Source: Bradyrhizobium sp. CB1717 (GTDB lineage: Bacteria > Pseudomonadota > Alphaproteobacteria > Rhizobiales > Xanthobacteraceae). From it: DNA of 64,000 bases. A program made the translations under genes and the position numbers. This document shows positions 1 to 64,000 of this stretch, in pieces. The notes under the pieces were generated by a model that had not been told where the DNA came from, ran no database searches, and was given only the letters and a program-made list of their open reading frames with translations. The stretch is from positions 3,224,001-3,288,000 of the forward strand of contig NZ_CP121666.1 of assembly GCF_029714325.1 (NCBI RefSeq). Reading direction: 5' to 3'. Every line of letters starts with the position of its first letter. Position 1 is the first letter of the stretch.

Positions 1-803
1 ATCTCGGCGCCGAAATCGGCTCGCCCTTCTTTGGCGCGATGCTCTCGAAGAAGAGCGCGATGATGCATATGGGGCGCTATGGCGTCGGGCTGGCGGAGGC
101 CGCCAAGCGCCGCGGCGCGATCGTCTTCGAGCAGGCACCGGTCACCGCACAGGCGCGCGAAGGATCGCGCCATCGCCTGACGACGCCCCGCGGCAGCGTC
201 ACCGCCGATCAGGTGCTGCTGGCGACCGGCGCCTACACCACGCCCAATTTCGGTTACTTCCGGCGACGCCTCGTCGCCGTCGGCAGCTTCATCATCGCGA
301 CCCGTCCGCTCGATGCGGCTGAAATCGCGGCCACCATGCCCGGCAATCGCACTTGCGTCACGTCGATGAATGTCGGCAACTATTTCCGCCTCGCGCCCGA
401 CAACCGTCTGATCTTCGGCGGACGGGCGCGCTTCTCGGCGACATCGGACCAGCGTTCCGATGCCAAGAGCGGGGCCATTCTCGTCGACGGTCTCACGCGA
501 ATCTTCCCGCAGCTCGCCGGCATCGAGATCGACTATTGCTGGGGTGGGCTTGTCGACATGACCAGCGACCGCTTCCCGCGCGCAGGCTATCAGGACGGGC
601 TGTGGTATGCGATGGGCTATGCCGGTCACGGCGCGCAGCTGTCGACCCATCTCGGCATGATCATCGCCGATGCGATGCTCGGACGCGAAGATCGAAATCC
701 GATGAAGGGCCTCGACTGGCCCGCGGTGCCCGGTCACTTCGGCAAGCCGTGGTTCCTGCCGCTGGTGGGACTATACTACAAGATGCTCGATCGCGTGCAG
801 TAG
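1..803 (+). CDS. FAD-dependent amine oxidase (DAO family), C-terminal part
   Basis: The reading frame is open from the first bases of the window, so the gene starts outside it and lacks its N-terminal FAD-binding half. What remains is the C-terminal part of a D-amino-acid oxidase/glycine oxidase-type flavoprotein. It has a helical stretch around GRYGVGLAEAAKRRGA, the segment RLAPDNRLIFGGRARFS, and the late motif YCWGGLVDMTSDRFPRAG followed by MGYAGHGAQLSTHLG, typical of gamma-glutamylputrescine oxidoreductase (PuuB) relatives. Such enzymes oxidise an amine or amino acid to an aldehyde or keto product with H2O2. The facing aldehyde dehydrogenase would fit as the next step, but the substrate is an inference. 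Confidence 0.85.
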   Translation, partial: LGAEIGSPFFGAMLSKKSAMMHMGRYGVGLAEAAKRRGAIVFEQAPVTAQAREGSRHRLTTPRGSVTADQVLLATGAYTTPNFGYFRRRLVAVGSFIIATRPLDAAEIAATMPGNRTCVTSMNVGNYFRLAPDNRLIFGGRARFSATSDQRSDAKSGAILVDGLTRIFPQLAGIEIDYCWGGLVDMTSDRFPRAGYQDGLWYAMGYAGHGAQLSTHLGMIIADAMLGREDRNPMKGLDWPAVPGHFGKPWFLPLVGLYYKMLDRVQ

Positions 804-828
804 GGCGAAAGGGCTACGCCTTTCGCCC
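803..828. terminator. Hairpin between convergent genes
   Basis: A perfect 10-bp inverted repeat, GGGCGAAAGG (803-812) and CCTTTCGCCC (819-828), with a 6-base loop lies exactly between the two convergent genes. There is no T-tract on either side, so it is at best a weak or bidirectional transcription end or an mRNA 3' protection hairpin. Confidence 0.5.
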
Positions 829-836
829 GCTGCCGC

Positions 837-2294
837 CTAGCCCAGCCCACCAATGTGGAAGGCCTTGGTCTCGAGATATTCCTCGATCCCGACCTGCGCG
901 CCCTCACGCCCCAGGCCCGATTGCTTGATGCCGCCGAACGGGGCCACCTCGGTCGACACCATGCCGGTGTTGAGGCCGACCATGCCGGCCTCGAGCGCCT
1001 CCGCAATGCGCCAGGACCGCTTCAGATCGCGCGTATAGAAATAGGCGGCGAGGCCGAAGGGCGTCGCATTGGCGATGGCGATCGCCTCCTCGTCGGTCTC
1101 GAAGCGGAAGAGAGGCGCTACGGGACCAAATGTCTCCTCATGCGCCAGCACCATGTCGGTGGTCGCCCCGGTCAGGACGATCGGCGCGGTGAATTGCGGA
1201 CCCTTCGGCAAGTCCGCCGGTCGCGCGGCGATACGGGCGCCCTTGGACAGCGCGTCGGCGACATGGCGGTTGATCTTGCTGATCGCCGCTTCGTTGATCA
1301 TCGGCCCGATCGCCACGCCCGGCTCGAGTCCCGATCCCACCTTCATGGACTTGACGCGGGCGACGAGCTTGTCCGCAAAGGCATCATACACGCCGGCCTG
1401 CACGAGGATCCTGTTGGCGCAGACGCAGGTCTGGCCGCCATTGCGAAATTTCGACATGATTGCACCCTCGACCGCGAGGTCGAGGTCGGCATCGTCGAAG
1501 ACGATGAAGGGCGCATTTCCGCCGAGCTCGAGGCTGACGCGCTTGATGCTGTCAGCGGCACCGCGCATGAGCAGCGAGCCGACGCGGGTCGAGCCGGTGA
1601 AAGAGATCTTGCGCACCGTCTCGTTGGCCATGAGCTCGGCGCCGATCTCGGTCGGCAGGCCGGTGACGATGTTGATGACACCGGCGGGAATGCCGGCGCG
1701 CTCGGCCAGCACGCCGAGAGCCAGCGCCGAATAGGGCGTGAAGTCCGATGGCTTGATCACGACGGTGCATCCCGCCGCGAGGGCGGGCGCCACCTTGCGG
1801 GTGATCATCGCGTTCGGGAAATTCCAGGGCGTGATGATCGCACACACGCCCACCGGCTCCTTGAGCACGACGATGCGCCGGTCCGGTGTGGGCGAGGGGA
1901 TCGTGGTGCCAGCGATCCGCCGGGCTTCCTCTGCGAACCATTTGACGAAGGAGGCGCCGTAGCGAATCTCGCCCTTAGCCTCCTCCAGGGGCTTGCCCTG
2001 TTCCAGCGTCAGGATGCGCGCGAGGTCGTCGAGATGCGCGATCATGAGGCCGTGCCAGGCTTCCAGAAGCGCGGCGCGCTCGGCATTGGTCTTCGCGCGC
2101 CATGGCGCGTAAGCCTTCGCGGCCGCTGCAATGGCGGCGCGTGTGTCGTCCCGGCCCATATCCGGCACGGTCCCCAGAACGGTTTGCGTCGCCGGGTCGA
2201 TCACGTCGATCGTCGCGCGCGAAAGCGCCGCTTGCCATTGGCCGCCGATCAAGCCCTGCTGGCGGAAGAGTTGCTGGTCAATCAGTTTCTGCAT
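837..2294 (-). CDS. gabD: NAD(P)-dependent succinate-semialdehyde dehydrogenase-type ALDH
   Basis: A full-length aldehyde dehydrogenase of 485 residues, close to the usual length of GabD. It shows the ALDH core: ITPWNFPNAM near 154, the cofactor-loop motif SFTGSTRVGS near 231, catalytic Glu256 in LELGGNAP and nucleophile Cys290 in GGQTCVCANR. GabD enzymes oxidise succinate semialdehyde to succinate in the GABA/putrescine route. It follows a cupin gene by 13 bases on the same strand, so the two are probably one transcript. The facing amine oxidase supports polyamine or amino-acid catabolism. The exact aldehyde could be another semialdehyde such as glutarate semialdehyde. Confidence 0.88.
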   Translation of the reverse strand: MQKLIDQQLFRQQGLIGGQWQAALSRATIDVIDPATQTVLGTVPDMGRDDTRAAIAAAAKAYAPWRAKTNAERAALLEAWHGLMIAHLDDLARILTLEQGKPLEEAKGEIRYGASFVKWFAEEARRIAGTTIPSPTPDRRIVVLKEPVGVCAIITPWNFPNAMITRKVAPALAAGCTVVIKPSDFTPYSALALGVLAERAGIPAGVINIVTGLPTEIGAELMANETVRKISFTGSTRVGSLLMRGAADSIKRVSLELGGNAPFIVFDDADLDLAVEGAIMSKFRNGGQTCVCANRILVQAGVYDAFADKLVARVKSMKVGSGLEPGVAIGPMINEAAISKINRHVADALSKGARIAARPADLPKGPQFTAPIVLTGATTDMVLAHEETFGPVAPLFRFETDEEAIAIANATPFGLAAYFYTRDLKRSWRIAEALEAGMVGLNTGMVSTEVAPFGGIKQSGLGREGAQVGIEEYLETKAFHIGGLG

Positions 2295-2307
2295 CTGTTG
2301 CGCCTCG

Positions 2308-2658
2308 TTATGACACCGTGACGTAGATCTTGCGGACGGTCTCGATGGTCTTCCAAACGCCGGTAAAGCCGGGCTTCATGACGAAGCTGTCGCCTGCCCT
2401 AAACGTGATCGGCTCACCGCCATCCGGCGTGATCTCGATCCTGCCGGCGAGGATGTGACAGAATTCGAAGGTCTCGCCCTTGATCGAGCGCGTCTCGCCC
2501 GGCGTCGCTTCCCATACGCCGGTATGCACCAGCTCACCCTTGGCCTCGTCCTGCGCCCAGGTCTTGAAGTGCGGCGCGCCGGCAATGAGCCGCTCCGGGA
2601 TTGGGCCGGATTCCTCCGGGGCGAAATTCGGGTTGGGATCAATCCGTTTCAGCAGCAA
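2308..2658 (-). CDS. Cupin domain protein (DUF861-like)
   Basis: A 116-residue single-domain cupin. It reads as a small beta-barrel with the segment FCHILAGRIEITPDGGEP followed by FRAGDSFVMKPGFTGVWKTIETVRKIYV, the usual layout of Cupin_3 proteins of the EutQ/ureidoglycine-type superfamily. It sits 13 bases upstream of the aldehyde dehydrogenase gene on the same strand, next to an amine oxidase, where such cupins are often found in amine catabolism clusters. The cupin fold does not fix the activity; metal binding or a small-molecule sensor role are both possible. Confidence 0.8.
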   Translation of the reverse strand: MLLKRIDPNPNFAPEESGPIPERLIAGAPHFKTWAQDEAKGELVHTGVWEATPGETRSIKGETFEFCHILAGRIEITPDGGEPITFRAGDSFVMKPGFTGVWKTIETVRKIYVTVS

Positions 2659-2994
2659 GTTGGGTTCCTTTCAGTAACCACAAGTCCGATCCAGCAGCCC
2701 GACGAGGTCGAGGCCGCTTCACATCGCTTGATGTTGTCGATGACCGCGCGAGTGGCGCCGTCCGCCGGGGCTTTGGACACGCAGGGCATGGCGAATTCAC
2801 CCGGTTGCACTATGCTATCGGAGCGGCGTTCGATCCGGTGCCGAATGCAATCGCGATTTGGTGGATTGTTTCGCCAGATGGCTGTTCTGAAACGTAATCT
2901 GCGGCGAAGCTCGGTTATGCTGAGCGCCACAGCGGCCCTGGAGCGAACTCGGAACACGCTACCGCGACCAAGGTCCGGCCGATCAGGGGGAGAC
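2659..2994. other. Divergent intergenic region, no gene seen
   Basis: About 336 bases separate the divergent cupin and acetyltransferase genes. Frames crossing it have no recognisable protein and no convincing ribosome site. It should carry both promoters, but I could not pick out a reliable operator. GGGGGAGA just before 2995 is a good ribosome-binding site for the downstream gene. Confidence 0.5.
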
Positions 2995-3897
2995 ATGAAG
3001 TCCCGCACGACCCGTTCGCTGACGATCGACGCATTCGATGTGCGTGCGGTTGACATCGACACGGTCGAGCTCGACCAACTTTACACCCTCTCGATCGGTG
3101 TCGGCTGGCCGCACCGCCCCGAGGACTGGCAGTTTCTGCGCGACACCGGCCACGGCATCGTCGTTCATGATGAAATCGGGCGGGTGCTGGGATCGGCGAT
3201 GTGGTTTCCCCATGGGGCGGATTTCGCCACTGTCGGCATGGTCATCACCTCGCCCCGTCTTCAGGCACTTGGCACAGCCCAATGGCTCATGAAGCGCATT
3301 CTGTCCGCCGCCAAGGGACGCAATCTCCGCCTCAATGCCACGCGAGCAGCGCGCAAGCTCTATCTCTCGCTCGGCTTTCGTCGCGAACGAACGGTGTTCC
3401 AGCGGCAAGCCGAGGCGCAGCGGTTCGGTGAGGTGCCTAGCCCTTCCGAAGGGGCCGAGCTGCGGGAGCTGGATCGGAAGGACCTGCCGGCCATCGCTGA
3501 GCTGGATGCGCAGGCGTTTGGCGCCTCGCGCCCCGATTTGCTTGCGGCACTGCTCGAACAATCCGCCGCGTTCGGACTCTGTCGGCAAGGTCGTCTCGAA
3601 GCTTTCGCATTGTGTCGCCCGTTTGGGCGAGGGCACGTCGTGGGGCCCGTCGTCGCGTCGAGCGACGAGGATGCGATTCTGGTCGTCGCGCCGCATGTCG
3701 CAGCTCACGAAGGACAGTTTCTGCGGATCGACACGCATCTGGCCGACGGGGAGTTCTGCTCCTTCCTGGCACGGTGTGGCCTCGTCTTTTTCGACACCGT
3801 CACGACGATGTCGCTGGGCGGCGAGTTTCGTGCTCCCAATGATCGCGCCGGACAGACGCCCGTAACCTACGCGCTCGCAAGCCAGGCGCTTGGCTAA
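2995..3897 (+). CDS. Tandem GNAT-fold N-acetyltransferase
   Basis: A 300-residue protein starting at ATG 2995 behind GGGGGAGAC. The frame stays open far upstream, but that part is low-complexity and has no ribosome site. The first half is a GNAT domain with VLGSAMWFPHGADFATVGMV, then TAQWLMKRILSAA and the closing KLYLSLGFRRERTVF. The second half (from about residue 150) begins ELRELDRKDLPAIAELDAQAFGA, like a second GNAT or Acetyltransf_18 domain. The family transfers acetyl groups from acetyl-CoA to amines; nothing here reveals the acceptor. It stands alone. Confidence 0.82.
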   Translation: MKSRTTRSLTIDAFDVRAVDIDTVELDQLYTLSIGVGWPHRPEDWQFLRDTGHGIVVHDEIGRVLGSAMWFPHGADFATVGMVITSPRLQALGTAQWLMKRILSAAKGRNLRLNATRAARKLYLSLGFRRERTVFQRQAEAQRFGEVPSPSEGAELRELDRKDLPAIAELDAQAFGASRPDLLAALLEQSAAFGLCRQGRLEAFALCRPFGRGHVVGPVVASSDEDAILVVAPHVAAHEGQFLRIDTHLADGEFCSFLARCGLVFFDTVTTMSLGGEFRAPNDRAGQTPVTYALASQALG

Positions 3898-4041
3898 GAA
3901 TTGTCGAAGTCTCGTCCCGGCCGCCGGATATCGGCCGATCGGACATGCAGCTATTTCTGCCCGTTCAAATTGGTCGTGAGGAAACGGAACGCGGGCTGGC
4001 GCCTGCAGTTCCTATCCTCAGGCACGAGAGGGAGGATCGAC

Positions 4042-4230
4042 ATGGCCGACGAACGCTTTGCTTATCTGCTGGGCCAGGCCGCCATGGACGTATGGGGTGA
4101 TATGCCGCGCGACGTCCAGGAGGCGCTGTTCGAGACGGCGATGAAGGGGCATGCCTCGGAGCGGGAAGCGCTTGCGCGACTGCTGCACGATCGTCATCCG
4201 CGCACGGTACATCCTGCCAAACCCGTTTGA
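4042..4230 (+). CDS. Small conserved-type hypothetical protein (62 aa)
   Basis: A 62-residue acidic-then-basic helical protein beginning MADERFAYLLGQAAMDVWGD, with a GGAGGA ribosome site 5 bases before ATG 4042. Codon use resembles its neighbours and it contains no membrane segment or Cys motif. It ends 52 bases before the DNA ligase start and is probably cotranscribed with it. I do not recognise a family with certainty. The good ribosome site and composition make it likely real, but no function can be given. Confidence 0.6.
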   Translation: MADERFAYLLGQAAMDVWGDMPRDVQEALFETAMKGHASEREALARLLHDRHPRTVHPAKPV

Positions 4231-4282
4231 GAGAGGGTGCAAACAGCGTCTCGCTGATCAAGGCGTTTTGCGAGTGCTGACC

Positions 4283-5317
4283 ATGGAGCCGATGGAGGCC
4301 GAATCCGTCACCGAGCTTCCGCGCGGGGCGCAATGGCAATACGAGCCGAAATGGGACGGTTTTCGTTGCCTGCTCATTCGCGACGGTCGAGGCGTTCGCA
4401 TGCAGTCCAAGAGCGGCCGCGACCTCGTACGTTACTTTCCGGAAGTCGCTTCCACCGCGTCGGCCATATCTGCCGGCTCCTACGTGCTCGACGGGGAACT
4501 CATCATCCAGCTCGACGAAGGCTACTCGTTCGATGCCCTGCTCCAGCGCATACATCCGGCGGCCAGCCGGGTGAAGCGCCTCGCCCGGGAAACGCCGGCA
4601 CGCTTCATCGCCTTCGACCTGCTGCGATCGGGTGACGTGGATGTCGGAGCACTTCCGCTTGCGAGACGGCGGCCCGCGCTTGAAAAATTCGCGCGGCGCT
4701 ACTTCGGGGGCAATGATGTATTCGAGCTTTCGCCGGCGACCCGCAATTTTGCCGAGGCGAAGCGGTGGCTCCAGCATGTCGAGGATGGCCACGATGGTGT
4801 CGTGGCAAAGCGGCTGGACCTCGCCTATCTCAGTGGCACGCGGGACGGAATGCAGAAGATCAAGCTGCTGCGATCGGCCGATTGCGTGGTCGGAGGCTTC
4901 AGATATGGCGAGAAGAAGCAGGACAGGCGGAAGGTGATCGGTTCGCTGCTGCTTGGGCTGTACGATGACGCCGGCCGCCTGCACCACGTCGGCTTCACTT
5001 CGGCGATCAAGGTGTCCGACAGGCCTGGCCTCACCGACAAATTCGAGAAGATCGTCAGCAAGCGCAGCTTTACCGGCAAGGCCCCGGGCGGGCCCAGCCG
5101 ATGGTCGACCAGGCGATCTGCCGAGTGGAATCCGGTGCGGCCGGTTCACGTCGTCGAAGTCTGCTACGACCACGTGTCAGGCGACCGATTTCGGCACGGC
5201 ACGAAGCTCCTGCGCTGGCGCCCGGACAAGAAGCCTTCGCAATGCCGGATGGAACAGCTTCACCAGAAATCAGCGAAGCGACTTCAGGCAAGAGGTGCAA
5301 AGCCGGATGAGCGATAG
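4283..5317 (+). CDS. ATP-dependent DNA ligase (LigC/LigD ligase-domain type)
   Basis: A DNA ligase of about 344 residues with the nucleotidyltransferase motif I EPKWDGFRCL, whose Lys23 would be the adenylated residue. Further motifs are SYVLDGELIIQ, RFIAFDLL, DGVVAKRLDLAY and MQKIKLLRSADCVVGGF, followed by an OB-fold C-terminal part. Length and motifs match the stand-alone ligase domain of bacterial non-homologous end joining enzymes. No Ku, primase-polymerase or nuclease gene lies nearby, so this would be an accessory ligase. The start is uncertain: in-frame GTG/TTG codons a few residues upstream are alternatives to ATG 4283. Confidence 0.87.
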   Translation: MEPMEAESVTELPRGAQWQYEPKWDGFRCLLIRDGRGVRMQSKSGRDLVRYFPEVASTASAISAGSYVLDGELIIQLDEGYSFDALLQRIHPAASRVKRLARETPARFIAFDLLRSGDVDVGALPLARRRPALEKFARRYFGGNDVFELSPATRNFAEAKRWLQHVEDGHDGVVAKRLDLAYLSGTRDGMQKIKLLRSADCVVGGFRYGEKKQDRRKVIGSLLLGLYDDAGRLHHVGFTSAIKVSDRPGLTDKFEKIVSKRSFTGKAPGGPSRWSTRRSAEWNPVRPVHVVEVCYDHVSGDRFRHGTKLLRWRPDKKPSQCRMEQLHQKSAKRLQARGAKPDER

Positions 5318-5433
5318 CGGCGCGGGTCCGCGCCTGGAACGTGGGGTGCGGGACGACGTTGAGATCGCATCGCATGATGGCGGAACCCGGCTCCGCCAAG
5401 CACTAGCCGGTGAAAGCGAGGAAGGAGATTGTC

Positions 5434-5757
5434 ATGTTTCAGAAGTCAATGTTGGTCGGCGCTCTGCTCGCGCTCAGTTCGACCATCGCGCTCGGCGGTC
5501 CATGCAATACGGCCAGCCGCGATGCCGGCTCCGGGCCGGTGACAACAGGGAAAGCCGGTGAGACGACGGGAGTTGCTTCATCGAATGCCAAGGAGCATCC
5601 GCCGACCTCGGCCATGAACAAGGCGACCGAGGGGACCGCGGCCTCGTCGCAGGATGCCCAGCGTCAGATGCAGAGCCAGCCGACGGCTGCCGAGCAATCG
5701 ACCAAGTCCACCGCGGCCGATGCCAGCAAGTCAACCGCTGCCGACGAGGGCTGTTGA
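5434..5757 (+). CDS. Small exported Ser/Thr/Ala-rich protein (YjbE-like)
   Basis: A 107-residue protein with a clear signal peptide (MFQKSMLVGALLALSSTIALG) and then a hydrophilic Ala/Thr/Ser-rich body with the segment MNKATEGTAASSQDAQRQMQ and the repeat KSTAADASKSTAADEGC. ATG 5434 follows AAGGAGATTGTC, a strong ribosome site, so it is preferred over an in-frame ATG at 5410. The pattern matches short rhizobial proteins annotated as exopolysaccharide production YjbE; that name is from memory and function is unproven. A strong terminator follows directly, so it is a single-gene unit on its 3' side. Confidence 0.75.
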   Translation: MFQKSMLVGALLALSSTIALGGPCNTASRDAGSGPVTTGKAGETTGVASSNAKEHPPTSAMNKATEGTAASSQDAQRQMQSQPTAAEQSTKSTAADASKSTAADEGC

Positions 5758-5791
5758 CTGCGGTCGCCTGTCGTTGTGTTCTGACGAACGA

Positions 5792-5821
5792 GGGCGCCCC
5801 GTTACCGGGGCGCCCTTTTTT
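5792..5821 (+). terminator. Rho-independent terminator
   Basis: GGGCGCCCC (5792-5800) pairs perfectly with GGGGCGCCC (5807-5815) over a 6-base loop and is followed at once by six T. It lies 34 bases after the stop of the small exported protein, which it must terminate. Confidence 0.92.
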
Positions 5822-5842
5822 GCGATCGTCCTTCAATTCGCA

Positions 5843-6730
5843 CTAAGGCATGGACTGCGGCGTCTCAGCCGGGCGGCTCGACCAGCGGTTCGAATGCATC
5901 ATCCAGGCAGAAAGTGGCCGGCCGTCCCTGTGCCGTCCGCCTGCCGCGGCGCCAGCCCAGGCGGCAACGGCTCCAAACAGCAGCGCAGCAGCTGCCGAAA
6001 AAGCCAGGATGATGCTCGCCGCGCGCGCCCTGGAAATGGCTTGCTTGGCATTCGCAATCGTCGCATCGACCCGCTTCTCCGAATCCGGCCCGGTCAGGCC
6101 GGTCAGCGCGGTGACCTGCTGGACGAGGTAAGCGCGATCATCGGTCGCAACGCCGCTGTGGCTGGACGACGTCATCAGGATGCGTGCGGCTTCGGCTCGT
6201 TCGGCGCTCAGATCGACGTTCGGCGGCCGACGCGGCGCGCGGAACAGGCGATCGAGCTCGAAACTGAGAACCGATGGCTCGGAAGCCGAAGGTGTCTGCA
6301 TCGTCGAGGACGGCTTGCTGGCCGCCCATGCAACCAAGGCGGTCAGGACGGCGCCGATTACGACGGCAAGCGCCCAGGAGGCAACGCCATGCATCCCGTC
6401 GCGGGTTGCGACGTCCTCGTTGACGGATGCATAGGGCGATCGGATGCGCCCGGCAAAATAGCCGCCGCAACCGAAGCTGATGAGGGCCTGAAAGATCAGA
6501 TAAACGCCCGAGAGCAGCCAAAGCGCAAACGAGGTGTCCCGCCAGGTCGGAGCCGCCGAGGCGACGCCAAGCCCGAGGGCGGCCGCAAACGAGATCAGGA
6601 TCAGGGAGAGCGCCGATGCCGCCAAAGCGCCGGCAACGACAGGCGTCCATTGCAAACTCCACGGCGGCACTCGGTCCTGCTCGAGCGCCGTCGCTTTTCC
6701 GGCAGCAACCAGCGTTTCCATCGTGGTCAC
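5843..6730 (-). CDS. Integral membrane protein of unknown function
   Basis: A 295-residue protein with a short cytoplasmic start, then hydrophobic helices near 30-58 (VVAGALAASALSLILISFAA), 68-90 and 115-140. A soluble segment of about 100 residues follows (FELDRLFRAPRRPPNV onward, Ala/Glu/Arg rich), then a last helix SIILAFSAAAALLFGAVAAW and an Arg/His-rich tail. The YFAGRIRSPYASVNED segment is a loop between helices. I do not recognise a characterised family. Its GTG start overlaps the stop of a 24-aa peptide gene (GTGA); an in-frame ATG at 6721 is the alternative start. The strand then runs toward the facing terminator. Confidence 0.75.
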   Translation of the reverse strand: MTTMETLVAAGKATALEQDRVPPWSLQWTPVVAGALAASALSLILISFAAALGLGVASAAPTWRDTSFALWLLSGVYLIFQALISFGCGGYFAGRIRSPYASVNEDVATRDGMHGVASWALAVVIGAVLTALVAWAASKPSSTMQTPSASEPSVLSFELDRLFRAPRRPPNVDLSAERAEAARILMTSSSHSGVATDDRAYLVQQVTALTGLTGPDSEKRVDATIANAKQAISRARAASIILAFSAAAALLFGAVAAWAGAAAGGRHRDGRPLSAWMMHSNRWSSRPAETPQSMP

Positions 6731-6801
6731 CGCAAGCCGAACAGAGACAGGATGAACATGATGATCACGATCAACCCGACAAGATAGATGATCCCATCCA
6801 T
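6727..6801 (-). CDS. 24-residue membrane peptide
   Basis: A tiny gene encoding MDGIIYLVGLIVIIMFILSL followed by FGLR, essentially one transmembrane helix. Its ATG is preceded by a clear CGGAGGA ribosome site at the right spacing on the minus strand. Its TGA stop overlaps the GTG start of the larger membrane protein downstream (GTGA, 6727-6730), which suggests translational coupling. A leader peptide or small membrane-protein partner are both possible. The longer open frame that continues upstream of it is of poor protein quality. Confidence 0.65.
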   Translation of the reverse strand: MDGIIYLVGLIVIIMFILSLFGLR

Positions 6802-7070
6802 GGGAAATCCTCCGAATTTGTGCGGGACCAATTCCGTGTCGATGAGAGGGTTCCTAATCAGTCCGGGGCGATCCGGGAGGACTGCCCACACGACATCGCG
6901 CTCCGGCGGTGCAGTCGCTTCATGAAGCAGTCGGCGGTACGTACCTTTCAGCGGGGAAGGCGGCCGGTTTTGCTGTCTGCCAGCTACATCCAAGGCTATA
7001 CGATCGACGCAAGGAGCGCCGCGGAATGACAGCTTGATCGGTCCACCTTCGCGCCAATCGGCGCGGCCGT

Positions 7071-7406
7071 TCAATCGTCGCGCCCGTGCACCTGTGCCGG
7101 CGGTGCCGTCGCCTCAATCGCGGTAAAGGTCTTCTGAATCCGGTAGGCGTGCTTTGCCTGCGCAGGAACAAGCCAGGAATCGCCGGATTTTAGATTGATC
7201 GTTTGGCCTTCAAGCGTGAGTTCGGCCTGTCCCGCAATGACATAGCCAACGGTCTCGTATTCTCGCTGCGTCGTCGCGCCCTGTTGCGGCGCCTCGTTCT
7301 GCCACAAGCGCATTGAAACGTGCTTTCCGGAGACCAGGTACGTTTGTCCCATGTCCCCGACCGGGGAGTGGCTGGCGGAAACTTTCTTGATCGTGGTGTC
7401 ACCCAT
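7071..7406 (-). CDS. Cupin domain protein
   Basis: A 111-residue cupin. The barrel motif appears as YETVGYVIAGQAELTLEGQT and, after the inter-motif turn, LKSGDSWLVPAQAKHAYRIQKTFTAIEATAPPAQVHGRDD. The N-terminal half (SGKHVSMRLWQNEAPQQGA) resembles cupins that guard small-molecule or stress responses in rhizobia. The gene is transcribed away from a cysteine hydrolase gene. The reaction, if any, cannot be read from the sequence. Confidence 0.8.
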   Translation of the reverse strand: MGDTTIKKVSASHSPVGDMGQTYLVSGKHVSMRLWQNEAPQQGATTQREYETVGYVIAGQAELTLEGQTINLKSGDSWLVPAQAKHAYRIQKTFTAIEATAPPAQVHGRDD

Positions 7407-7625
7407 GCTGACCTCCGACGTCGTTCTGTCCGGTTAAGAAGCCTGGCTCCCGCTTGTTCCTCGCAGATGCGGCTTGGAACCAGCGTTCTGGTTTCAGGTT
7501 TCTTGGGCAGGCCTGCAGTGGCCGGAAACCAGTCTGCGCGCCGCACCGCACCTCCTGGGGCGGGCGCTGCAAGCGGAGCGGTTGGGCTCGTGAGTACGGG
7601 TGACGCAGGCGGACGGTGGAAGATA

Positions 7626-8234
7626 ATGAGGGATGGCAAGTCGAAGGTCGCGGAGATTCGCGGCGCCGTTCATCTCTGCATCGACATGCAGAACATCTTT
7701 GCGCCCGGCGGTCTCTGGGAGACGCCGTGGATGGAGCGAGTCCTGCCAACGATCGTTACGATCGTGTCGCGCTACGAGGTGAGAACCGTGTTTTCACGTT
7801 TCATCACGCCGCACCACCCGGAGGACCGTCCCGGGCAGTGGCGCAGCTATTTCCACCGTTGGGAGCAGGCCACCCGCAACCATCTCCCGGCATCGGCGCT
7901 TGACCTCGTGCCGGCCTTGGCGCGCCACGTTCCGCCAGCTCGCGTCATCGACAAGCCGGCCTATTCGGCGTTCAGCAATCCGGCGCTGCCAGCCTCGTTG
8001 ATCGAAAAAGGAATCGGGACGGTGGTCATCACTGGCGCGGAAACCGACGTTTGCGTCCTGTCGACGGTCTTGAGCGCGGTCGATCTCGGCTTCAGAGTCG
8101 TGATCGTGGAGGACGCTCTGTGCAGCTCATCCGACGTCGGCCATGACGCGCTCATGACCATGTATCGTAGCCGCTTCCACGGTCAGGTCGATCTGGTGAC
8201 CGCTGAGGAGCTCGCGGAATTCTGGTGCGAATAG
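7626..8234 (+). CDS. Isochorismatase-like cysteine hydrolase
   Basis: A 202-residue member of the isochorismatase/nicotinamidase superfamily. The Asp-Lys-Cys triad is visible: Asp20 in LCIDMQNIF, Lys110 in RVIDKPAYSAF and Cys143 in GAETDVCVLST. The cis-peptide motif GAETDVC is characteristic. Family members hydrolyse amide or vinyl-ether bonds (nicotinamide, carbamoylated or biuret-like compounds). The frame remains open upstream, but ATG 7626 begins the conserved region and the upstream part is not protein-like. The divergent cupin may share its promoter region. Confidence 0.85.
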   Translation: MRDGKSKVAEIRGAVHLCIDMQNIFAPGGLWETPWMERVLPTIVTIVSRYEVRTVFSRFITPHHPEDRPGQWRSYFHRWEQATRNHLPASALDLVPALARHVPPARVIDKPAYSAFSNPALPASLIEKGIGTVVITGAETDVCVLSTVLSAVDLGFRVVIVEDALCSSSDVGHDALMTMYRSRFHGQVDLVTAEELAEFWCE

Positions 8235-8255
8235 CAATGCGGTCCGGCGCGCGGC

Positions 8256-8978
8256 CTATAGCAGCGACCGAAGCTTCAGGGCATCGCTCGGTGCCGCGCT
8301 TTTCTGGTCGTTGTCGAAATAGACATAGACGTCGCAGCCCTGGCGCTTCCATGACTTGATGCGCTTGGCCCATTCGGCAAGCACCGGCCGACGGTAGTGG
8401 CCGTAATAGCGTCCGCTCGGCCCGTGCCCGCGTACGTAGACGAAATCCGCTGTCCGTCGCCACGGCGCCGGTGCGTCGTGATGGTCCGACAGGCAAAGCG
8501 AGATGTTCTCGTCGGCAAGCATTCGCAGGATGCGAGGCTGGTACCAGCTCGGATGCCGAAACTCGAAGCTGTAGCGGCGCTTGCTGGAGAGCAGCTTGAA
8601 GAAAGAGGCAAGGCGGTCGGCGTTTGCTTCGAACTGGGGCGGAAGTTGAAACAGGATCGGTCCCGCAGCCGGACCGAGCAAGGAGATACGATCCTCCAGC
8701 AGCGCTAGGCTGTTCCTGGAGTTGTCGGACAGGCGTTTCCAGTGCGTGATGAACTTGGAGGCCTTCCACGCGAATACGAAATCTCCGTCGACCTGAGATC
8801 GCCAGGTCTTGACGGCTTCTGGCGTTGGCGTGCGATAGAAGACGCCGTTGAGCTCGGTCGTGTGGAATTGACCGGCGTAATAGCTGAGTTGCTGCTTCAG
8901 GGGTAAATCGCTTGGAAAGAATGGGCCTCGCCACGAGGCGTAGTGCCAGCCCGAAGTTCCGATATGTACGCGAGCCAT
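8256..8978 (-). CDS. DUF72 family protein (YecE-like)
   Basis: A 240-residue DUF72 protein starting MARVHIGTSGWHYASWRGPF. Other family marks are FHTTELNGVFYRTPTPEAVK, DFVFAWKASKFITHWKRL, GPILFQLPPQF, SFEFRHPSWYQP and the C-terminal VYVYFDNDQKSAAPSDALKL. The fold is a TIM-barrel related to endonuclease IV/xylose isomerase, but no activity is firmly known for the family. An open frame extends 141 codons upstream, but the conserved start fits ATG at 8978. Its coding end is separated from the cysteine hydrolase stop by only 21 bases. Confidence 0.88.
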   Translation of the reverse strand: MARVHIGTSGWHYASWRGPFFPSDLPLKQQLSYYAGQFHTTELNGVFYRTPTPEAVKTWRSQVDGDFVFAWKASKFITHWKRLSDNSRNSLALLEDRISLLGPAAGPILFQLPPQFEANADRLASFFKLLSSKRRYSFEFRHPSWYQPRILRMLADENISLCLSDHHDAPAPWRRTADFVYVRGHGPSGRYYGHYRRPVLAEWAKRIKSWKRQGCDVYVYFDNDQKSAAPSDALKLRSLL

Positions 8979-9125
8979 CTGTCGCCACGCTCCCTCGTCG
9001 GCAAACGTCCCGGCGCTGGATATGTTGCGTCCAAGGGGCGCTTTTCGCTTCGGCCCTCGCGCCTTAGGAACCGCATGCGACGCTCTCTGGTTGATCGGAT
9101 CGCACCGATATCCAGAGGAGACAGC

Positions 9126-10202
9126 ATGACGGATCCGGACATTCGCAAGGGGATGCCGCCGGTCAAACTGCCGCGCGAGGAGTTTGAACGCCGCTACAGG
9201 GACCAGTTCGTTGATCCCTCGTTTGCGCCCCTGCAGCATGAGCTGGATGCTGTGATCGGGGCGGCCTGGGATGCCTACAGTCATTCGCGCAAAGCCCCGA
9301 TGACCCGAAAGGCAGGACCGGGCTTCTCCGATCCGGATTACGATCTCGCGGTCGACTGGCTGAATGCCCGGTCCGCGGTCCTCGAGGCGCAGCGGCGGCA
9401 TGATGACGCCCTTGCGCCTCTCCGCGTCCTCATCATCAACGGGTCAGCCCGAAGCGAGCACACCTGTCCCGGCGAGATGTCCAAAACCTGGCGCATGGTC
9501 AAGATGGCTGAGCCCGTCTTCATCGAGATGGGCTTTACCGTGGATATCCTCGATCTCTCCCGCCTGACCTCGGAATTCGGCAAGAACATCCATCCCTGCA
9601 AAGCCTGCGTGTCCACCGCCATGCCGCTCTGCCACTGGCCTTGCAGCTGCTATCCGAACTACGCGCTGGGCCAGACCAGTGACTGGATGAACGAGATCTA
9701 TCCGCTCTGGGTCGCTGCCCACGGCATCCTGATCGTGACGCCCGTGAACTGGTACCATGTCCCGGCCGGACTCAAGGCGATGATGGACCGGCTCGTGTGC
9801 GCCGATGGCGGAAATCCCGATCCGACGTCGACGCACGGCAAGAAGGCGGATGAGGCCAAGGCGATCGAGCTGAAAGGCTGGCCCTATCCGCGTCATCTCG
9901 CCGGCCGCCATTTTGGCCTCGTGGTCCACGGCGACAGTGTCGGCACCGAGGGGGTGCGCAGAACCCTGTCTGACTGGCTGACCGACATGCACCTGATCTC
10001 GGCGGGTCGCTTCGGCGAGCTCGACGGCTACGTCGGTTACATGGAGACATATGCCACGTCGCATCGGGAGCTGGACGAAGACCGCGAATTTCAGCACGAG
10101 GTTCTGAACGTGGCACGCGCGCTGGGAAATGCGATCCGGCTTGCGAGGGGCGGCCGGTTGGATGAACCGGGTGCAGGATTGGAAGAGCCCAACCCGAAGT
10201 GA
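9126..10202 (+). CDS. Flavodoxin-fold NAD(P)H-dependent oxidoreductase
   Basis: A 358-residue protein starting at ATG 9126 after CAGAGGAGACAGC. The first 95 or so residues form a helical extension (FERRYRDQFVDPSFAPLQHE). The flavodoxin-like fold starts at LRVLIINGSARSEHTCPG (FMN phosphate loop), continues with WVAAHGILIVTPVNWYHVPA (near 200) and ends with GRHFGLVVHGDSVGTEGVRR. A Cys-rich insertion contains Cys158, 161, 169, 173 and 175 (HPCKACVSTAMPLCHWPCSC). The family reduces quinones, azo compounds or flavins. The Cys cluster could bind metal or an iron-sulfur centre; that is inference. Confidence 0.8.
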   Translation: MTDPDIRKGMPPVKLPREEFERRYRDQFVDPSFAPLQHELDAVIGAAWDAYSHSRKAPMTRKAGPGFSDPDYDLAVDWLNARSAVLEAQRRHDDALAPLRVLIINGSARSEHTCPGEMSKTWRMVKMAEPVFIEMGFTVDILDLSRLTSEFGKNIHPCKACVSTAMPLCHWPCSCYPNYALGQTSDWMNEIYPLWVAAHGILIVTPVNWYHVPAGLKAMMDRLVCADGGNPDPTSTHGKKADEAKAIELKGWPYPRHLAGRHFGLVVHGDSVGTEGVRRTLSDWLTDMHLISAGRFGELDGYVGYMETYATSHRELDEDREFQHEVLNVARALGNAIRLARGGRLDEPGAGLEEPNPK

Positions 10203-10219
10203 CGCGTGGGCGTTCGGCG

Positions 10220-11254
10220 CTAACTCTGTTCATCGAGCGCGGAAATCACGCCGTCGATGAGATTGCACGCCAGCAAATGGTCGCTCGTGGGCGCGGCGGT
10301 CCGCTGGATCTCGATCAAGGATGCATCGATGCGCCTGATCCGTTCGCGCATGTCGCGGGCGAGCTGGATGGCGACGTCCTCCTCGATCGCCTGAAAACGG
10401 ACGCGTTCGCCGGGGCGGAGCTGAGCAAGCCGCGGCAGGTCCGCCGAGATCACGGTTGCGATCTTTGGATATCCCCCGGTGGTCTGGCGATCGGCGAGCA
10501 GGATGATCGGCTGACCATTTCCGGGAATCTGGATGCTGCCGAACACCGTTCCGTCGGAGACGATACCCACTGCGCCCGCATGCTGAACCCGCGGTCCTTC
10601 GAGCCGGCATCCCATGCGATCGGACAGCGGCGTGACGGTGTAGTCGGAGGCGAAGAACGTCGCGATGCCCTCGGCGCTGAAAGCATCGTCCTGCGGGCCG
10701 AGGAGGACGCGAATAGCGCCTTGCGCGCGGTGGCGATGCGCCGGGGACACCATCAGATGTGGCCGGGCCGGCACTCCGGGAGCTGCCAGCGGCAATCGAT
10801 CGCCCGCACGCAGCGGACCACCGTCGAGCCCGCCGAGCTGGCTGCGCGAATGCGTCGAGACGCTGCCGAGCATCGGCGCGACCTGAAATCCGCCGGAGAC
10901 GGCGAGTACCGCGCGTGCGCCATCCCGTGCAGTCCCGATCGAGAGGCGGTGGCCTGCCTTCAGATCGTGTGTTTCGTGCGAAGAAACCGGCCGGCCGTCG
11001 ATCGCGATAGCGAAGTCCGCGCCTGCAAGCGCGAAGCGGATATCGGCGCCGCCGCAGCTGAGCGTGGGCCCCGCGAGGGTGATTTCGAGAGCGGCCGTCT
11101 CAAGCTTGTTGCCGACCAGCGCATTGGCGGTGGCGAGCGCCATCGGATCCATCACGCCCGACGCAGAGATGCCAAAGCGCTGGAAGCCGCGGCGGCCAAG
11201 ATCCTGGAGGGTCGTTGCGAGACCGGGCTCGACGATTTCGAGATCAACAGACAT
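10220..11254 (-). CDS. pxpC: 5-oxoprolinase subunit C (biotin-dependent carboxyltransferase family)
   Basis: A 344-residue AHS2/KipA-type protein: IVEPGLATTLQDLGRRGFQRFGISASGVMDPMA at the start, ALEITLAGPTLSCGG, then PMLGSVSTHSRSQLGG and the C-terminal SIQIPGNGQPIILLADRQTTGGYPKIATVI. PxpC works with PxpB and PxpA to hydrolyse 5-oxoproline to glutamate with ATP. It follows pxpB by 8 bases on the same strand. Length is normal for the subunit; related proteins are also the C-terminal half of urea amidolyases. Confidence 0.9.
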   Translation of the reverse strand: MSVDLEIVEPGLATTLQDLGRRGFQRFGISASGVMDPMALATANALVGNKLETAALEITLAGPTLSCGGADIRFALAGADFAIAIDGRPVSSHETHDLKAGHRLSIGTARDGARAVLAVSGGFQVAPMLGSVSTHSRSQLGGLDGGPLRAGDRLPLAAPGVPARPHLMVSPAHRHRAQGAIRVLLGPQDDAFSAEGIATFFASDYTVTPLSDRMGCRLEGPRVQHAGAVGIVSDGTVFGSIQIPGNGQPIILLADRQTTGGYPKIATVISADLPRLAQLRPGERVRFQAIEEDVAIQLARDMRERIRRIDASLIEIQRTAAPTSDHLLACNLIDGVISALDEQS

Positions 11255-11262
11255 TGCGCCGC

Positions 11263-12051
11263 TCAGACCTGCAACTCTTCTCTCTCGGCGATGATCGCGC
11301 CCGCTTCGGCCGCGCGCTCCAGCGCGGCAAATTCGGTGGCAGCGATGGGGTGAAACCGCAGCAGGTCGCCGGCGCGGAACAGGAAGGGTTCGTGCGTGCG
11401 TCGCGGGTCATAGGAGCGTACCGGCGTGCGTCCGAGCATGTGCCAGCCGCTGGGCGCGGCGAGCGGCGGCGCAACTGCGGCCTGTTGGCCTCCGACGGAA
11501 ACGCTGCACGGCGGCGTCACGAGCCGAGGTTCCGGGCGCCGGTCGACGTGAAGTGCGGGATCGAGCCCGCCGAGATAGGCAAATCCCGGCATGAAGCCGA
11601 TCATGTAGACACGGTATTCTGATGCGCTGTGCCGCGCCACGATCTCGTCCGTGGTCGTGTCGAGCCGCCGCGCGAGCCAGTCGAGGTCCATCCCGTTGTC
11701 GCCGCCATAAGCGACGGGAACGGTCCAGCGGCGGCGGACCTGTCCTTTCGGGGCGACCGGCGGCCACAGCGCCATGATCTCTGCTTCGATGTCGCGCCGT
11801 GACAGCATGACCGGATCGAAGCAGACCAGCAGCGTGCGGTAGGTCGGCACGATCTCGACGATGCCGGGCAGCGCACGCTCGGTCAGCGCGCGGTCGAGAT
11901 CGACGACCCGCGCATTGACATCGGCGTCGATGCCGTCGCCGACTTCGACTGTCAATGCGGTATCACCCGATCGGCGGAAGCGCGGCACCGCGTAGAGTGC
12001 ATCATTGACCGTGCTCATTGAGGCCTTGGTGAGGTCGTTGGACGTAGGCAT
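11263..12051 (-). CDS. pxpB: 5-oxoprolinase subunit B (KipI family)
   Basis: A 262-residue AHS1/KipI-type protein with FRRSGDTALTVEVGDGID near the N-terminus, VEIVPTYRTLLVCFDP, the signature YMIGFMPGFAYLGGLDPAL and the end segment GWHMLGRTPVRSYDPRR. It is the partner of PxpC, encoded 8 bases downstream. The first Met (12051) is used here; a Met 11 codons in (MSTVNDALYA) is an alternative. Together with the divergent pxpA this makes a complete oxoprolinase set. Confidence 0.9.
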   Translation of the reverse strand: MPTSNDLTKASMSTVNDALYAVPRFRRSGDTALTVEVGDGIDADVNARVVDLDRALTERALPGIVEIVPTYRTLLVCFDPVMLSRRDIEAEIMALWPPVAPKGQVRRRWTVPVAYGGDNGMDLDWLARRLDTTTDEIVARHSASEYRVYMIGFMPGFAYLGGLDPALHVDRRPEPRLVTPPCSVSVGGQQAAVAPPLAAPSGWHMLGRTPVRSYDPRRTHEPFLFRAGDLLRFHPIAATEFAALERAAEAGAIIAEREELQV

Positions 12052-12158
12052 GTTCCTCGAAAAACGTCACCGCCCCATGCAAGGGGCGGGCCGAATTTAT
12101 CGTGACGCACACCGCGTATCATGGGTATATCCAATCTGCACGCCAAATGAGGACGACG

Positions 12159-12935
12159 ATGACTCTGATCGATATGAACTGCGACATGGGCGAAGGTTTC
12201 GGCGTCTATACCCTCGGCGATGACGCCGAGATGCTGCGGACCGTCACTTCCGCCAACATCGCCTGCGGCTTTCATGCCGGCGATCCGCTCGTCATGCATC
12301 GCACCCTGAGCGAGGCGAAGGCCAACGGCGTGCAGGCCGGTGCGCATCCCGGCTTCCTCGATCTCTGGGGGTTTGGCCGCAGGCCCATCCAGGGCGAACG
12401 CCCCGCCGACATCGAGAAGATCGTGCTCTACCAGGTGGGCGCGCTGATGGCGCTGGCGTCCGACGCCGGTCACCCCGTCCGCCACGTCAAGACCCACGGC
12501 GCGCTCGGCAACATCGCCGCGGAGGATCGCGACCTCGCCGAAGCCGTGGCGCGTGCGATCCGCACCATCGACCGCAACCTGATCTTCGTGGTGATGCCCG
12601 GCCAGGAGACGGAACGGGCCGGCGAGAAATTCGGCCTGCCGCTGGCGCGCGAGATCTATGCCGATCGCGCCTATGCCGACAATGGCAATCTGGTGTCGCG
12701 CCGCCTCGCCGGATCCGTCATTCACGATGCCGAGGTCGCGTCCGAACGGGTCATTCGCATGATCGAGGATCGCGCGATCACGTGCCTGTCGGGAGCGCAG
12801 CTGCCGACCCGCATCGACAGCGTCTGTGTCCACGGTGATACGCCTGGCGCGGTCGCGATGGCGCAGCGCCTGAAGGCGCGCCTTGCCGCAGCGGGCGTCA
12901 CGCTGGCACCGATGGCTGAGGTTATCGGCGCTTGA
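12159..12935 (+). CDS. pxpA: 5-oxoprolinase subunit A (LamB/YcsF family)
   Basis: A 258-residue LamB/YcsF protein, recognised by LIDMNCDMGEGFGVY at the start, SANIACGFHAGDPLVMHRTL, GVQAGAHPGFLDLWGFGRR, VKTHGALGNIAAEDRDLA and ICVHGDTPGA-like DSVCVHGDTPGAVAMA at the end. ATG 12159 is 12 bases after an in-frame ATG at 12147 whose sequence ATGAGGA can serve as ribosome site. PxpA carries the 5-oxoproline ring-opening function of the PxpABC complex. It is divergent from pxpBC with 107 bases between, rather than in one operon as in many bacteria. Confidence 0.92.
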   Translation: MTLIDMNCDMGEGFGVYTLGDDAEMLRTVTSANIACGFHAGDPLVMHRTLSEAKANGVQAGAHPGFLDLWGFGRRPIQGERPADIEKIVLYQVGALMALASDAGHPVRHVKTHGALGNIAAEDRDLAEAVARAIRTIDRNLIFVVMPGQETERAGEKFGLPLAREIYADRAYADNGNLVSRRLAGSVIHDAEVASERVIRMIEDRAITCLSGAQLPTRIDSVCVHGDTPGAVAMAQRLKARLAAAGVTLAPMAEVIGA

Positions 12936-12971
12936 GGCGCCCTTCGTCTGGCCTCCGCCCGGGGGACAGGC

Positions 12972-14369
12972 TTAGACGTGGATGGCGTGGCCGAGTGCCT
13001 TGAAGGCGGCTTCCTGGATTGCTTCGCCCAGCGTGGGATGCGCGTGGATCGTGCCGGCGATGTCCTGCAAGACCGCGCCCATCTCGATTGCCAGGCTAAA
13101 CGCGGCAGACAGCTCCGAGACGCCCTGTCCAACGGCCTGGATACCGAGGACGCGTTGATTGTCGGCCCTAGCGACGACGCGCACAAAGCCGGGCTCGCCA
13201 TGGCGCGTCATCGCGCGGCCATTGGCTGCAAACGGAAACTGACCAAGCTTGATGTCGATGCCTGCTCGGCGAGCCTCTTCCGGTGACAAGCCCGCGGAGA
13301 CGATCTCGGGATCGGTGAAGCAGATCGCCGGGATGCACTGCTTGTCCCATGCGCGCGGCATGCCGGCGGCGATTTCCGCCACCATCTCGCCCTGCGCCAT
13401 GGCGCGATGGGCCAGCATCGGCTCTCCCGTGACATCGCCGATCGCATAGATGCCGCGCATCGAGGTCTCGCAATGCTGGCCGATCCGGATGAAGCGGCCG
13501 TCCATGTCGAGGACGAGTTGCTCCAGTCCCAACGTGGCGGTAACCGGCGCGCGGCCGACCGTGACGAGAATCTTGTCAGCCGCCATGCTGCGCTCCCGGC
13601 CATCGGCCGTCTCGATGCGCAATCCCTCGCCCTGGGCGGTCAGGCCGAGCGCCCGGGCGCCGGTCAGCACCTCGACGCCGAGCGCGGCCAAGCGTCTCGT
13701 GATCGGAGCGGTCAATTCGGCATCGTAGAGCGGCAGGATGTTGTCCTGCGCCTCCACCACGGACACCTTGCTCCCCAGCTTGGCGAAAGCGGTCCCGAGC
13801 TCGAGCCCGATATAGCCGCCGCCGACGACCACAAGGGATTTCGGCACTTCTGCGAGCGAGAGAGCACCGGTCGAGGAGATGACCCCGCCGCCGAACGGCA
13901 GGGACGGCAACTCGACGGGCGCCGAGCCGGTCGCGATCACAACCGTCTCGGCCTTGATCGTCTTCGGGCCGGTCTCGGTCTCGACAATGATCGTCTTGCC
14001 GTCGCGGAAGCGTGCATGGCCCTGCACGATCTTGACCTTGGCCTTGCGGAGCAGCGCAGCGACGCCGTTGTTCAGCCGCTGGACGATACCGTCCTTCCAG
14101 GCGATCGCCTGCCTGAAGTCCAGCGCAGGATTCGCCGCTGTCAGGCCGAACGGCGTCTTGCCGTGCGCGGCCTCGGTCAGCTTCTCGAATTCCTCGGCGA
14201 CGTGAATCATCGCCTTCGAGGGAATGCAGCCGACGTTCAGGCAGCTTCCACCCAGCTTGCCGCGTTCGACGAGGACGGTGTCGAGGCCGAGCTGGCCGGC
14301 GCGGATCGCGCAGACATAGCCGCCGGGGCCGCCACCGATAACGACGAGCTGACAGGTGATCTCGGTCAT
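12972..14369 (-). CDS. lpdA: Dihydrolipoyl dehydrogenase (E3)
   Basis: A 465-residue flavoprotein disulfide reductase. Visible are the FAD fold VVIGGGPGGYVCAIRAGQLG, the redox pair Cys43/Cys48 in GGSCLNVGCIPSKAMI, the NAD fold VVVGGGYIGLELGTAFAKLG, the second FAD motif YAIGDVTGEPMLAHRAMAQG and the C-terminal His-Glu dyad region HAHPTLGEAIQEAA. E3 reoxidises dihydrolipoamide on E2 with NAD+. It is the last gene of the branched-chain 2-oxoacid dehydrogenase operon, 13 bases after the E2 gene, so it is a dedicated E3. Confidence 0.95.
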   Translation of the reverse strand: MTEITCQLVVIGGGPGGYVCAIRAGQLGLDTVLVERGKLGGSCLNVGCIPSKAMIHVAEEFEKLTEAAHGKTPFGLTAANPALDFRQAIAWKDGIVQRLNNGVAALLRKAKVKIVQGHARFRDGKTIIVETETGPKTIKAETVVIATGSAPVELPSLPFGGGVISSTGALSLAEVPKSLVVVGGGYIGLELGTAFAKLGSKVSVVEAQDNILPLYDAELTAPITRRLAALGVEVLTGARALGLTAQGEGLRIETADGRERSMAADKILVTVGRAPVTATLGLEQLVLDMDGRFIRIGQHCETSMRGIYAIGDVTGEPMLAHRAMAQGEMVAEIAAGMPRAWDKQCIPAICFTDPEIVSAGLSPEEARRAGIDIKLGQFPFAANGRAMTRHGEPGFVRVVARADNQRVLGIQAVGQGVSELSAAFSLAIEMGAVLQDIAGTIHAHPTLGEAIQEAAFKALGHAIHV

Positions 14370-14382
14370 TGCTTCTACCGCC

Positions 14383-15666
14383 TCAGTGATCGACGAAGAT
14401 CGTCGCCGGGTTCTCCAGCAGCTCCTTGAGCCGCTGCACGAAGACGGCCGCGTCCCATCCGTCGATGACGCGGTGATCGAAGCTGGAGGAGAGGTTCATC
14501 ATCTTGCATGGCACGAACTGGGTGCCGTCCCAGACCGGACGCACCGCGATCTTGTTGACGCCGACAATGGCGACCTCGGGATGGTTGATCACGGGCGTGG
14601 TCGCAAGGCCGCCGAGCGCGCCGAGCGAGGTGATGGTGATGGTCGAGCCGGTCAACTCCTCGCGCGTCGCGGTGCCCTCGCGGGCGCGCTGCGCGAGACG
14701 GTTCAGCTCGACGCTGCAGTCCCGAAGGTCGCGCGCCTCCACATGCTTCACCACGGGAACGACGAGGCCCGACGGCGTCTGGGTCGCGATGCCGATATGG
14801 ATGCCGGCATGCTGATGCACGATGCCGGCCTCGTCGTCGTAGAGCGCGTTGAGCGCGGGCTGCTCGGCAAGCGCCTTGGCCATGGCGCGCATCAGGAACG
14901 GCAGCAGCGTGAGCTTGGGATGCTCCGGCGCAGGCTTCCTGTTCAGCGACGCGCGAAAATCCTCCAGCGGCGAGACGTTCACTTCCTCGATGATGGTGAT
15001 GTGCGGGATGCGCGACTTCGACAGCGCCATCTTCTCGGCAATGCGGCGGCGCAGGCCCACCACCTTGACGTCGGTGACGGCGGTCTTCGGGCTCATGCCG
15101 CGACCGTGGAGCGGCGCCGGTCCACGCGACAGGAAGGCGTCGATGTCCTCATGGGTGATGCGTCCGGCGGGGCCGCTGCCGTGGACCTGGCGCAGGTCGA
15201 TGCCGGCTTCGCGCGCCTTGAGGCGTATCGCAGGCGAGGCCGTCGGCTTCTCGCCCGGCGCGCGGCGGACCGCAGATGTCGTTGCCGGCCGGGCCTCGAT
15301 CGCCGCGGAGTGAACGCGGGCGGCGGGCGCCGGCTCGGCAACCGGGGCTTCGGCTTTCGTCGCGGCCGATGGCGTCGCGGCGTCTTTCGTCGGCGCCTCG
15401 TCCGCCGGCTCCGAGGCGTCGTCGCCGGGTACCTTGAGCTTCACGAGCGTCGAGCCGATCGCGACCGCTTCACCGATCTGGGCGCCGACCCAGCTGACCT
15501 CGCCTGCGAGCGGCGAGGGAATTTCGACCGAAGCCTTGTCGGTCATCACGGTGGCGAGCAGGTCGTCCTCGCGGACGAGATCGCCCACCTTGACGTGCCA
15601 TTCGACCAGCTCGGCTTCGGCAATGCCTTCCCCGATATCCGGAAGCTTGACGCTGCGCTCGCCCAT
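14383..15666 (-). CDS. bkdB: Branched-chain 2-oxoacid dehydrogenase E2 (lipoyl acyltransferase)
   Basis: A 427-residue E2. The N-terminal lipoyl domain carries the lipoylated Lys44 in VMTDKASVEIPSP. An Ala/Pro/Glu-rich linker follows, then the peripheral subunit-binding domain SPAIRLKAREAGIDLRQVHG...GRITHEDIDAFL, then the catalytic domain with SFDHRVIDGWDAAVFVQRL near the C-terminus. It transfers the branched-chain acyl group to CoA. The start ATG (15666) overlaps the E1beta stop as ATGA. The frame is open further upstream through the E1beta gene, but that part is an antiphase shadow. Confidence 0.94.
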   Translation of the reverse strand: MGERSVKLPDIGEGIAEAELVEWHVKVGDLVREDDLLATVMTDKASVEIPSPLAGEVSWVGAQIGEAVAIGSTLVKLKVPGDDASEPADEAPTKDAATPSAATKAEAPVAEPAPAARVHSAAIEARPATTSAVRRAPGEKPTASPAIRLKAREAGIDLRQVHGSGPAGRITHEDIDAFLSRGPAPLHGRGMSPKTAVTDVKVVGLRRRIAEKMALSKSRIPHITIIEEVNVSPLEDFRASLNRKPAPEHPKLTLLPFLMRAMAKALAEQPALNALYDDEAGIVHQHAGIHIGIATQTPSGLVVPVVKHVEARDLRDCSVELNRLAQRAREGTATREELTGSTITITSLGALGGLATTPVINHPEVAIVGVNKIAVRPVWDGTQFVPCKMMNLSSSFDHRVIDGWDAAVFVQRLKELLENPATIFVDH

Positions 15667-16682
15667 CAGCGTGCCTCCACGATGTCGCGTAGCGCCTGCC
15701 CGAGCCTGACAGGGCCGGGGAAATAGTCCCATTCCTGCGCATGCGGGTAGGGCGTGTCCCAGCCGGTGACGCGCATCACCGGCGCTTCGAGATGATAGAA
15801 ACAGTGCTCCTGCACCAGCGCCGTCAGCTCCGCGCCGAAGCCGGAGGTCAGGGTTGCTTCGTGCAGCACGATGCAGCGGCCGGTCTTGGCGACGGAAGCC
15901 GCGATCGTCTCGAGATCGAGCGGAAGCAGGGTGCGCAGGTCGATCACGTCGGCGTCGACACCGGTCTCCTCGACGGCTGCGAGGGCGACGTGAACCATGG
16001 TGCCGTAGGCAAGGATGGTGACAGCCTCGCCGGCGCGTCGCCTCACGGCCTTGCCGAGGGGCGTGGTGTAATGTCCCTCCGGCACTTCGGAGAGCTCGTG
16101 CCTGGCCCATGCGGTGACCGGTCGATCGTGATGACCGTCGAACGGGCCGTTGTAGAGCCGCTTCGGCTCCAGGAAGATGACGGGGTCCGGATCCTCGATG
16201 GCCGCGATCAGGAGGCCTTTCGCATCATAGGGATTGGACGGCACCACGGTCTTCAGTCCCGCGACATGCGTGAACAGCGCCTCGGGGCTCTGGCTGTGCG
16301 TCTGTCCACCGAAAATGCCACCGCCGGTCGGCATGCGGATGACCAGGGGGCAGGTGAAGTCGCCGGCCGAACGATAGCGCAGGCGCGCGGCCTCCGAGAC
16401 GATCTGGTCGTAAGCCGGATACATGTAGTCGGCGAACTGAAGCTCGACGCAGGGGCGCAGCCCATAGGCGGCCATGCCGATCGCGGTGCCGACGATGCCG
16501 CATTCGCTGATCGGCGCATCGAAACAGCGCGAGACACCGTACTTCTGCTGCAGGCCCTGCGTGCAGCGGAACACGCCGCCGAAAAAGCCGACGTCCTCGC
16601 CATAGACCACGACGTCGTCGTTGCGAGCCATCGAGACGTCGAGCCCCGAGCGGATTGCCTCGATCATCGTCATGCGCGGCAT
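15666..16682 (-). CDS. bkdA2: 2-oxoacid dehydrogenase E1 beta subunit
   Basis: A 338-residue transketolase-fold beta subunit: MTMIEAIRSGLDVSMARNDDVVVYGEDVGFFGG, CGIVGTAIGMAAYGLRPCVELQFADY, PLVIRMPTGGGIFGG and the C-terminal DVIDLRTLLPLDLETI. It pairs with the alpha subunit to decarboxylate 2-oxoisovalerate, 2-oxoisocaproate and 2-oxo-3-methylvalerate using thiamine diphosphate. It sits 3 bases after the E1alpha gene and overlaps E2, a tight translational unit. Confidence 0.94.
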   Translation of the reverse strand: MPRMTMIEAIRSGLDVSMARNDDVVVYGEDVGFFGGVFRCTQGLQQKYGVSRCFDAPISECGIVGTAIGMAAYGLRPCVELQFADYMYPAYDQIVSEAARLRYRSAGDFTCPLVIRMPTGGGIFGGQTHSQSPEALFTHVAGLKTVVPSNPYDAKGLLIAAIEDPDPVIFLEPKRLYNGPFDGHHDRPVTAWARHELSEVPEGHYTTPLGKAVRRRAGEAVTILAYGTMVHVALAAVEETGVDADVIDLRTLLPLDLETIAASVAKTGRCIVLHEATLTSGFGAELTALVQEHCFYHLEAPVMRVTGWDTPYPHAQEWDYFPGPVRLGQALRDIVEAR

Positions 16683-16685
16683 GGC

Positions 16686-18235
<1,550 letters not shown>

Positions 18236-18287
18236 GTCAGGTTCTCTCGCGGCACAATGATAATCCCTTCATTCGCGAAGATTTCCC

Positions 18288-18325
18288 AAAATTCCGACGG
18301 ATTCGCCAAAATTTCGGAATATTTT
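18288..18325. promoter_or_regulatory. AT-rich interrupted palindrome between bkd operon and Lrp gene
   Basis: AAAATTCCGA (18288-18297) is mirrored by TCGGAATATTTT (18314-18325) with a two-base insertion in the right arm. The stretch is markedly AT-rich compared with its surroundings and lies in the 125-base divergent region. Lrp-family regulators bind such AT-rich imperfect palindromes, so this is a reasonable site for the adjacent regulator. Confidence 0.45.
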
Positions 18326-18360
18326 CCCGTAATACGACCAAGATACAGAAGGATTATCCG

Positions 18361-18861
18361 ATGCCTGCCAAGCGCGGCCCCGTCGAGGAGCTCGATCAGC
18401 TCGATCGCCGCATTCTCTCGGCTCTGAGCGAGAACGGCCGCCTGACGACGAGCGCGCTGGCGGAGCAGGTCGGGCTCTCGAGCTCGCCATGCTGGACCAG
18501 GGTGAAGCGCCTCGAGGAAAACGGCGCGATCGAGAAATATGTCGCGGTGCTCAATCACGCCAATCTTGGCTACAACAACATTGCCTTCGTCGAGATCACG
18601 CTGGACAAGCACGACGAGAAGGTGCTCGAGCGCTTCGGCACCGCACTGTCGCGAATTCCGGAGGTGATGGAAGCCTATCTGGTGACCGGCGAATACGATT
18701 ATCTCATCAAGGTCGTGGTGCAGGACACCGATCACTACGAGCGCTTCCTGCGACAGGCGTTGTACAGGATACCGGGCATCCGGCAGTCGCGAACGACGTT
18801 CGGCCTGCGCACGCTGAAGCGCCAGATCTCGATCGATCCTTCCAAGGCCGGTCAGCCCTGA
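18361..18861 (+). CDS. bkdR: Lrp/AsnC family regulator, probable bkd activator
   Basis: A 166-residue Lrp/AsnC protein. The N-terminal helix-turn-helix is ELDQLDRRILSALSENGRLTTSALAEQVGLSSSPCW and the rest is the RAM/ACT-like effector domain with EVMEAYLVTGEYDYLIKVVV and GIRQSRTTFGLRTLKRQ. AGAAGGA precedes ATG 18361. It is divergent from the branched-chain 2-oxoacid dehydrogenase operon, the same arrangement as BkdR in other proteobacteria, which activates that operon in response to branched-chain amino acids. The gene symbol rests on this context. Confidence 0.85.
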   Translation: MPAKRGPVEELDQLDRRILSALSENGRLTTSALAEQVGLSSSPCWTRVKRLEENGAIEKYVAVLNHANLGYNNIAFVEITLDKHDEKVLERFGTALSRIPEVMEAYLVTGEYDYLIKVVVQDTDHYERFLRQALYRIPGIRQSRTTFGLRTLKRQISIDPSKAGQP

Positions 18862-19034
18862 CATTCGCTATGACGCCTGCTCCCATGTTCGACCCGAAGA
18901 CTGCGGAGCATCAGAATGCAGTCCCCGCCATCGTTGCGGACCCTGCCCGAGGCGAAGAATAACAGCTATGAAAGCTCGAAATCAAACGGCGGTGGGGCAT
19001 CCGTCCTCGTCTCCGTCGAGACAGGAGTACTTCG

Positions 19035-20516
19035 ATGACGAAAGCTGAGATCCGATTTCCGGTCGACGGCCGAACCCGAAAGATGTTCGTCGATGGCGCC
19101 TGGGTGGAAGCCCGCTCGGGCAAGGTCTTCGAGACGCGCAATCCAGCGACCGGCGAAGTCATCGGTCGAGTCCCGCGCGGCGAGGCGGCCGACATCAACG
19201 ACGCGGTCGCCGCGGCCCGTCGCGCCTTCATCGGGCCGTGGAGCCGCTTCAAGCCGTTCGAGCGGCAGGCGCTGCTGCTGCGTGTCGCCGACCTGTTCGA
19301 GAAACACTGGGAGGAGATCAGCCAGTCCGATACGGCCGACATGGGAATGCCGATCGTCCGGACGCGGGCGAACAAGCTCCGCGTGATCGGCATGCTGCGC
19401 TACTACGCCGGCATGGCGACCGCGCTCCACGGGCAGACCATCGATAACTCGCTGCCGGGGGATATCGTCTCGTTCACGCGGAAGGAGCCCATCGGCGTGG
19501 TTGGCGCAATCATTCCGTGGAATGCACCGACGGCCGCATCGGTCTGGAAGATCGGACCTGCGCTCGCGACCGGCTGCACGATCGTGCTCAAGCCGTCGGA
19601 AGAGGCGCCGCTGACTCCGCTGCTGATCGCGGACCTGATGAACGAGGCCGGCGTGCCGCCCGGCGTTGTCAACGTGGTGACCGGAACCGGGCCTGAGGCC
19701 GGCGCGCCTCTGGCCGAGCACCCCGGCGTCGACAAGATCGTCTTCACCGGCTCCACCGCGACCGGCCAGGCGATCATTCGCGCGTCGGCCGGCAACCTCA
19801 AGCGGGTGTCTCTCGAGCTTGGCGGAAAATCACCGGTCATCGTCTGCGCCGATGCCGACCTCGACAAGGCCGTGCCTGTTGCCGCGATGGCCGCGTTCGC
19901 CAACTCGGGCCAGATCTGCATCGCCGGCTCGCGCCTGTTCGTGGAGCGTAAAATCCACGATGAATTGGTCGAACGGCTCGGCAAGTTCGCCTCGGCGCTG
20001 AAGATCGGCGATGGCGCGGATCCGACGACGGAGATCGGGCCTCTCGTCTCCCGGCGACAGCTCGACAAGGTGGAGGGCTTCCTGCAAAGCGGGCGCGACG
20101 AAGGGGCAAAGGTCGTGGCCGGCGGACGGCGCGCGAAGGAGGGCGGTCTTGCGAAGGGCAACTTCGTCGAGCCGACCGTGTTCGCCGGCGTCTCCGACGA
20201 CATGCAGATTGCCCGTGACGAGATCTTCGGCCCGGTCATTTCCGCTTTGCCGTTCGACACCCTCGACGAGGCCGTGGAAAGAGCCAACGCGACGCCGTAC
20301 GGGCTCGCGGCAGGTGTCTTCACGCGCGACGTGAGCAAGGCGCATGTGATCTCGCGCAGCCTCCGTGCAGGGTCGGTGTGGGTGAACACCTATCACGCAA
20401 TCGATCCCGCAATGCCGTTCGGCGGCTACAAGATGAGCGGATATGGCCGCGAGGGCGGCACCGAACAGCTCGACGAATACCTGCAAACGAAGGGGGTCTG
20501 GATCAAGCTTGACTGA
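19035..20516 (+). CDS. Aldehyde dehydrogenase (betaine/aminoaldehyde type)
   Basis: A 493-residue NAD(P)-dependent aldehyde dehydrogenase. Key parts are GAIIPWNAPTAASVWKIGPAL, KIVFTGSTATGQAII, the catalytic Glu in SLELGGKSPVIV and the catalytic Cys in NSGQICIAGSRLFVE. The C-terminal AIDPAMPFGGYKMSGYGREGG is a group marker. The ribosome site CAGGAG precedes ATG 19035. It converges with a minus-strand monooxygenase operon and could oxidise an aldehyde from it. The substrate cannot be assigned. Confidence 0.88.
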   Translation: MTKAEIRFPVDGRTRKMFVDGAWVEARSGKVFETRNPATGEVIGRVPRGEAADINDAVAAARRAFIGPWSRFKPFERQALLLRVADLFEKHWEEISQSDTADMGMPIVRTRANKLRVIGMLRYYAGMATALHGQTIDNSLPGDIVSFTRKEPIGVVGAIIPWNAPTAASVWKIGPALATGCTIVLKPSEEAPLTPLLIADLMNEAGVPPGVVNVVTGTGPEAGAPLAEHPGVDKIVFTGSTATGQAIIRASAGNLKRVSLELGGKSPVIVCADADLDKAVPVAAMAAFANSGQICIAGSRLFVERKIHDELVERLGKFASALKIGDGADPTTEIGPLVSRRQLDKVEGFLQSGRDEGAKVVAGGRRAKEGGLAKGNFVEPTVFAGVSDDMQIARDEIFGPVISALPFDTLDEAVERANATPYGLAAGVFTRDVSKAHVISRSLRAGSVWVNTYHAIDPAMPFGGYKMSGYGREGGTEQLDEYLQTKGVWIKLD

Positions 20517-20597
20517 TTCCGGGACGACGCAGCCACCGCGCGAGCATCATGAAGGAGGTTTGCGCAATCAGGTTGCGTCGTCGGGCCGCAGGGCTGG

Positions 20598-20897
20598 CTA
20601 GGGCATTCGTTCGATATGAGCGCGGATCGCCTGTCGTTCGGCATCGATCCAGCCATGCTCGCGGGCCTTGGCCACCATCACCGCATAGCCCTGATCCCAG
20701 CTTGCGTCGTCGGGGCGGCCTGGCAGGGTCGGGACCAGATCGATCGAGACGAGCGCATTGCGACCGTCGAGAAGGGTAATGCCATTCCAGCTCTGTGCGT
20801 CGGTGCGGACATCGGCGCGCAGGACCAGCTTGAACCTTTTGAAGTCGAATGGCTCGGTCAGACGGACGGCACCGCCGTCCAGGCATTCGATGATCAC
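20598..20897 (-). CDS. Hypothetical protein at the end of the monooxygenase operon
   Basis: A protein of 99 residues if it begins at the GTG giving VIIECLDGGAVRLTEPFDFK; an ATG 8 codons upstream (20921) is the alternative. The middle carries SWNGITLLDGRNALVSIDLVPTLPG, and the end AREHGWIDAERQAIRAHIER is helical. It follows a flavin reductase gene by under 70 bases on the same strand and shares the composition of its neighbours. I do not recognise the family. Confidence 0.55.
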   Translation of the reverse strand: MIIECLDGGAVRLTEPFDFKRFKLVLRADVRTDAQSWNGITLLDGRNALVSIDLVPTLPGRPDDASWDQGYAVMVAKAREHGWIDAERQAIRAHIERMP

Positions 20898-20964
20898 GGC
20901 GCGGCTCCTTCTTGCGCTCACGGCCTGTCTGGTGACGATGCCAGGATCGCCACCAGGGATGCGG

Positions 20965-21480
20965 CTAGGCTTGCGGCAGCGCGCGCAATGCGCCCTGGAA
21001 ATTGACGAGGGGATCGCCGTTGCCGCCGCGGGTGGCCACGATCCGGCCGATGAAGAGACCGTGGGTGCCTACCACCTGGTGATGGTGGAGCACGCATTCC
21101 AGTGCGCCGATCGCCGGTCCGAGCAGCGGCACGTCGAGAACGCCTTGCTCCCATGGCGCCGTCGCGAAGCGGTCGATGCCCTTGGCGCCGCCGGCGAAAC
21201 GCAGTGCCAGATCCTCCTGCCCGCTGCCGAGCAGACTGATCCCGAAGCGGCCGTTGGCGAGGATGGCGGCATGCGTTTCGGAGCTTGAATTGACGCCGAC
21301 GAGAAGGCAGGGCGGGTCCATGCACAGCGAGGTGACGGAGCTGACCGTCAGCCCGCGCCGTGTGGTTTCCGTTCCCGTTGCGACGATGGCGACGCCGCTC
21401 GCGAGGTTGCGCATGGCCAGCCGGAACTCGGCGGCTTCGACCGAGCGGAAATCGGTCATTTGAGCCATCTGACATCCCAT
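20965..21480 (-). CDS. Flavin reductase family protein
   Basis: A 171-residue flavin reductase-like FMN-binding protein. It contains FRLAMRNLASGVAIVATG, GLTVSSVTSLCMDPPCLLVGV with the split-barrel flavin-binding pattern, GRFGISLLGSGQEDLALRFAG and the C-terminal LHHHQVVGTHGLFIGRI. Such proteins supply reduced flavin to two-component monooxygenases. It lies 36 bases downstream of a luciferase-like monooxygenase gene on the same strand, an obvious partner. A Met at codon 5 or 8 could also be the start. Confidence 0.88.
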   Translation of the reverse strand: MGCQMAQMTDFRSVEAAEFRLAMRNLASGVAIVATGTETTRRGLTVSSVTSLCMDPPCLLVGVNSSSETHAAILANGRFGISLLGSGQEDLALRFAGGAKGIDRFATAPWEQGVLDVPLLGPAIGALECVLHHHQVVGTHGLFIGRIVATRGGNGDPLVNFQGALRALPQA

Positions 21481-21516
21481 GACGTGCCTCCGAACCTCGC
21501 GCCTCGCCGGTCTCGC

Positions 21517-22599
21517 TTATGCCGGAACCGCTTCGCCTGCGACCTTGCCGCGGCCGGATTTCAGCTCCTTCCGGATCGCGGGAATGATCCTGCTGCCCCA
21601 CAATTCGATCTGGCGCAGCATCGTGCGCTGATCGAAATCGCCGAGCTGGGTCTGCAGCGCGATGTGGGTCGGCTTGAGGATGCTGATCTCTTCCAGCATG
21701 CGGTCGATCACCTGATTGACGCTGCCGACGGGCAGGTTGCTGCGCATCGTCTCCAGGCTCATGTCGTTCGGCCCGGCCTCCTCCTTGATCAGATAGCCGT
21801 CGTCGCTCTGGGCACGCCGGAACTTCAGGCTTTCGGACAGCCGGCGCTGGAAGCGCGCATTGTCCAGATAGGACTGGATCTCGCTGTCATTGTCGCTGGC
21901 ATAGGCGCAGCGCAGGAAGCCGAAGCGCGTGTCGTCGATGGAGCGGCCTTCCGTCGCCGCGATTCCCTCGAGACGTTCGCGCAAGGCCTTGATCGCGTCG
22001 AGGCCGTTGAGCAGCGCGGTGACGAAGAGGTTGTGGTTGTCACGAATGGCGCGGCCGAGCGTCTCGCCGTGGCCGGACGTGACCCAGATCGGCGGCATCG
22101 GCTTCTGCACCGTGCGCACGGCGATCGCGGTCGGCGGCATCTTCAGGTGTTCACCCGAATAGGAGAAGATGCGCTCTTTTATGCCGGCGTGGAGCACGTC
22201 GTAGAACTCGGCGAACAGCGCGTGCGAATGGTCGAGGTCGACGCCGAAGCGGTCGAACTCGAACTTCTGGTAGCCCGAGCCGATGCCGAGATCGAGGCGG
22301 CCGTTCGAGACCGTATCGGCAAAGCCGATTTCGCCGAGCAGCCGCGCCGGATTGTACAGCGGCAGCACGCAGACGGCGGTGCCGAGGCGGATGCGCTTGG
22401 TCAGGCCCGCGCAATGCGAGACCATCATCAGCGGCGAGGGGCAGAGGCTGTAATTGTTGAAATGGTGCTCGGCGTACCAGGCGGTATCGAAGCCGGCGTG
22501 CTCGGCGGCGACGGTCTGCTCGACGGCATTGTTGATGACCTGCTGCGAGCTCTGATGATAGCCGCGCTGCTGCGCCAGAATGAATACGCCGAATTCCAT
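21517..22599 (-). CDS. LLM-class flavin-dependent monooxygenase
   Basis: A 360-residue bacterial-luciferase-like protein beginning MEFGVFILAQQRGYHQSSQQ, with GCGGAGGAAGC upstream as a strong ribosome site; this places the start at 22599 although the frame is open further. It has the luciferase barrel segments AEHAGFDTAWYAEHHFNNY, TKRIRLGTAVCVLPLYNPARLLGE, GRLDLGIGSGYQKFEFDRFG and PPIWVTSGHGETLGRA. Family enzymes use FMNH2 from a separate reductase to oxidise aldehydes, alkanes, sulfonates or cyclic ketones. The reductase is the next gene; the LysR regulator is divergent. Confidence 0.9.
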   Translation of the reverse strand: MEFGVFILAQQRGYHQSSQQVINNAVEQTVAAEHAGFDTAWYAEHHFNNYSLCPSPLMMVSHCAGLTKRIRLGTAVCVLPLYNPARLLGEIGFADTVSNGRLDLGIGSGYQKFEFDRFGVDLDHSHALFAEFYDVLHAGIKERIFSYSGEHLKMPPTAIAVRTVQKPMPPIWVTSGHGETLGRAIRDNHNLFVTALLNGLDAIKALRERLEGIAATEGRSIDDTRFGFLRCAYASDNDSEIQSYLDNARFQRRLSESLKFRRAQSDDGYLIKEEAGPNDMSLETMRSNLPVGSVNQVIDRMLEEISILKPTHIALQTQLGDFDQRTMLRQIELWGSRIIPAIRKELKSGRGKVAGEAVPA

Positions 22600-22721
22600 C
22601 GATTGCTTCCTCCGCTGATCGTGGTCGCTCTTGCGACGCGTTCTCATCACGTTAGGGGCTTGAGCTTTTTCGAACAATTGACGTAATCTGAGCATGTCCT
22701 TTGCAGAATCTGAAAAGATCG

Positions 22722-23639
22722 ATGAATCGCCTCCAGGCCATGGAATTGTTCGTCAGCGCCGTGCGCGAGGGCAGCTTCTCGGCTGCCGGCCGCCGCGTCG
22801 GGCTCTCGCCGGCGTCGGTGTCGCGCTATATCGGCGAGCTCGAGGCGCAGCTCGGCGTGCAGCTCCTGAACCGCAGCACGCGCCATCTCGGATTGACCGA
22901 TGCCGGCAAGATCTTCTTCCAGCGCACCGAGCAGGTGCTGCACGGCATCGAGGATGCCGAAGCCGCCGCGCTCGCGCTGCAGACCGCGCCGCGCGGAACG
23001 TTGCGGGTGCACTCGCGGACGCTGTTCGGCATCAAGGTGCTGTCGCCGCTGATCCCGGGCTTCCAGAAGCTCTATCCGGAGCTGAAAGTGGAGCTGCGCC
23101 TGTCCGAGCGGCGCCCCCAGCTTCGCGAAGATGAATTCGACGTCGACTTCCAGATTCAGGCGGCGAAAGACCCGGCCCTCATGCAGCGAAGGCTGCTGAG
23201 GAGCGAGCGGATTCTCGTGGCTTCACCGGACTATGTCGCCCGGATGCCGAAATTGCGCGAGCCGGAGGACATCACCCGCCACCATTGCCTGACCTACTGG
23301 ATGGGACCGGACGACGTGGTCTGGAAGTTCATGCACAGGAACAGGCTGCGTGAGATCGTGGTGCCGTCATCCTTCAGCAGCAACAACGGGGTGGTGCTTT
23401 GCGATCTCGCCGCCGGCGGGCACGGCATCGCCCTGCTGGATGATTACACCGTGGCGGAGGAGTTGAAGCGTGGCCGCCTGATACGTCTGCTGCCGGGTTT
23501 CCGGGTGACGAACTCCACCTTCGACGAGGGCATGTATGCGACGTTTCTCCAGAGCAGCTATCTGCCGGAAAAGATCAGGGTGTTCGTGGACTACATGGCG
23601 GAGCACGTGCCGAAGCAGGTCAAGAGATCGGCGCGGTAG
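22722..23639 (+). CDS. LysR family transcriptional regulator
   Basis: A 305-residue LysR protein. The N-terminal winged HTH reads MNRLQAMELFVSAVREGSFS, AAGRRVGLSPASVSRYIGEL and LGVQLLNRSTRHLGLTDAG. The effector domain contains RGTLRVHSRTLFGIKVLSPL and NNGVVLCDLAAGGHGIALLD. ATG 22722 is the usual LysR start. It is divergent from the luciferase-like monooxygenase operon, which is its probable target. Confidence 0.92.
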   Translation: MNRLQAMELFVSAVREGSFSAAGRRVGLSPASVSRYIGELEAQLGVQLLNRSTRHLGLTDAGKIFFQRTEQVLHGIEDAEAAALALQTAPRGTLRVHSRTLFGIKVLSPLIPGFQKLYPELKVELRLSERRPQLREDEFDVDFQIQAAKDPALMQRRLLRSERILVASPDYVARMPKLREPEDITRHHCLTYWMGPDDVVWKFMHRNRLREIVVPSSFSSNNGVVLCDLAAGGHGIALLDDYTVAEELKRGRLIRLLPGFRVTNSTFDEGMYATFLQSSYLPEKIRVFVDYMAEHVPKQVKRSAR

Positions 23640-23648
23640 CCGGAAAGG

Positions 23649-24533
23649 CTAGCCTGGGCCGAATCTGTGCGCCGGCAGTCCGCGAACGCAGAGCCCTTCG
23701 ACGGCGAACAGGCCGCCGGCATCGGGGTGATCGTCGGCGAGCGCGTGGCTGCGCGAGATCGATGTCACGTAGAGAACATCGAGATCGGGGCCGCCGAAGC
23801 ACACGCTGGTCGGATGACGGACCGGCATGTCGATCGTCCGCACGATCTCTCCGTCCGGCGCAAACCGCGCGATCTTGCCGATGCGCACCAGCACGGACCA
23901 GATATGACCGTCCGCATCGACCGTTGCACCGTCGCAGCCGGACCCCAGCGCTTCCGTGTCGATGAAGACGCGCTTGTTGGCGAGGGGGCCGTCTGCCCTG
24001 TAGTCATAGGCCCAGATGATCCGCCTTGCGCTGTCGGCGATGTAGAAGGTCCGTCCGTCCGGGCTGAAGCACGGTCCGTTGCTCACGGCGAGGTCCGTCT
24101 CCAGGAGTTGCAGCGTGCCCTTTGCGTCCAGCCGATAGAGGCCGCCGAGCGGCGCCTCATCGGGAGCACGATCGCCGTGCATCGTACCTGCGAGGAAGTT
24201 GCCCTGGGGATCGGCCTTGCCGTCGTTCAGCCGCACCTTGGGGTGGTCGAGCCCGATCGATGGGCCCTCCGTCAGCGCGCGTTTATCGAAATCGTAAGCC
24301 GCAAATCCGTTGCGCAGGGCGAGGACCGCGCCGCCGTTGCCTCGCAACGCCAGCGAGCCGATCGGCGCGGGCACGCTGAACTGCTCGGTCGCGCCGGTCG
24401 CTGGGTCTAGCGCGTGGATCAATCCGGCCAGAGAGTCGATCCAGTAGAGGCACTGCCCGCGCTCGTCCCACACCGGGCTCTCGCCGAGCAGGTCCCTGGT
24501 CGCGCCGAGGCGCCTGATGCGGACTGCGCTCAT
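23649..24533 (-). CDS. SMP-30/gluconolactonase family protein
   Basis: A 294-residue six-bladed beta-propeller of the SMP-30/LRE family. The first metal ligand lies in DLLGESPVWDERGQCLYWID; later blades show VRLNDGKADPQGNFLAGTM, AVSNGPCFSPDGRTFYIADS and GSGCDGATVDADGHIWSVL, which contain the expected Asn and Asp ligands. The family hydrolyses sugar lactones and other lactones with a divalent metal. It is divergent from a TetR gene, and the TetR-type palindrome at 24562 sits in the shared promoter region. A lactone in the pathway encoded downstream would fit. Confidence 0.87.
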   Translation of the reverse strand: MSAVRIRRLGATRDLLGESPVWDERGQCLYWIDSLAGLIHALDPATGATEQFSVPAPIGSLALRGNGGAVLALRNGFAAYDFDKRALTEGPSIGLDHPKVRLNDGKADPQGNFLAGTMHGDRAPDEAPLGGLYRLDAKGTLQLLETDLAVSNGPCFSPDGRTFYIADSARRIIWAYDYRADGPLANKRVFIDTEALGSGCDGATVDADGHIWSVLVRIGKIARFAPDGEIVRTIDMPVRHPTSVCFGGPDLDVLYVTSISRSHALADDHPDAGGLFAVEGLCVRGLPAHRFGPG

Positions 24534-24561
24534 GGTTCCTTCCGCGGGAATCGCCGGACTT

Positions 24562-24573
24562 GACCGATCGGTC
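24562..24573. promoter_or_regulatory. Probable TetR operator, copy 1
   Basis: The perfect palindrome GACCGATCGGTC lies 28 bases upstream of the SMP-30 gene start and 59 bases upstream of the TetR start. It is extended by an upstream T and a downstream half-repeat (TGACCGATCGGTCGGTGA). The same core occurs twice more at 26357 and 26433 and I did not find it elsewhere in the window. Confidence 0.75.
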
Positions 24574-24632
24574 GGTGAAAACCTAGTTTCATTCTAAAGA
24601 CTCTTCTGGCTGACGAATGGATTGCGGAGTTC

Positions 24633-25307
24633 ATGACTGAACTGTCAACGATGAAGGACGGTGTTGCGAACCAGGCCGAGGCCTCGGACCGCGTGCTGCA
24701 GATCCTCGCCGAGGCCGGGCGGCTGTTCGCCAGCAAGGGTTTCGAGGGCACTTCGATGCGCGACATCGCGCTCGCCTGCGGCATCTCCAAGTCGCTGCTC
24801 TATCATCACTTCTCCAACAAGGACGAGATCTATGCACGCGTCGCGGTCGGCTCGACGCTCGAGCTCTATTTGTTCGTGCGCGACCGGATTCCTGACGGGC
24901 CGCCATCGCAGAAGATCCGCGCGTTCATGGTCGCCACGGCGGAATATTTCCGCCGGTACCGCTGGGCCTGGATCGCCTCGACGACCGCGTTCTGGAACGA
25001 CCCCGATCGCCAGCGGCACAAGGAGCGGCTGACGCGCCGCGACCGCTTCGAGAACTTTCTGCGCGGCCTGATCCAGGAAGCGATCGATGCCGGCGAGATC
25101 CGCAAGGTCGATGTCCCCATGACCGGCCGGCTGATCCTGTCCTCGCTCAACTGGATGCATCGCTGGTACAATCCCAACAAGTCCGCGACCCCCGAGCAGA
25201 TCGCGGAGATCTTCTTCGACATGATCTTCAACGGCCTGCGCAGCGGCGAGCTTGTCGAACTTCCGGCGACGGAGCCGCCCAAGGCCGGCCGGCGCAAATC
25301 GCGCTGA
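24633..25307 (+). CDS. TetR/AcrR family transcriptional regulator
   Basis: A 224-residue TetR protein. The HTH is ILAEAGRLFASKGFEGTSMRDIALACGISKSLLYHHFSNKDEIYAR (about residues 24-70). The C-terminal part is all-helical, with a TetR_C-like YRWAWIASTTAFWNDPDRQR and GRLILSSLNWMHRWYNP. ATG 24633 is used; a Met at codon 7 is possible. A palindrome with GACCGATCGGTC core lies in its own promoter and in the promoter of the downstream catabolic run, so it is the likely repressor of the whole block, released perhaps by a CoA ester. Confidence 0.9.
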   Translation: MTELSTMKDGVANQAEASDRVLQILAEAGRLFASKGFEGTSMRDIALACGISKSLLYHHFSNKDEIYARVAVGSTLELYLFVRDRIPDGPPSQKIRAFMVATAEYFRRYRWAWIASTTAFWNDPDRQRHKERLTRRDRFENFLRGLIQEAIDAGEIRKVDVPMTGRLILSSLNWMHRWYNPNKSATPEQIAEIFFDMIFNGLRSGELVELPATEPPKAGRRKSR

Positions 25308-25329
25308 CCGGGCGGGCGGCGGCCGCGCC

Positions 25330-26307
25330 TTACTCCAGAACGATGTTCTGCGCCTTGATCACCGGCCCCCAGAGCGCGGCGTCCTTGGTCAACTGGGCGT
25401 CGAGCCGTTCCGGTGCTCCGGTATCCACCATCAGGCCGTCGGTCTCGAGCTGCTTTGCGATTTCCGGCTTCTGCATAGCAGCGTTGGCCCCCGCGTTCAG
25501 CCGCGCGACCACGTCGCGCGGCGTGCCCGCGGGCGCGTGCAGGGCGGTCCAGAACGAGGCCGTGAGGTCGGGATAGCCGGCTTCGGCCAGCGTCGGTATC
25601 TCTGGAAGGCTCGCCATGCGCTTTTCGGAGGAGACCGCGAGGATGCGGAGCTGACCGCCGCGCGCATGCTCGATCACGGCGGCGGGCGTTGCGAAATTGA
25701 GATCGCACTCCCCCGACAGCGTCTCCATGATGGAGGCCGGATTGTTGCGATAGGCGACCTCGGTGACGGCAAATCCCATCGACTTGCCCATCATGATCCC
25801 GAACAAATGCGTGACGCTGCCCGGACCGAGCGTGGCGTAGAACAGTGGCTTGTCGCGGCCCTTGGCGTAGGCGACGAAGCTCTTGACGTCGGTGGCCGGC
25901 GTGCGCGCGTTCACGGTCAGTGACAGCGGCCCGTTGCAGAGCATGGCGACGGAGGCGAAGTCCTCGAGCTTGTAGGGCAGGTTCTTGCGCAGCAGGACGT
26001 TCAGCGAAATCGGCCCGGTGCCGCCGGCCAAGAGAACCGATCCGTCCTTCGGCGCGCGCGCGACGTATTGCGATCCGACGATGCCGTTGGCGCCCGGCTT
26101 GTTGTCGACCAGGACCGGCTGGTCCAGGCTTTCCGCCATCGCTTTCGCGATCGAGCGCATCAGGCTGTCGATGGAGCCGCCCGGCGCATAAGGCACGATG
26201 ATGAAGATCTGCGACGCGCGCGCCCGGACGATTGCAGGCGCGCCAAGCGGCGCGGCGAGAGCGCCGGCGATCAGAGCTGTCGCCTGGCGTCGGCTGATCC
26301 TGGGCAT
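25330..26307 (-). CDS. tctC: Tripartite tricarboxylate transporter substrate-binding protein
   Basis: A 325-residue Bug/TctC periplasmic binding protein. The N-terminus PRISRRQATALIAGALAAPL has a twin-arginine-like signal. The mature part begins IFIIVPYAPGGSIDSLMRSI with the ligand-loop pattern and continues with VDNKPGANGIVGSQYVARA and ATLGPGSVTHLFGIMMGKS. It binds a carboxylate for import by TctB and TctA, which lie at the far end of the divergent operon about 9 kb away. Two operator copies separate this gene from that operon, so all three are likely co-regulated. Confidence 0.9.
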   Translation of the reverse strand: MPRISRRQATALIAGALAAPLGAPAIVRARASQIFIIVPYAPGGSIDSLMRSIAKAMAESLDQPVLVDNKPGANGIVGSQYVARAPKDGSVLLAGGTGPISLNVLLRKNLPYKLEDFASVAMLCNGPLSLTVNARTPATDVKSFVAYAKGRDKPLFYATLGPGSVTHLFGIMMGKSMGFAVTEVAYRNNPASIMETLSGECDLNFATPAAVIEHARGGQLRILAVSSEKRMASLPEIPTLAEAGYPDLTASFWTALHAPAGTPRDVVARLNAGANAAMQKPEIAKQLETDGLMVDTGAPERLDAQLTKDAALWGPVIKAQNIVLE

Positions 26308-26356
26308 GGAAATCCTCCTCGAGCGTCGTTCTTGCTTGCCGCGAAATCTATCGGCT

Positions 26357-26368
26357 GACCGATCGGTC
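26357..26368. promoter_or_regulatory. Probable TetR operator, copy 2
   Basis: GACCGATCGGTC again, 49 bases before the tctC start. The wider sequence TGACCGATCGGTCGGTCA (26356-26373) can also be read as TGACCGA-TCGG-TCGGTCA, a second overlapping palindrome. Confidence 0.75.
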
Positions 26369-26432
26369 GGTCAATAGGTGAGACGCAGTATGTTGCAAGT
26401 CGCCGCAGTTGGTGTTATCAGCACAAAAAGCT

Positions 26433-26444
26433 GACCGATCGGTC
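26433..26444. promoter_or_regulatory. Probable TetR operator, copy 3
   Basis: The best palindrome of the three, TGACCGATCGGTCA (26432-26445), ends 52 bases before the enoyl-CoA hydratase start. It is 76 bases from copy 2, close to seven helical turns, so the two copies lie roughly on one face of the DNA. Confidence 0.78.
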
Positions 26445-26496
26445 AGGCCGTCGAGACGGCGCAAGCAATACGAACAGAAGCCAACGGAGGAAGCCC

Positions 26497-27267
26497 ATGT
26501 CAGGAGATATCGTCACCCTCGAAGTGTCCGATAACATCGCGCTGGTGACGCTGAACCGGCCTCCGGTGAACGCGCTCGATCGTGCCATGCGCGACCGCAT
26601 CGTCGCGGTGTTCGACGAGATTTCCGAGCGCCAGGACGTCAGGGTCGCGATCCTGACCGGCGCCGGAAAGGTGTTCTGCAGCGGCGCGGATCTGAAGGAC
26701 CGGCCGGACCCGACCAAGATCGGCGCGTTTCACAGCCACAACCGCATCACGCGCGAGACCGGCAATTGCATCCGCGAATGCGCGAAGCCCGTCATCGCGG
26801 CGATCAACGGTGTCGCGCTGGGCGCCGGTGTCGGCCTGATGGCCTCCTGCGACATCTTCTACGCCTGCGAGGAAGCCGTCTTCGGCATGCCCGAGATCAA
26901 CGTTGGCCTCGCCGGCGGTGCAGCGATGCTGAATACGCTGTTCGGCCGCTCGCTGATGCGCCGGATGTTCTTCACCGGCTATCGCGTGCCGGCCGCCGAG
27001 CTCTATCGTCTCGGCATCATCGAGGCCTGCACCACCAAGGAGAACCTGCTCCCCGAAGCGATGAAGCTCGCGCGCGAGATCGCCTCGAAGAGCCCGATCG
27101 CGATGGAGTACGCCAAGAACGCGGCGAACATGGTCGAGCTGATGCCGCCGCGCGATGCCTATCGCTTCGAGCAGAACATCACGATGGCCCTGTCCAAGAC
27201 GGAAGACGCCAAGGAAGCGCGCATGGCGTTCCTCGAGAAGCGCGCGCCGGTGTTCAAGGGACGCTGA
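26497..27267 (+). CDS. Enoyl-CoA hydratase/isomerase family protein
   Basis: A 256-residue crotonase. It contains ALVTLNRPPVNALDRAMRDR, the oxyanion-hole segment VFCSGADLKDRPD, VIAAINGVALGAGVGLMASC and the catalytic-loop region AVFGMPEINVGLAGGAAML. The glutamate in PEINVGL matches one of the two catalytic acids of hydratases. It opens the long + strand operon after operator copy 3, with ribosome site AACGGAGGAAG before ATG 26497. It would hydrate an unsaturated acyl-CoA made by the dehydrogenases downstream. Confidence 0.9.
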   Translation: MSGDIVTLEVSDNIALVTLNRPPVNALDRAMRDRIVAVFDEISERQDVRVAILTGAGKVFCSGADLKDRPDPTKIGAFHSHNRITRETGNCIRECAKPVIAAINGVALGAGVGLMASCDIFYACEEAVFGMPEINVGLAGGAAMLNTLFGRSLMRRMFFTGYRVPAAELYRLGIIEACTTKENLLPEAMKLAREIASKSPIAMEYAKNAANMVELMPPRDAYRFEQNITMALSKTEDAKEARMAFLEKRAPVFKGR

Positions 27268-27268
27268 G

Positions 27269-29458
27269 ATGCGGCCGGGAGAGGGTCTCGACGCGCTGAT
27301 GTCGCCGCGCTCGATCGCGGTCATCGGCGCCTCGCAGGAAGCGACCAAGATCGGCGGACGGCCGGTCGATCTGCTGCGCCGTCACGGCTATGCGGGCCGC
27401 ATCTATCCGGTCAATCCCAGGGCCGCGACGGTGCAGGGGCTCAAGGCCTACGCCTCCGTTGCCGACCTGCCGGAGGCGCCGGATCTCGCCATCATCGCGG
27501 TCGATGCGGAGCGCGCGGGCGAGGCCGTGGAACAGTGCGCGGCCCGCGGCGTTCGCAGCGTCGTCGTGTTCTCGTCGGGCTTTGCCGAGCTCGGCGAGCA
27601 GGGCCGCGCGATGCAGGATCGGCTGCGCGTTGCTGCGCGGGGCAGCGGCATGCGCCTGTTGGGGCCGAACTGTCTCGGTGCGGTCAGCATCGCCGAGAAG
27701 AGCATCGCGACGTTCTCGATCGTGCTCGAGCACGGCATGCCGGCCGCCGGTTCGCTCGGCATCGTGTCGCAGAGCGGCAATCTCGGCAGCTACACCATGC
27801 GCCTTGCCAGCGAGCGCGGCGTCGGCGTCAGCCGCTTCATCACGACCGGCAACGAGTGCGACATCGACATTGCCGATGGCATCGCATGGATGGCACGCGA
27901 TCCCGCTACGAAGGTCATTCTCTGTGCTCTCGAAACCTGTCGCGACGCCGGCCGGCTGATCACCGCACTCGAAGAGGCGCGCGATGCGGGTAAGCCCGTC
28001 ATCGCCATCAAGATCGGAACATCCGAGGCGGGTCAGGCTGCGGCGGCCTCGCACACCGGAGCGATGGCCGGCTCGGATGCGGTGTTCGATGCGCTGTTTG
28101 CGCGCACCGGCGCGGTGCGCGTGCGCAGCATCGACGAGCTGATCGATCTCGGCCATGCCGCATCGATCCTGCTGCCGGACCGGTTGCCGAAAGGGCCTGG
28201 TATCGCGATCCTCACCGCATCGGGCGGCTTCGGCGTGCTGCTCGCGGACGCCGCTCAGGCGGTCGGGCTGACATTGCCGGAACTCGGCGGGGAGACGCAG
28301 CGCCAGATTCTGGAGCTCGTGCCCTTTGCGTCCGCCCGTAACCCCGTCGACGCCACCGCGCAGATGTCGAGCCGCCCCGATCTTCTGGAGAAGATCATGA
28401 CCGCCGTCGTGGCGGACGAGCGAACGGATACGGTGATCCTGCCGCTGCCGTTCTCGCTGCATCTGCCGCGCCTGCGCTCCATCTATATGGACACACTGCG
28501 CAACATGCGCGCGCAATTTCCTCACCGTCCGATCGTCCTCTGCGTCGACGGTCCCGAGGACGCGCTGGCCGAGCTGCATGCACTGGGCTTTCCGACGATC
28601 GCCAGCTTCGACGGATGTTGCGCAACTGTCGCCGCGCTGGCGCGGTTGCAGGCCGCGGCGCAGCGCCCGCAGGACAAGCCTGCGGCGGTCGCGCAGGCGG
28701 CACCGCTTGCTGCCGACGCCTTTCGTCATGAGCTTGGTGCCAAGCGCGCGCTTGCCGATGCCGGGGTGCCGGTGCTGGCCGAGCGTCTCGTCCAGGATGC
28801 GGACGCCGCCGCGCGTGCCGCCACCGAGATCGGTTATCCCGTGGTGCTGAAAATCGCCTCGCCCGACCTGCCGCACAAGACAGAGGTCGGGGGCGTAGTC
28901 GTGGGCCTCGGCTCGGAAGCCGACGTCCGGCGCGCCTATGCCCAGATGCGCGATCGGGTCGCCACCAGGGCGCCCAATGCAGTGATCGACGGTGCGATCT
29001 TGGCGCCGATGGCCAAGGGCGTCGCCGAGCTGATCCTCGGCAGCCGCATCGATCCGGTGTTCGGGCCGGTGGTGATGGTCGGTCTCGGCGGCATCTTCGC
29101 GGAGATCCTGCAGGACACCGCCGTGCAGATGGCGCCGGTCAGCGAGGCGCAGGCCATGGCGATGCTGAAATCGCTCAAGGCATTCGCGGTGCTCGACGGC
29201 GCGCGCGGGCGGCCGCGCGCTGACCTCGACGCCGCGGCGCAAGCCGTCGCCGCGTTGTCGCGCTTTGCCGCCGCCAATGCCGACACGGTCGCGGAAATCG
29301 ATGTCAACCCGCTGCTGCTCCGCGCCAGGGGCGAGGGCGCCGTGGCGCTCGACGCGCTGCTGATCCCGCATGGAGAGCGGCCGGTCGGGGTCACTGAACT
29401 CAACGAAAAAGAGGCCGCAGAAGCGGGCCCAGAGGAAACGCAAGGAGCAGGAGGATAG
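27269..29458 (+). CDS. Acyl-CoA synthetase (ADP-forming), fused alpha-beta type
   Basis: A 729-residue ADP-forming CoA ligase. The N-terminal CoA-binding domain runs from SPRSIAVIGASQEATKIGG to RLLGPNCLGAVS, followed by ligase-CoA domains with LGIVSQSGNLGSY and the phosphohistidine motif SHTGAMAGSD (His262). The C-terminal ATP-grasp part starts near HELGAKRALADAGVPVLAER, with GYPVVLKIASPDLPHKTEVG. It activates a carboxylic acid to its CoA thioester, the logical first step after uptake. It starts 1 base after the hydratase stop; the frame is open upstream but inside that gene. Confidence 0.9.
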   Translation: MRPGEGLDALMSPRSIAVIGASQEATKIGGRPVDLLRRHGYAGRIYPVNPRAATVQGLKAYASVADLPEAPDLAIIAVDAERAGEAVEQCAARGVRSVVVFSSGFAELGEQGRAMQDRLRVAARGSGMRLLGPNCLGAVSIAEKSIATFSIVLEHGMPAAGSLGIVSQSGNLGSYTMRLASERGVGVSRFITTGNECDIDIADGIAWMARDPATKVILCALETCRDAGRLITALEEARDAGKPVIAIKIGTSEAGQAAAASHTGAMAGSDAVFDALFARTGAVRVRSIDELIDLGHAASILLPDRLPKGPGIAILTASGGFGVLLADAAQAVGLTLPELGGETQRQILELVPFASARNPVDATAQMSSRPDLLEKIMTAVVADERTDTVILPLPFSLHLPRLRSIYMDTLRNMRAQFPHRPIVLCVDGPEDALAELHALGFPTIASFDGCCATVAALARLQAAAQRPQDKPAAVAQAAPLAADAFRHELGAKRALADAGVPVLAERLVQDADAAARAATEIGYPVVLKIASPDLPHKTEVGGVVVGLGSEADVRRAYAQMRDRVATRAPNAVIDGAILAPMAKGVAELILGSRIDPVFGPVVMVGLGGIFAEILQDTAVQMAPVSEAQAMAMLKSLKAFAVLDGARGRPRADLDAAAQAVAALSRFAAANADTVAEIDVNPLLLRARGEGAVALDALLIPHGERPVGVTELNEKEAAEAGPEETQGAGG

Positions 29459-29459
29459 A

Positions 29460-30689
29460 ATGAGGAGATTGACGATTGCGGCGCTCGGCATGATTGCCTT
29501 GTTGTTCGCGCACGCGCCCCTGTCCGCACAGGGCATCTCGGGCGACGTCGTCAAGATCGGCATCATGAACGACCAGAATGGTCCCTATGCCGACAATTGC
29601 GGTCTCGGTTCGGTCGCGGCCGCCAAGCTGGCGGTCGCCGATTTCGGCGGAACGGTTGGCGGCAAGAAGATCGAGCTCGTCATCGCAGACGACCAGAACA
29701 AGCCAGATGTCGGCGTCGCCATCGCCATGCGCTGGGTCGACAATGAAGGTGTCGATGCCATCGTCGGCTGCTCGGCCTCGTCGATCGCGCTTGCGGTGCA
29801 GGAAATCATGAAGAACCGCAAGAAGCCCTACATGCTGGCCGGCACGGCGGGCTCGTTCTTCACCAACGACAAATGCTCTCCGATGACCACCCAATGGGTG
29901 GTCGATACCTATGCGCAGCCGAAGGCCACGGTGAAGGCGCTGCTCGCGCAGGGGGTCGACAGCTGGTTCTTCCTGACCGTCGATTACGCCTTCGGCAAGG
30001 CCTGGCAGTCGGATGCGACCAATTTCATCAAGGCCGGCGGCGGCAAGGTGGTCGGCTCGGTGCTGCACCCGCTGAATGCGTCGGATCTGTCCTCGTTCCT
30101 GCTGACGGCGCAGGCCAGCGGCGCCAAGGCGATCGCGCTCGCCAATTCGGGCTCTGATTTCGCCAATGCGATCAAGCAGGCGCAGGAATTCGGGCTGAAC
30201 AAGTCGCAGTTGCTCGTTCCTCTCGGCCTCATGATCAGCCAGACTCACGGGATTGGTCTGAAGGACCTCCAGAACGTCCGGCTGACGACGCCGTTCTACT
30301 GGGATATGACCCCGGAGAGCCGGGCCTTCGCCAAGCGATATGCCGAGGCGACGGGCGGTCAGCTGCTCAACGAGGGCAAATCGGCCACCTACAGCGCCAT
30401 CACGCACTATTTGAAGGCGGTGGCCGCGGCCGCTTCCGACGATGGCGATGCCGTGATGCGGCAGATGAAGAATACGCCGGTCAACGATTTCGAGATGAAG
30501 AACGTCAGCATCCGGGCCGACGGGCAGGTGATGCGTCCGCTCTATGTCGCGCGGATCAAGACACCGGCGGAATCCAAATACACCTACGACTATTACGAGA
30601 TCACCGGCACGATCGCGCCCGAGGATGCGTGGCGGCCGGCCTCGGAGAGCGCCTGCGACCTTCTCAAAGTCGCAGTGAAGAACGAATAG
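29460..30689 (+). CDS. ABC-type (branched-chain amino acid family) substrate-binding protein
   Basis: A 409-residue periplasmic binding protein. The signal peptide is MRRLTIAALGMIALLFAHAP with cleavage near SAQG. The mature domain begins VVKIGIMNDQNGPYADNCGL and contains VDAIVGCSASSIALAVQEIM and FLTVDYAFGKAWQSDATNFI, as in LivK-type proteins for aromatic or branched acids. ATG 29460 follows GGAGCAGGAGGATAG. No ABC permease or ATPase gene lies in this operon, so it must work with components elsewhere or act as a sensor-type binding protein. Confidence 0.88.
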   Translation: MRRLTIAALGMIALLFAHAPLSAQGISGDVVKIGIMNDQNGPYADNCGLGSVAAAKLAVADFGGTVGGKKIELVIADDQNKPDVGVAIAMRWVDNEGVDAIVGCSASSIALAVQEIMKNRKKPYMLAGTAGSFFTNDKCSPMTTQWVVDTYAQPKATVKALLAQGVDSWFFLTVDYAFGKAWQSDATNFIKAGGGKVVGSVLHPLNASDLSSFLLTAQASGAKAIALANSGSDFANAIKQAQEFGLNKSQLLVPLGLMISQTHGIGLKDLQNVRLTTPFYWDMTPESRAFAKRYAEATGGQLLNEGKSATYSAITHYLKAVAAAASDDGDAVMRQMKNTPVNDFEMKNVSIRADGQVMRPLYVARIKTPAESKYTYDYYEITGTIAPEDAWRPASESACDLLKVAVKNE

Positions 30690-30734
30690 CCGGCAGGACT
30701 TGACGGTGCGTATGGCGAAAGCGGGAAGCAGGCG

Positions 30735-31946
30735 ATGAGTGTACTTGAAGCGGTATCGACGCAATCCGTCGCAGGTGAGAACCTGACGGGCGAAGCCTAT
30801 CGCGATGCGATGCATCGCTGGCTGAATGCCCATCTGCCCGCCAGCTTCCGCAGCGACAGCGCCGCGTTCGCGGCGCCCTCGCTGCAGCAGTCGGTGGCCT
30901 GGGAGGCGGCGATGTACCGCGCCGGCCTCACCGGCATCACCTGGCCGCAGGCCTATGGCGGGCACGGCCGCTCCTTGCGCGAACATCTCGTCGCCAATCA
31001 GGAGATCGGCCGGCTGGCGATGCCGGAAAGCGTCAACTCGATCGGCAAGGAGCTTGCCGGCCCGATCATCCTGGCGGTCGGCACCGAGGAGCAGAAGCGG
31101 CGTTTCCTGCCCGCGATCCTCGAGATGCGCAACATCTGGTGCCAGGGCTTTTCCGAGCCCGAAGCCGGCTCCGACCTTGCGGGCCTGCGCACGCGTGCGA
31201 CGCGGGACGGTGACGGCTGGCGCATCAACGGCCAGAAGATCTGGACCAGCGGCGCCTATCGCGCGCAGCGCTGCCTGGTGCTCGCCCGCACCGGACCGCT
31301 GGAGGATCGCCATCGCGGCCTTGCCATGTTCGCGGTGCCGCTCGATGCCAACGGTGTGCGCGTGCGCACCATCAAGTCGATCGACGGTCGCGAAAGCTTT
31401 TGCGAGGTCTTCTTCGACGAGGTCGAGGTTGCCCAGGCTGACGCGATCGGCTCGCCCGACGAGGGCTGGGCCGCGGCCATCCGCGTGCTGGAGATCGAGC
31501 GGGCGACCAACCGCATGTATCGCGCCTGGCGCTTCGAGAACGAGCTGCGCCATCTGATCTCGGCCTGCAAGGCTGACACGGCGCTGTCGGCCATGGTTGC
31601 GGACCGGCACTATGCGGTCAGGCTCGGCGAGGTCGCCGTCGAGATCGAGGTGCTGAAGGCGCATGTCGAGACCGCCGTCGAGGCGCTCGCGAGCGGCGAC
31701 AAGATCGGCGCGCGCGGCAGTCTTGCAAAACTCTATTGGAGCGAATCGCATCAGCGCTTTGCCGCGCTCGCGATCGAATTGCTGTCGCAGGCATCGCTGC
31801 CGCAGAACCCCGCGATCAAGGTGGCGCGGCGACGGTTCGAGGCGATCTATCTCGCGGCCCGCGCCGAGACGATCTATGCCGGCACGACCGAGATTCAGCT
31901 CGGCATCATCGCCGACCGGATACTCCAGCTGTCGCGAGGCAAATGA
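30735..31946 (+). CDS. Acyl-CoA dehydrogenase, larger partner
   Basis: A 403-residue acyl-CoA dehydrogenase. It shows WPQAYGGHGRSLREHLVANQ, the FAD/substrate loop WCQGFSEPEAGSDLAGLRTR, GWRINGQKIWTSGAYRAQRC and the C-terminal AETIYAGTTEIQLGIIADRI. The usual catalytic Glu in the YEGT motif is Ala382 here (YAGT), as in some long-chain and heteromeric dehydrogenases. It is followed by an SDR with ATGA overlap, then a second, smaller dehydrogenase. A two-subunit enzyme like PimC/PimD is plausible. It would introduce the double bond hydrated by the first gene product. Confidence 0.88.
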   Translation: MSVLEAVSTQSVAGENLTGEAYRDAMHRWLNAHLPASFRSDSAAFAAPSLQQSVAWEAAMYRAGLTGITWPQAYGGHGRSLREHLVANQEIGRLAMPESVNSIGKELAGPIILAVGTEEQKRRFLPAILEMRNIWCQGFSEPEAGSDLAGLRTRATRDGDGWRINGQKIWTSGAYRAQRCLVLARTGPLEDRHRGLAMFAVPLDANGVRVRTIKSIDGRESFCEVFFDEVEVAQADAIGSPDEGWAAAIRVLEIERATNRMYRAWRFENELRHLISACKADTALSAMVADRHYAVRLGEVAVEIEVLKAHVETAVEALASGDKIGARGSLAKLYWSESHQRFAALAIELLSQASLPQNPAIKVARRRFEAIYLAARAETIYAGTTEIQLGIIADRILQLSRGK

Positions 31947-32716
31947 TGGCCTCCCAGGGCAAGGTCGCGGGCCTGCTGCACGATCGTCTGGTGGTGGTGA
32001 CGGGGGCTGGCCAGGGGATCGGACGTGCCATCGCGCTCGGCGTCGCCGCTGCCGGGGCGAGGGTGGTCCTGACCGATCTGCGGCAGGACCGGGCAGAGTC
32101 CGCCGCTCGCGAGATCAGGGACGGAGGCAAGGAGGCGGTCGCCTATTCCCTCGATGTGACGGATGCTGAGGCCTGTCGTGACGTGGCGAAACGCGTGGAC
32201 GAGGAGATCGGCCCCGCTGACGTCATCGTCAACAATGCCGGCATCATCATTCGCGAGTCGATCGACAGCGAGCGCGCCCACGAGAACTGGCGCCAGGTCT
32301 TCGACGTCAATGTCAACGGCACCTTCAACGTCGTTCATGCCTTCATCCCCGCGCTGCGCAAGACGCACGGGTCCATCATCAACGTTGCATCCGTGGCGGC
32401 CTTTGGCGGCATGAATGGAGCGCTCGGCTATTCGCCGTCCAAGGGCGCGGTGAGGCTGTTCACACAGGCGCTCGCCCGCGATCTCGCTCCCGATGGCATC
32501 CGCGTCAACGCTGTCGCGCCCGGCATCATCGCGACCGAGATGAGCGAGAGCACGCGCGACAATCCGGCGAGGCTGTCCGGGCTGATGGCGCGCACCCCCA
32601 TGAAGCGTGTGGGACAGCCCGACGAGATCGCGGGGCCGGTGATCTTTCTGGCGTCGGCGATGGCATCGTATGTCAACGGCGTCATCCTGCCGGTCGACGG
32701 CGGTTATCTCGCCTAG
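31943..32716 (+). CDS. Short-chain dehydrogenase/reductase
   Basis: A 257-residue classical SDR. The cofactor motif is VVVTGAGQGIGRAIALGVAA, VIVNNAGI is the NNAG motif, and the active site is VASVAAFGGMNGALGYSPSKGA with Ser and YxxxK. The C-terminus ASYVNGVILPVDGGYLA is canonical. The acidic residue in LTDLRQ after strand 2 suggests NAD+. The start overlaps the dehydrogenase stop (ATGATG). It could oxidise the hydroxyacyl-CoA made by the hydratase. Confidence 0.9.
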   Translation: MMASQGKVAGLLHDRLVVVTGAGQGIGRAIALGVAAAGARVVLTDLRQDRAESAAREIRDGGKEAVAYSLDVTDAEACRDVAKRVDEEIGPADVIVNNAGIIIRESIDSERAHENWRQVFDVNVNGTFNVVHAFIPALRKTHGSIINVASVAAFGGMNGALGYSPSKGAVRLFTQALARDLAPDGIRVNAVAPGIIATEMSESTRDNPARLSGLMARTPMKRVGQPDEIAGPVIFLASAMASYVNGVILPVDGGYLA

Positions 32717-32755
32717 TGAACGATTGTTGTCGCAAGGTATTCGAAGAGGACGAAG

Positions 32756-33781
32756 ATGAGCATGGCCGAAGGACTTCAGCCCGACGAGTTCGCGGCAACC
32801 GCGGCACGCGCAGTGACCGCATGTGCCGGTTTGGGCGTCCGCGAGCAGGCGCAAAATCTCGCCGGCGATGGTCTGCTCGGAATCATCGCGGATGAAGAGG
32901 TGGGGGGACTGGCCCTGCCGCTCGGTTTCGCGGTGCCGGTGATCGCCGCTGCTCACTCCGGTCTGCTCGGCTTTCCGCTGCTGGAGACCATTCTCGTCAG
33001 CCGCCTGCTCCAGTCGTCGCTGACGCGTCTTGCCGCCGCGATCGTGTCCGGCGAGAAGTTGGCAACGATCGCGTGGCAAGGTGAGGCTATTCCCGAACGG
33101 GACGGCGGGTTGCTGCTGCTGAATGGTTCCCTCGCGCGCGCTCCCAGCGCGGCGTCGGTCGACCATATCCTGGTGCGGATGAGCGGCGGCGCCGCGGCGC
33201 TGATCCCGGCCGACGCCAAAGGCGTTGTGGTGGAGGACGCGGCCGGCCTCGATCTGACGGTGCCGGAGCACGTGGTGCGGCTCGAGAAGGTCGAGGTTCC
33301 CATCGGCTCCATCCTGCCGCCCGGCACCTGGGATCTGCTCAGCTCGGATGCCAACGTGCTCCGTGCCGCGGCCATCCTGGGATCGGCCGAAGCATGCCTG
33401 GCGCTCGCGCAGGAGCATGCCTCGACGCGCCGCCAGTTCGGCCACGCCTTGTCCTATAACCAGGCCATCCGCCATGCGCTGGCGCGACAGAAGCTCGGCC
33501 TCGAGAGCATTCGTCATGCGATCACCCGCAGCCTGTCTAGGGATGGCGGCCCGGTGCAGCGCGATGCCGCGTTCCTGGCAGCGGTGACCTATGGCAGTTC
33601 GATCAGCGAAGGTGCGCTGCAGATCCATGGCGGCATGGGCTTCACGTGGGACGTGCCGGTGCATCGCCATCTGCGCCGCATCCGCACGCTCCAGGCCCAG
33701 GGTGATGCCAGCGGCCTGATCAGCAGGTTCGGCCGCAATTACGTATCGGAAGTTGCTCCGTTTGCCGAGGCAGGAGCGTGA
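32756..33781 (+). CDS. Acyl-CoA dehydrogenase, smaller partner
   Basis: A 341-residue acyl-CoA dehydrogenase-like protein, shorter than the usual 380-400. The central segment is weakly conserved (LNGSLARAPSAASVDHILVR in place of the usual loop). The C-terminal domain is clearer: AAILGSAEACLALAQEHAST, RRQFGHALSYNQAIRHALAR and QIHGGMGFTWDVPVHRHLRR. After that the expected IYEGTSEIQ element is absent (RIRTLQAQGDASGL), so it lacks the common catalytic Glu. It probably forms a heteromer with the larger dehydrogenase two genes upstream. Confidence 0.82.
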   Translation: MSMAEGLQPDEFAATAARAVTACAGLGVREQAQNLAGDGLLGIIADEEVGGLALPLGFAVPVIAAAHSGLLGFPLLETILVSRLLQSSLTRLAAAIVSGEKLATIAWQGEAIPERDGGLLLLNGSLARAPSAASVDHILVRMSGGAAALIPADAKGVVVEDAAGLDLTVPEHVVRLEKVEVPIGSILPPGTWDLLSSDANVLRAAAILGSAEACLALAQEHASTRRQFGHALSYNQAIRHALARQKLGLESIRHAITRSLSRDGGPVQRDAAFLAAVTYGSSISEGALQIHGGMGFTWDVPVHRHLRRIRTLQAQGDASGLISRFGRNYVSEVAPFAEAGA

Positions 33782-33792
33782 GGGAGACAGCC

Positions 33793-34566
33793 ATGACCGA
33801 AACCAGGGATCAGACGCTCGCAGGCCGCGTCGCACTCGTCACCGGCGCCGGAAACGGCATCGGCCGCGCAACCGCGCTCAAGCTCGCCGCGCGCGGCGCG
33901 ATCGTCGGCGTCAATGATTTGAAGCCCGAATTCGTCGATAGCACCGTGGAGGCGATCAAGGCAGCCGGCGGCGACGCCGTTGCCGTCACGCAGGACGTCT
34001 CCAGCCGCGACGGCATGCGGCAGGCGGTTCTGGGATTGGCGGAGAGTCAGAAGCGCTTCGACATCCTCGTCAACAACGCCGCATGGGTGCGCTATCAATC
34101 CGTCCCGGACATCGCTCCGGAAACCGTCGATCGCATGCTCAACATCGGCTTCAAGGCGATCATCTGGGGAATCCAGGCCGCCGCGGAGGTCATGAATGCC
34201 GAGCGCGGCGGCGCCATCGTCAACGTCGCCTCGGTCGCCGGCCTGATCTCGGCCAAGAACAGCATCGTCTACAGCGGCATCAAGGCCGGCGTCATGGGCA
34301 TCACGCGGGCGGCCGCGGCCGAGCTCGGCGAGCGCAACATCCGTGTCAATGCCGTCGCCCCTTCAGCGATTCCGACCGAAGGAACCATGCGCAATCGCAA
34401 CGCCGAGCTCGACGCGCGCCGCGTCGCGCGAACGCCGCTGGGCCGGCTCGGCACGGTCGACGACATTGCCAAGGCGATCTGCTTCCTCGCCGGCGACGAG
34501 GCCGGCTTCATCTCGGCGCAGGTGCTCACCGTCGATGGCGGCATCACCCTGACCAACATTGCCTGA
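33793..34566 (+). CDS. Short-chain dehydrogenase/reductase
   Basis: A second classical SDR of 257 residues. Motifs are ALVTGAGNGIGRATALKLAA, VGVNDLKPE (acidic, NAD+-type), ILVNNAAWVRYQSV, VNVASVAGLISAKNSIVYSG with IKAG completing YxxxK, and the C-terminal SAQVLTVDGGITLTN. ATG 33793 follows GGGAGACAGCC; a GTG at 33778 overlapping the previous stop (GTGA) is possible too. It is distinct from the other SDR of the operon, so two different hydroxyl groups may be oxidised. Confidence 0.9.
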   Translation: MTETRDQTLAGRVALVTGAGNGIGRATALKLAARGAIVGVNDLKPEFVDSTVEAIKAAGGDAVAVTQDVSSRDGMRQAVLGLAESQKRFDILVNNAAWVRYQSVPDIAPETVDRMLNIGFKAIIWGIQAAAEVMNAERGGAIVNVASVAGLISAKNSIVYSGIKAGVMGITRAAAAELGERNIRVNAVAPSAIPTEGTMRNRNAELDARRVARTPLGRLGTVDDIAKAICFLAGDEAGFISAQVLTVDGGITLTNIA

Positions 34567-34579
34567 CGGGGCTATCGCG

Positions 34580-35383
34580 ATGTCCGACCTGACGCCCGAA
34601 CAGCAGGCGCTGAAGGAAGCTTATGTCAAGGCGCGCGGCTATTGGCGGCCCTGGACCGAGGGCCTGCTGCGGCTCGATCCGGTGTTCCTCGAAGCCTACG
34701 GCAAATACGGCGGCTATGCCGCAGAGAAGGGACCGCTGTCTCGCAAGATGTGCGAGCTGATCTACGTCGCGCTCGATGGATCGGCGACGCATCTGTTCCG
34801 CCCCGGCCTCGCGCTGCACCTTCGCCTCGCGCTTCAGGAGGGCGCGACGGCGCGGGAGATCATCGACGTATTTCGCCTCGCGACGATGCAGGGGCTGGAC
34901 GGCTGCAACGTCGGTATCGGCATTCTGGCCGAGGAATTGGCTAACGCGGGCCTCCAGCCCGATCATTTCGAACTCACGAAAGAGCAGCTGGCGCTACGCG
35001 AAGCCTACGTCGCGCAATTCGGGGACTGGCCGGATTTCTGCGAGCAATGGCTGCGGAGCGATCCCGGTTATTTCGCCGCCCTGCTGGATCTCCTCGCCGA
35101 TCGGTCCGCAGGCGACGGCCTCGACCTGCGATCGCAGTGCCTGATCTCACTCGCGCTGAACGCCTGCTTCACCGCGCTCAATCCGCAAGGGCAGCGTGTC
35201 CAGATCAGGCGGGCGCTGCGGCTCGGCATTGAGCAGCGGGAGATTCGTCAGGTTCTCCAGATGGCCGCGCATCTCGGCGTGCATGCTTGCGCCATCGGCG
35301 TGCCGGTTCTGATGGAAGCCCTCGAGGAGCGCGCCGCGAAGGCCGGTGCAGGCGAGGGAGCGGGTGAGGGAGGACCGGAATGA
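34580..35383 (+). CDS. Two-domain carboxymuconolactone decarboxylase-like protein
   Basis: A 267-residue protein made of two repeats of the AhpD/CMD helical fold. Repeat 1 (about 1-125) contains LSRKMCELIYVALDGSATHL and ALHLRLALQEGATAREIIDV; repeat 2 (about 130-255) contains LDLRSQCLISLALNACFTAL and VQIRRALRLGIEQREIRQVL. The CxxC of AhpD-like peroxidases is absent in both, so a redox role is unlikely and a lyase/decarboxylase-like or structural role more likely. The tail is Gly/Glu-rich. It overlaps tctB by ATGA. Confidence 0.8.
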   Translation: MSDLTPEQQALKEAYVKARGYWRPWTEGLLRLDPVFLEAYGKYGGYAAEKGPLSRKMCELIYVALDGSATHLFRPGLALHLRLALQEGATAREIIDVFRLATMQGLDGCNVGIGILAEELANAGLQPDHFELTKEQLALREAYVAQFGDWPDFCEQWLRSDPGYFAALLDLLADRSAGDGLDLRSQCLISLALNACFTALNPQGQRVQIRRALRLGIEQREIRQVLQMAAHLGVHACAIGVPVLMEALEERAAKAGAGEGAGEGGPE

Positions 35384-35847
35384 AGGGATTGGCAATCCGC
35401 AATCACAGGGCCTTTGCCTCCGGCACCTTGTTCCTTGCCTTTGCAATCTTCTTCTTCGTGACGGCGCTGCAATACCCCGCAGGCACGGCCGCGAAGATGG
35501 GGCCGGGCTATTTCCCGCGCCTGCTCGCGATCGTGCTCGCCGCCATCGGTCTCGTCGTGATGTTCGGTGCGATGAAGCCGGCCGCGGACCGGCAGGTGTT
35601 GCGCGCATGGGACCTCAAGGGCCTCGCCTGGATCACCGGGTCCGTGATCCTGTTCGGTGCCCTCTTGTTTCCGCTCGGCCTGGTCGGCGCGTTGTTCGTC
35701 CTGATCATGGTGTCGAGCAGGGCGAGTGCCGAATTCACCTGGACCGGCGCGCTGACCAACGCGGCGGTGCTCATCCTGCTGTGCCTTGCCGTCTTCGTCT
35801 ATGGTCTCGGGCTGCCATTGCCCGTCTGGCCCTCCCTTCTCAACTGA
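35380..35847 (+). CDS. tctB: Tripartite tricarboxylate transporter small membrane subunit
   Basis: A 155-residue TctB protein with four predicted helices: ASGTLFLAFAIFFFVTALQY, MGPGYFPRLLAIVLAAIGLV, GSVILFGALLFPLGLVGALF and ALTNAAVLILLCLAVFVYGL. The AKMGPGYFPRLL segment is a family signature. It overlaps the previous gene (ATGA) and precedes tctA by 13 bases. With TctA it forms the inner-membrane part of the importer whose binding protein is encoded divergently at the other end of the block. Confidence 0.9.
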   Translation: MKGLAIRNHRAFASGTLFLAFAIFFFVTALQYPAGTAAKMGPGYFPRLLAIVLAAIGLVVMFGAMKPAADRQVLRAWDLKGLAWITGSVILFGALLFPLGLVGALFVLIMVSSRASAEFTWTGALTNAAVLILLCLAVFVYGLGLPLPVWPSLLN

Positions 35848-35860
35848 GCGAGCGGGATCG

Positions 35861-37360
35861 ATGGATCTCTTCCACAATCTGGCGATCGGCTTCGCCACGG
35901 CTGCCCAGCCCGCCAATCTGCTCTACGCCTTCTTCGGCTGCCTGCTCGGCACCTTGATCGGTGTGCTTCCCGGGCTCGGTCCGCTTGCGACCATCGCGAT
36001 GCTGCTTCCGATCACCTATGCGTTGCAGCCGGACGCCGCGCTGATCATGCTCGCTGGCATCTATTACGGCGCGCAGTATGGCGGCTCGACGACGGCCATC
36101 GTCGTCAATCTGCCCGGCGAGTCCTCCTCCGTCGTGACCACGATCGACGGCTACCAGATGGCCAAGCAGGGCCGCGCCGGCGTGGCGCTCTCAACTGCCG
36201 CCATCGGCTCCTTCTTCGCCGGATGCGTGGCGACGCTCGCTCTTGCAGCCCTCGCGGGACCGCTGACCGCGACCGCGCTGCTGTTCGGTCCCAAGGAATT
36301 CTTCGCGCTGATGATACTGGGCCTGATCCTTGCCTCGGTGCTGTCGAGCGGGCCGTTCATCGAGGGCATCGGCATGGTCGTGCTCGGCATGCTCCTGAGC
36401 CTCGTCGGCACCGATTTGAACAGCGGCAGCCAGCGTTTCGCCTTCGGCATTCCCCAGCTGTTCGACGGCCTCGATTTCGTGCCGCTGGCGATGGGCATCT
36501 TCGGCTTTGCCGAGATCGTCAAGAATCTCGAGCAGGACGACAAGCTGTCGCTGGTCACCCAGAAGATCACCAATTTGTTTCCGACCCGCGACGACTTCCG
36601 CCGCATGGTGCCGGCAATGCTGCGCGGCACGACGCTCGGCACGCTGCTCGGCGTTCTACCCGGCGGCGGCGCCGTGCTGTCCTCCTTTGCGTCCTACACG
36701 CTGGAGAAGAAGCTGTCGCGGCATCCCGAGCAGTTCGGCAAGGGCGCCATCGAAGGCGTTGCAGGCCCGGAGTCCGCGAACAATGCCGGCGCCCAGACCT
36801 CGTTCATCCCACTGCTGACGTTAGGGGTTCCCTCCAACGTCGTCATGGCGTTGATGGTCGGCGCCATGAACATCCACAACATCCATCCGGGCCCGGAGGT
36901 GATGACGAAGAACCCGACCCTGTTCTGGGGCCTGATCGCATCGATGTGGGTCGGCAATCTGATGCTACTCATCCTCAACCTTCCGCTGGTCGGGCTGTGG
37001 GTGAAACTGCTCACCATTCCCTATCGCTATCTCTTCCCCGCGATCATGGTGTTCTGCTCGATCGGCGTCTATTCCATCAACAGCGGAACGTTCGAGGTCT
37101 ATGAGGCGGCCGTGTTCTGCGTGTTCGGCTACATCCTGATCAAGCTGCAATTGCCGGCCGCGCCGCTGCTGCTGGGCCTGGTTCTGGGCCCGGCTATCGA
37201 GGAGAACTTCCGCCGCGCCATGGTGCTGTCGCGGGGCGATGCCACCGTGCTGCTGACGTCGCCGATCTCGGCGAGCCTCCTGGCCGCGGCCGCCATCGCG
37301 ATCATCCTGATCATTCTGCCGACGATCCGCGCGCGGCGCGAGGAGGCGCTCCAGGAATGA
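35861..37360 (+). CDS. tctA: Tripartite tricarboxylate transporter large permease
   Basis: A 499-residue TctA with about a dozen hydrophobic helices. The signatures are GTLIGVLPGLGPLATIAMLL, GIYYGAQYGGSTTAIVVNLP with GESSSVVT, and the second-half repeat GTLLGVLPGGGAVLSSFASY with AGPESANNAGAQTSFIPLLT. It imports a carboxylate delivered by TctC. It starts 13 bases after tctB and closes the operon. The frame extends upstream into tctB, but MDLFHNLAIGF is the natural start. Confidence 0.93.
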   Translation: MDLFHNLAIGFATAAQPANLLYAFFGCLLGTLIGVLPGLGPLATIAMLLPITYALQPDAALIMLAGIYYGAQYGGSTTAIVVNLPGESSSVVTTIDGYQMAKQGRAGVALSTAAIGSFFAGCVATLALAALAGPLTATALLFGPKEFFALMILGLILASVLSSGPFIEGIGMVVLGMLLSLVGTDLNSGSQRFAFGIPQLFDGLDFVPLAMGIFGFAEIVKNLEQDDKLSLVTQKITNLFPTRDDFRRMVPAMLRGTTLGTLLGVLPGGGAVLSSFASYTLEKKLSRHPEQFGKGAIEGVAGPESANNAGAQTSFIPLLTLGVPSNVVMALMVGAMNIHNIHPGPEVMTKNPTLFWGLIASMWVGNLMLLILNLPLVGLWVKLLTIPYRYLFPAIMVFCSIGVYSINSGTFEVYEAAVFCVFGYILIKLQLPAAPLLLGLVLGPAIEENFRRAMVLSRGDATVLLTSPISASLLAAAAIAIILIILPTIRARREEALQE

Positions 37361-37403
37361 CGCCGGGCAGGAAGGTCATCTGACCAACCGCCTGCGCGCG
37401 CGG

Positions 37404-37754
37404 CTACTGCCGCGCAGCGATCGCGGTCATCTCGAGCTTGACGCCCGGACCGAGATCGGCCACGCCGATTGCGGCGCGCGCCGGCAGATGAGCTTCCGCG
37501 AAATGCGCCTTCCAGGCCGCATTGAACTCCGCCTTCTCCTTCAAGTTGGTCATGTAGATGGTCACCTGCAGGACGTTGGCGAGGTCGGATCCGAGCGTCT
37601 TCAACAGGCGCGCAAGCTGTCCGAGGACATCGTTGGCTTGGCCCGACATGTCGAGGCTGGTGTCCTCGGGGACGATTCCGCCGATGTAGAGCACACCGTT
37701 GTGCTCGACCACCTCGTGGAGGAGTCCTTCATAGGGCAAAACGCGCTGGATCAT
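37404..37754 (-). CDS. RidA family protein
   Basis: A 116-residue RidA/YjgF/UK114 protein: VVEHNGVLYIGGIVPEDTSL, MSGQANDVLGQLARLLKTLG, VLQVTIYMTNLKEKAEFNAA and the end PARAAIGVADLGPGVKLEMT with the conserved Arg. RidA members hydrolyse reactive enamine/imine intermediates; the YjgF-type Glu at the end is retained in KLEMTAIAA. It converges with the tctA gene and is not part of that operon. Which subfamily it belongs to is not clear. Confidence 0.88.
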   Translation of the reverse strand: MIQRVLPYEGLLHEVVEHNGVLYIGGIVPEDTSLDMSGQANDVLGQLARLLKTLGSDLANVLQVTIYMTNLKEKAEFNAAWKAHFAEAHLPARAAIGVADLGPGVKLEMTAIAARQ

Positions 37755-38084
37755 GATGGGACCGATGTTGGTTTACGGGGATGGGGCGGGCATATCGCAC
37801 ATTTCCATGTCGGTGTCGCTGCGGGAGATTTCGCGGGCTTGCAAATGGTTCGACCGGGGCACTCCGAAGACGATCAGATAAAGCGTTGAAAACAAAGGAA
37901 TAAATTGTTGGTGGAATCGCCGTCGATCGCCCGCTGAACGTCCACCAAGATGTAGTTGCGCACGAGAGCCCAGCATTTCCGCCGACCCTGAGCCCGACGA
38001 CATCGGGGGGTGGATCGGTATACTGCCACCGGAATTGACTCGGGGTCGCTGAACCGTGCCATGCCCCGGAACAAGGATCTCGCG
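37755..38084. other. Divergent intergenic region, no gene seen
   Basis: About 330 bases lie between the RidA gene (minus) and the molybdopterin reductase (plus). The frames across it give no recognisable protein. GTG 38010 and ATG 38061 are in frame with the reductase and remain possible starts for it. No clear operator was found. Confidence 0.45.
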
Positions 38085-40406
38085 ATGGACGATACGATTG
38101 GCTTCCCCGACCCCGGTCTCGACCTCTCGGACGGCTTCAAGCCGCACACCTCCCATTGGGGTGTATTCTCGGCGCGCAACGGCGCGGCCGGGCTCGAGGT
38201 CAGGGCCTATGCGGGCGATCCCGATCCGAACGGCATCATCGACAATTTCCCCGGCGCGCTCCGTCATCAGGCGCGCATTGCGCAGCCGGCGATCCGCCGC
38301 GGCTGGCTCGAGCGTGGCCCCGGCCCCGACGATCGCCGCGGCCGTGACGAATTCGTGTCGGTGAGCTGGGAGAAGGCGCTCGACCTCCTCGGCGACGAGC
38401 TCTGCCGCATCCGCGACACGCGCGGGCCCGGCGCCGTGTTCGGCGGCTCCTATGGCTGGTCGAGCGCAGGCCGCTTCCATCACGCCCAGAGCCAGGTGCA
38501 TCGTTTCCTCAACATCGCGATGGGCGGCTATGTGCGCTCGGTGAACACGTACTCCTCCGGCGCGTCCTCGGTGCTGCTGCCGCAGATCCTGGCGGGCTAT
38601 GAGGACATCACCAAGCGCAACGTCACCTGGGAGCAGATTGCGACCGAGACCGATGTCGTGCTGGCCTTCGGCGGCATGGCGCTGAAGAACTCCATGGTGG
38701 CCGGCGGCTCAATCAGCAAGCATGTCGAGCGCGGCGCCATGGCGGCGGCGCGCCGGCGCGGCTGCGAGTTCATCCTGGTCAGTCCTTTGCGCGATGATCT
38801 GCCGGTCGAGGCCGGCGCCGAATGGATGAGTTGCCTGCCGGGCACCGACACCGCCTTGATGCTCGGCATCGTCCATACGCTGGTCGCGGAGAATCTGCAC
38901 GACCAGGCCTTCCTCGATCGCTACACCGAGGGGTGGCCGGTTTTCCTGCGCTATCTCACCGGCGAGAGCGACGGGCAGGCGAAGCACGCCGAATGGGCTG
39001 CCGCGATTTGCGGCGTCGAGGCGGAGACGATCCGCAAGCTTGCGCGTCGCGCCGCCGGGAAGCGCGCGCTGATCACCGTCTCGCACTCGCTCCAGCGCGC
39101 CGAACATGGCGAGCAGCCGGTGTGGATGGGCATGGTGCTGGCGGCAGTCCTCGGCCAGATCGGCCTTCCCGGCGGCGGCTATGCCTATTCGCTCGGTGCG
39201 ATCGGCTATTACGGCCGCCGCGTCAACGACGTGCCGGGGCCGACGCTGGGACAGGGCCGCAACGGTGTTGCCGATTTCATTCCGGTGGCGCGCATCGCCG
39301 ACATGCTGCTCAACCCAGGAACCACCTATCGCTACAATGGCGAGACGCGCACCTATCCCGACATCCGCCTCGTCTACTGGGCCGGCGGCAATCCCTTCCA
39401 CCACCACCAGGACATCAACCGCCTGCGCAAGGCGTTTGCGAAAGCAGACACCTTCGTTGTGCACGAGCTCGCCTGGACCGCGACGGCGCGGCACGCCGAC
39501 ATCGTGCTGCCATCGACGATGACGCTCGAGCGCGAGGACATCGGCTATTCCACCAACGATCCTCTCATGGTCGCGATGCATCAGATCGCCGAGCCGTTCG
39601 GCCTTGCGCGCGACGACTATGAGATCTTCGCCGATCTCGCCGAGCGCCTCGGTGCGCGTGAACCCTTCACCGAGGGGCGCACGTCGCGCCAGTGGCTGGA
39701 ATATCTCTACGAGCCGACCCGCGCTTCGCTTGCCAAGCGTGGCCTGGAGGCGCCGCGCTTCGATGAGTTCTGGCGCCGCGGCAGCCTGGTCGTGCCGCAG
39801 CAGCCGGACGATGGCGGCCGGCTGCGCCGCTTCCGCGACGATCCGGTCAACCACGCGCTCCCGACGCCGAGCGGCCGCATCGAGATTTATTCGGCAAAGA
39901 TCGCCGCCCATGGCGATGCCGATTGTCCCGGCCATCCGGTCTGGCTCGAGAATACCGACATGCCCAAACCCGGCACGCCGTGCTTCCTCGTCGCCAACCA
40001 GCCGGTGACGCGCCTGCACAGCCAGCTCGATTTCGGCGGCCATTCGCTGGCTGCCAAGCATCGCGGCCGCGAGGTCGCGCGCATGAACCCGGTTGACGCC
40101 GACGCGCGCGGCATCAAGGACGGCGACATCATCCGCCTGTTCAACGACCGCGGTGCCTGCCTTGCCGCCGTCCACGTCACCGACGGCATCGCGGCCGGCG
40201 TCGTCCAGCTGCCGACCGGCGCCTGGTACGACCCGATGGACCCCGAGGACGACGCCCCGCTCTGCGTCCACGGCAATCCCAACGTGCTCACCCGCGACCT
40301 CGGCACCTCATCCTTCGCGCAGGGCTGCACCGGGCAGCTGACGACGGTCGAGGTGGAGAAGTTCACCGGCAATTTGCCGCCGATCCGGGCGTTCGATCCG
40401 GTGTAG
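38085..40406 (+). CDS. Molybdopterin oxidoreductase, biotin/TMAO/DMSO sulfoxide reductase type
   Basis: A 773-residue enzyme of the DMSO reductase family lacking the N-terminal Cys cluster for an iron-sulfur centre. It has SVSWEKALDLLGDELCRIRD, FGGSYGWSSAGRFHHAQSQV and NTYSSGASSVLLPQILAGYE, where the serine resembles the Mo ligand of DMSO reductase. LVYWAGGNPFHHHQDINRL and DIVLPSTMTLEREDIG are cofactor-binding segments. No Tat signal is seen with this start, so a cytoplasmic BisC-like sulfoxide reductase fits best. The start is uncertain (38010, 38061 or 38085); AAGGA lies before 38085. No cytochrome partner is adjacent. Confidence 0.87.
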   Translation: MDDTIGFPDPGLDLSDGFKPHTSHWGVFSARNGAAGLEVRAYAGDPDPNGIIDNFPGALRHQARIAQPAIRRGWLERGPGPDDRRGRDEFVSVSWEKALDLLGDELCRIRDTRGPGAVFGGSYGWSSAGRFHHAQSQVHRFLNIAMGGYVRSVNTYSSGASSVLLPQILAGYEDITKRNVTWEQIATETDVVLAFGGMALKNSMVAGGSISKHVERGAMAAARRRGCEFILVSPLRDDLPVEAGAEWMSCLPGTDTALMLGIVHTLVAENLHDQAFLDRYTEGWPVFLRYLTGESDGQAKHAEWAAAICGVEAETIRKLARRAAGKRALITVSHSLQRAEHGEQPVWMGMVLAAVLGQIGLPGGGYAYSLGAIGYYGRRVNDVPGPTLGQGRNGVADFIPVARIADMLLNPGTTYRYNGETRTYPDIRLVYWAGGNPFHHHQDINRLRKAFAKADTFVVHELAWTATARHADIVLPSTMTLEREDIGYSTNDPLMVAMHQIAEPFGLARDDYEIFADLAERLGAREPFTEGRTSRQWLEYLYEPTRASLAKRGLEAPRFDEFWRRGSLVVPQQPDDGGRLRRFRDDPVNHALPTPSGRIEIYSAKIAAHGDADCPGHPVWLENTDMPKPGTPCFLVANQPVTRLHSQLDFGGHSLAAKHRGREVARMNPVDADARGIKDGDIIRLFNDRGACLAAVHVTDGIAAGVVQLPTGAWYDPMDPEDDAPLCVHGNPNVLTRDLGTSSFAQGCTGQLTTVEVEKFTGNLPPIRAFDPV

Positions 40407-40424
40407 GGATTGTTTCGTCCTCCT

Positions 40425-40506
40425 CCGTCATTGCGAGCGCAGCGAAGCAATCCAGAGTCCCTCCGCGGAAAGATTCTGGATTGCTTCGCTGCGCTCGCAA
40501 TGACGG
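40425..40506. repeat. Palindromic REP-like element, copy 1
   Basis: A perfect 32-base inverted repeat: left arm 40425-40456 beginning CCGTCATTGCGAGCGCAGCG, right arm 40475-40506, with an 18-base loop containing CTCCGCGG. It lies 19 bases after the molybdopterin reductase stop. A near-identical copy is at 63233-63312. No transposase is nearby. Confidence 0.9.
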
Positions 40507-40631
40507 TGTGGAAATAGCATCGGTCCCGCTTCCGCTCCCGCGTGCGAATTCGAAATCGTCGCGCGCATGACGAAAGAACCACAAGCGCTGCGCTGCTAAG
40601 GGTTCGTTCCCTCACCGACGGATCAACGAAC

Positions 40632-41132
40632 ATGACCAAAGCAGACCTGCAAAGCCCGACCGATCTCGGCGCTAACGCGAACCGCGACATTCCCGCCGCG
40701 CTGCGCGCCCTGCTCGCCGACGTCTTCGCGCTCTATCTGAAGACCAAGAACTTCCACTGGCACATGTCGGGCAGCCATTTTCGCGACTATCACCTGCTGC
40801 TCGACGAGCAGGCCGACCAGATCTTTGCGATGACCGACGACATCGCAGAACGCGCCCGCAAGATCGGTGGCACGACGCTGCGCTCGATCGGCCAGATCGC
40901 GCGCGAGCAGCGCATCCTCGACAACGACGCCGACTATGTCGATCCCCTGGACATGCTGGCGGAGTTGCGCAGCGACAACCAGCAGCTCACGCGCGAGATG
41001 CGGCGCGTGCACGAACTCTGCGACGAATATGGCGATGTCGCAACCGCAAGCCTGATCGAGAACTGGATCGACGAGGCCGAGCGACGGATCTGGTTCCTGT
41101 ACGAGTCGGGCCGCACCGGCGCGCAAGGGTGA
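40632..41132 (+). CDS. dps: Dps family DNA-binding ferritin-like protein
   Basis: A 166-residue Dps/ferritin-like four-helix protein. The ferroxidase segment is LKTKNFHWHMSGSHFRDYHL with LLDEQADQIFAMTDDIAERA supplying the His, Asp and Glu ligands shared between subunits. GGTTLRSIGQIAREQRILDN and the closing WIDEAERRIWFLYESGRT are family-typical. Dps stores iron, consumes H2O2 and protects DNA. ATG 40632 is chosen from family alignment. The palindromic repeat lies about 125 bases upstream, between the previous gene and this one. Confidence 0.93.
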   Translation: MTKADLQSPTDLGANANRDIPAALRALLADVFALYLKTKNFHWHMSGSHFRDYHLLLDEQADQIFAMTDDIAERARKIGGTTLRSIGQIAREQRILDNDADYVDPLDMLAELRSDNQQLTREMRRVHELCDEYGDVATASLIENWIDEAERRIWFLYESGRTGAQG

Positions 41133-41143
41133 TTCCCGGGGCC

Positions 41144-41188
41144 AAGAAAGAAAAAGGGGCCGTCCTGTGTGGGAGCAGGGACGGCCCC
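41144..41188 (-). terminator. Rho-independent terminator of the AraC gene
   Basis: On the minus strand GGGGCCGTCC (from 41188-41179) pairs with GGACGGCCCC (41165-41156) over a 13-base loop and is followed by TTTTTCTTTCTT. It lies 82 bases past the AraC-family stop. On the plus strand there is no T-tract, so it serves the minus-strand gene. Confidence 0.85.
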
Positions 41189-41270
41189 AGCTGGCTCACA
41201 GACCCGGGAGGAGGAGGGTGCGAGCCGGCGCAAGCGGCAGGGCGCCTGCGCCAAAGGCAGGAACGACGGG

Positions 41271-42257
41271 CTAGGCAGCCGCGCTGGCGATCCAGTCCCT
41301 GTCCGCAGCCGGCCGATGCCGCGGCAGCGGTTCGATCTCACAGCGCTCGCCGTTGCCGGCGAGGCGCCAACGTGCCGGGGACTGGCCGCTGATCCGCTTG
41401 AAGACGGTCGAAAAATGCGCCTGCGTAGAGAAGCCGACGGCAAGCGCGATCTCGGCCAGCGGCCGTCCGGTCGTCGCCAGCAGCGTCTTCGCATGTTCGA
41501 TCCGGTGATTGAGCAGATATTCGCGCGGACGATAGCCGGTCGCGGCCCGGAACTGCGCCGCAAAATGCATCCTGGACAGGCCAGCCACGCTGGCGAGTTC
41601 AGACAGGCTGATGCTGCGGTCGAAATGATCGGCGATATGCTGCTCGACGCGTCGCAGCCGCCATTTCGGCAACGCATTGACCCGCGCGCGTTGCGGCTCG
41701 AGCCGGGTGAGATGCATCGCAAGGGTCTGGCCGATACAGCGCACGAATTGACGGTCCGCGGCATCGCCATGCTCGATCAGCGCCTTGGCGAGCTCGGTGG
41801 CGAGCGGATCGCGTAGCAGGACGAGGTCGGCAAGCCCGTCGGTCGCGGGCGATTGCGCCGGGAATTGGTCAGCCCGGATGTGGAAGTGCAGGAAGGCGCA
41901 GGGCGCCTGGAATTGTGCACGGAGGGGCTTCGACGGCGCGCTGACATACAGCGTGCCTGCGGGCATGGTGCCGTCGAAAATGATCTGACGGTCACGCGTC
42001 AATTTCGCGCGCGTGGTCTTCAGCGCGATGCCGACGAAATAGTTATTCTCCGGTGTCGTCGCCTCGTGCGACGAGCCGTCTCTCGCATCCTCCCATCGCG
42101 AAATCGTGATGTCCTCGATCGCCGCATTCAGGCCGCGCTCGAGCCGGCGCCATCCGCTCTCCCTGGGAATCGGCTGTGCGGCCTGATGCTCTTGGTGATC
42201 CCGCGGGCTGGCCTGAAGATCAATCCAGGCATGTGCCGCCTGCAAATCGGTAAACAT
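41271..42257 (-). CDS. AraC family transcriptional regulator
   Basis: A 328-residue regulator. The C-terminal DNA-binding part has two HTH units: ISLSELASVAGLSRMHFAAQFRAATG and RPLAEIALAVGFSTQAHFSTVFKRISG. YRPREYLLNHRIEHAKTLLA links them. The N-terminal 210 residues form a Cupin-like effector domain with FVGIALKTTRAKLTRDRQII and CAFLHFHIRADQFP, similar to AraC_binding_2 types. It ends with its own terminator. The hydrolase operon upstream (transcribed in the same direction) is a possible target, but no site was identified. Confidence 0.9.
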   Translation of the reverse strand: MFTDLQAAHAWIDLQASPRDHQEHQAAQPIPRESGWRRLERGLNAAIEDITISRWEDARDGSSHEATTPENNYFVGIALKTTRAKLTRDRQIIFDGTMPAGTLYVSAPSKPLRAQFQAPCAFLHFHIRADQFPAQSPATDGLADLVLLRDPLATELAKALIEHGDAADRQFVRCIGQTLAMHLTRLEPQRARVNALPKWRLRRVEQHIADHFDRSISLSELASVAGLSRMHFAAQFRAATGYRPREYLLNHRIEHAKTLLATTGRPLAEIALAVGFSTQAHFSTVFKRISGQSPARWRLAGNGERCEIEPLPRHRPAADRDWIASAAA

Positions 42258-42559
42258 CGCTCATTCTCTCCGCATCGCGGTCGCTGGTGGCGACCGGCAA
42301 ACTCTCAAGCCCCGTCACCCGGCTTTCGAGAAGGCTTTCCATGCTCTGAGGATAGGCGTGGGCCCGACAAGAAGCCCGTTAGGGGTGATTAGGATGTGTT
42401 AGATTTTGTGCGAGTGCACAGGATGTGACAGCTCGTCGCATTTGGTCCGACTTCGTCAAGCTTTTCAATTTCTTGCGCCGGCCGGCGTGGTGCGAGGACG
42501 GCGCGGGGAAGTTCGATCGGCCTTGCGTGCGGTGCGACGGAGCGCCACGCCGTCGCTGT
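42258..42559. other. Intergenic region upstream of the AraC gene
   Basis: About 300 bases between the hydrolase stop and the AraC start. It contains the AT-richer stretch GTTAGATTTTGTGCGAGTGC near 42400, which may hold promoter elements. No gene with a sound ribosome site was found in it; overlapping frames are arginine-rich shadows. Confidence 0.45.
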
Positions 42560-43507
42560 TCAGCCCTTGCGCCCGTCGAGCCGTGCGAGGAAGTCGCGCA
42601 CGAGCCCGGCGATCTCGTCGGTCGCCTCGTCCAGCGCGAAGTGACCGGCTTCGAGCATGTGGACTTCGGCATCCGGCACATCGTCGCGATAGGCGGCGGC
42701 GCCGGCGACGGTGAAGGAGGGATCGTATTTGCCCCAGACCACCAGCGTCGGCGGCCGCGTCTTGCGCAGCCAGTCCTGCCACTTCGGATAGGACGCGACG
42801 TTGGTGCGATAGTCCAGAAACAGCGTGGTCTGGATCTCCGCCTGGCCGGGACGCGTCAGAAATGCGTATTCGTCGATCCAGGTGTCAGGGTCGTAGCGCT
42901 CGGGATGCGGACTGGAGCCGAGATGGCGCTGCCGCGTCGCCTGCAGAGACGTGAAGTTGGCCCTGAGCGCCTCGAGCTCATGCGCGGGATCGGCCCAGTA
43001 TTTGCGGCGCGCTTCCCACAGCGGGCTCAATCCCTGCTCATGCGAAACGGCGTTCTGGATGATGATGCCGCGGACACGTTCGGGATCGGCCAGCGCCATG
43101 CGGAAACCGACCGGACCGCCATAGTCCTGCATGAACAGGACGTAGTTGGCGAGACCAAGCTTCGCCGTGAGCTCGCCGATCACGCCGGCGATGTTGTCGA
43201 ATGTGTAGTTGAAGTCCGATGGCGGCGGTGCGCTGCTGTTGCCGAAGCCGGGATAGTCCGGCGCGATCAGGTGATATTTGTCCGCGAGCAGCGGCAGCAA
43301 CGGCTCCCACATCCGCGAGGAGGAGGGAAAGCCGTGGAGCAGCAGCACGGCCGGCGCGTCCACGGGCCCAGCCTCGCGGTAGAAGATCTTGAGGCCGTTT
43401 ACATCGACGCTGCGATAGCTGATCGAGCGACGGCTTGATCGCAGATCGTCTGCCGAAGCCTGCACGCTCGTTGCCGCGCCGCCGCTGCTACTCGAATACG
43501 GCATCAA
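42560..43507 (-). CDS. Alpha/beta hydrolase with Asp nucleophile (epoxide hydrolase/dehalogenase-like)
   Basis: A 315-residue alpha/beta hydrolase. The oxyanion motif is LLLHGFPSSSRMWEPLL and the nucleophile elbow is FMQDYGGPVGFRMAL with Asp128 in place of Ser, as in epoxide hydrolases and haloalkane dehalogenases. The cap region is rich in aromatic residues. The late acid is in VVWGKYDPSFTVAGA and His289 in EAGHFALDEATDEIA. The first 30 residues are extra and poorly conserved, so a later start is possible. It overlaps the preceding 235-residue protein by 20 bases. Confidence 0.87.
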   Translation of the reverse strand: MMPYSSSSGGAATSVQASADDLRSSRRSISYRSVDVNGLKIFYREAGPVDAPAVLLLHGFPSSSRMWEPLLPLLADKYHLIAPDYPGFGNSSAPPPSDFNYTFDNIAGVIGELTAKLGLANYVLFMQDYGGPVGFRMALADPERVRGIIIQNAVSHEQGLSPLWEARRKYWADPAHELEALRANFTSLQATRQRHLGSSPHPERYDPDTWIDEYAFLTRPGQAEIQTTLFLDYRTNVASYPKWQDWLRKTRPPTLVVWGKYDPSFTVAGAAAYRDDVPDAEVHMLEAGHFALDEATDEIAGLVRDFLARLDGRKG

Positions 43508-44195
43508 AAATCTCCACGTCCATCAGCACGGGCTTGGCGATCACGGTTCCGTCAGGCTGTAGCGCCTGCGCGCGCCGAAGCGTCGGCACCACGATGCCGC
43601 CGAAACTGTCATGAGCCCAGGAGTAGTGAGCGACCTTGGTCCCGAAGAGATCGTGATCCGTTCGCCGTTGCAGCGCGTTCTCGTCGAAATAAAAGATCTG
43701 ATCGGGCGCGAGCGTGATCAGGCTCGGGGGAAATTGCGCGCGCAGCCGCCGCCAGGTTTCGGTGTTCTCGCGCCACGGCGGCAGTTCTTCCAGCACGACA
43801 CCGGGATGGGCGAGCAGGAATGGATTGGTCAGATAATTCCAGATCGCGACGCCGCAGAAGTAGACGAGGTGCAGCTCGTCCGCGAGTGCAGCAGAGCCGG
43901 CCTCGGGAAACGCCAGGCTCGGATTGCTCCAGGCCCGCAGCACCTCGCCATCGGGGCTTTCGATCGTGATCGCATCCGGTTGAAACGAGCCCGAGTATTC
44001 CCCGCCGGTGATGCCGGTGAAACGGACGGATTGCGTCCGGGTCGAGCCTTCCGCAGTCACATCCTTGAATTCCCTGGCATGTCCGGCGCTTGCGAACAGC
44101 GTTCCGCCGACGGACAAATGGAGCGTGAACCGGTTCAAGCTGTTCCAGCGCGCCAGACCGCCGCTGGCATCGATTACATCGTCGAGAAGAGCCAT
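43488..44195 (-). CDS. Hypothetical protein (235 aa) cotranscribed with the hydrolase
   Basis: A 235-residue soluble protein without signal peptide. It begins MALLDDVIDASGGLARWNSL, then contains beta-rich segments FTLHLSVGGTLFASAGHARE and ITGGEYSGSFQPDAITIESP, and a late FPPSLITLAPDQIFYFDENA. The pattern suggests a LolA/LppX-like open beta sheet, but I do not recognise a named family. It is first in a two-gene operon; its last 20 bases overlap the hydrolase gene. A joint job with the hydrolase is likely, unknown in kind. Confidence 0.72.
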   Translation of the reverse strand: MALLDDVIDASGGLARWNSLNRFTLHLSVGGTLFASAGHAREFKDVTAEGSTRTQSVRFTGITGGEYSGSFQPDAITIESPDGEVLRAWSNPSLAFPEAGSAALADELHLVYFCGVAIWNYLTNPFLLAHPGVVLEELPPWRENTETWRRLRAQFPPSLITLAPDQIFYFDENALQRRTDHDLFGTKVAHYSWAHDSFGGIVVPTLRRAQALQPDGTVIAKPVLMDVEIFDAVFE

Positions 44196-44313
44196 GTCCC
44201 GTCACATCCGCCGTGAAGTGCCACCACCATGGCGGGGCGCTTGCGGATTGGCGTGTTAGAAGTTGTTAGGAGTTGCGAGCCGGGATTTGGGCGGTATCTC
44301 GTTGAACACGCTG

Positions 44314-47154
44314 TCAATTCAGCGCGCCCAGCAGTCCCGTTGCGGCGACCAGATCACGAGTCGCGAGGCCCTCCTGGTAGCGCGCCACGAGCGGGGCGAG
44401 CAGGTCGCGTGCGTCGCGGCCTCTTCCGGCCTGGTGCCAGATGCGGCCGAGGCTGATCGCTCCGCGAAGCTCCCAGCCGAGAGCGCATTGCCGGCGTGAC
44501 AGATCGAGCGATTGGCGCAAGCAGCTTTCGGCTTCCGCCGCGTTTCCGGACCGGGCCAGGATATCGCCCTTGACCCTGAGCATTTCCGGCATGTCGAAGG
44601 ATTCGCCGTGATCGGGAATCTGGGCGATGGCCTCATTGATCGTGCGCAAGGCCTCGCCAGTCTGGTCCTGCGACGCGAGCCCCTCCGCGAGCGCCGTCGC
44701 GAACACCGTCGTCATGATCCGGTACCGCGTCGCATGGAGTGTTGCCTGGCTGCGGCGAAGATGCTCGATGCCGCCGGCAAGATCGCCGCGGCGCAGCAGC
44801 AGCTCGCCCTTCTGGCCGATCCCGACCGCGTGATAGGGCCCGAGGAAGTGCCGCGCCGAATGATCGATCAGCCGCTCGATCAGGGTTTCGGCATTGGCCC
44901 AGTCGCCGACCCAGAGAAAGACGTAGATGGTCCAGATCAGGGAAATGCCGAGCGTGAGCGGCTGTTCGAGCAGCTCGGCCTCGCGCACCGTGTATCTGGC
45001 CGCCTCGATCGCGCGATCGGGCCGGCCGGTGAGCCAGAGCCCGCGCGCCAGCGCCACCAGCGCGACGATGCGGTCGTCATAGCCGAGATGTCCGATATTC
45101 AGCCGCTGCGAGCCGGGATTGTGCACCATCGCGCTCTCGCAGAACTGCACCGCCTTGTCCTGGTTGCCAATCAGATGATGCGCGACGCCGAGCATCCATT
45201 CCACGTTCAGTGCGGCAGCAGGATCGTTCAACTTGCGCGCAACACCCTCGCCGTCGACGCCGATCCCGAGCGCGCCGTGAAAATCTCCGACCCTGGTCAG
45301 GTAGATGTGCAGGCCGCGCAGCAGCCAGAGCTGCCAGTGCAAATCCTCGAGCTCGCGGGCGAGCTGCAGGCTGCGCGCGAACGCGGAGCGGACCGCTTCC
45401 GTATTGCCTTGCGTGAACATCACGGAGACGCCGAGCGCGGCCTGCAGCGTCATCTCCTGGCGGCGGTCCAATGTGCCCGCATCGGAAGCGGCCAGCGCCT
45501 GCTGCGTCCAGCGAAGACACTCCATCAGCAAGGTCAGCTCGAGGAAAAACTGCGCGGCCGAGGCCGCCAGCTCCACGCCGAGCGTCCGGTCACCGCCGTC
45601 CGAAAAGCTCCAGGTCAGCGCGGCCCGGACATTGGGCAAATGGTCCGCATAGGGCAGGAAGCCGCCCGCGCTCTGCAGCCCCGAGGATTTGAGCGCGATG
45701 TCGCGCAGCAAATCGCGGAAATACTCGGCATGTGCACGCGCGACGCGGTCCGCTTCCCCGTTCTCGACGAGCTTGTTGCCGACGAAGGTGCGGGTGGTAT
45801 CGAGCAGACGATAGCGCAGCCGCCGCTCCGCGGGGGAGGTTGCGATCAGTGATTTGGAGAGCAGGTTCGAGATCGCCTCGACCGCCTCGGCTTCGCCGAT
45901 GCCCTGGCAGGTCGCGACGGCCAGCGCAGCTTCCAGCGTGAACGGCCCGACGAACACCGACAATCCGCGCAGCGTCGCGCTTTCGGCTTCTGGCAGCAGA
46001 TCATAGCTCCAGGCCAGCGCGGCGCCCAAGGTCTGATGCCGTGGGATCGCGGTACGCCGTCCCCGCCACAGCAGCGAGAAGCGGCTGTCGAGCAGCGAGG
46101 CGGTCCCGGCGATGCCGTAGGCGTTGACGCGTCCGGCCGCGAGCTCGATCGCGAGCGCAATGCCGTCGAGCCGCCGGCAGATTTCGGCGACGAGCGGCGC
46201 ATCCTCCTCGCTGAGCTCGAAATCGCCGAGGCTTTCGGCAATACGTTCCACGAAGAGCTGGCTTGCAGGATAGGCGAGGATGTCGGCAATGCCGAGTCCA
46301 TCGCGCTCGGGCGGGCAATCCAGCGGAAACAGCCGGTGCACGCGCTCGCCTTCGGTGCGAAAGGATTCGCGGCTGGTGGCGAGAACGTGCAGCTCGTTCG
46401 CCTCCTGGACGAGACGCTCGGCCACGGGGGCGAGCTCGTCGAGGATGTGCTCGCAACTGTCGAACAGCAGCAGTGTGCGCCGGCTGCGCAGGAAGGTCAG
46501 CAGGCCCGGCATCGGGTCGTCGGAATTGACCGTCAAGCCGAGGGCTGCGGCGATCGTTCCGGGAATGAGGCGGGTGTCGGTGAGCGCGCCGAAATCGACG
46601 AAGCCCACCTGGCCGTCGAACGCCTCCAGCTCGCGATGCGCGACGGCGAGTGCGACCGAGGTCTTGCCGATCCCGCCGGGGCCGACGATGGAGACGAAGC
46701 GATGCAGGGCGAGCTCGGCGGAAATCTTCGCGACGGCATCGTCCCGCCCGATCATCCGCGCAAGCGGTGACGGCAGCGCGTGGGGCGAGGCGACTGGGCT
46801 GGCGCGGCCGTCCGAAGCAGCAGGGCGGAGCAGCGGAGCAGCGAAGCAATAGCCGCGTCCGGGAACGTTGACGACGTAACGTGAGCCTTCCCCGGCATCG
46901 CCCAGGACCTTGCGCAGCGTCGTGATGTGGAAGCGCAGGCTGCCTTCGTCGACGTTCACCTCGGACCACACCTGCTTGATCAACTCCCGCTTGTCCACGA
47001 CCTCACCGGCGCGTTCGGCGAGAAAGATCAGGATGTCGAGCGCGCGGCCGCCGAGATGAAGCGGAACACCGTCCTTCTCCAGCAGCCGCGACTTTGCAAA
47101 CAGCCGGAATGGCCCGAAGGAGATTGCCGAATCCTGGTCGTTAGCGTCCGGCAC
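44314..47154 (-). CDS. STAND-type transcriptional regulator: OmpR winged helix, NTPase, TPR-like repeats
   Basis: A 946-residue regulator. Residues 10-107 are an OmpR-type winged helix (ISFGPFRLFAKSRLLEKDGV, LIKQVWSEVNVDEGSLRFHI, VVNVPGRGYCF). Residues 135-400 are an NB-ARC-like ATPase with Walker A GPGGIGKT (158-165) and Walker B TLLLFDSCEH (227-236). The remaining 500 residues are TPR-like helical repeats. There is no receiver or membrane segment, so it likely senses a ligand through the repeats. It is 3 kb from a close paralog and divergent from a histidine kinase gene. A 39-base element upstream is shared with the paralog. Confidence 0.88.
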   Translation of the reverse strand: MPDANDQDSAISFGPFRLFAKSRLLEKDGVPLHLGGRALDILIFLAERAGEVVDKRELIKQVWSEVNVDEGSLRFHITTLRKVLGDAGEGSRYVVNVPGRGYCFAAPLLRPAASDGRASPVASPHALPSPLARMIGRDDAVAKISAELALHRFVSIVGPGGIGKTSVALAVAHRELEAFDGQVGFVDFGALTDTRLIPGTIAAALGLTVNSDDPMPGLLTFLRSRRTLLLFDSCEHILDELAPVAERLVQEANELHVLATSRESFRTEGERVHRLFPLDCPPERDGLGIADILAYPASQLFVERIAESLGDFELSEEDAPLVAEICRRLDGIALAIELAAGRVNAYGIAGTASLLDSRFSLLWRGRRTAIPRHQTLGAALAWSYDLLPEAESATLRGLSVFVGPFTLEAALAVATCQGIGEAEAVEAISNLLSKSLIATSPAERRLRYRLLDTTRTFVGNKLVENGEADRVARAHAEYFRDLLRDIALKSSGLQSAGGFLPYADHLPNVRAALTWSFSDGGDRTLGVELAASAAQFFLELTLLMECLRWTQQALAASDAGTLDRRQEMTLQAALGVSVMFTQGNTEAVRSAFARSLQLARELEDLHWQLWLLRGLHIYLTRVGDFHGALGIGVDGEGVARKLNDPAAALNVEWMLGVAHHLIGNQDKAVQFCESAMVHNPGSQRLNIGHLGYDDRIVALVALARGLWLTGRPDRAIEAARYTVREAELLEQPLTLGISLIWTIYVFLWVGDWANAETLIERLIDHSARHFLGPYHAVGIGQKGELLLRRGDLAGGIEHLRRSQATLHATRYRIMTTVFATALAEGLASQDQTGEALRTINEAIAQIPDHGESFDMPEMLRVKGDILARSGNAAEAESCLRQSLDLSRRQCALGWELRGAISLGRIWHQAGRGRDARDLLAPLVARYQEGLATRDLVAATGLLGALN

Positions 47155-47483
47155 GAGCCAATGGTTCCAATGAAGGGGATGCTGTCTGCAACTTTGGTCT
47201 AGCAGAACGACATTGCGAGTAAACTGGTCGAAAGTGGCGAAATGGCGTGGCGATCGCCGGAGCGCCTTGAGAATAACACTCGCAAATTTTGCTTAAACGC
47301 GAGCAGCTTACGACGCAGCCCGCGACAATTCGTCAGTGTGCTTGACCGTCGCGACGACGGTCTCCGATGCCGGATTGTGACGCCGCCGATCATAACAGAA
47401 TCTTGCAAAGTCTAACGAGCAAATCGCAGGCGATGCATTCAGTATAGCTTTCGAGTTAGGTCTCATTGCAGCGGGAGGCTGTC
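47155..47483. other. Divergent promoter region between STAND regulator and histidine kinase
   Basis: About 329 bases without a gene. It holds the conserved element at 47196-47234. Toward the kinase the sequence becomes AT-richer (CACTCGCAAATTTTGCTTAA, around 47278), as expected for a promoter. ATG 47484 follows GGGAGGCTGTC. Confidence 0.55.
47196..47234 (-). promoter_or_regulatory. Conserved upstream element of STAND regulator, copy 1
   Basis: On the minus strand it reads CTTTCG-N-CCAGTTTACT, 7 variable bases, TCGTTCTG-N-TAGACC. Thirty of 39 bases are identical to the element upstream of the paralog, with the differences confined to single positions and the 7-base middle. TTTACT and TAGACC stand 16 bases apart and could be -35 and -10 boxes about 42 bases before the start codon. 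Confidence 0.65.
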
Positions 47484-48152
47484 ATGTCCGCCATCGGCTC
47501 GATGCCGAACGGCAGTGCCGTTCGATCTCAATTCGCCGCAGGTCGCGACGATCAGTCGCGCGATTGGGAGCTCGTGCTGCGCGAGTCCCACCATCGCATG
47601 AAGAACACGCTGACGCTGCTGGGTGCGTCAGTCCGCCGCGACTTCACGCGGGCCGGCACCAGGGACGTCTCGCTGGCGGTGGACCGGTTCGAGCGGCGCA
47701 TCGTTGCCTTTGGCAGGCTCTATCAGCTCTTGTCCGACAACGACGATCCGTCGACAGTCTGCGTCGCGCCATTCTTCGAAAATCTGTGCGGGGCGCTCTC
47801 CGAGGCGGTGCTGGAGCCGGCCGGTATCCGCTGCGAAGCCGCCATCGAAGACGACACACTGCCGTCCTCGCAACGTCATCGGCTCGCGTTGATGCTGACG
47901 GAGCTGGTCACGAATGCGGCGAAGCACGCCTTCCCGAACAAGAATGGAGGGCTGATCCGCATCGACGTCGCGCGCCGCGACGGCGCCTGGGTCTGCACGG
48001 TGGCCGACAACGGCATTGGTGCGGTTGGTCCGCTCCAGGGCGCCGGCAGCCGCATCCTCGAAGGGCTCGCCCGCAGCATTCATGCACGGCTGCACGGCGA
48101 GGCGGGGCAGGGTGGCACGCGGATGACCATCGTGATGCCGGCCGTCGCCTGA
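47484..48152 (+). CDS. Small soluble histidine kinase (HisKA_2 type)
   Basis: A 222-residue kinase without sensor or membrane domain. The H-box ELVLRESHHRMKNTLTLLGA carries the probable phospho-His37, and FGRLYQLLSDND closes the dimerisation helices. The ATPase part shows the N-box LMLTELVTNAAKHAFPN and the G-box VADNGIGAVG. The HHRMKN pattern and lack of a WxE motif point to HisKA_2/HPK11 rather than HWE kinases. Such kinases act in the alphaproteobacterial general stress response. No response regulator is adjacent. It is divergent from the STAND regulator. Confidence 0.85.
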   Translation: MSAIGSMPNGSAVRSQFAAGRDDQSRDWELVLRESHHRMKNTLTLLGASVRRDFTRAGTRDVSLAVDRFERRIVAFGRLYQLLSDNDDPSTVCVAPFFENLCGALSEAVLEPAGIRCEAAIEDDTLPSSQRHRLALMLTELVTNAAKHAFPNKNGGLIRIDVARRDGAWVCTVADNGIGAVGPLQGAGSRILEGLARSIHARLHGEAGQGGTRMTIVMPAVA

Positions 48153-48186
48153 ACGATCGCCTCAACTCACACCACGGGAGCTTGAC

Positions 48187-48876
48187 ATGGCCACACTCGA
48201 AATCGACCGCGATGCCGCGGTCAAGCCTTCAACATCGCGCAGCGTTGATATGAAGCTCGAAGTCGTTGTCATTCCGGTGTCCGATGTCGACCGCGCCAAG
48301 GCGTTCTATGCGCGGCTCGGCTGGCGACTGGATGCCGATTTCGCCTCAGGCGACGACTGGCGCGTGATCCAGTTCACGCCGCCGGGCTCGGCCTGCTCGG
48401 TGATCTTCGGCAAGAACGTCACGGCGGCGGCGCCAGGCTCGGCGCGCGGCTTGTATCTGATCGTCTCTGATCTGGAGGCTGCGCGGAAGGATCTGCTGGA
48501 GCGCGGCATTGCCGTCAGCGAGCCCTTCCACGGTGGCGGTGATGTTCATGCCGGGCCCGATGAGCCGTATCTGTTCGGCAGCGTTCGCGTCAGCGGCGCT
48601 GACCCGAAGCGCGGCAGCTACAGCTCATTCGCCTCGTTCAGCGATCCCGACGGCAATGGCTGGCTGTTCCAGGAGGTCACGACACGGCTGCCCGGACGCA
48701 TTGCGGCAGACGACACGACATTCGCATCGCAAACTGACCTCGCCGCGGCGATGCGCCGAGCCTCAGTGGCGCATGGCGAGCACGAGAGGCGCACCGGCGG
48801 TCACGACGAGAACTGGGCGGACTGGTATGCCGACTACATCGTGCGCGAGCAGGCCGGTCAGGAGCTGCCAACCTGA
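48187..48876 (+). CDS. VOC family (glyoxalase-like) protein
   Basis: A 229-residue protein. After 20 residues, MKLEVVVIPVSDVDRAKAFY and ARLGWRLDADFASGDDWRVI open a VOC domain; GLYLIVSDLEAARKDLLERG and the end SFSDPDGNGWLFQEVTTRLP, with its Glu ligand, close it. The last 80 residues (HGEHERRTGGHDENWADWYA) are a helical tail seen in VOC proteins of the actinobacterial/alphaproteobacterial type. The reaction is not predictable: dioxygenase, lyase or resistance binding are all known. It lies 34 bases after the kinase gene and may share its transcript. Confidence 0.87.
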   Translation: MATLEIDRDAAVKPSTSRSVDMKLEVVVIPVSDVDRAKAFYARLGWRLDADFASGDDWRVIQFTPPGSACSVIFGKNVTAAAPGSARGLYLIVSDLEAARKDLLERGIAVSEPFHGGGDVHAGPDEPYLFGSVRVSGADPKRGSYSSFASFSDPDGNGWLFQEVTTRLPGRIAADDTTFASQTDLAAAMRRASVAHGEHERRTGGHDENWADWYADYIVREQAGQELPT

Positions 48877-48990
48877 AGCAACTGCATCCTCGGAACGCGG
48901 GGCGCCGCGCGCCGGCGATAGGCGGTCACGCTGATGTCGCCTTCGGCCGGTACGGAGCGCCGGTGCCAACAAGAAGCAAGGAGAACTGAG

Positions 48991-49413
48991 ATGATCCGCA
49001 AGGCAACAGCAGTCTGGAAGGGCACGGGTCGCGATGGCGCAGGCCATTTGTCGAGCGAATCCGGCGTGCTTGCCAGCACGCCCTATTCGTTCAAGACCCG
49101 TTTCGAGAACGAGAAGGGCACCAATCCCGAGGAATTGATCGCCGCAGCCCATGCGGGCTGTTTCACCATGGCGCTCGCCTTCGGCCTGCAGATGGCGGGT
49201 TTCACGCCGGACGAGCTGTCGACGGAAGCCGCAGTGACACTCGAGCCCGAAGGCAAGGGTTTCAAGATCAGCAAGTCGGCGCTGACCTTGCGCGCGAAAG
49301 TGCCGAACCTGGACGAAGCAGGTTTCGCCAAGATCGCGGGCGAAGCCGAGAAGAATTGCCCGGTGTCGAAGGTGCTCAACGCCGCGATCACGCTCGACGC
49401 CAAATTGGGCTAG
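48991..49413 (+). CDS. OsmC family peroxiredoxin
   Basis: A 140-residue OsmC protein: ATAVWKGTGRDGAGHLSSES, GTNPEELIAAAHAGCFTMAL with peroxidatic Cys57, and EAEKNCPVSKVLNAAITLDA with Cys123. Family members reduce organic hydroperoxides through this Cys pair. ATG 48991 follows CAAGGAGAACTGAG, a strong ribosome site. Its gene sits between the VOC gene and msrA, a small oxidative-stress group. Confidence 0.93.
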   Translation: MIRKATAVWKGTGRDGAGHLSSESGVLASTPYSFKTRFENEKGTNPEELIAAAHAGCFTMALAFGLQMAGFTPDELSTEAAVTLEPEGKGFKISKSALTLRAKVPNLDEAGFAKIAGEAEKNCPVSKVLNAAITLDAKLG

Positions 49414-49432
49414 AGGCGAGCTTTCAATTTGG

Positions 49433-49461
49433 GTCCACCCGGCTCTAGGAACCGGGTGGAC
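49433..49461. terminator. Hairpin after osmC
   Basis: GTCCACCCGG (49433-49442) pairs perfectly with CCGGGTGGAC (49452-49461) over a 9-base loop, 20 bases past the OsmC stop. No T-tract follows, so termination activity is uncertain. Confidence 0.5.
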
Positions 49462-49546
49462 ATGCCTGCAATGGATGGCTTTCGGCGGGGCGGCCGAGAG
49501 CCTATGATGCGGCAGAACCGAAAGAGCGATCAATTGGGAGCATCAG

Positions 49547-50062
49547 ATGACGACTGAGCGCGCAGTTTTGGCCGGAGGCTGTTTCTGGGGCATGCAGGAT
49601 CTCATCCGCAGGCAGCCGGGCGTGATCTCCACCCGGGTCGGCTACACCGGTGGCCATGTGAAGAACGCCACCTATCGCAATCATGAAGGCCACGCCGAAG
49701 CCATCGAGATCATCTTCAACCCCGCGAAGACGAACTTCCGGACCATGCTGGAGTTCTTCTTCCAGATTCACGACCCGACCACGCTCAACCGACAGGGCAA
49801 TGATCTCGGCACGAGCTACCGTTCCGCAATCTTCTATACCAGCGACGAGCAGAAGCGGATTGCCGAAGACACCATCGCCGACGTCGAGGCCTCCGGCCTG
49901 TGGCCGGGTAAGGTGGTCACCGAGGTCACGCCCGCGGGCGAGTTCTGGGAAGCCGAGCCCGAGCATCAGGATTATCTCGAGCGCTATCCGGACGGCTACA
50001 CCTGTCACTTCATCCGGCCGGACTGGAAGCTGCCGCGCCGCGCGGTGGCGGCGGGAGGCTAA
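49547..50062 (+). CDS. msrA: Peptide-methionine (S)-S-oxide reductase
   Basis: A 171-residue MsrA. The catalytic Cys12 is in [40 protein letters not shown] and [20 protein letters not shown] complete the active site, and [20 protein letters not shown] ends the core. It repairs oxidised methionine. It follows osmC with a hairpin between, so it may have its own promoter. The type matches the secondary MsrA with a single catalytic Cys plus one C-terminal Cys. Confidence 0.95.
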
Positions 50063-50133
50063 AGCATGATCCGGACCCGAAGGGCCGCGTAGCGCAAAGT
50101 GCGAAGCGGTTTTAGCGCGCATCAGCGCGCGGG

Positions 50134-52971
50134 TCAGCTCCGTAGTTGCGCGATCAGTTCGCGCGCGGTGCGCAGGTCGGCGATCTCGGCACCCTCCGTG
50201 AACGATCCGGAGACGTTCTCCAGAATGGCCAGAGCGTCCTGGCTCCGACCGGCCCCGCTCATCAGCCGCGCGAGGCTGGTCGCGCAGCGCAGTTCCCAGA
50301 AGCGCGCGCCCTGCTGGGCCGCGATGCCCATGGCCTCGCGAAAGTGGGCTTCCGCGTCGCCCGAATGCTTCGCGCTCCGGCGCATCAATTCTCCCTTGAT
50401 GCGGGTCAGCTCCGGCAGATACCAGAGCTCCTGCCGGTCGTGGCAGCGGGTCAAGACGTCCTCGATCACGTCGAGGCCACGGTCGATCTGGTCGGCCTCG
50501 CCAAAGCACGCTGCAAGCTCGCCGAGCAGGGGAAGGAAGCGCGGCAGGAAGCGCGCATCGCCGGCGCGGTTGAGCTCCTCGCGCAACAGCGGCAGGCCGC
50601 TCGCGACGTCGCCGCGCCTGGCGATCACCGCCGCATTGAAGGCCCGCGCCCACAATCCCCACAGCCGGATCGCGTGCCGTTCGGTATGTTCGAGCAGCTC
50701 GGTGCCGTGGCGTTCCGCAGCGTCGAAATCGCCGGACCAGAAGGCGATCGGGCAGGCGGCCTGTCCCAGCACGCTGCAGAAGGTCAGGGCGTGGCCGTTG
50801 GCGCGGCCCTCCTCGATGTTTCGGGCGGCGAGCGCCTGGGCCTGGTCGGCGAGACCCTGCAGCCACAGGATGCGAGCGCGGAAATATTGCGTGGATATTC
50901 TCAGGTCGAGCGGGAAGATCTTCGGCTTCTCCGCCAGCACATGCAGCGATGCATGCACCCGGTCGATGCGCAGCCGTGCGTCGTTCTGGTCGCCGAGATA
51001 ATGCAGCGCGACGGCTGTGAGCCGGTCGCCCAGCATCACGTCGGTCCTGTCGGGAGAGTTCGCGGCCGCGTTCGCAAAACGATCGGCGAACGCGCGGGCC
51101 TTGCCGAACTGTCCATTGTTGAACTGGTCGATGCACAGGCCCCAGAGCGCGCGCAGCCGGAAATCCTTGTCGTCGAGCCTGTCGGCGAGCTCGAGCGTCG
51201 TCTCCAGGATCGGGCGCGCCTCGCGCGCGCGGCCCTCGCCATACATCAGCGACCAGCCGAGTGCCGACAGGAGCTGCATGCGGATACGGTCGTCGCCGGT
51301 GTCGCCGAGCGCCGCGAGTGCAATCTTGCTTCGTTCGCGGCATTCGGCGAACAGGGAAAGCCGCACCCACAGCGTGACCGCGGCCGCCGTCAGCGCGATT
51401 CCCAGCTCGGTGTCGCCGTCGGGCGCGAAAGCCCAGTCGAGCGCTGCGCGCACATTGTCCAGCTCCGCGCCGTAGATGCCGAGCCATTCGGGCAGCGGCG
51501 TCGATGTGTCGGCCTCCGCATGCGCGAAGAAATCGCGAAAATACTCGGCATGACGGCGTGCGAACTGCCTGGTTTCGCCGAGCGCGCTGAGCTTTCCGTG
51601 GGCGTAGGCCCGAGTCGTGTCGAGTAGGCGATAGCGCAGCGTCCGCGCGCCGGACGGCGAGATCAGCGACTTGGTGACCAGGCTGTCGATGGCCTCCAGC
51701 GTTTCCGATGCGCTGAGGCCGTCGCCGGATGCAACCGCGGCAGCCGCCTCCGGCGCGAAAGGTCCGGCGAACACCGAGAGCCGGCGCAGGGTCGCGCTCT
51801 CGGCCGCAGGCAGCAGGTCATAGCTCCAGTCGAGCGCGGCGGCGAGGGTCTGGTGCCGCGGCACGGCCGTGCGCCGGCCACGCCATTGCAGCGAGAAGCG
51901 GCTGTCGAGCAGCGAGGCGGTGCCGGCGATGCCGTAGGCATTGACGCGCCCCGCCGCGAGCTCGATCGCGAGCGCAATGCCGTCGAGGCGCCGGCAAATG
52001 CTCGCAACCAGCGGCGCTTCGTCCGCACTGAGCTGGAACGGGCCGGAGCTCTGCGCGATGCGCTCGACGAAGAGCTGGGCGGCGGGATAGGCGAGGACCT
52101 CGGCGACATCGATCCCCTCGCGCTCGGGCGGGCAATCCAGCGGGAACAGGCGGAAGATGCGCTCGCCTTCGCTGCGGAACGATTCGCGGGTGGTTGCGAG
52201 AACGCGAAGCTGCGGCGCCTCGCGCACGATGTGCTCGACGAGCGGAGCCAGATTGTCCAGCACATGCTCGCAGCTGTCGAGGATCAGCAGGGCCGGGCCG
52301 ACCTTGAGGAACGTCAACAGGGCCGGCGTCGGATTCTCTGCGCTGATGGTCAGGCCGAGCGCGGAGGCAACGGTGGTTGCGACGTGGCTGGCATCCCGGA
52401 GCGGGCCGAAGTCGACGAAGAAGACGCGCCCGCGAAAATCCTGGGAGCGGCGGTGCCCGACGGCGATGGCGACGGCCGTCTTGCCGATTCCGCCCGGGCC
52501 GACCAGGGTCATGAAGCGATGGAGCGAGAGTCCGTTCGATATCTTTTCGACGACCTCCTCCCGTCCGACCATTTTCGAGAGCGGCGCGGGGAGGGCGCGG
52601 GGAGGCAGGATGTCGATGGTCGGCTGCGTGGCGGGCGAGGCCGGCGGGGCGAGCGAGGCGACGAAGCAATAGCCGCGACCGGGCACGTTGACGACGTAGC
52701 GCGCCGACTTGCCGGTATCGCCGAGCGCTTTGCGCAGCGCTGCGACATGGAAGCGCAGGCTGCCCTCGTCGACATTGACGTCGGCCCAGATGCGCTTGAC
52801 CAGCTCTCTCTTGTCGACGACTTCACCGGGCCGCTCGGCCAGGAAGATGAGGATGTCGAGCGCGCGGCCGCCGACATGGAGCGGCAGGCCCTCCTTCTCC
52901 AAGAGCCGGGACTTTGGAAACAGTCGAAATGGCCCAAATGAAATGGACGAGTCTTCGCTACGATCTGGCAC
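50134..52971 (-). CDS. STAND-type transcriptional regulator, paralog
   Basis: A 945-residue paralog of the regulator at 44314-47154, nearly the same length and order. Residues 8-105 are the winged helix (SFGPFRLFPKSRLLEKEGLP, LVKRIWADVNVDEGSLRFHV), Walker A GPGGIGKT is again at 158-165, and VNAYGIAGTASLLDSRFSLQ WRGRRTA is almost identical in both. The helical repeat half is more divergent, suggesting different ligands. No receiver domain is present. The gene converges with msrA, and its upstream region carries the shared 39-base element. Confidence 0.88.
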   Translation of the reverse strand: MPDRSEDSSISFGPFRLFPKSRLLEKEGLPLHVGGRALDILIFLAERPGEVVDKRELVKRIWADVNVDEGSLRFHVAALRKALGDTGKSARYVVNVPGRGYCFVASLAPPASPATQPTIDILPPRALPAPLSKMVGREEVVEKISNGLSLHRFMTLVGPGGIGKTAVAIAVGHRRSQDFRGRVFFVDFGPLRDASHVATTVASALGLTISAENPTPALLTFLKVGPALLILDSCEHVLDNLAPLVEHIVREAPQLRVLATTRESFRSEGERIFRLFPLDCPPEREGIDVAEVLAYPAAQLFVERIAQSSGPFQLSADEAPLVASICRRLDGIALAIELAAGRVNAYGIAGTASLLDSRFSLQWRGRRTAVPRHQTLAAALDWSYDLLPAAESATLRRLSVFAGPFAPEAAAAVASGDGLSASETLEAIDSLVTKSLISPSGARTLRYRLLDTTRAYAHGKLSALGETRQFARRHAEYFRDFFAHAEADTSTPLPEWLGIYGAELDNVRAALDWAFAPDGDTELGIALTAAAVTLWVRLSLFAECRERSKIALAALGDTGDDRIRMQLLSALGWSLMYGEGRAREARPILETTLELADRLDDKDFRLRALWGLCIDQFNNGQFGKARAFADRFANAAANSPDRTDVMLGDRLTAVALHYLGDQNDARLRIDRVHASLHVLAEKPKIFPLDLRISTQYFRARILWLQGLADQAQALAARNIEEGRANGHALTFCSVLGQAACPIAFWSGDFDAAERHGTELLEHTERHAIRLWGLWARAFNAAVIARRGDVASGLPLLREELNRAGDARFLPRFLPLLGELAACFGEADQIDRGLDVIEDVLTRCHDRQELWYLPELTRIKGELMRRSAKHSGDAEAHFREAMGIAAQQGARFWELRCATSLARLMSGAGRSQDALAILENVSGSFTEGAEIADLRTARELIAQLRS

Positions 52972-53014
52972 GCGCCATTACCCCCGCGACGGGAGTCAAA
53001 AGGTATTTCTTTGT

Positions 53015-53053
53015 GGTCTATCAGAACGAACCGTACAGTAAACTGGCCGAAAG
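53015..53053 (-). promoter_or_regulatory. Conserved upstream element of STAND regulator, copy 2
   Basis: Counterpart of the element at 47196-47234, here 44 bases before the start codon of the paralog. The blocks CCAGTTTACT and TCGTTCTG and TAGACC are identical and in the same spacing, while the 7 bases between the first two are completely different, which argues for selection on the blocks rather than recent duplication alone. Confidence 0.65.
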
Positions 53054-53267
53054 CAGTGGGCAGGGCCGGCAGCCCTGCGTGGACCGCGTGGGTCGGTCGT
53101 CCTCCGAAATATTGTTTTAAAAGCAGCGGGTTAGAGCACACGACCCGGCGGTCACGCCGCCGCATAGTCCGGACGGAGCATTGACGTCGGTCGCCGATTG
53201 CTGCGATGGGATCGTCCAGGTGCCGGTCTCGTCCCGGGCCCCGACTAACCGCCTCCGGAATTCGGGC

Positions 53268-54257
53268 ATGTCTTCCTTCTCGCGGCGACAGATCGTCCAT
53301 GCATTGTCGGGCGCAGCCGCGCTTGCGGCGATTCCGCGCATCGGGCGCACCGCCGATTATCCCTCTCGTCCCATTCGGCTGGTGATTCCCTATGGGGCGG
53401 GCGGATCTGGCGACCAGATCGGGCGTCCCTGGGCGGAGAAGATGTCGTCGCTGCTTGGACCCGTCTTCATCGAAAACATCACCGGTGCGGGCGGCGCGAT
53501 CGGGACGGCGGCGGTCGCGCGCGAGAAGCCCGACGGCTACTCGCTGCTGCTCGGAAACGACAGCACGCAGGCGGCCATTCCGCTGCTGGCGCAAAATCCG
53601 TCCTATGCGATGGACGATTTCCGCGCCATCTGCCGTCTCATCACCAGCGCGCTGGTTTTCGTCGTCCATCCGTCGGTGCCCGTCACAAATCTGGGTGAGC
53701 TGATTGCCTACGCGAAGGCCAATCCGGGAAAGCTGTCCTACGGGACGCCCGGTATCGGCAGCGGAAATCATCTCGTCGGCGAAGCATTCAAGCTGCAGGC
53801 GGGCGGGCTGGACATCGTCCATGTGCCGTATCGGGGCATCGCTCAGGCCAGCAACGACCTCCTCGCCGGCCAGATCCCCCTCATCATTGCCGTGATGTCG
53901 GTGCAATTGCAGCAGTGGAGAGAGGCCGGCAAGATCCGGATGATCGCGGTCGCCACCGAGAAGCGGCTGAGCGTGGCCCCCGATATCCCGACCGCCATCG
54001 AATCCGGCATGCCGGGCCTCCGCTATGACGGCTGGTTCGGCCTGTTCGCGCCCCGGCAGACCGACGATGCGATCATCGACCGGATTGCCCAGGCGACGCG
54101 CATGGCCATGGCCGACAAGGCGATGCAGGCCAATTACCGTGCCGAGGGCATGGAGCCGGACAGCGATTCGAAGCCGGCCGAATTCCAGCGCCTCGTCGAG
54201 GCGACTTCGGCGACCCTCGCGGGCATGATCAAATCGATCGGGCTGGAGAGGTTTTGA
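53268..54257 (+). CDS. Orphan TTT (Bug-type) substrate-binding protein
   Basis: A 329-residue Bug/TctC protein. A twin-arginine-like signal (MSSFSRRQIVHALSGAAALA) precedes the mature start PIRLVIPYGAGGSGDQIGRP. Further family segments are GAGGAIGTAAVAREKPDGYS, SYGTPGIGSGNHLVGEAFKL and VPYRGIAQASNDLLAGQIPL. No tctA or tctB genes are adjacent; Bug proteins commonly outnumber their permeases. The frame is open upstream, but ATG 53268 gives the signal peptide. The ligand is unknown. Confidence 0.9.
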   Translation: MSSFSRRQIVHALSGAAALAAIPRIGRTADYPSRPIRLVIPYGAGGSGDQIGRPWAEKMSSLLGPVFIENITGAGGAIGTAAVAREKPDGYSLLLGNDSTQAAIPLLAQNPSYAMDDFRAICRLITSALVFVVHPSVPVTNLGELIAYAKANPGKLSYGTPGIGSGNHLVGEAFKLQAGGLDIVHVPYRGIAQASNDLLAGQIPLIIAVMSVQLQQWREAGKIRMIAVATEKRLSVAPDIPTAIESGMPGLRYDGWFGLFAPRQTDDAIIDRIAQATRMAMADKAMQANYRAEGMEPDSDSKPAEFQRLVEATSATLAGMIKSIGLERF

Positions 54258-54263
54258 AACAAC

Positions 54264-55403
54264 TCACGCCGCGGGGCGTGTGACGATGCGGGCCGACAGT
54301 GTGACCAGACACATCAGCGCGGCCAGAAGCCAGAACGCCATCGGCAATCCGCCAAGGCGGGCGACGAAGCCGACGCCGGCGGGGCCCACCAGGATGCCGG
54401 CATAGCCGGCGGTCGTGATCGCGGCGACGGCGAGCCCTGTTGGCATCACCGTCTGCCAGGCTGCGCGGCGGAACAGCACCGGCACGAGGTTCGAGGCGCC
54501 GAGGCCGATCAGCAGGAAGCCGGCCATCGCAATCGCCGCAATGGGAGCTGTGAGCAGCACCACGAAGCCCCCGATCGCAATGAGGCTGCCCCAGAACAAT
54601 GTCGCGCGGTCTCCGATGCGCGCGACGACGGCGTCGCCGCCGAGCCGCCCCACTGTCATCGCGATCGAGAACACGATGTAGCCGGTTCCGCCTTGCGCCT
54701 CGGAGACGAGGCCGGCGCCGATCACGAGCAGCGCGCCCCAATCCAGCATCGCGCCTTCGACGAGGAAGGTGATGGCGCCGAGCAGCGCCAGCAGCAGCAC
54801 CGATCCGTGCGGTACCACCAAAAGCGGCCCGTCCTGCACCTGCACCGAGCGAAGCAGGCGCGGCGACGTCACCACCATCGCGGCCAGCATCAGGGCGGAG
54901 CAGATCAGCGTGCAGGCGAGCGCGCCGAGCTGCAGCGACAGCAGCGCGGTCATCAGCGCAGATCCCGCAAAACCGCCGATGCTGAAGAGCGCGTGGAAGC
55001 CGGACATCAGCGGAATTTTCGCGGCGCGCTCCACCTCCACCGCATGGATGTTCATGGCGACGTCGATCGAGCCGAGCGCGGCGCCGAATGCGAACAGCGC
55101 CAGCGCCAGCGTCGCTGGCGTGCTCGTGATGGCCAGCAGCGGCAGCGCCAGCGCGAGACCGAGCCCGCCGGCCATGATGATCGGCCTGCTGCCGTAGCGC
55201 GCGCTCATGATCCCGGTCAGCAGCATCGCGGCGACCGAGCCGATGCCGAGGCTGAGCAGGAGCAGCCCGAGCATGCCGTCGTCGACGCCGAGCCGCGTCT
55301 TCGCGAACGGCACCAGCGGTGCCCAGCATGCGATGCCGAAGCCTGCGACGAGGAAGGCAAGCCGCGTCGCAAGGCGTGTCGCCGGCCGGTCGGCGGAAGA
55401 CAT
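54264..55403 (-). CDS. MFS transporter
   Basis: A 379-residue protein with about twelve hydrophobic helices and the major-facilitator loop MSARYGSRPIIMAGGLGLAL between helices 2 and 3. FSIGGFAGSALMTALLSLQL and MTVGRLGGDAVVARIGDRAT mark the second half, resembling fucose-permease-like/YfcJ-type efflux carriers. It lies 63 bases beyond the sensor kinase gene on the same strand and could be the last gene of that operon. Substrate unknown. Confidence 0.88.
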   Translation of the reverse strand: MSSADRPATRLATRLAFLVAGFGIACWAPLVPFAKTRLGVDDGMLGLLLLSLGIGSVAAMLLTGIMSARYGSRPIIMAGGLGLALALPLLAITSTPATLALALFAFGAALGSIDVAMNIHAVEVERAAKIPLMSGFHALFSIGGFAGSALMTALLSLQLGALACTLICSALMLAAMVVTSPRLLRSVQVQDGPLLVVPHGSVLLLALLGAITFLVEGAMLDWGALLVIGAGLVSEAQGGTGYIVFSIAMTVGRLGGDAVVARIGDRATLFWGSLIAIGGFVVLLTAPIAAIAMAGFLLIGLGASNLVPVLFRRAAWQTVMPTGLAVAAITTAGYAGILVGPAGVGFVARLGGLPMAFWLLAALMCLVTLSARIVTRPAA

Positions 55404-55466
55404 TGGAACTCCGGGGAAGCAGGATGAAGGAGGGCGAGGTCGACAAGCCCGACGATTGCCGCGACT

Positions 55467-56795
55467 TTATGGCCGCGACGCCTCCGGCACCGCGCCGGTC
55501 TTGGCGAGCTGCAAGCGCACGCACAGGCCTTTCGGCGTGTTGTCGAGCAGCTCGAGGGTTCCATCATGCGCGGTCACAATCGCCTGCGCGATCGAGAGGC
55601 CGAGGCCGAATCCGGTTGTCCCGTCCATGGTGCGGGCGTCCTCGCCGCGCACGAAGGGCTCCAGCATCGCCGTCTTCCTGTCGTCGGGAATGCCGGGTCC
55701 ATTGTCCGAAACGTCGATGACGAGATGATCTCCCGATATCGACAGCGCGACGTCGATGCTGGTTCCGAAGCGCGTTGCGTTCTGGACGAGGTTGGTGACC
55801 GCGCGGATGATCTCGTCCGGCCGCAGCACGAAGGCGGCGCGATCTGGGCCCGAATAAGTCACCGCATGGCCGCTGTCGGAAAACTGCTCGCAGACCATCT
55901 GTAGCAGCGCCGCGACATCCACCAGTGTCGGCTTCACCGGGCTTTCACTGCGCAGCAGGGACAGGACCGATTCCAGCATCGACTGCATCTGGTCGAGGTC
56001 GCGCACGGTCTGCGTCCGCTGCGCCGGATCCTCGATATATTCCGAGCGCAGTCGCAGCCGCGTGATCGGCGTGCGCAAATCGTGGCTGATGGCCGCGAGC
56101 ATGCGCGTCCTGTCGTTCATCAGTGCGGTGATGCGCTCGCGCATCCGGTTCAGCGCTCTGGCTGCGGATTTGATCTCCTCCGGTCCGTTTTCCGGCAGCG
56201 GCGGCGTGGCCCGGTTCAGGCTGAAATTCTCCGCCGCGCGCGCGAAGGCCGAGAGCGGCGAGGACAGCGCGCGGCCGGCCCAGACGCCGAGCAGCGTGAC
56301 GCTCGCGACCAGGAACAGCAGCGTCGAGGTCCAGAGGCCGCTGACGAAGGCCGGTATTTGGGGCAATCCCATCGTCGCTTCGAGCACGTCGTCCTTGGCG
56401 AGGTAGAACCAGACGCGATCCTGTTCCGCGCCGCTGCCGCGAATGAGCTCAGCCCGGCCGCCGAGTGCGGACGGGATAGGCAGGGGTGTCCGCGCCGGCA
56501 GCGGCATAACGGAAGTCGAAACACCGTCCCGCAATTGCAGCTTGAGCGCCGGAAAGGTCCGGCTGATGCTGCCGAGGACGAGAGCGCGCTCCGCCTTGGG
56601 CGTGTTGGTGATGATCCGCGCGATCAGCTCGAACTGCTCGACCGGCGTGTCGGTGAGCAGCTTCGGCCGGTTGAGCAGGAAATATCCGGCGATCAGCACG
56701 TGGATCAGGAGCAGCGAGACCAGGATCAGGGCGGCGATCTGACCGCTGATCCGCCTGAAGCTGAACAGCGCCAGGATGTCGGCGGCGCGGCTCAT
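55467..56795 (-). CDS. Sensor histidine kinase
   Basis: A 442-residue membrane kinase. Helix 1 is at about 19-41 (AALILVSLLLIHVLIAGYFL), a periplasmic loop of about 110 residues follows, helix 2 is at about 152-173, then HAMP. The H-box MLAAISHDLRTPITRLRLRS holds His238; NLVQNATRF and DVSDNGPGIPDD are the N and G boxes, and GFGLGLSIAQAIV ends the ATPase. The start overlaps the response regulator stop (ATGA). The open frame continues upstream through that gene but is an antiphase artefact. EnvZ-like; it probably senses an envelope compound exported by the adjacent MacAB system. Confidence 0.93.
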   Translation of the reverse strand: MSRAADILALFSFRRISGQIAALILVSLLLIHVLIAGYFLLNRPKLLTDTPVEQFELIARIITNTPKAERALVLGSISRTFPALKLQLRDGVSTSVMPLPARTPLPIPSALGGRAELIRGSGAEQDRVWFYLAKDDVLEATMGLPQIPAFVSGLWTSTLLFLVASVTLLGVWAGRALSSPLSAFARAAENFSLNRATPPLPENGPEEIKSAARALNRMRERITALMNDRTRMLAAISHDLRTPITRLRLRSEYIEDPAQRTQTVRDLDQMQSMLESVLSLLRSESPVKPTLVDVAALLQMVCEQFSDSGHAVTYSGPDRAAFVLRPDEIIRAVTNLVQNATRFGTSIDVALSISGDHLVIDVSDNGPGIPDDRKTAMLEPFVRGEDARTMDGTTGFGLGLSIAQAIVTAHDGTLELLDNTPKGLCVRLQLAKTGAVPEASRP

Positions 56796-57505
56796 GCTTC
56801 CTCCACCCTTGGTGTGAAGATGTAGCCGCCGGTGCGGATGGTCTTGATCATGGAGGTGTCTTCGCTGCGGTCGAGCTTGCGGCGGAGACGGCTGACCAGC
56901 ACGTCGACGCTGCGGCCGAAGCTTCCGCCGGGGCGGCCGCGCGTCATGTTCAAGAGACTGTCGCGGCCGAGAACACGGCCGGCGCGCTCGCAGAAGGCTT
57001 GCAGCAGGTCGAACTCGGCGCTGGTCAGCGGCACCTGTGCGCCCTCGGGGTCGCGTAACTCCCGCAGGCGCAGATCGATGGTCCAGTCCTGGAACTTCAG
57101 CCGCGTCGCGGTGGAGGCGGCCGTGAGACCGCTCGCGTGCCGGCGCAGCACCGCGTTGATCCGGGCGAGCAGCTCGCGCGGGTTGAACGGTTTTGGCAGA
57201 TAGTCGTCGGCGCCCATTTCGAGGCCGAGGATGCGGTCGAGGTCCTCGCCCTTTGCGGTGAGGATGATGATCGGCGTCGTCGTTTCCATCCGCAGGCGGC
57301 GGCAGAGGCTGAGGCCGTCCTCGCCCGGCAGCATCAGGTCGAGCACGATCAGGTCGGCGCGGTTCTGCGAGAGGTGGCGGTCCATCTCCCTGCCGTTGGT
57401 GACGGCGCTGACCGCGAACGAATGCTCGCGCAGGTAACGCGAGATGAGATCGCGGGTCGGCTGGTCGTCCTCGACGATCAGGATGTTGGGCGTGCCGTTG
57501 GTCAT
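56792..57505 (-). CDS. OmpR family response regulator
   Basis: A 237-residue response regulator. The receiver domain shows ILIVEDDQPTRDLISRYLRE, the phospho-acceptor Asp56 in DLIVLDLMLPGEDG and the Lys in ADDYLPKPFNPRELLARI. The C-terminal winged helix includes SAEFDLLQAFCERAGRVLGR and SVDVLVSRLRRKLD. A Met 25 codons upstream (57580) is in frame, but MTNGTPNILIVEDD is the usual start. It lies 90 bases after macB and overlaps the kinase gene, so pump and regulators appear in one transcript. Confidence 0.93.
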   Translation of the reverse strand: MTNGTPNILIVEDDQPTRDLISRYLREHSFAVSAVTNGREMDRHLSQNRADLIVLDLMLPGEDGLSLCRRLRMETTTPIIILTAKGEDLDRILGLEMGADDYLPKPFNPRELLARINAVLRRHASGLTAASTATRLKFQDWTIDLRLRELRDPEGAQVPLTSAEFDLLQAFCERAGRVLGRDSLLNMTRGRPGGSFGRSVDVLVSRLRRKLDRSEDTSMIKTIRTGGYIFTPRVEEA

Positions 57506-57595
57506 GGTTGAGATCGCATCGGGGGCGCCGATCGTTGGTCGATTTGCGGACGATTGTCTCGTCCGAAGAACTACGGTCATGGTGCAATCCTACGG

Positions 57596-59548
57596 TCAGT
57601 CACGGCTCAGTGCCACTACGGGGTCGAGGAAGGCGGCGCGGCGGGCGGGGAAGAAGCCGAAGGCGATCCCGATCCCGGTCGAGGTCAGGAATGCCGCGCC
57701 GATCGAGAATGCGGAATAGCTGACCTCGAAGCCGGGCACCGCCACGTTGATGGCGATGCCGAGCAGGACCGCGATCAGGATGCCGGCGATGCCGCCGATC
57801 GACGAGATCAGGGTCGCCTCCACCAGGAATTGCTGGAGGATGTCGCTGCGCCTCGCGCCCACGGCCATGCGCACGCCGATCTCGCTGATCCGCTCGGACA
57901 CGGATACCAGCATGATGTTCATGACGCCGATGCCGCCGACCACCAGCGAGATCACTGCGATCGCCGCCACCAGGAAGGCCAGCGTCTGCGTCGTGCTGGT
58001 GATGGTGCGGCGGATGTCGTCGGTGTTGAGGATGACGAAGTCCCTCGTGTTGTGCCGCTGCGTCAAGAGCGTGGTCACCGCATCCTGCGCCAGATTGGTC
58101 GAGATCTCGTCGCTGATGCGCAAGAGGATGCTGCGCAGCGCGCGGTCGCCGGTGAATTGCGCCTGCACGGTGGTGTAGGGCAGGTAGACCGACAGGTTCT
58201 GGTTCGAGCCGAACCCGCCCTGCTGTTGCGCGATGACGCCGACGATGCGGCACGGCACCTTGCCGAGCCAGATGACGCGGCCGATGCCGGAAGTCTGGTC
58301 ATCGGCAAAGAAGGTCTTTCTGGTGTTGTCGTCGATGACCGCCTGCCGCTCGATGTTGCGGACGGCGTCTGCGTCGAACAGGCGGCCTTTCGCCAGCTTG
58401 GCGCCCTTGACCAGGAAATAGCTTTCGCCGACGCCGTTCACGAGCACGTTGGATTCGTTGCCGCGATAGCGCACCGTGGTGTTGGTCGAGACCGTCGGCG
58501 TGACGCCGGCAATGAAACCCTGCCGGTCGAGCGCACGGGCATCGTCGAGCACCAGCGTCTTGATCTTGCCGGCGCGCGCATCGCCAAAGTCCTTGCCCGG
58601 AAACACCTCGATCGTGTTGGTGCCGAGGCTCGATATGTCCGACAGCACCTTGCGCTGTGACGCATTACCGAGCGCGACGACGGACGACACCGCGGCGATG
58701 CCGATGATGATGCCGAGCATGGTCAAAAACGCGCGAAGCCGGTGCGCGGCCATCGCCACCAGCGCCATCCGCGAAGCCTCGCGCAGCCGTCCCAACGCGC
58801 CGGTCCAGCCGACGCCGCCGTTCGATGCGGTGCGGGCGACCGGCTCCGACGCGCCCGCGCTCTCTATGCGGCGATCGGCCACGATCCTGCCGTCGCGCAA
58901 CTCGATGATGCGCCCGGCCCGGGCAGCGACATCGGCATCGTGGGTGACGATGATGATCGTCCGTCCCTCGCGATGCAGCTCTTTGAGGATCTTCAGCACC
59001 TCCTCGCCGCTGCGCCGGTCGAGCGCACCGGTTGGCTCGTCCGCCAGGATGACCTCGGCGCCGTTGATCAGCGCCCGCGCGATCGAGATACGTTGCTGCT
59101 GGCCGCCGGAAAGCTGGTTCGGGCGATGACCGCCGCGTGTGCCGACGCCGAGCCGCTCGAGCAGCGCGCTCGCGCGCGTCCGGCGCTCACGCGCATTGAT
59201 GCCGGCATAGACGGCGGGGATCTCGACATTCGCGGCGGCGGTGAGATCGCCGAGCAGATTGTAGCGCTGGAAGATGAAGCCGAAATGCTCGCGCCGCAGC
59301 GCGGCCAGCGCGTCGGCATCTAACTCGGAGACATTCTTGCCGGCGACGCGATAGGTCCCGGACGTCGGCCGGTCGAGGCAGCCGAGGATGTTGAGCAGCG
59401 TCGATTTGCCCGATCCGGATGAGCCGACGATCGCCACCATCTCGCCGGGCTGGATGCTGAGCGACAAATCGTCGAGCGCCACCACAATGGTGTCGCCGGC
59501 CGCGAACTCGCGCCGGATATTCTGGAGATCGATGATCGGGTCGATCAT
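57596..59548 (-). CDS. macB: MacB-type ABC exporter (ATPase-permease fusion)
   Basis: A 650-residue MacB. The N-terminal ATPase has Walker A VGSSGSGKSTLLNILG, signature NQLSGGQQQRISIARAL and Walker B VILADEPTGALDRRSG. Four membrane helices are expected: one before the large periplasmic domain (MLGIIIGIAAVSSVVALGNA) and three at the end (VAAIAVISLVVGGIGVMNIM, IAGILIAVLLGIAINVAVPG, and a last one near FLTSTGIGIAFGFFPARRAA). It drives tripartite export of macrolides, toxins or siderophores with MacA and an outer-membrane channel. It starts 1 base after the macA stop. Confidence 0.94.
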   Translation of the reverse strand: MIDPIIDLQNIRREFAAGDTIVVALDDLSLSIQPGEMVAIVGSSGSGKSTLLNILGCLDRPTSGTYRVAGKNVSELDADALAALRREHFGFIFQRYNLLGDLTAAANVEIPAVYAGINARERRTRASALLERLGVGTRGGHRPNQLSGGQQQRISIARALINGAEVILADEPTGALDRRSGEEVLKILKELHREGRTIIIVTHDADVAARAGRIIELRDGRIVADRRIESAGASEPVARTASNGGVGWTGALGRLREASRMALVAMAAHRLRAFLTMLGIIIGIAAVSSVVALGNASQRKVLSDISSLGTNTIEVFPGKDFGDARAGKIKTLVLDDARALDRQGFIAGVTPTVSTNTTVRYRGNESNVLVNGVGESYFLVKGAKLAKGRLFDADAVRNIERQAVIDDNTRKTFFADDQTSGIGRVIWLGKVPCRIVGVIAQQQGGFGSNQNLSVYLPYTTVQAQFTGDRALRSILLRISDEISTNLAQDAVTTLLTQRHNTRDFVILNTDDIRRTITSTTQTLAFLVAAIAVISLVVGGIGVMNIMLVSVSERISEIGVRMAVGARRSDILQQFLVEATLISSIGGIAGILIAVLLGIAINVAVPGFEVSYSAFSIGAAFLTSTGIGIAFGFFPARRAAFLDPVVALSRD

Positions 59549-59549
59549 G

Positions 59550-60785
59550 TCAGGGACCTCCCCCGCCGGGAGGTCCGCCCGGCATGCCGTGCGATGAGGT
59601 CTGCTCGTTGGCCTCGCCGGTCACGACCCGTTCGCCCGCCTCTAAGCCGGACCTGATCTCGACCGTGGTGCGATCGTTGAGGCCGGTCTTGACCTCGCGC
59701 TCGCTGACGTCGCCGGACGTACTGAGGGTGCGCACCGTGCTGCGTCCATCGGACTTGCGCATCACGGCGAGCGCAGGGATCGTTTTCACCCGCTTGGCCT
59801 CGCCGGTGATGATGTGCACCTCGGCGGTCATGTAGGTTCGGAGCGCATAATCCTTGTTGGGAACATTGAAGACGCCGATGTAGTAGATCGCCGTGCTGGT
59901 CGAGCTCGACGAACTGGACGAGCTTGAGCTCGACGTCGTGGTCGAGGAGAAGCTCGCATCGTTCTTGATCGATTCGGGCGCCGGCTCGATCTGCTCCAGC
60001 CGCGCCTCGTAGCGATGATCCTGGTCGCCGAGGATGGTGAAGTAGAGCGACTGCCCCGGCCTGACCTTGACGATGTCGGCTTCGGAGATCTCCGCCCGCA
60101 CGGTCATCGTCTCGAGCTGGCCGAGCACGACGATGGTCGGTGCGGACTGCACCGCGTTGACCGTCTGTCCCTCCTGCACCACGGTGGCGAGCACCGTACC
60201 GTCGATCGGCGCGGTGATGCGGGTATATTCGAGGTTCACCCGCGCCGTCTCGACGCTGGCCTCGGCGCCGACGATCAGCGCTTCCAGCGCTGCGATCTGG
60301 GCGCGGGTCTGGCGCACGGTCGCTTCCGCGCTGTCGAAATCGCTGCGTGAGGTCGCACGCTGTGCCAGCGTCGCCTGCTGGCGCGCGAGGTTGGCCTCGG
60401 CCAGCACCAGCGCGGCCTCCTTCTCGGCCTTCTGCGCGCGATAGTTCTTCAGCGACGCCTCCGAGTTGCGCAGATCGTTCTGCTTGGTGACGGGGTCGAT
60501 CTGGGCGATGACGTCGCCGGCCTTGACCGTGTCGCCGACGCGCACGTTGAGCGCGGTGATCCGGCCCGACACCTGCGCGCCGACCGCGGTCAGCCGCGCC
60601 GGCTTCAGCGTGCCGCTGGCGAGCACCTCCTCGCGGAGATCGCTGACCGCGACCTGCGCGGTGATGTAGGATTGCGCCTTGCTCGATGTCCCCGGCGACC
60701 GCGTCGCCAGCACCATGCCGGTCGCGACCACAGCAAACACGGCGGCCGCGATCTTCACGCGCTTGACGGTGATGATCACAGTCAC
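59550..60785 (-). CDS. macA: MacA-type periplasmic adaptor (RND/HlyD family)
   Basis: A 411-residue adaptor. A membrane anchor (KIAAAVFAVVATGMVLATRS) is followed by the lipoyl half-motif EVLASGTLKPARLTAVGAQV, a coiled coil about 105-180, and TRITAPIDGTVLATVVQEGQ. Residues 278-298 in the beta-barrel domain are almost all Ser/Thr, an unusual insert encoded by mixed serine codons. The tail is Gly/Pro-rich. It couples MacB to the NodT-type channel encoded just upstream (ATGA overlap). Confidence 0.92.
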   Translation of the reverse strand: MTVIITVKRVKIAAAVFAVVATGMVLATRSPGTSSKAQSYITAQVAVSDLREEVLASGTLKPARLTAVGAQVSGRITALNVRVGDTVKAGDVIAQIDPVTKQNDLRNSEASLKNYRAQKAEKEAALVLAEANLARQQATLAQRATSRSDFDSAEATVRQTRAQIAALEALIVGAEASVETARVNLEYTRITAPIDGTVLATVVQEGQTVNAVQSAPTIVVLGQLETMTVRAEISEADIVKVRPGQSLYFTILGDQDHRYEARLEQIEPAPESIKNDASFSSTTTSSSSSSSSSSSTSTAIYYIGVFNVPNKDYALRTYMTAEVHIITGEAKRVKTIPALAVMRKSDGRSTVRTLSTSGDVSEREVKTGLNDRTTVEIRSGLEAGERVVTGEANEQTSSHGMPGGPPGGGGP

Positions 60786-62341
60786 TTCTGCGCCTCCCGG
60801 ACGTGAGGTCCTGTGTTGGTGTCGACGATGGTCGGCGTCGACACGTCGACCGGATCGGCCCAGCCGCCGCCGAGCGCCTTTGCCAGCGAAATGTAATCCT
60901 TCGCCGCCGACACCTTGCTCTGGATGAGCGAATCCTCGGCTGAATAGAGCGAGCGTTCGGCGTCGAGCACGTCGATGAAGCTCGCGCTGCCGGTCTCGAA
61001 CAGCGATCGCGACAGCTTTGCGGCTTCACGGTAGTTCTTCGCCGCCTCCGCCAGCTTGGCGGCACGCACGCGTTCCTGCGACAGCGAGACCAGGGCGTTC
61101 TCGACATCTTCGAGCGCGGTGAGCAAGGTCGAGTGGAACGTCGCGAACGCCTGGTCGCGCTGCGCTTCCGCGATCTTGACCGTGGCCAGACGCTTGCCCG
61201 CATCGAACACCGGCACGGTGACGGAAGGACCGACCGACCAGCTCACGCTGGAATATTTGGCGAGATCGCCGGCGCGCAGTGCAGAGGTACCAACCGAGCC
61301 GGTCAAGGACACTGCCGGATAGCGATCGGCCTCGGCCGCGCCGATCTTGGCGGTGGCCTGCGCCAGCTTGCGCTCGGCGCTGGCGACATCGGGACGGCTC
61401 ATCAGGAGATCGGCGGGCAGGACCGTCGGCAGCGGCATGCGCGGTGCCGGCACGGGCGCGGACCGCGCCATCAGCGAAGCGACGCCATCCGGCGGCCGTC
61501 CCAGCAGGATGCCGAGCCGGTGAATGTCGGCGGCGAGCGCGGTTTGATAGGTCGGAACGTTGGCTTCCGTGCTCGCGGCCTGTGCGGTCGCCTTGGCGAG
61601 ATCGACGGCGTTGCCGCTGCCGGCCTCGTACTTGCTGCGGGTGAGCTTTTCGGTGTCGCGCTGCGAGACCGCGGTGCGCTGCGCCAGCGCGATCCGGGTC
61701 TGATAGCCGCGTGCCTCGACGTAATAGGCGGCGACGTCGCCGATCAGCGTGACGAGGCTGTCGCGCAGATCCTCCTCGGCCGATTGCGCCCCGCGCGCCG
61801 CCGCCTCGATGCTTCGCTGCGTGCCGCCGAACAGGTCGAGCTCCCAGCTCGAATCGAAGCTCGCCTGGTGCAGCGTGTAGGGCGCGCTGTCGACGACGGC
61901 TGATGCGGAGCCTGAGCTGGTCTTGTTGTCGGTCACCGAGGCCGAGCCGCTGACCGACGGAAACAGGCCGGCGCTGGTCTGCTGCACCGTTGCCCGCGCC
62001 TCACGCACCACCGCTTTTGCCTTGGCGACATCGGGATTGGCCTCGACGGCCTGTTCGATCAGGCGGTTGAGCAGGGGATCGCGCAGGCGTAGCCACCAGC
62101 GATCGAGCGTGCCTGCGCCGCGCCGCGCAGCGGTCTTGGTGATCCAGTGCGACGGTAGGTCGAGCCTGGGCGGGCCTGCATAGTCCGGCCCGACTGCACA
62201 GCCTGCCAATGAGCCGCTCAGTATCAGCGCGAGGCAAACCCCGGCACGGGACAGGACTTCGCGCAGCAGGCGGGGCGTCGGATGACGGTTCTCCTTTGCG
62301 GAAGGCAGGGGGATTTCGACGGACAAGTGTGACGGCATCAA
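60782..62341 (-). CDS. NodT-type outer-membrane efflux lipoprotein
   Basis: A 519-residue TolC-like outer membrane factor. After 30 extra residues the lipoprotein signal is GVCLALILSGSLAGCAVGPD, with LAGC as lipobox. The periplasmic helical hairpins repeat: VRQASTVQQTSAGLFPS-like (TVQQTSAGLFPSVSGSASVT), NAVDLAKATAQAASTEANVP, GTSALRAGDLAKYSSVSWSV and FETGSASFIDVLDAERSLYS. NodT-family proteins pair with MacAB or RND pumps. It is first in the operon and overlaps macA by ATGA. The true start may be a later Met, but the signal then needs most of this N-terminus. Confidence 0.9.
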   Translation of the reverse strand: MMPSHLSVEIPLPSAKENRHPTPRLLREVLSRAGVCLALILSGSLAGCAVGPDYAGPPRLDLPSHWITKTAARRGAGTLDRWWLRLRDPLLNRLIEQAVEANPDVAKAKAVVREARATVQQTSAGLFPSVSGSASVTDNKTSSGSASAVVDSAPYTLHQASFDSSWELDLFGGTQRSIEAAARGAQSAEEDLRDSLVTLIGDVAAYYVEARGYQTRIALAQRTAVSQRDTEKLTRSKYEAGSGNAVDLAKATAQAASTEANVPTYQTALAADIHRLGILLGRPPDGVASLMARSAPVPAPRMPLPTVLPADLLMSRPDVASAERKLAQATAKIGAAEADRYPAVSLTGSVGTSALRAGDLAKYSSVSWSVGPSVTVPVFDAGKRLATVKIAEAQRDQAFATFHSTLLTALEDVENALVSLSQERVRAAKLAEAAKNYREAAKLSRSLFETGSASFIDVLDAERSLYSAEDSLIQSKVSAAKDYISLAKALGGGWADPVDVSTPTIVDTNTGPHVREAQK

Positions 62342-63232
62342 ATCGGCTGAGATTCATTGGCCTCGCCCGGGAAGGAGGAGGGCGCTCACGGCCCTCGGAG
62401 AGGCAGGACGAGGCGGGAACCACTAGCCTAGGGATCGTGGCCTTTCGGCAGCCCGAATGTTGCTGAATGTAAACAGATGTTGCGCGGCATCTCGGCGGCT
62501 GCGAGCGTGGGCGGCCAGGGGCGACATCGGTCCTGTTTCGCAGCCGAGTCAAGGGCTGTCGGCGAAAAGATTCCGCTTTGCCGAAATTCGGATTTGTCGT
62601 ATGTGTCGCCCGTCCCGGCTCATCCTCGAGGGGCGATCATGTGGTCGTCATTTTCGCGAGTCGGGCTTGCGGTGGACGCGGCAGCGTTGGGCGCGAAAGG
62701 TGTGGGCAGGGAGGGTAGTCCCCGGTGAGCCCGCGGCCGCGCGCGGACGAACGGCGCTGTCAGGTTCGTCTCGTCTGTAAGTTTCCGGCTCCGTCGACAG
62801 GGCTGGGAAAACTGCGGCGAAATGGCGGGCCGCGCGTACGGCAAAACCGTGTGGTCCTGGCCGTCGTTGCTACGGTCAAGCTCTTGCGGAGGCGGTGATC
62901 GCGTCAACCGACGCGGTGCTGGTGAATTTCGCGGGAGTGAGGGAGGCCAGAACGAACTCGGCTCCCGGGAGAGCGCGGCATAAGCCGTCCAACCATCGCG
63001 CAGGGAAGGCCGAGTGATTGGCTCCACCTGTATGCTGCTGTGCGGTTCCTTTGCGCTACCTCTTCGCGCAGCGGACCGCGGGTGCGAGGTCAGCACCCGG
63101 CCTTCCCTGCGCCCTCTTGGACAAGAGGGTGGAGTAACGACGCAAAGCTCGGGCGAATTGCGCCGCGAGAATGTGGAGGCGTGTCTGCATTCAAGATGCG
63201 AGCTGGAGGAGCGAGGACGTCGCCTCATACTC

Positions 63233-63312
63233 CGTCATTGCGAGCGCAGCGAAGCAATCCAGAGTCTTTCCGCGGAGGGATTCTGGATTGCTTCGCTGCG
63301 CTCGCAATGACG
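63233..63312. repeat. Palindromic REP-like element, copy 2
   Basis: Left arm 63233-63263 and right arm 63282-63312 form a perfect 31-base inverted repeat nearly identical to that at 40425-40506, with an 18-base loop that differs at a few positions. The arms begin CGTCATTGCGAGCGCAGCGA. Confidence 0.9.
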
Positions 63313-63342
63313 CTGTCGAGGTGGCAGTGCGTCGATCCATCC

Positions 63343-63473
63343 CCGTCACCCTGAGGCGGCCGCTTCTTTAGCGGCCCTCGAAGGGCGACGGCCCGGCTGC
63401 ATCTCGGCCGTGCATCCTTCGAGGCTCCGCTCGCGATGCCTTGCATCGCGAGCTTCGCACCTCAGGATGACGG
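63343..63473. repeat. Second palindromic element (CCTGAGG type)
   Basis: The ends are CCGTCACCCTGAGG (63343-63356) and CCTCAGGATGACGG (63460-63473), an inverted repeat with one mismatch. Inside, CCTCGAAGG (63376-63384) and CCTTCGAGG (63416-63424) form a nested inverted repeat, and GATGCCTTGCATC adds another. The whole can fold as a long structured element. It starts 30 bases after the other palindrome. Confidence 0.75.
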
Positions 63474-63536
63474 TGTTGAAAGCTGGATTACACAATGACG
63501 AGATTAAGCAATCAGCGCCGCGAACGCTGGCGCGCG

Positions 63537-64000
63537 CTACCACCGATAGCTCAACGTCCCGATCACCTGGCGCCTTGCGCTGGCGTAGCAATAGCCGGAC
63601 TGGCAGGTGTCATACGTCTTGTCGAACAGGTTGGTGGCGTTCACGCGCATGTAGGCGCCGCGAAAACTCCGGTCGAGCTTTCCGAGATCGTAGTCGACCA
63701 CGGCGTCGAACAACGTGACAGCGGCATTCTCGAAAGTATTTTGGTCGTTGCCGAAGTTCGCGCCGATATAGCGCAGGCCGAGGCCCAGTCCCAGTCCTTC
63801 CACCGGCGTGCCGGACTGGAACGTGTACTTGCCGAACGCCGCGAACGAGTCTCTCGGGATGCCGGAATACTCATGGCCCGTCGTATCGGGATTGCCCCGC
63901 GTGATCACGACGTTGAGATGGGTGTAGGCCGCGGTGAGGTCGAAGCTGGGTGTGAGCGCCAGTTTGGCCTCGAGCTCCAGCCCCTTGGATTCGATCTGTC
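63537..64000 (-). CDS. TonB-dependent (siderophore) receptor, C-terminal part
   Basis: The frame continues to the window edge, so only the last 150 or so residues are present. Reading from the edge they run QIESKGLELEAKLALTPSFD, LTAAYTHLNVVITRGNPDTT, then YTFQSGTPVEGLGLGLGLRY and VNATNLFDKTYDTCQSGYCY, ending LSYRW. These alternating strands and the C-terminal aromatic residue mark an outer-membrane beta-barrel; the ATNLFDKTYDTC segment is typical of FhuA/FoxA-like siderophore receptors. Start, plug and TonB box lie outside the window. Confidence 0.92.
   Translation of the reverse strand, partial: QIESKGLELEAKLALTPSFDLTAAYTHLNVVITRGNPDTTGHEYSGIPRDSFAAFGKYTFQSGTPVEGLGLGLGLRYIGANFGNDQNTFENAAVTLFDAVVDYDLGKLDRSFRGAYMRVNATNLFDKTYDTCQSGYCYASARRQVIGTLSYRW

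Follow-up and report, generated by a model that had tools for sequence, protein, structure and literature searches.

A conserved, TetR-linked gene unit of Bradyrhizobium with a proposed Baeyer-Villiger/lactone route for an organic acid

Gene content and extent of the unit

The window (the whole 64,000-nucleotide stretch of Bradyrhizobium sp. CB1717 DNA analysed here) carries at 23649..37360 a gene set that an earlier note read as an undescribed organic acid pathway. The genes it named are an SMP-30 lactonase, a TetR regulator, parts of a tripartite tricarboxylate transporter (TTT), an ADP-forming ligase, two acyl-CoA dehydrogenases, a hydratase, two SDRs and a CMD protein. All are present as intact frames, and every one has one or more Pfam matches above the curated cut-off. 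The list was correct in what it named and incomplete in what it left out: a LivK-type protein within the interval (29460-30689), and a flavin monooxygenase, a flavin reductase and a LysR gene. The last three, with the reductase split, occupy 20598-23639. Since these left-hand genes recur at the loci of relatives (20 of 20 regions fetched), the unit is taken to extend to about 20598. Its features are as follows.

20598..20921, minus strand: flavin reductase N-terminal domain as a separate small ORF (by likeness to the fused reductase of Pseudosulfitobacter L088)
20965..21480, minus strand: flavin reductase supplying the monooxygenase with FMN (Pfam Flavin_Reduct, 141.7 bits)
21517..22599, minus strand: luciferase-like FMNH2 monooxygenase, proposed type II Baeyer-Villiger-like oxygenase (Pfam and fold)
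22701..23639, plus strand: LysR regulator, divergent to the monooxygenase (Pfam)
23649..24533, minus strand: SMP-30/gluconolactonase-type lactonase (Pfam SGL, 279.9 bits)
24561..24575, no strand: predicted TetR operator 1, between SMP-30 and TetR (exact site)
24633..25307, plus strand: TetR regulator (TetR_N, TetR_C_24)
25330..26307, minus strand: TctC/Bug binding protein of the TTT (Pfam TctC, 172.5 bits)
26356..26370, no strand: predicted TetR operator 2, TctC side (exact site)
26432..26446, no strand: predicted TetR operator 3, crotonase side (exact site)
26497..27267, plus strand: crotonase-fold enzyme (ECH) with a single hydratase glutamate instead of two (ECH_1; NCBIfam NF005073, 431 bits, cut-off 296)
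27269..29458, plus strand: fused ADP-forming acyl-CoA ligase (CoA_binding_2, Succ_CoA_lig, ATP-grasp_5)
29460..30689, plus strand: LivK-type periplasmic binding protein (Peripla_BP_6, 333.5 bits)
30735..31946, plus strand: ACAD1, acyl-CoA dehydrogenase, presumed catalytic subunit (Pfam; Glu255)
31946..32716, plus strand: SDR1 (Pfam)
32756..33781, plus strand: ACAD2, acyl-CoA dehydrogenase-like, presumed non-catalytic partner (C-terminal Pfam domains only)
33793..34566, plus strand: SDR2, core dehydrogenase (Pfam; Ser-Tyr-Lys triad)
34580..35383, plus strand: tandem CMD protein, proposed decarboxylase (Pfam CMD)
35380..35847, plus strand: TctB (Pfam, 62.2 bits)
35861..37360, plus strand: TctA permease (Pfam, 523.4 bits)

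With TctA, TctB and TctC all in the cluster, the TTT is complete. The LivK-type protein, 53% identical to that of a Comamonas sister cluster (L144), has no ABC permease in the cluster to pair with. As the earlier note had said, there is no thiolase among the genes identified in 23649..37360, which do not make up a beta-oxidation spiral. An Rfam scan of 20000-41000 gave nothing at the gathering threshold.

Two gene models on the left deserve comment. The small ORF at 20598..20921 has no Pfam match; over 92 residues it shares 38% identity with the N-terminal part of the L088 flavin reductase, a fused protein of 272 aa, and it is matched in 17 of the 20 regions fetched from relatives. A longer monooxygenase frame starting at 22695 was considered and found unsupported, as two relatives have in-frame stops just upstream of the 22599 start.

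Conservation across genomes

Far from being confined to one Bradyrhizobium strain, the gene block is an accessory unit conserved in many genera. Alphaproteobacteria and Betaproteobacteria both carry it, among them Bradyrhizobium, Variovorax, Achromobacter, Paraburkholderia, Sulfitobacter and others; many carriers are plant- and water-associated. Among 59 genomes of the same genus, orthologues of CMD, the monooxygenase and ACAD1 occur in exactly the same eight. Fifty-eight loci were found through CMD, which makes the constancy of CMD among them circular; 54 were long enough for gene counts. The crotonase, ACAD1, ACAD2 and SDR2 genes are present in 53 of the 54 and the ligase in 51. The ligase is missing from two Falsigemmobacter loci, and an Ottowia locus (L068) has no CoA block near CMD. 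The monooxygenase (66-98% identical) is found in all 55 genomes searched from the 58 loci. In every one of the 20 fetched regions it is accompanied by flavin reductase, LysR and SMP-30 genes, with the reductase at most about 4 kb away and LysR between monooxygenase and SMP-30.

The Pseudosulfitobacter (L088) and Sulfitobacter W027 (L092) clusters were located by routes other than the CMD search. No CMD homologue was found in their fetched stretches or plasmid listings, so CMD is missing from two of three roseobacter clusters and its step is not universal. A survey for distant tandem CMD proteins in 385 genomes of the class and 398 of the phylum matched seven further genomes, all from the class set. 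A luciferase-like gene (25-37%) or a BVMO (45%) lies in the fetched stretch at four of these seven loci; as the neighbours differ there, this co-occurrence is weak evidence.

Predicted operators and regulation

The site TGACCGATCGGTC occurs before SMP-30/TetR, before TctC and before the crotonase gene (starts 24561, 26356 and 26432), which bears out the shared operators of the earlier reading. Allowing up to two mismatches, the window holds 8 matches vs. 1.34 expected, and none of 100 shuffles reaches 8. The exact 13-mer gives nine strand hits in the whole 9.2-Mb genome, four of which are the three cluster sites. The other five each adjoin the 342-aa ORF of a single repeated element, which from its ORF we take to be of IS110 type; belonging to a repeated insertion element, they were rejected as further regulon members. 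The TctC-crotonase operator pair is retained in all 22 Bradyrhizobium loci. TetR would repress three units (SMP-30, the transporter, and crotonase through CMD), and the ligand to which it responds is probably one of the pathway's CoA esters.

Enzymes of the CoA stage

The fused ligase has the CoA-binding, Succ_CoA_lig and ATP-grasp domains of the ADP-forming acyl-CoA synthetase superfamily and reaches no specific equivalog cut-off in NCBIfam. A TetR-controlled organic acid pathway with CoA activation, as first suggested, is supported.

Glu255 of ACAD1 is invariant in 56/56 rows. ACAD2 has no conserved catalytic glutamate (Glu in 5/56 and 4/56 rows at two approximate slots). A catalytic glutamate in one subunit only, with the two genes close together, is what a heteromeric dehydrogenase would present; ACAD1 and ACAD2 are probably one such enzyme, and hence probably do not catalyze two separate steps. 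The best PDB match of ACAD1 is 4x28_A, whose family, with that of 6wy8, we take to comprise steroid heteromeric acyl-CoA dehydrogenases, which likewise have one subunit without a conserved catalytic glutamate. The similarity is low, however (135 bits), and no other steroid genes were recognized in the cluster.

The crotonase has Gly (53) or Ala (3) at the first hydratase-glutamate slot in all 56 rows and keeps the second glutamate in all 56. It is therefore not a two-glutamate enoyl-CoA hydratase, and plain hydration is doubtful; both motifs are found in the L092 and L086 crotonases. The succession of desaturation, hydration and oxidation, as the earlier note had it, does not hold in that form, given this crotonase and what is probably a single dehydrogenase.

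The Ser-Tyr-Lys triad of SDR2 is invariant (58/58 rows). In Comamonas L144, the SDR that immediately precedes the BVMO shares 60% identity with SDR1. Across the 22 Bradyrhizobium loci SDR1 and a double SDR never co-occur, and five have neither.

The tandem CMD protein matches the fold of 2q0t (TM 0.85), and E59, H71 and H80 are invariant in 59/59 rows. It scores 27.2 bits against the PcaC model (cut-off 155.7) and has a CxxC motif in 1/59 rows, and so qualifies neither as a 4-carboxymuconolactone decarboxylase nor as an AhpD-type peroxidase.

The oxygenase and the lactonase

The absence of a ring-cleaving oxygenase, as earlier claimed, holds for the interval only, as an oxygenase of the unit sits about 1 kb further left. 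This enzyme combines a luciferase fold, seen by Pfam and by structure, with a separate flavin reductase gene nearby, as type II BVMOs do, and by this analogy is proposed to be a type II Baeyer-Villiger-like oxygenase. The structure model is moderate (mean pLDDT 78.2; 37-58 for the other four models). The flavin monooxygenase is the best explanation for the presence of the lactonase gene. The metal-site residues of SMP-30 (E18, N103, N152 and D201), whose roles we assume from regucalcin, are invariant in 37/37 alignment rows. The cyclic or lactone intermediate at which the earlier note hinted gains support in the form of a probable lactone.

The fold of the oxygenase cannot decide its reaction, since structural neighbours that oxidize sulfonates, uracil or aldehydes score as high as the type II BVMO or higher. 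The sequences and structures nearest to it belong to bacterial luciferases and uncharacterized monooxygenases, and RutA and the sulfonate monooxygenases share the fold. The same catabolic unit could then use the enzyme for hydroxylation, aldehyde oxidation or the opening of a heteroatom ring, the SMP-30 lactone arising elsewhere in the route. We rate this well below an even chance; against it stand the class I BVMO homologues that occur in sister clusters and next to the same genes.

One of these homologues matches phenylacetone and steroid monooxygenases at 548-580 bits. It and its relatives accompany SMP-30 and acyl-CoA dehydrogenase homologues on plasmids in Novosphingobium (L090), Comamonas (L144) and Variovorax (L145), and adjoin the core without CMD in Pseudosulfitobacter. 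In five of the 22 Bradyrhizobium loci such a gene directly follows TctA, and those five genomes also carry the luciferase-like enzyme, i.e., both oxygenases. FxGxxxHxxxW, which we take as the class I BVMO fingerprint, has no match in the L088 homologue, where the His is missing.

Genes that could finish the route also appear in some sister clusters: a CoA-transferase (5/22 Bradyrhizobium loci), a third acyl-CoA dehydrogenase, ACAD3 (9/22), and, joining genes of these types in Sulfitobacter, a hydroxyacyl-CoA dehydrogenase and a PcaF-named thiolase. In the strain's own genome neither the sister CoA-transferase nor the BVMO has a close homologue; the best-scoring matches reach 35% and 46%, respectively. 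Finally, the enzyme families of the cluster recur in a nod/nif-linked cassette of rhizobial symbiotic plasmids, which has P450, SnoaL, double SDR and luciferase-like families, with a ferredoxin at two of the three loci examined.

A proposed pathway

We prefer the view, at a probability of roughly 0.45, that the locus is an accessory catabolic unit for one organic acid, in which a Baeyer-Villiger/lactone route is coupled to CoA chemistry. The acid is most likely an alicyclic (ring-bearing) carboxylate. TctCBA would import it and the ADP-forming ligase would convert it to its CoA ester. The heteromeric dehydrogenase (ACAD1 catalytic, ACAD2 structural) would desaturate the ester, the one-glutamate crotonase would add water or shift the double bond, and SDR2 would produce a keto group. 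Tandem CMD, where present, may remove a carboxyl group or otherwise help in the release of a cyclic ketone. The luciferase-like monooxygenase, given FMNH2 by the flavin reductase, would insert oxygen beside the carbonyl, and SMP-30 would open the lactone. SDR1 (elsewhere the double SDR) would oxidize the new alcohol, and beta-oxidation would complete the breakdown.

Parts of this scheme have precedents. Camphor degradation uses a P450/ferredoxin, an SDR, a type II diketocamphane monooxygenase and lactone opening. The cluster shares with it an FMNH2 luciferase-fold oxygenase, a separate reductase and the logic of ring ketone to lactone, and the rhizobial cassette shares P450, SDR and (at two of three loci) ferredoxin. 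However, CoA activation, a heteromeric acyl-CoA dehydrogenase, CMD and SMP-30 set the cluster apart, and its oxygenase is closer to luciferase than to 4uwm, the camphor-type comparison. The cyclohexanone/caprolactone pathway pairs a class I BVMO with a lactonase. Sister clusters share this pairing, and some add a thiolase named PcaF. Carboxylate import and a CoA stage set the present system apart, and the window's cluster has no class I BVMO. The cyclohexanecarboxylate (ali/bad) pathway of Rhodopseudomonas palustris acts on a ring acid through a CoA ester, dehydrogenase, crotonase and SDR, all of which have counterparts here. It differs from the present set, which has an ADP-forming ligase, a heteromeric dehydrogenase and an added oxygenase and lactonase, and whose interval has no second crotonase able to be a BadI-type hydrolase. 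The Ali/Bad dehydrogenase model TIGR03207 gives 78.2 bits (cut-off 575.4), too low for that assignment, and pimC_large gives 190.3 (cut-off 623.9).

The accessible part of a paper on isoflavone catabolism by the Variovorax ifc cluster credits Bradyrhizobium and Variovorax with ifc genes (PMC11069340); both genera also carry the present cluster. The ifc enzymes given there are an FAD monooxygenase, a glyoxalase-type protein and cupins; these families are absent from the interval's genes, and this pathway was rejected (PMC11069340). Abscisic and jasmonic acid were considered as substrates because Novosphingobium and rhizosphere bacteria are among the carriers; the part of the abscisic acid literature available gave no pathway genes.

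That the genes serve the side-chain breakdown of an aromatic or branched acid appears unlikely. In that reading the crotonase would be a hydratase-lyase or isomerase, CMD would have a redox or accessory role, and no cyclic ketone would form. The single-glutamate crotonase and the isovaleryl-type catalytic glutamate slot of ACAD1 fit, as both presumably suit a branched acyl-CoA, and so do an interval without thiolase and a CMD that is not universal, but the joint travel of oxygenase, lactonase and class I BVMO is left unexplained. A non-catabolic role, with the enzymes modifying a signal molecule or a secondary metabolite, is very improbable. It would resemble what the nod/nif-linked cassette on symbiotic plasmids, built from the same monooxygenase, SnoaL and double-SDR families, may do. 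Against it stand the uptake systems, the linked beta-oxidation genes and the presence of the unit in many genera that are not known as symbionts.

Implications

The Baeyer-Villiger/lactone reading can be extended, tentatively and with the odds against the whole. An alicyclic carboxylate derived from plants or algae would be converted to a ring ketone on CoA and cleaved by Baeyer-Villiger oxidation and SMP-30, the luciferase-type and class I enzymes being interchangeable or sequential. In nodules, the P450-[ferredoxin]-SnoaL-double SDR-luciferase-like cassette that legume symbionts carry next to nod/nif genes would act on the same compound or a close relative of it, the whole being undescribed. 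In open-licence PMC full text we found no paper describing the cluster, in keeping with its designation as undescribed. If the proposal is true, a conserved gene set would be named for a class of compounds that, in the literature searched, has no assigned breakdown genes in the carriers. An unassigned luciferase-like subfamily would also gain a probable reaction and the tandem CMD proteins a possible one, and there would be an entry point to the P450 cassettes that adjoin rhizobial nod and nif genes.

Extent and content of the unit

The earlier note had placed a candidate organic acid pathway under TetR control at 23649–37360 of the window (which spans 3,224,001–3,288,000 of a host genome that is a single contig of 9.23 Mb; the named relatives of the window proteins are from Bradyrhizobium). 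Every gene it listed was found intact, each with a Pfam family above cut-off. The unit is larger and reaches left beyond 23649. The features missing from that list are:

20598–20921, minus: 107-aa ORF resembling the N-terminal part of a fused flavin reductase
20965–21480, minus: flavin reductase, left of the interval
21517–22599, minus: luciferase-like monooxygenase, left of the interval
22701–23639, plus: LysR gene, left of the interval
29460–30689: LivK-type binding protein, between the ligase and the acyl-CoA dehydrogenase ACAD1

The monooxygenase start is set at 22599 rather than at that of a longer ORF, since aligned relatives begin at the equivalent position and in-frame stops lie just 5′ of it in two Bradyrhizobium genomes. 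The 107-aa ORF matches the N-terminal part of the two-domain flavin reductase of Pseudosulfitobacter (L088) at 38% over 92 residues, and hence, judged by sequence, it and the flavin reductase are probably one split gene.

As to the surroundings, a RidA protein (37404–37754) lies directly downstream, 44 bases from the end of the TctA gene, as does a molybdopterin S/N-oxide reductase (38010–40406; TIGR00509 901.6 bits, below the cut-off of 1017.6). Both adjoin the unit in 6/22 Bradyrhizobium and 0/32 other loci, many loci being too short. An aldehyde dehydrogenase (19035–20516) flanks the unit on the left, but in B. stylosanthis its 95% homologue (L034, 15618–17099) is on the opposite side, between RidA and a third acyl-CoA dehydrogenase gene, ACAD3, which points to rearrangement around the unit. 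Two minus-strand ORFs of 946 and 945 aa (44314–47154 and 50134–52971), alike at their N-termini, are apparently paralogous regulators.

Co-inheritance and shared operators

The tandem CMD protein, used as query against a species genome collection, gave 58 loci; four were too short and were left out, leaving 54 (22 Bradyrhizobium and 32 from other genera). As CMD was used to choose the loci, its own constancy cannot be read from them. The crotonase, ligase, ACAD1, ACAD2, SDR2 and three transporter genes were all present in 22/22 Bradyrhizobium loci. Elsewhere, crotonase, both dehydrogenases and SDR2 were found in 31/32 and the ligase in 29/32; two Falsigemmobacter loci have no ligase and Ottowia L068 has no CoA block beside CMD.

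The monooxygenase was found in all 55 searched genomes of the 58-locus sample (best match 66–98% identical), and flavin reductase (within ~4 kb), LysR and SMP-30 accompany it in 20/20 regions. Among 59 same-genus genomes, the identical eight hold close orthologues of CMD (at least 72%), monooxygenase (at least 86%) and ACAD1 (at least 83%); three more have distant CMD matches only. One identical pair of eight-genome sets has a chance of 1 in C(59,8), ~5e-10, kinship being ignored. Variovorax L110 (7.7–11 kb) and L113 (9.5–13 kb) each carry two luciferase-like genes with TctC in between, and several more genomes have two monooxygenase matches; the pairs are perhaps two subunits, or serve two substrates.

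The "shared operators" of the earlier note were borne out. The operator TGACCGATCGGTC has exact copies at 24561, 26356 and 26432 of the window. The TctC–crotonase gap holds two copies (at most one mismatch) in 22/22 Bradyrhizobium loci, and all seven that extend far enough have another one between SMP-30 and TetR. In other loci with a TetR of at least 40%, a site (at most one mismatch) lies 5′ of the crotonase gene in six of nine examined, there being none before that gene in L050, L088 and Sulfitobacter W027 (L092); Roseomonas L047 has one exact site. Five other exact copies in the window's genome all adjoin one repeated 342-aa ORF, of an element that we read as IS110-like; hence exact sites outside mobile elements occur in that genome only in this cluster. 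In these five copies of the element (L007, L008, L009, L014 and L015) the exact match lies within a conserved stretch. It is nearly certain that the genes are regulated and inherited together as a unit.

Predicted chemistry

Residues were counted over all retained alignment rows, window included. The four metal-site residues of SMP-30 are unchanged in 37/37 rows, and Ser-Tyr-Lys of SDR2 in 58/58. The presumed enoyl-CoA hydratase is a crotonase with its second catalytic Glu in 56/56 rows, but at the first position 53 rows have Gly and 3 have Ala, so it is not a standard two-glutamate hydratase. Both acyl-CoA dehydrogenase genes are present as claimed, but we read them as encoding one predicted heteromeric enzyme rather than two: ACAD1 keeps its isovaleryl-CoA dehydrogenase type Glu (56/56), ACAD2 has Glu at two approximate slots in only 5/56 and 4/56 rows and Pfam matches to C-terminal domains only, and among PDB entries ACAD1 matches best to 4x28, a heteromeric steroid enzyme.

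In CMD, E59, H71 and H80 are present in 59/59 rows and CxxC in 1/59. Its predicted structure resembles 2q0t (TM 0.85), an entry whose title gives it as a putative decarboxylase subunit, and its score stays below the PcaC model cut-off.

The best reading places a Baeyer-Villiger-like step and the lactonase at the centre of the pathway (probability about 0.65, taken by itself). The full order, from CoA ester through ketone to lactone, is more tentative. No published account of the cluster was found in the open-licence literature, which is not proof of absence.

Variation among relatives

Three roseobacter plasmid clusters were reached through the monooxygenase or ACAD1, not CMD. In Sulfitobacter W074, CMD is fused to the double SDR; in the stretches read of L088 and L092 it was not found, and both plasmids are absent from the CMD search listing. 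Not every cluster, then, has the CMD step. In other Alphaproteobacteria (L137, L138, L139 and L141), tandem CMD genes of more distant kinds have luciferase-like or class I BVMO genes nearby, which suggests a wider link between tandem CMD and oxygenase genes.

Sulfitobacter plasmids extend the cluster with a CoA-transferase, a hydroxyacyl-CoA dehydrogenase, a third acyl-CoA dehydrogenase and a PcaF-named thiolase. By single matches over 60% of the query, ACAD3 follows TctA in 9/22 Bradyrhizobium loci and the CoA-transferase does so in 5/22. A close copy of the latter is missing from the window's genome (best-scoring match 35%), and with RidA so near TctA its copy of the unit is a reduced form. 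The 22 Bradyrhizobium loci have SDR1 only (11), double SDR only (6) or neither (5); all 32 others have the double SDR, which SDR1 may have replaced.

A related cassette on symbiotic plasmids

The monooxygenase matches 111 plasmid records (mainly Rhizobium 48, Sinorhizobium 47, Mesorhizobium 8), 103 of the 111 at 60–80% identity. Three of the four rhizobial records read carry a P450–[ferredoxin]–SnoaL–double SDR–luciferase-like cassette adjoining nodD2 or nif genes, on symbiotic plasmids:

L087, 7977–13182 (ferredoxin annotated)
L089, 5735–11107 (ferredoxin annotated)
L091, 4307–9080

The fourth, S. meliloti USDA1021, has SnoaL and luciferase-like genes only, with an ACC deaminase gene close by. 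The SnoaL proteins of L087 and Pseudosulfitobacter share 62% identity. A tree built from 17 sequences, with no outgroup, puts the three cassette enzymes in a separate group (100/100), set with Bradyrhizobium and Aquamicrobium proteins (98/97). A rhizobial P450 is known to be expressed in bacteroids, the passages that mention it stating no function (PMC3164228). The cassette is made of enzyme families also found in the window's unit and its relatives.
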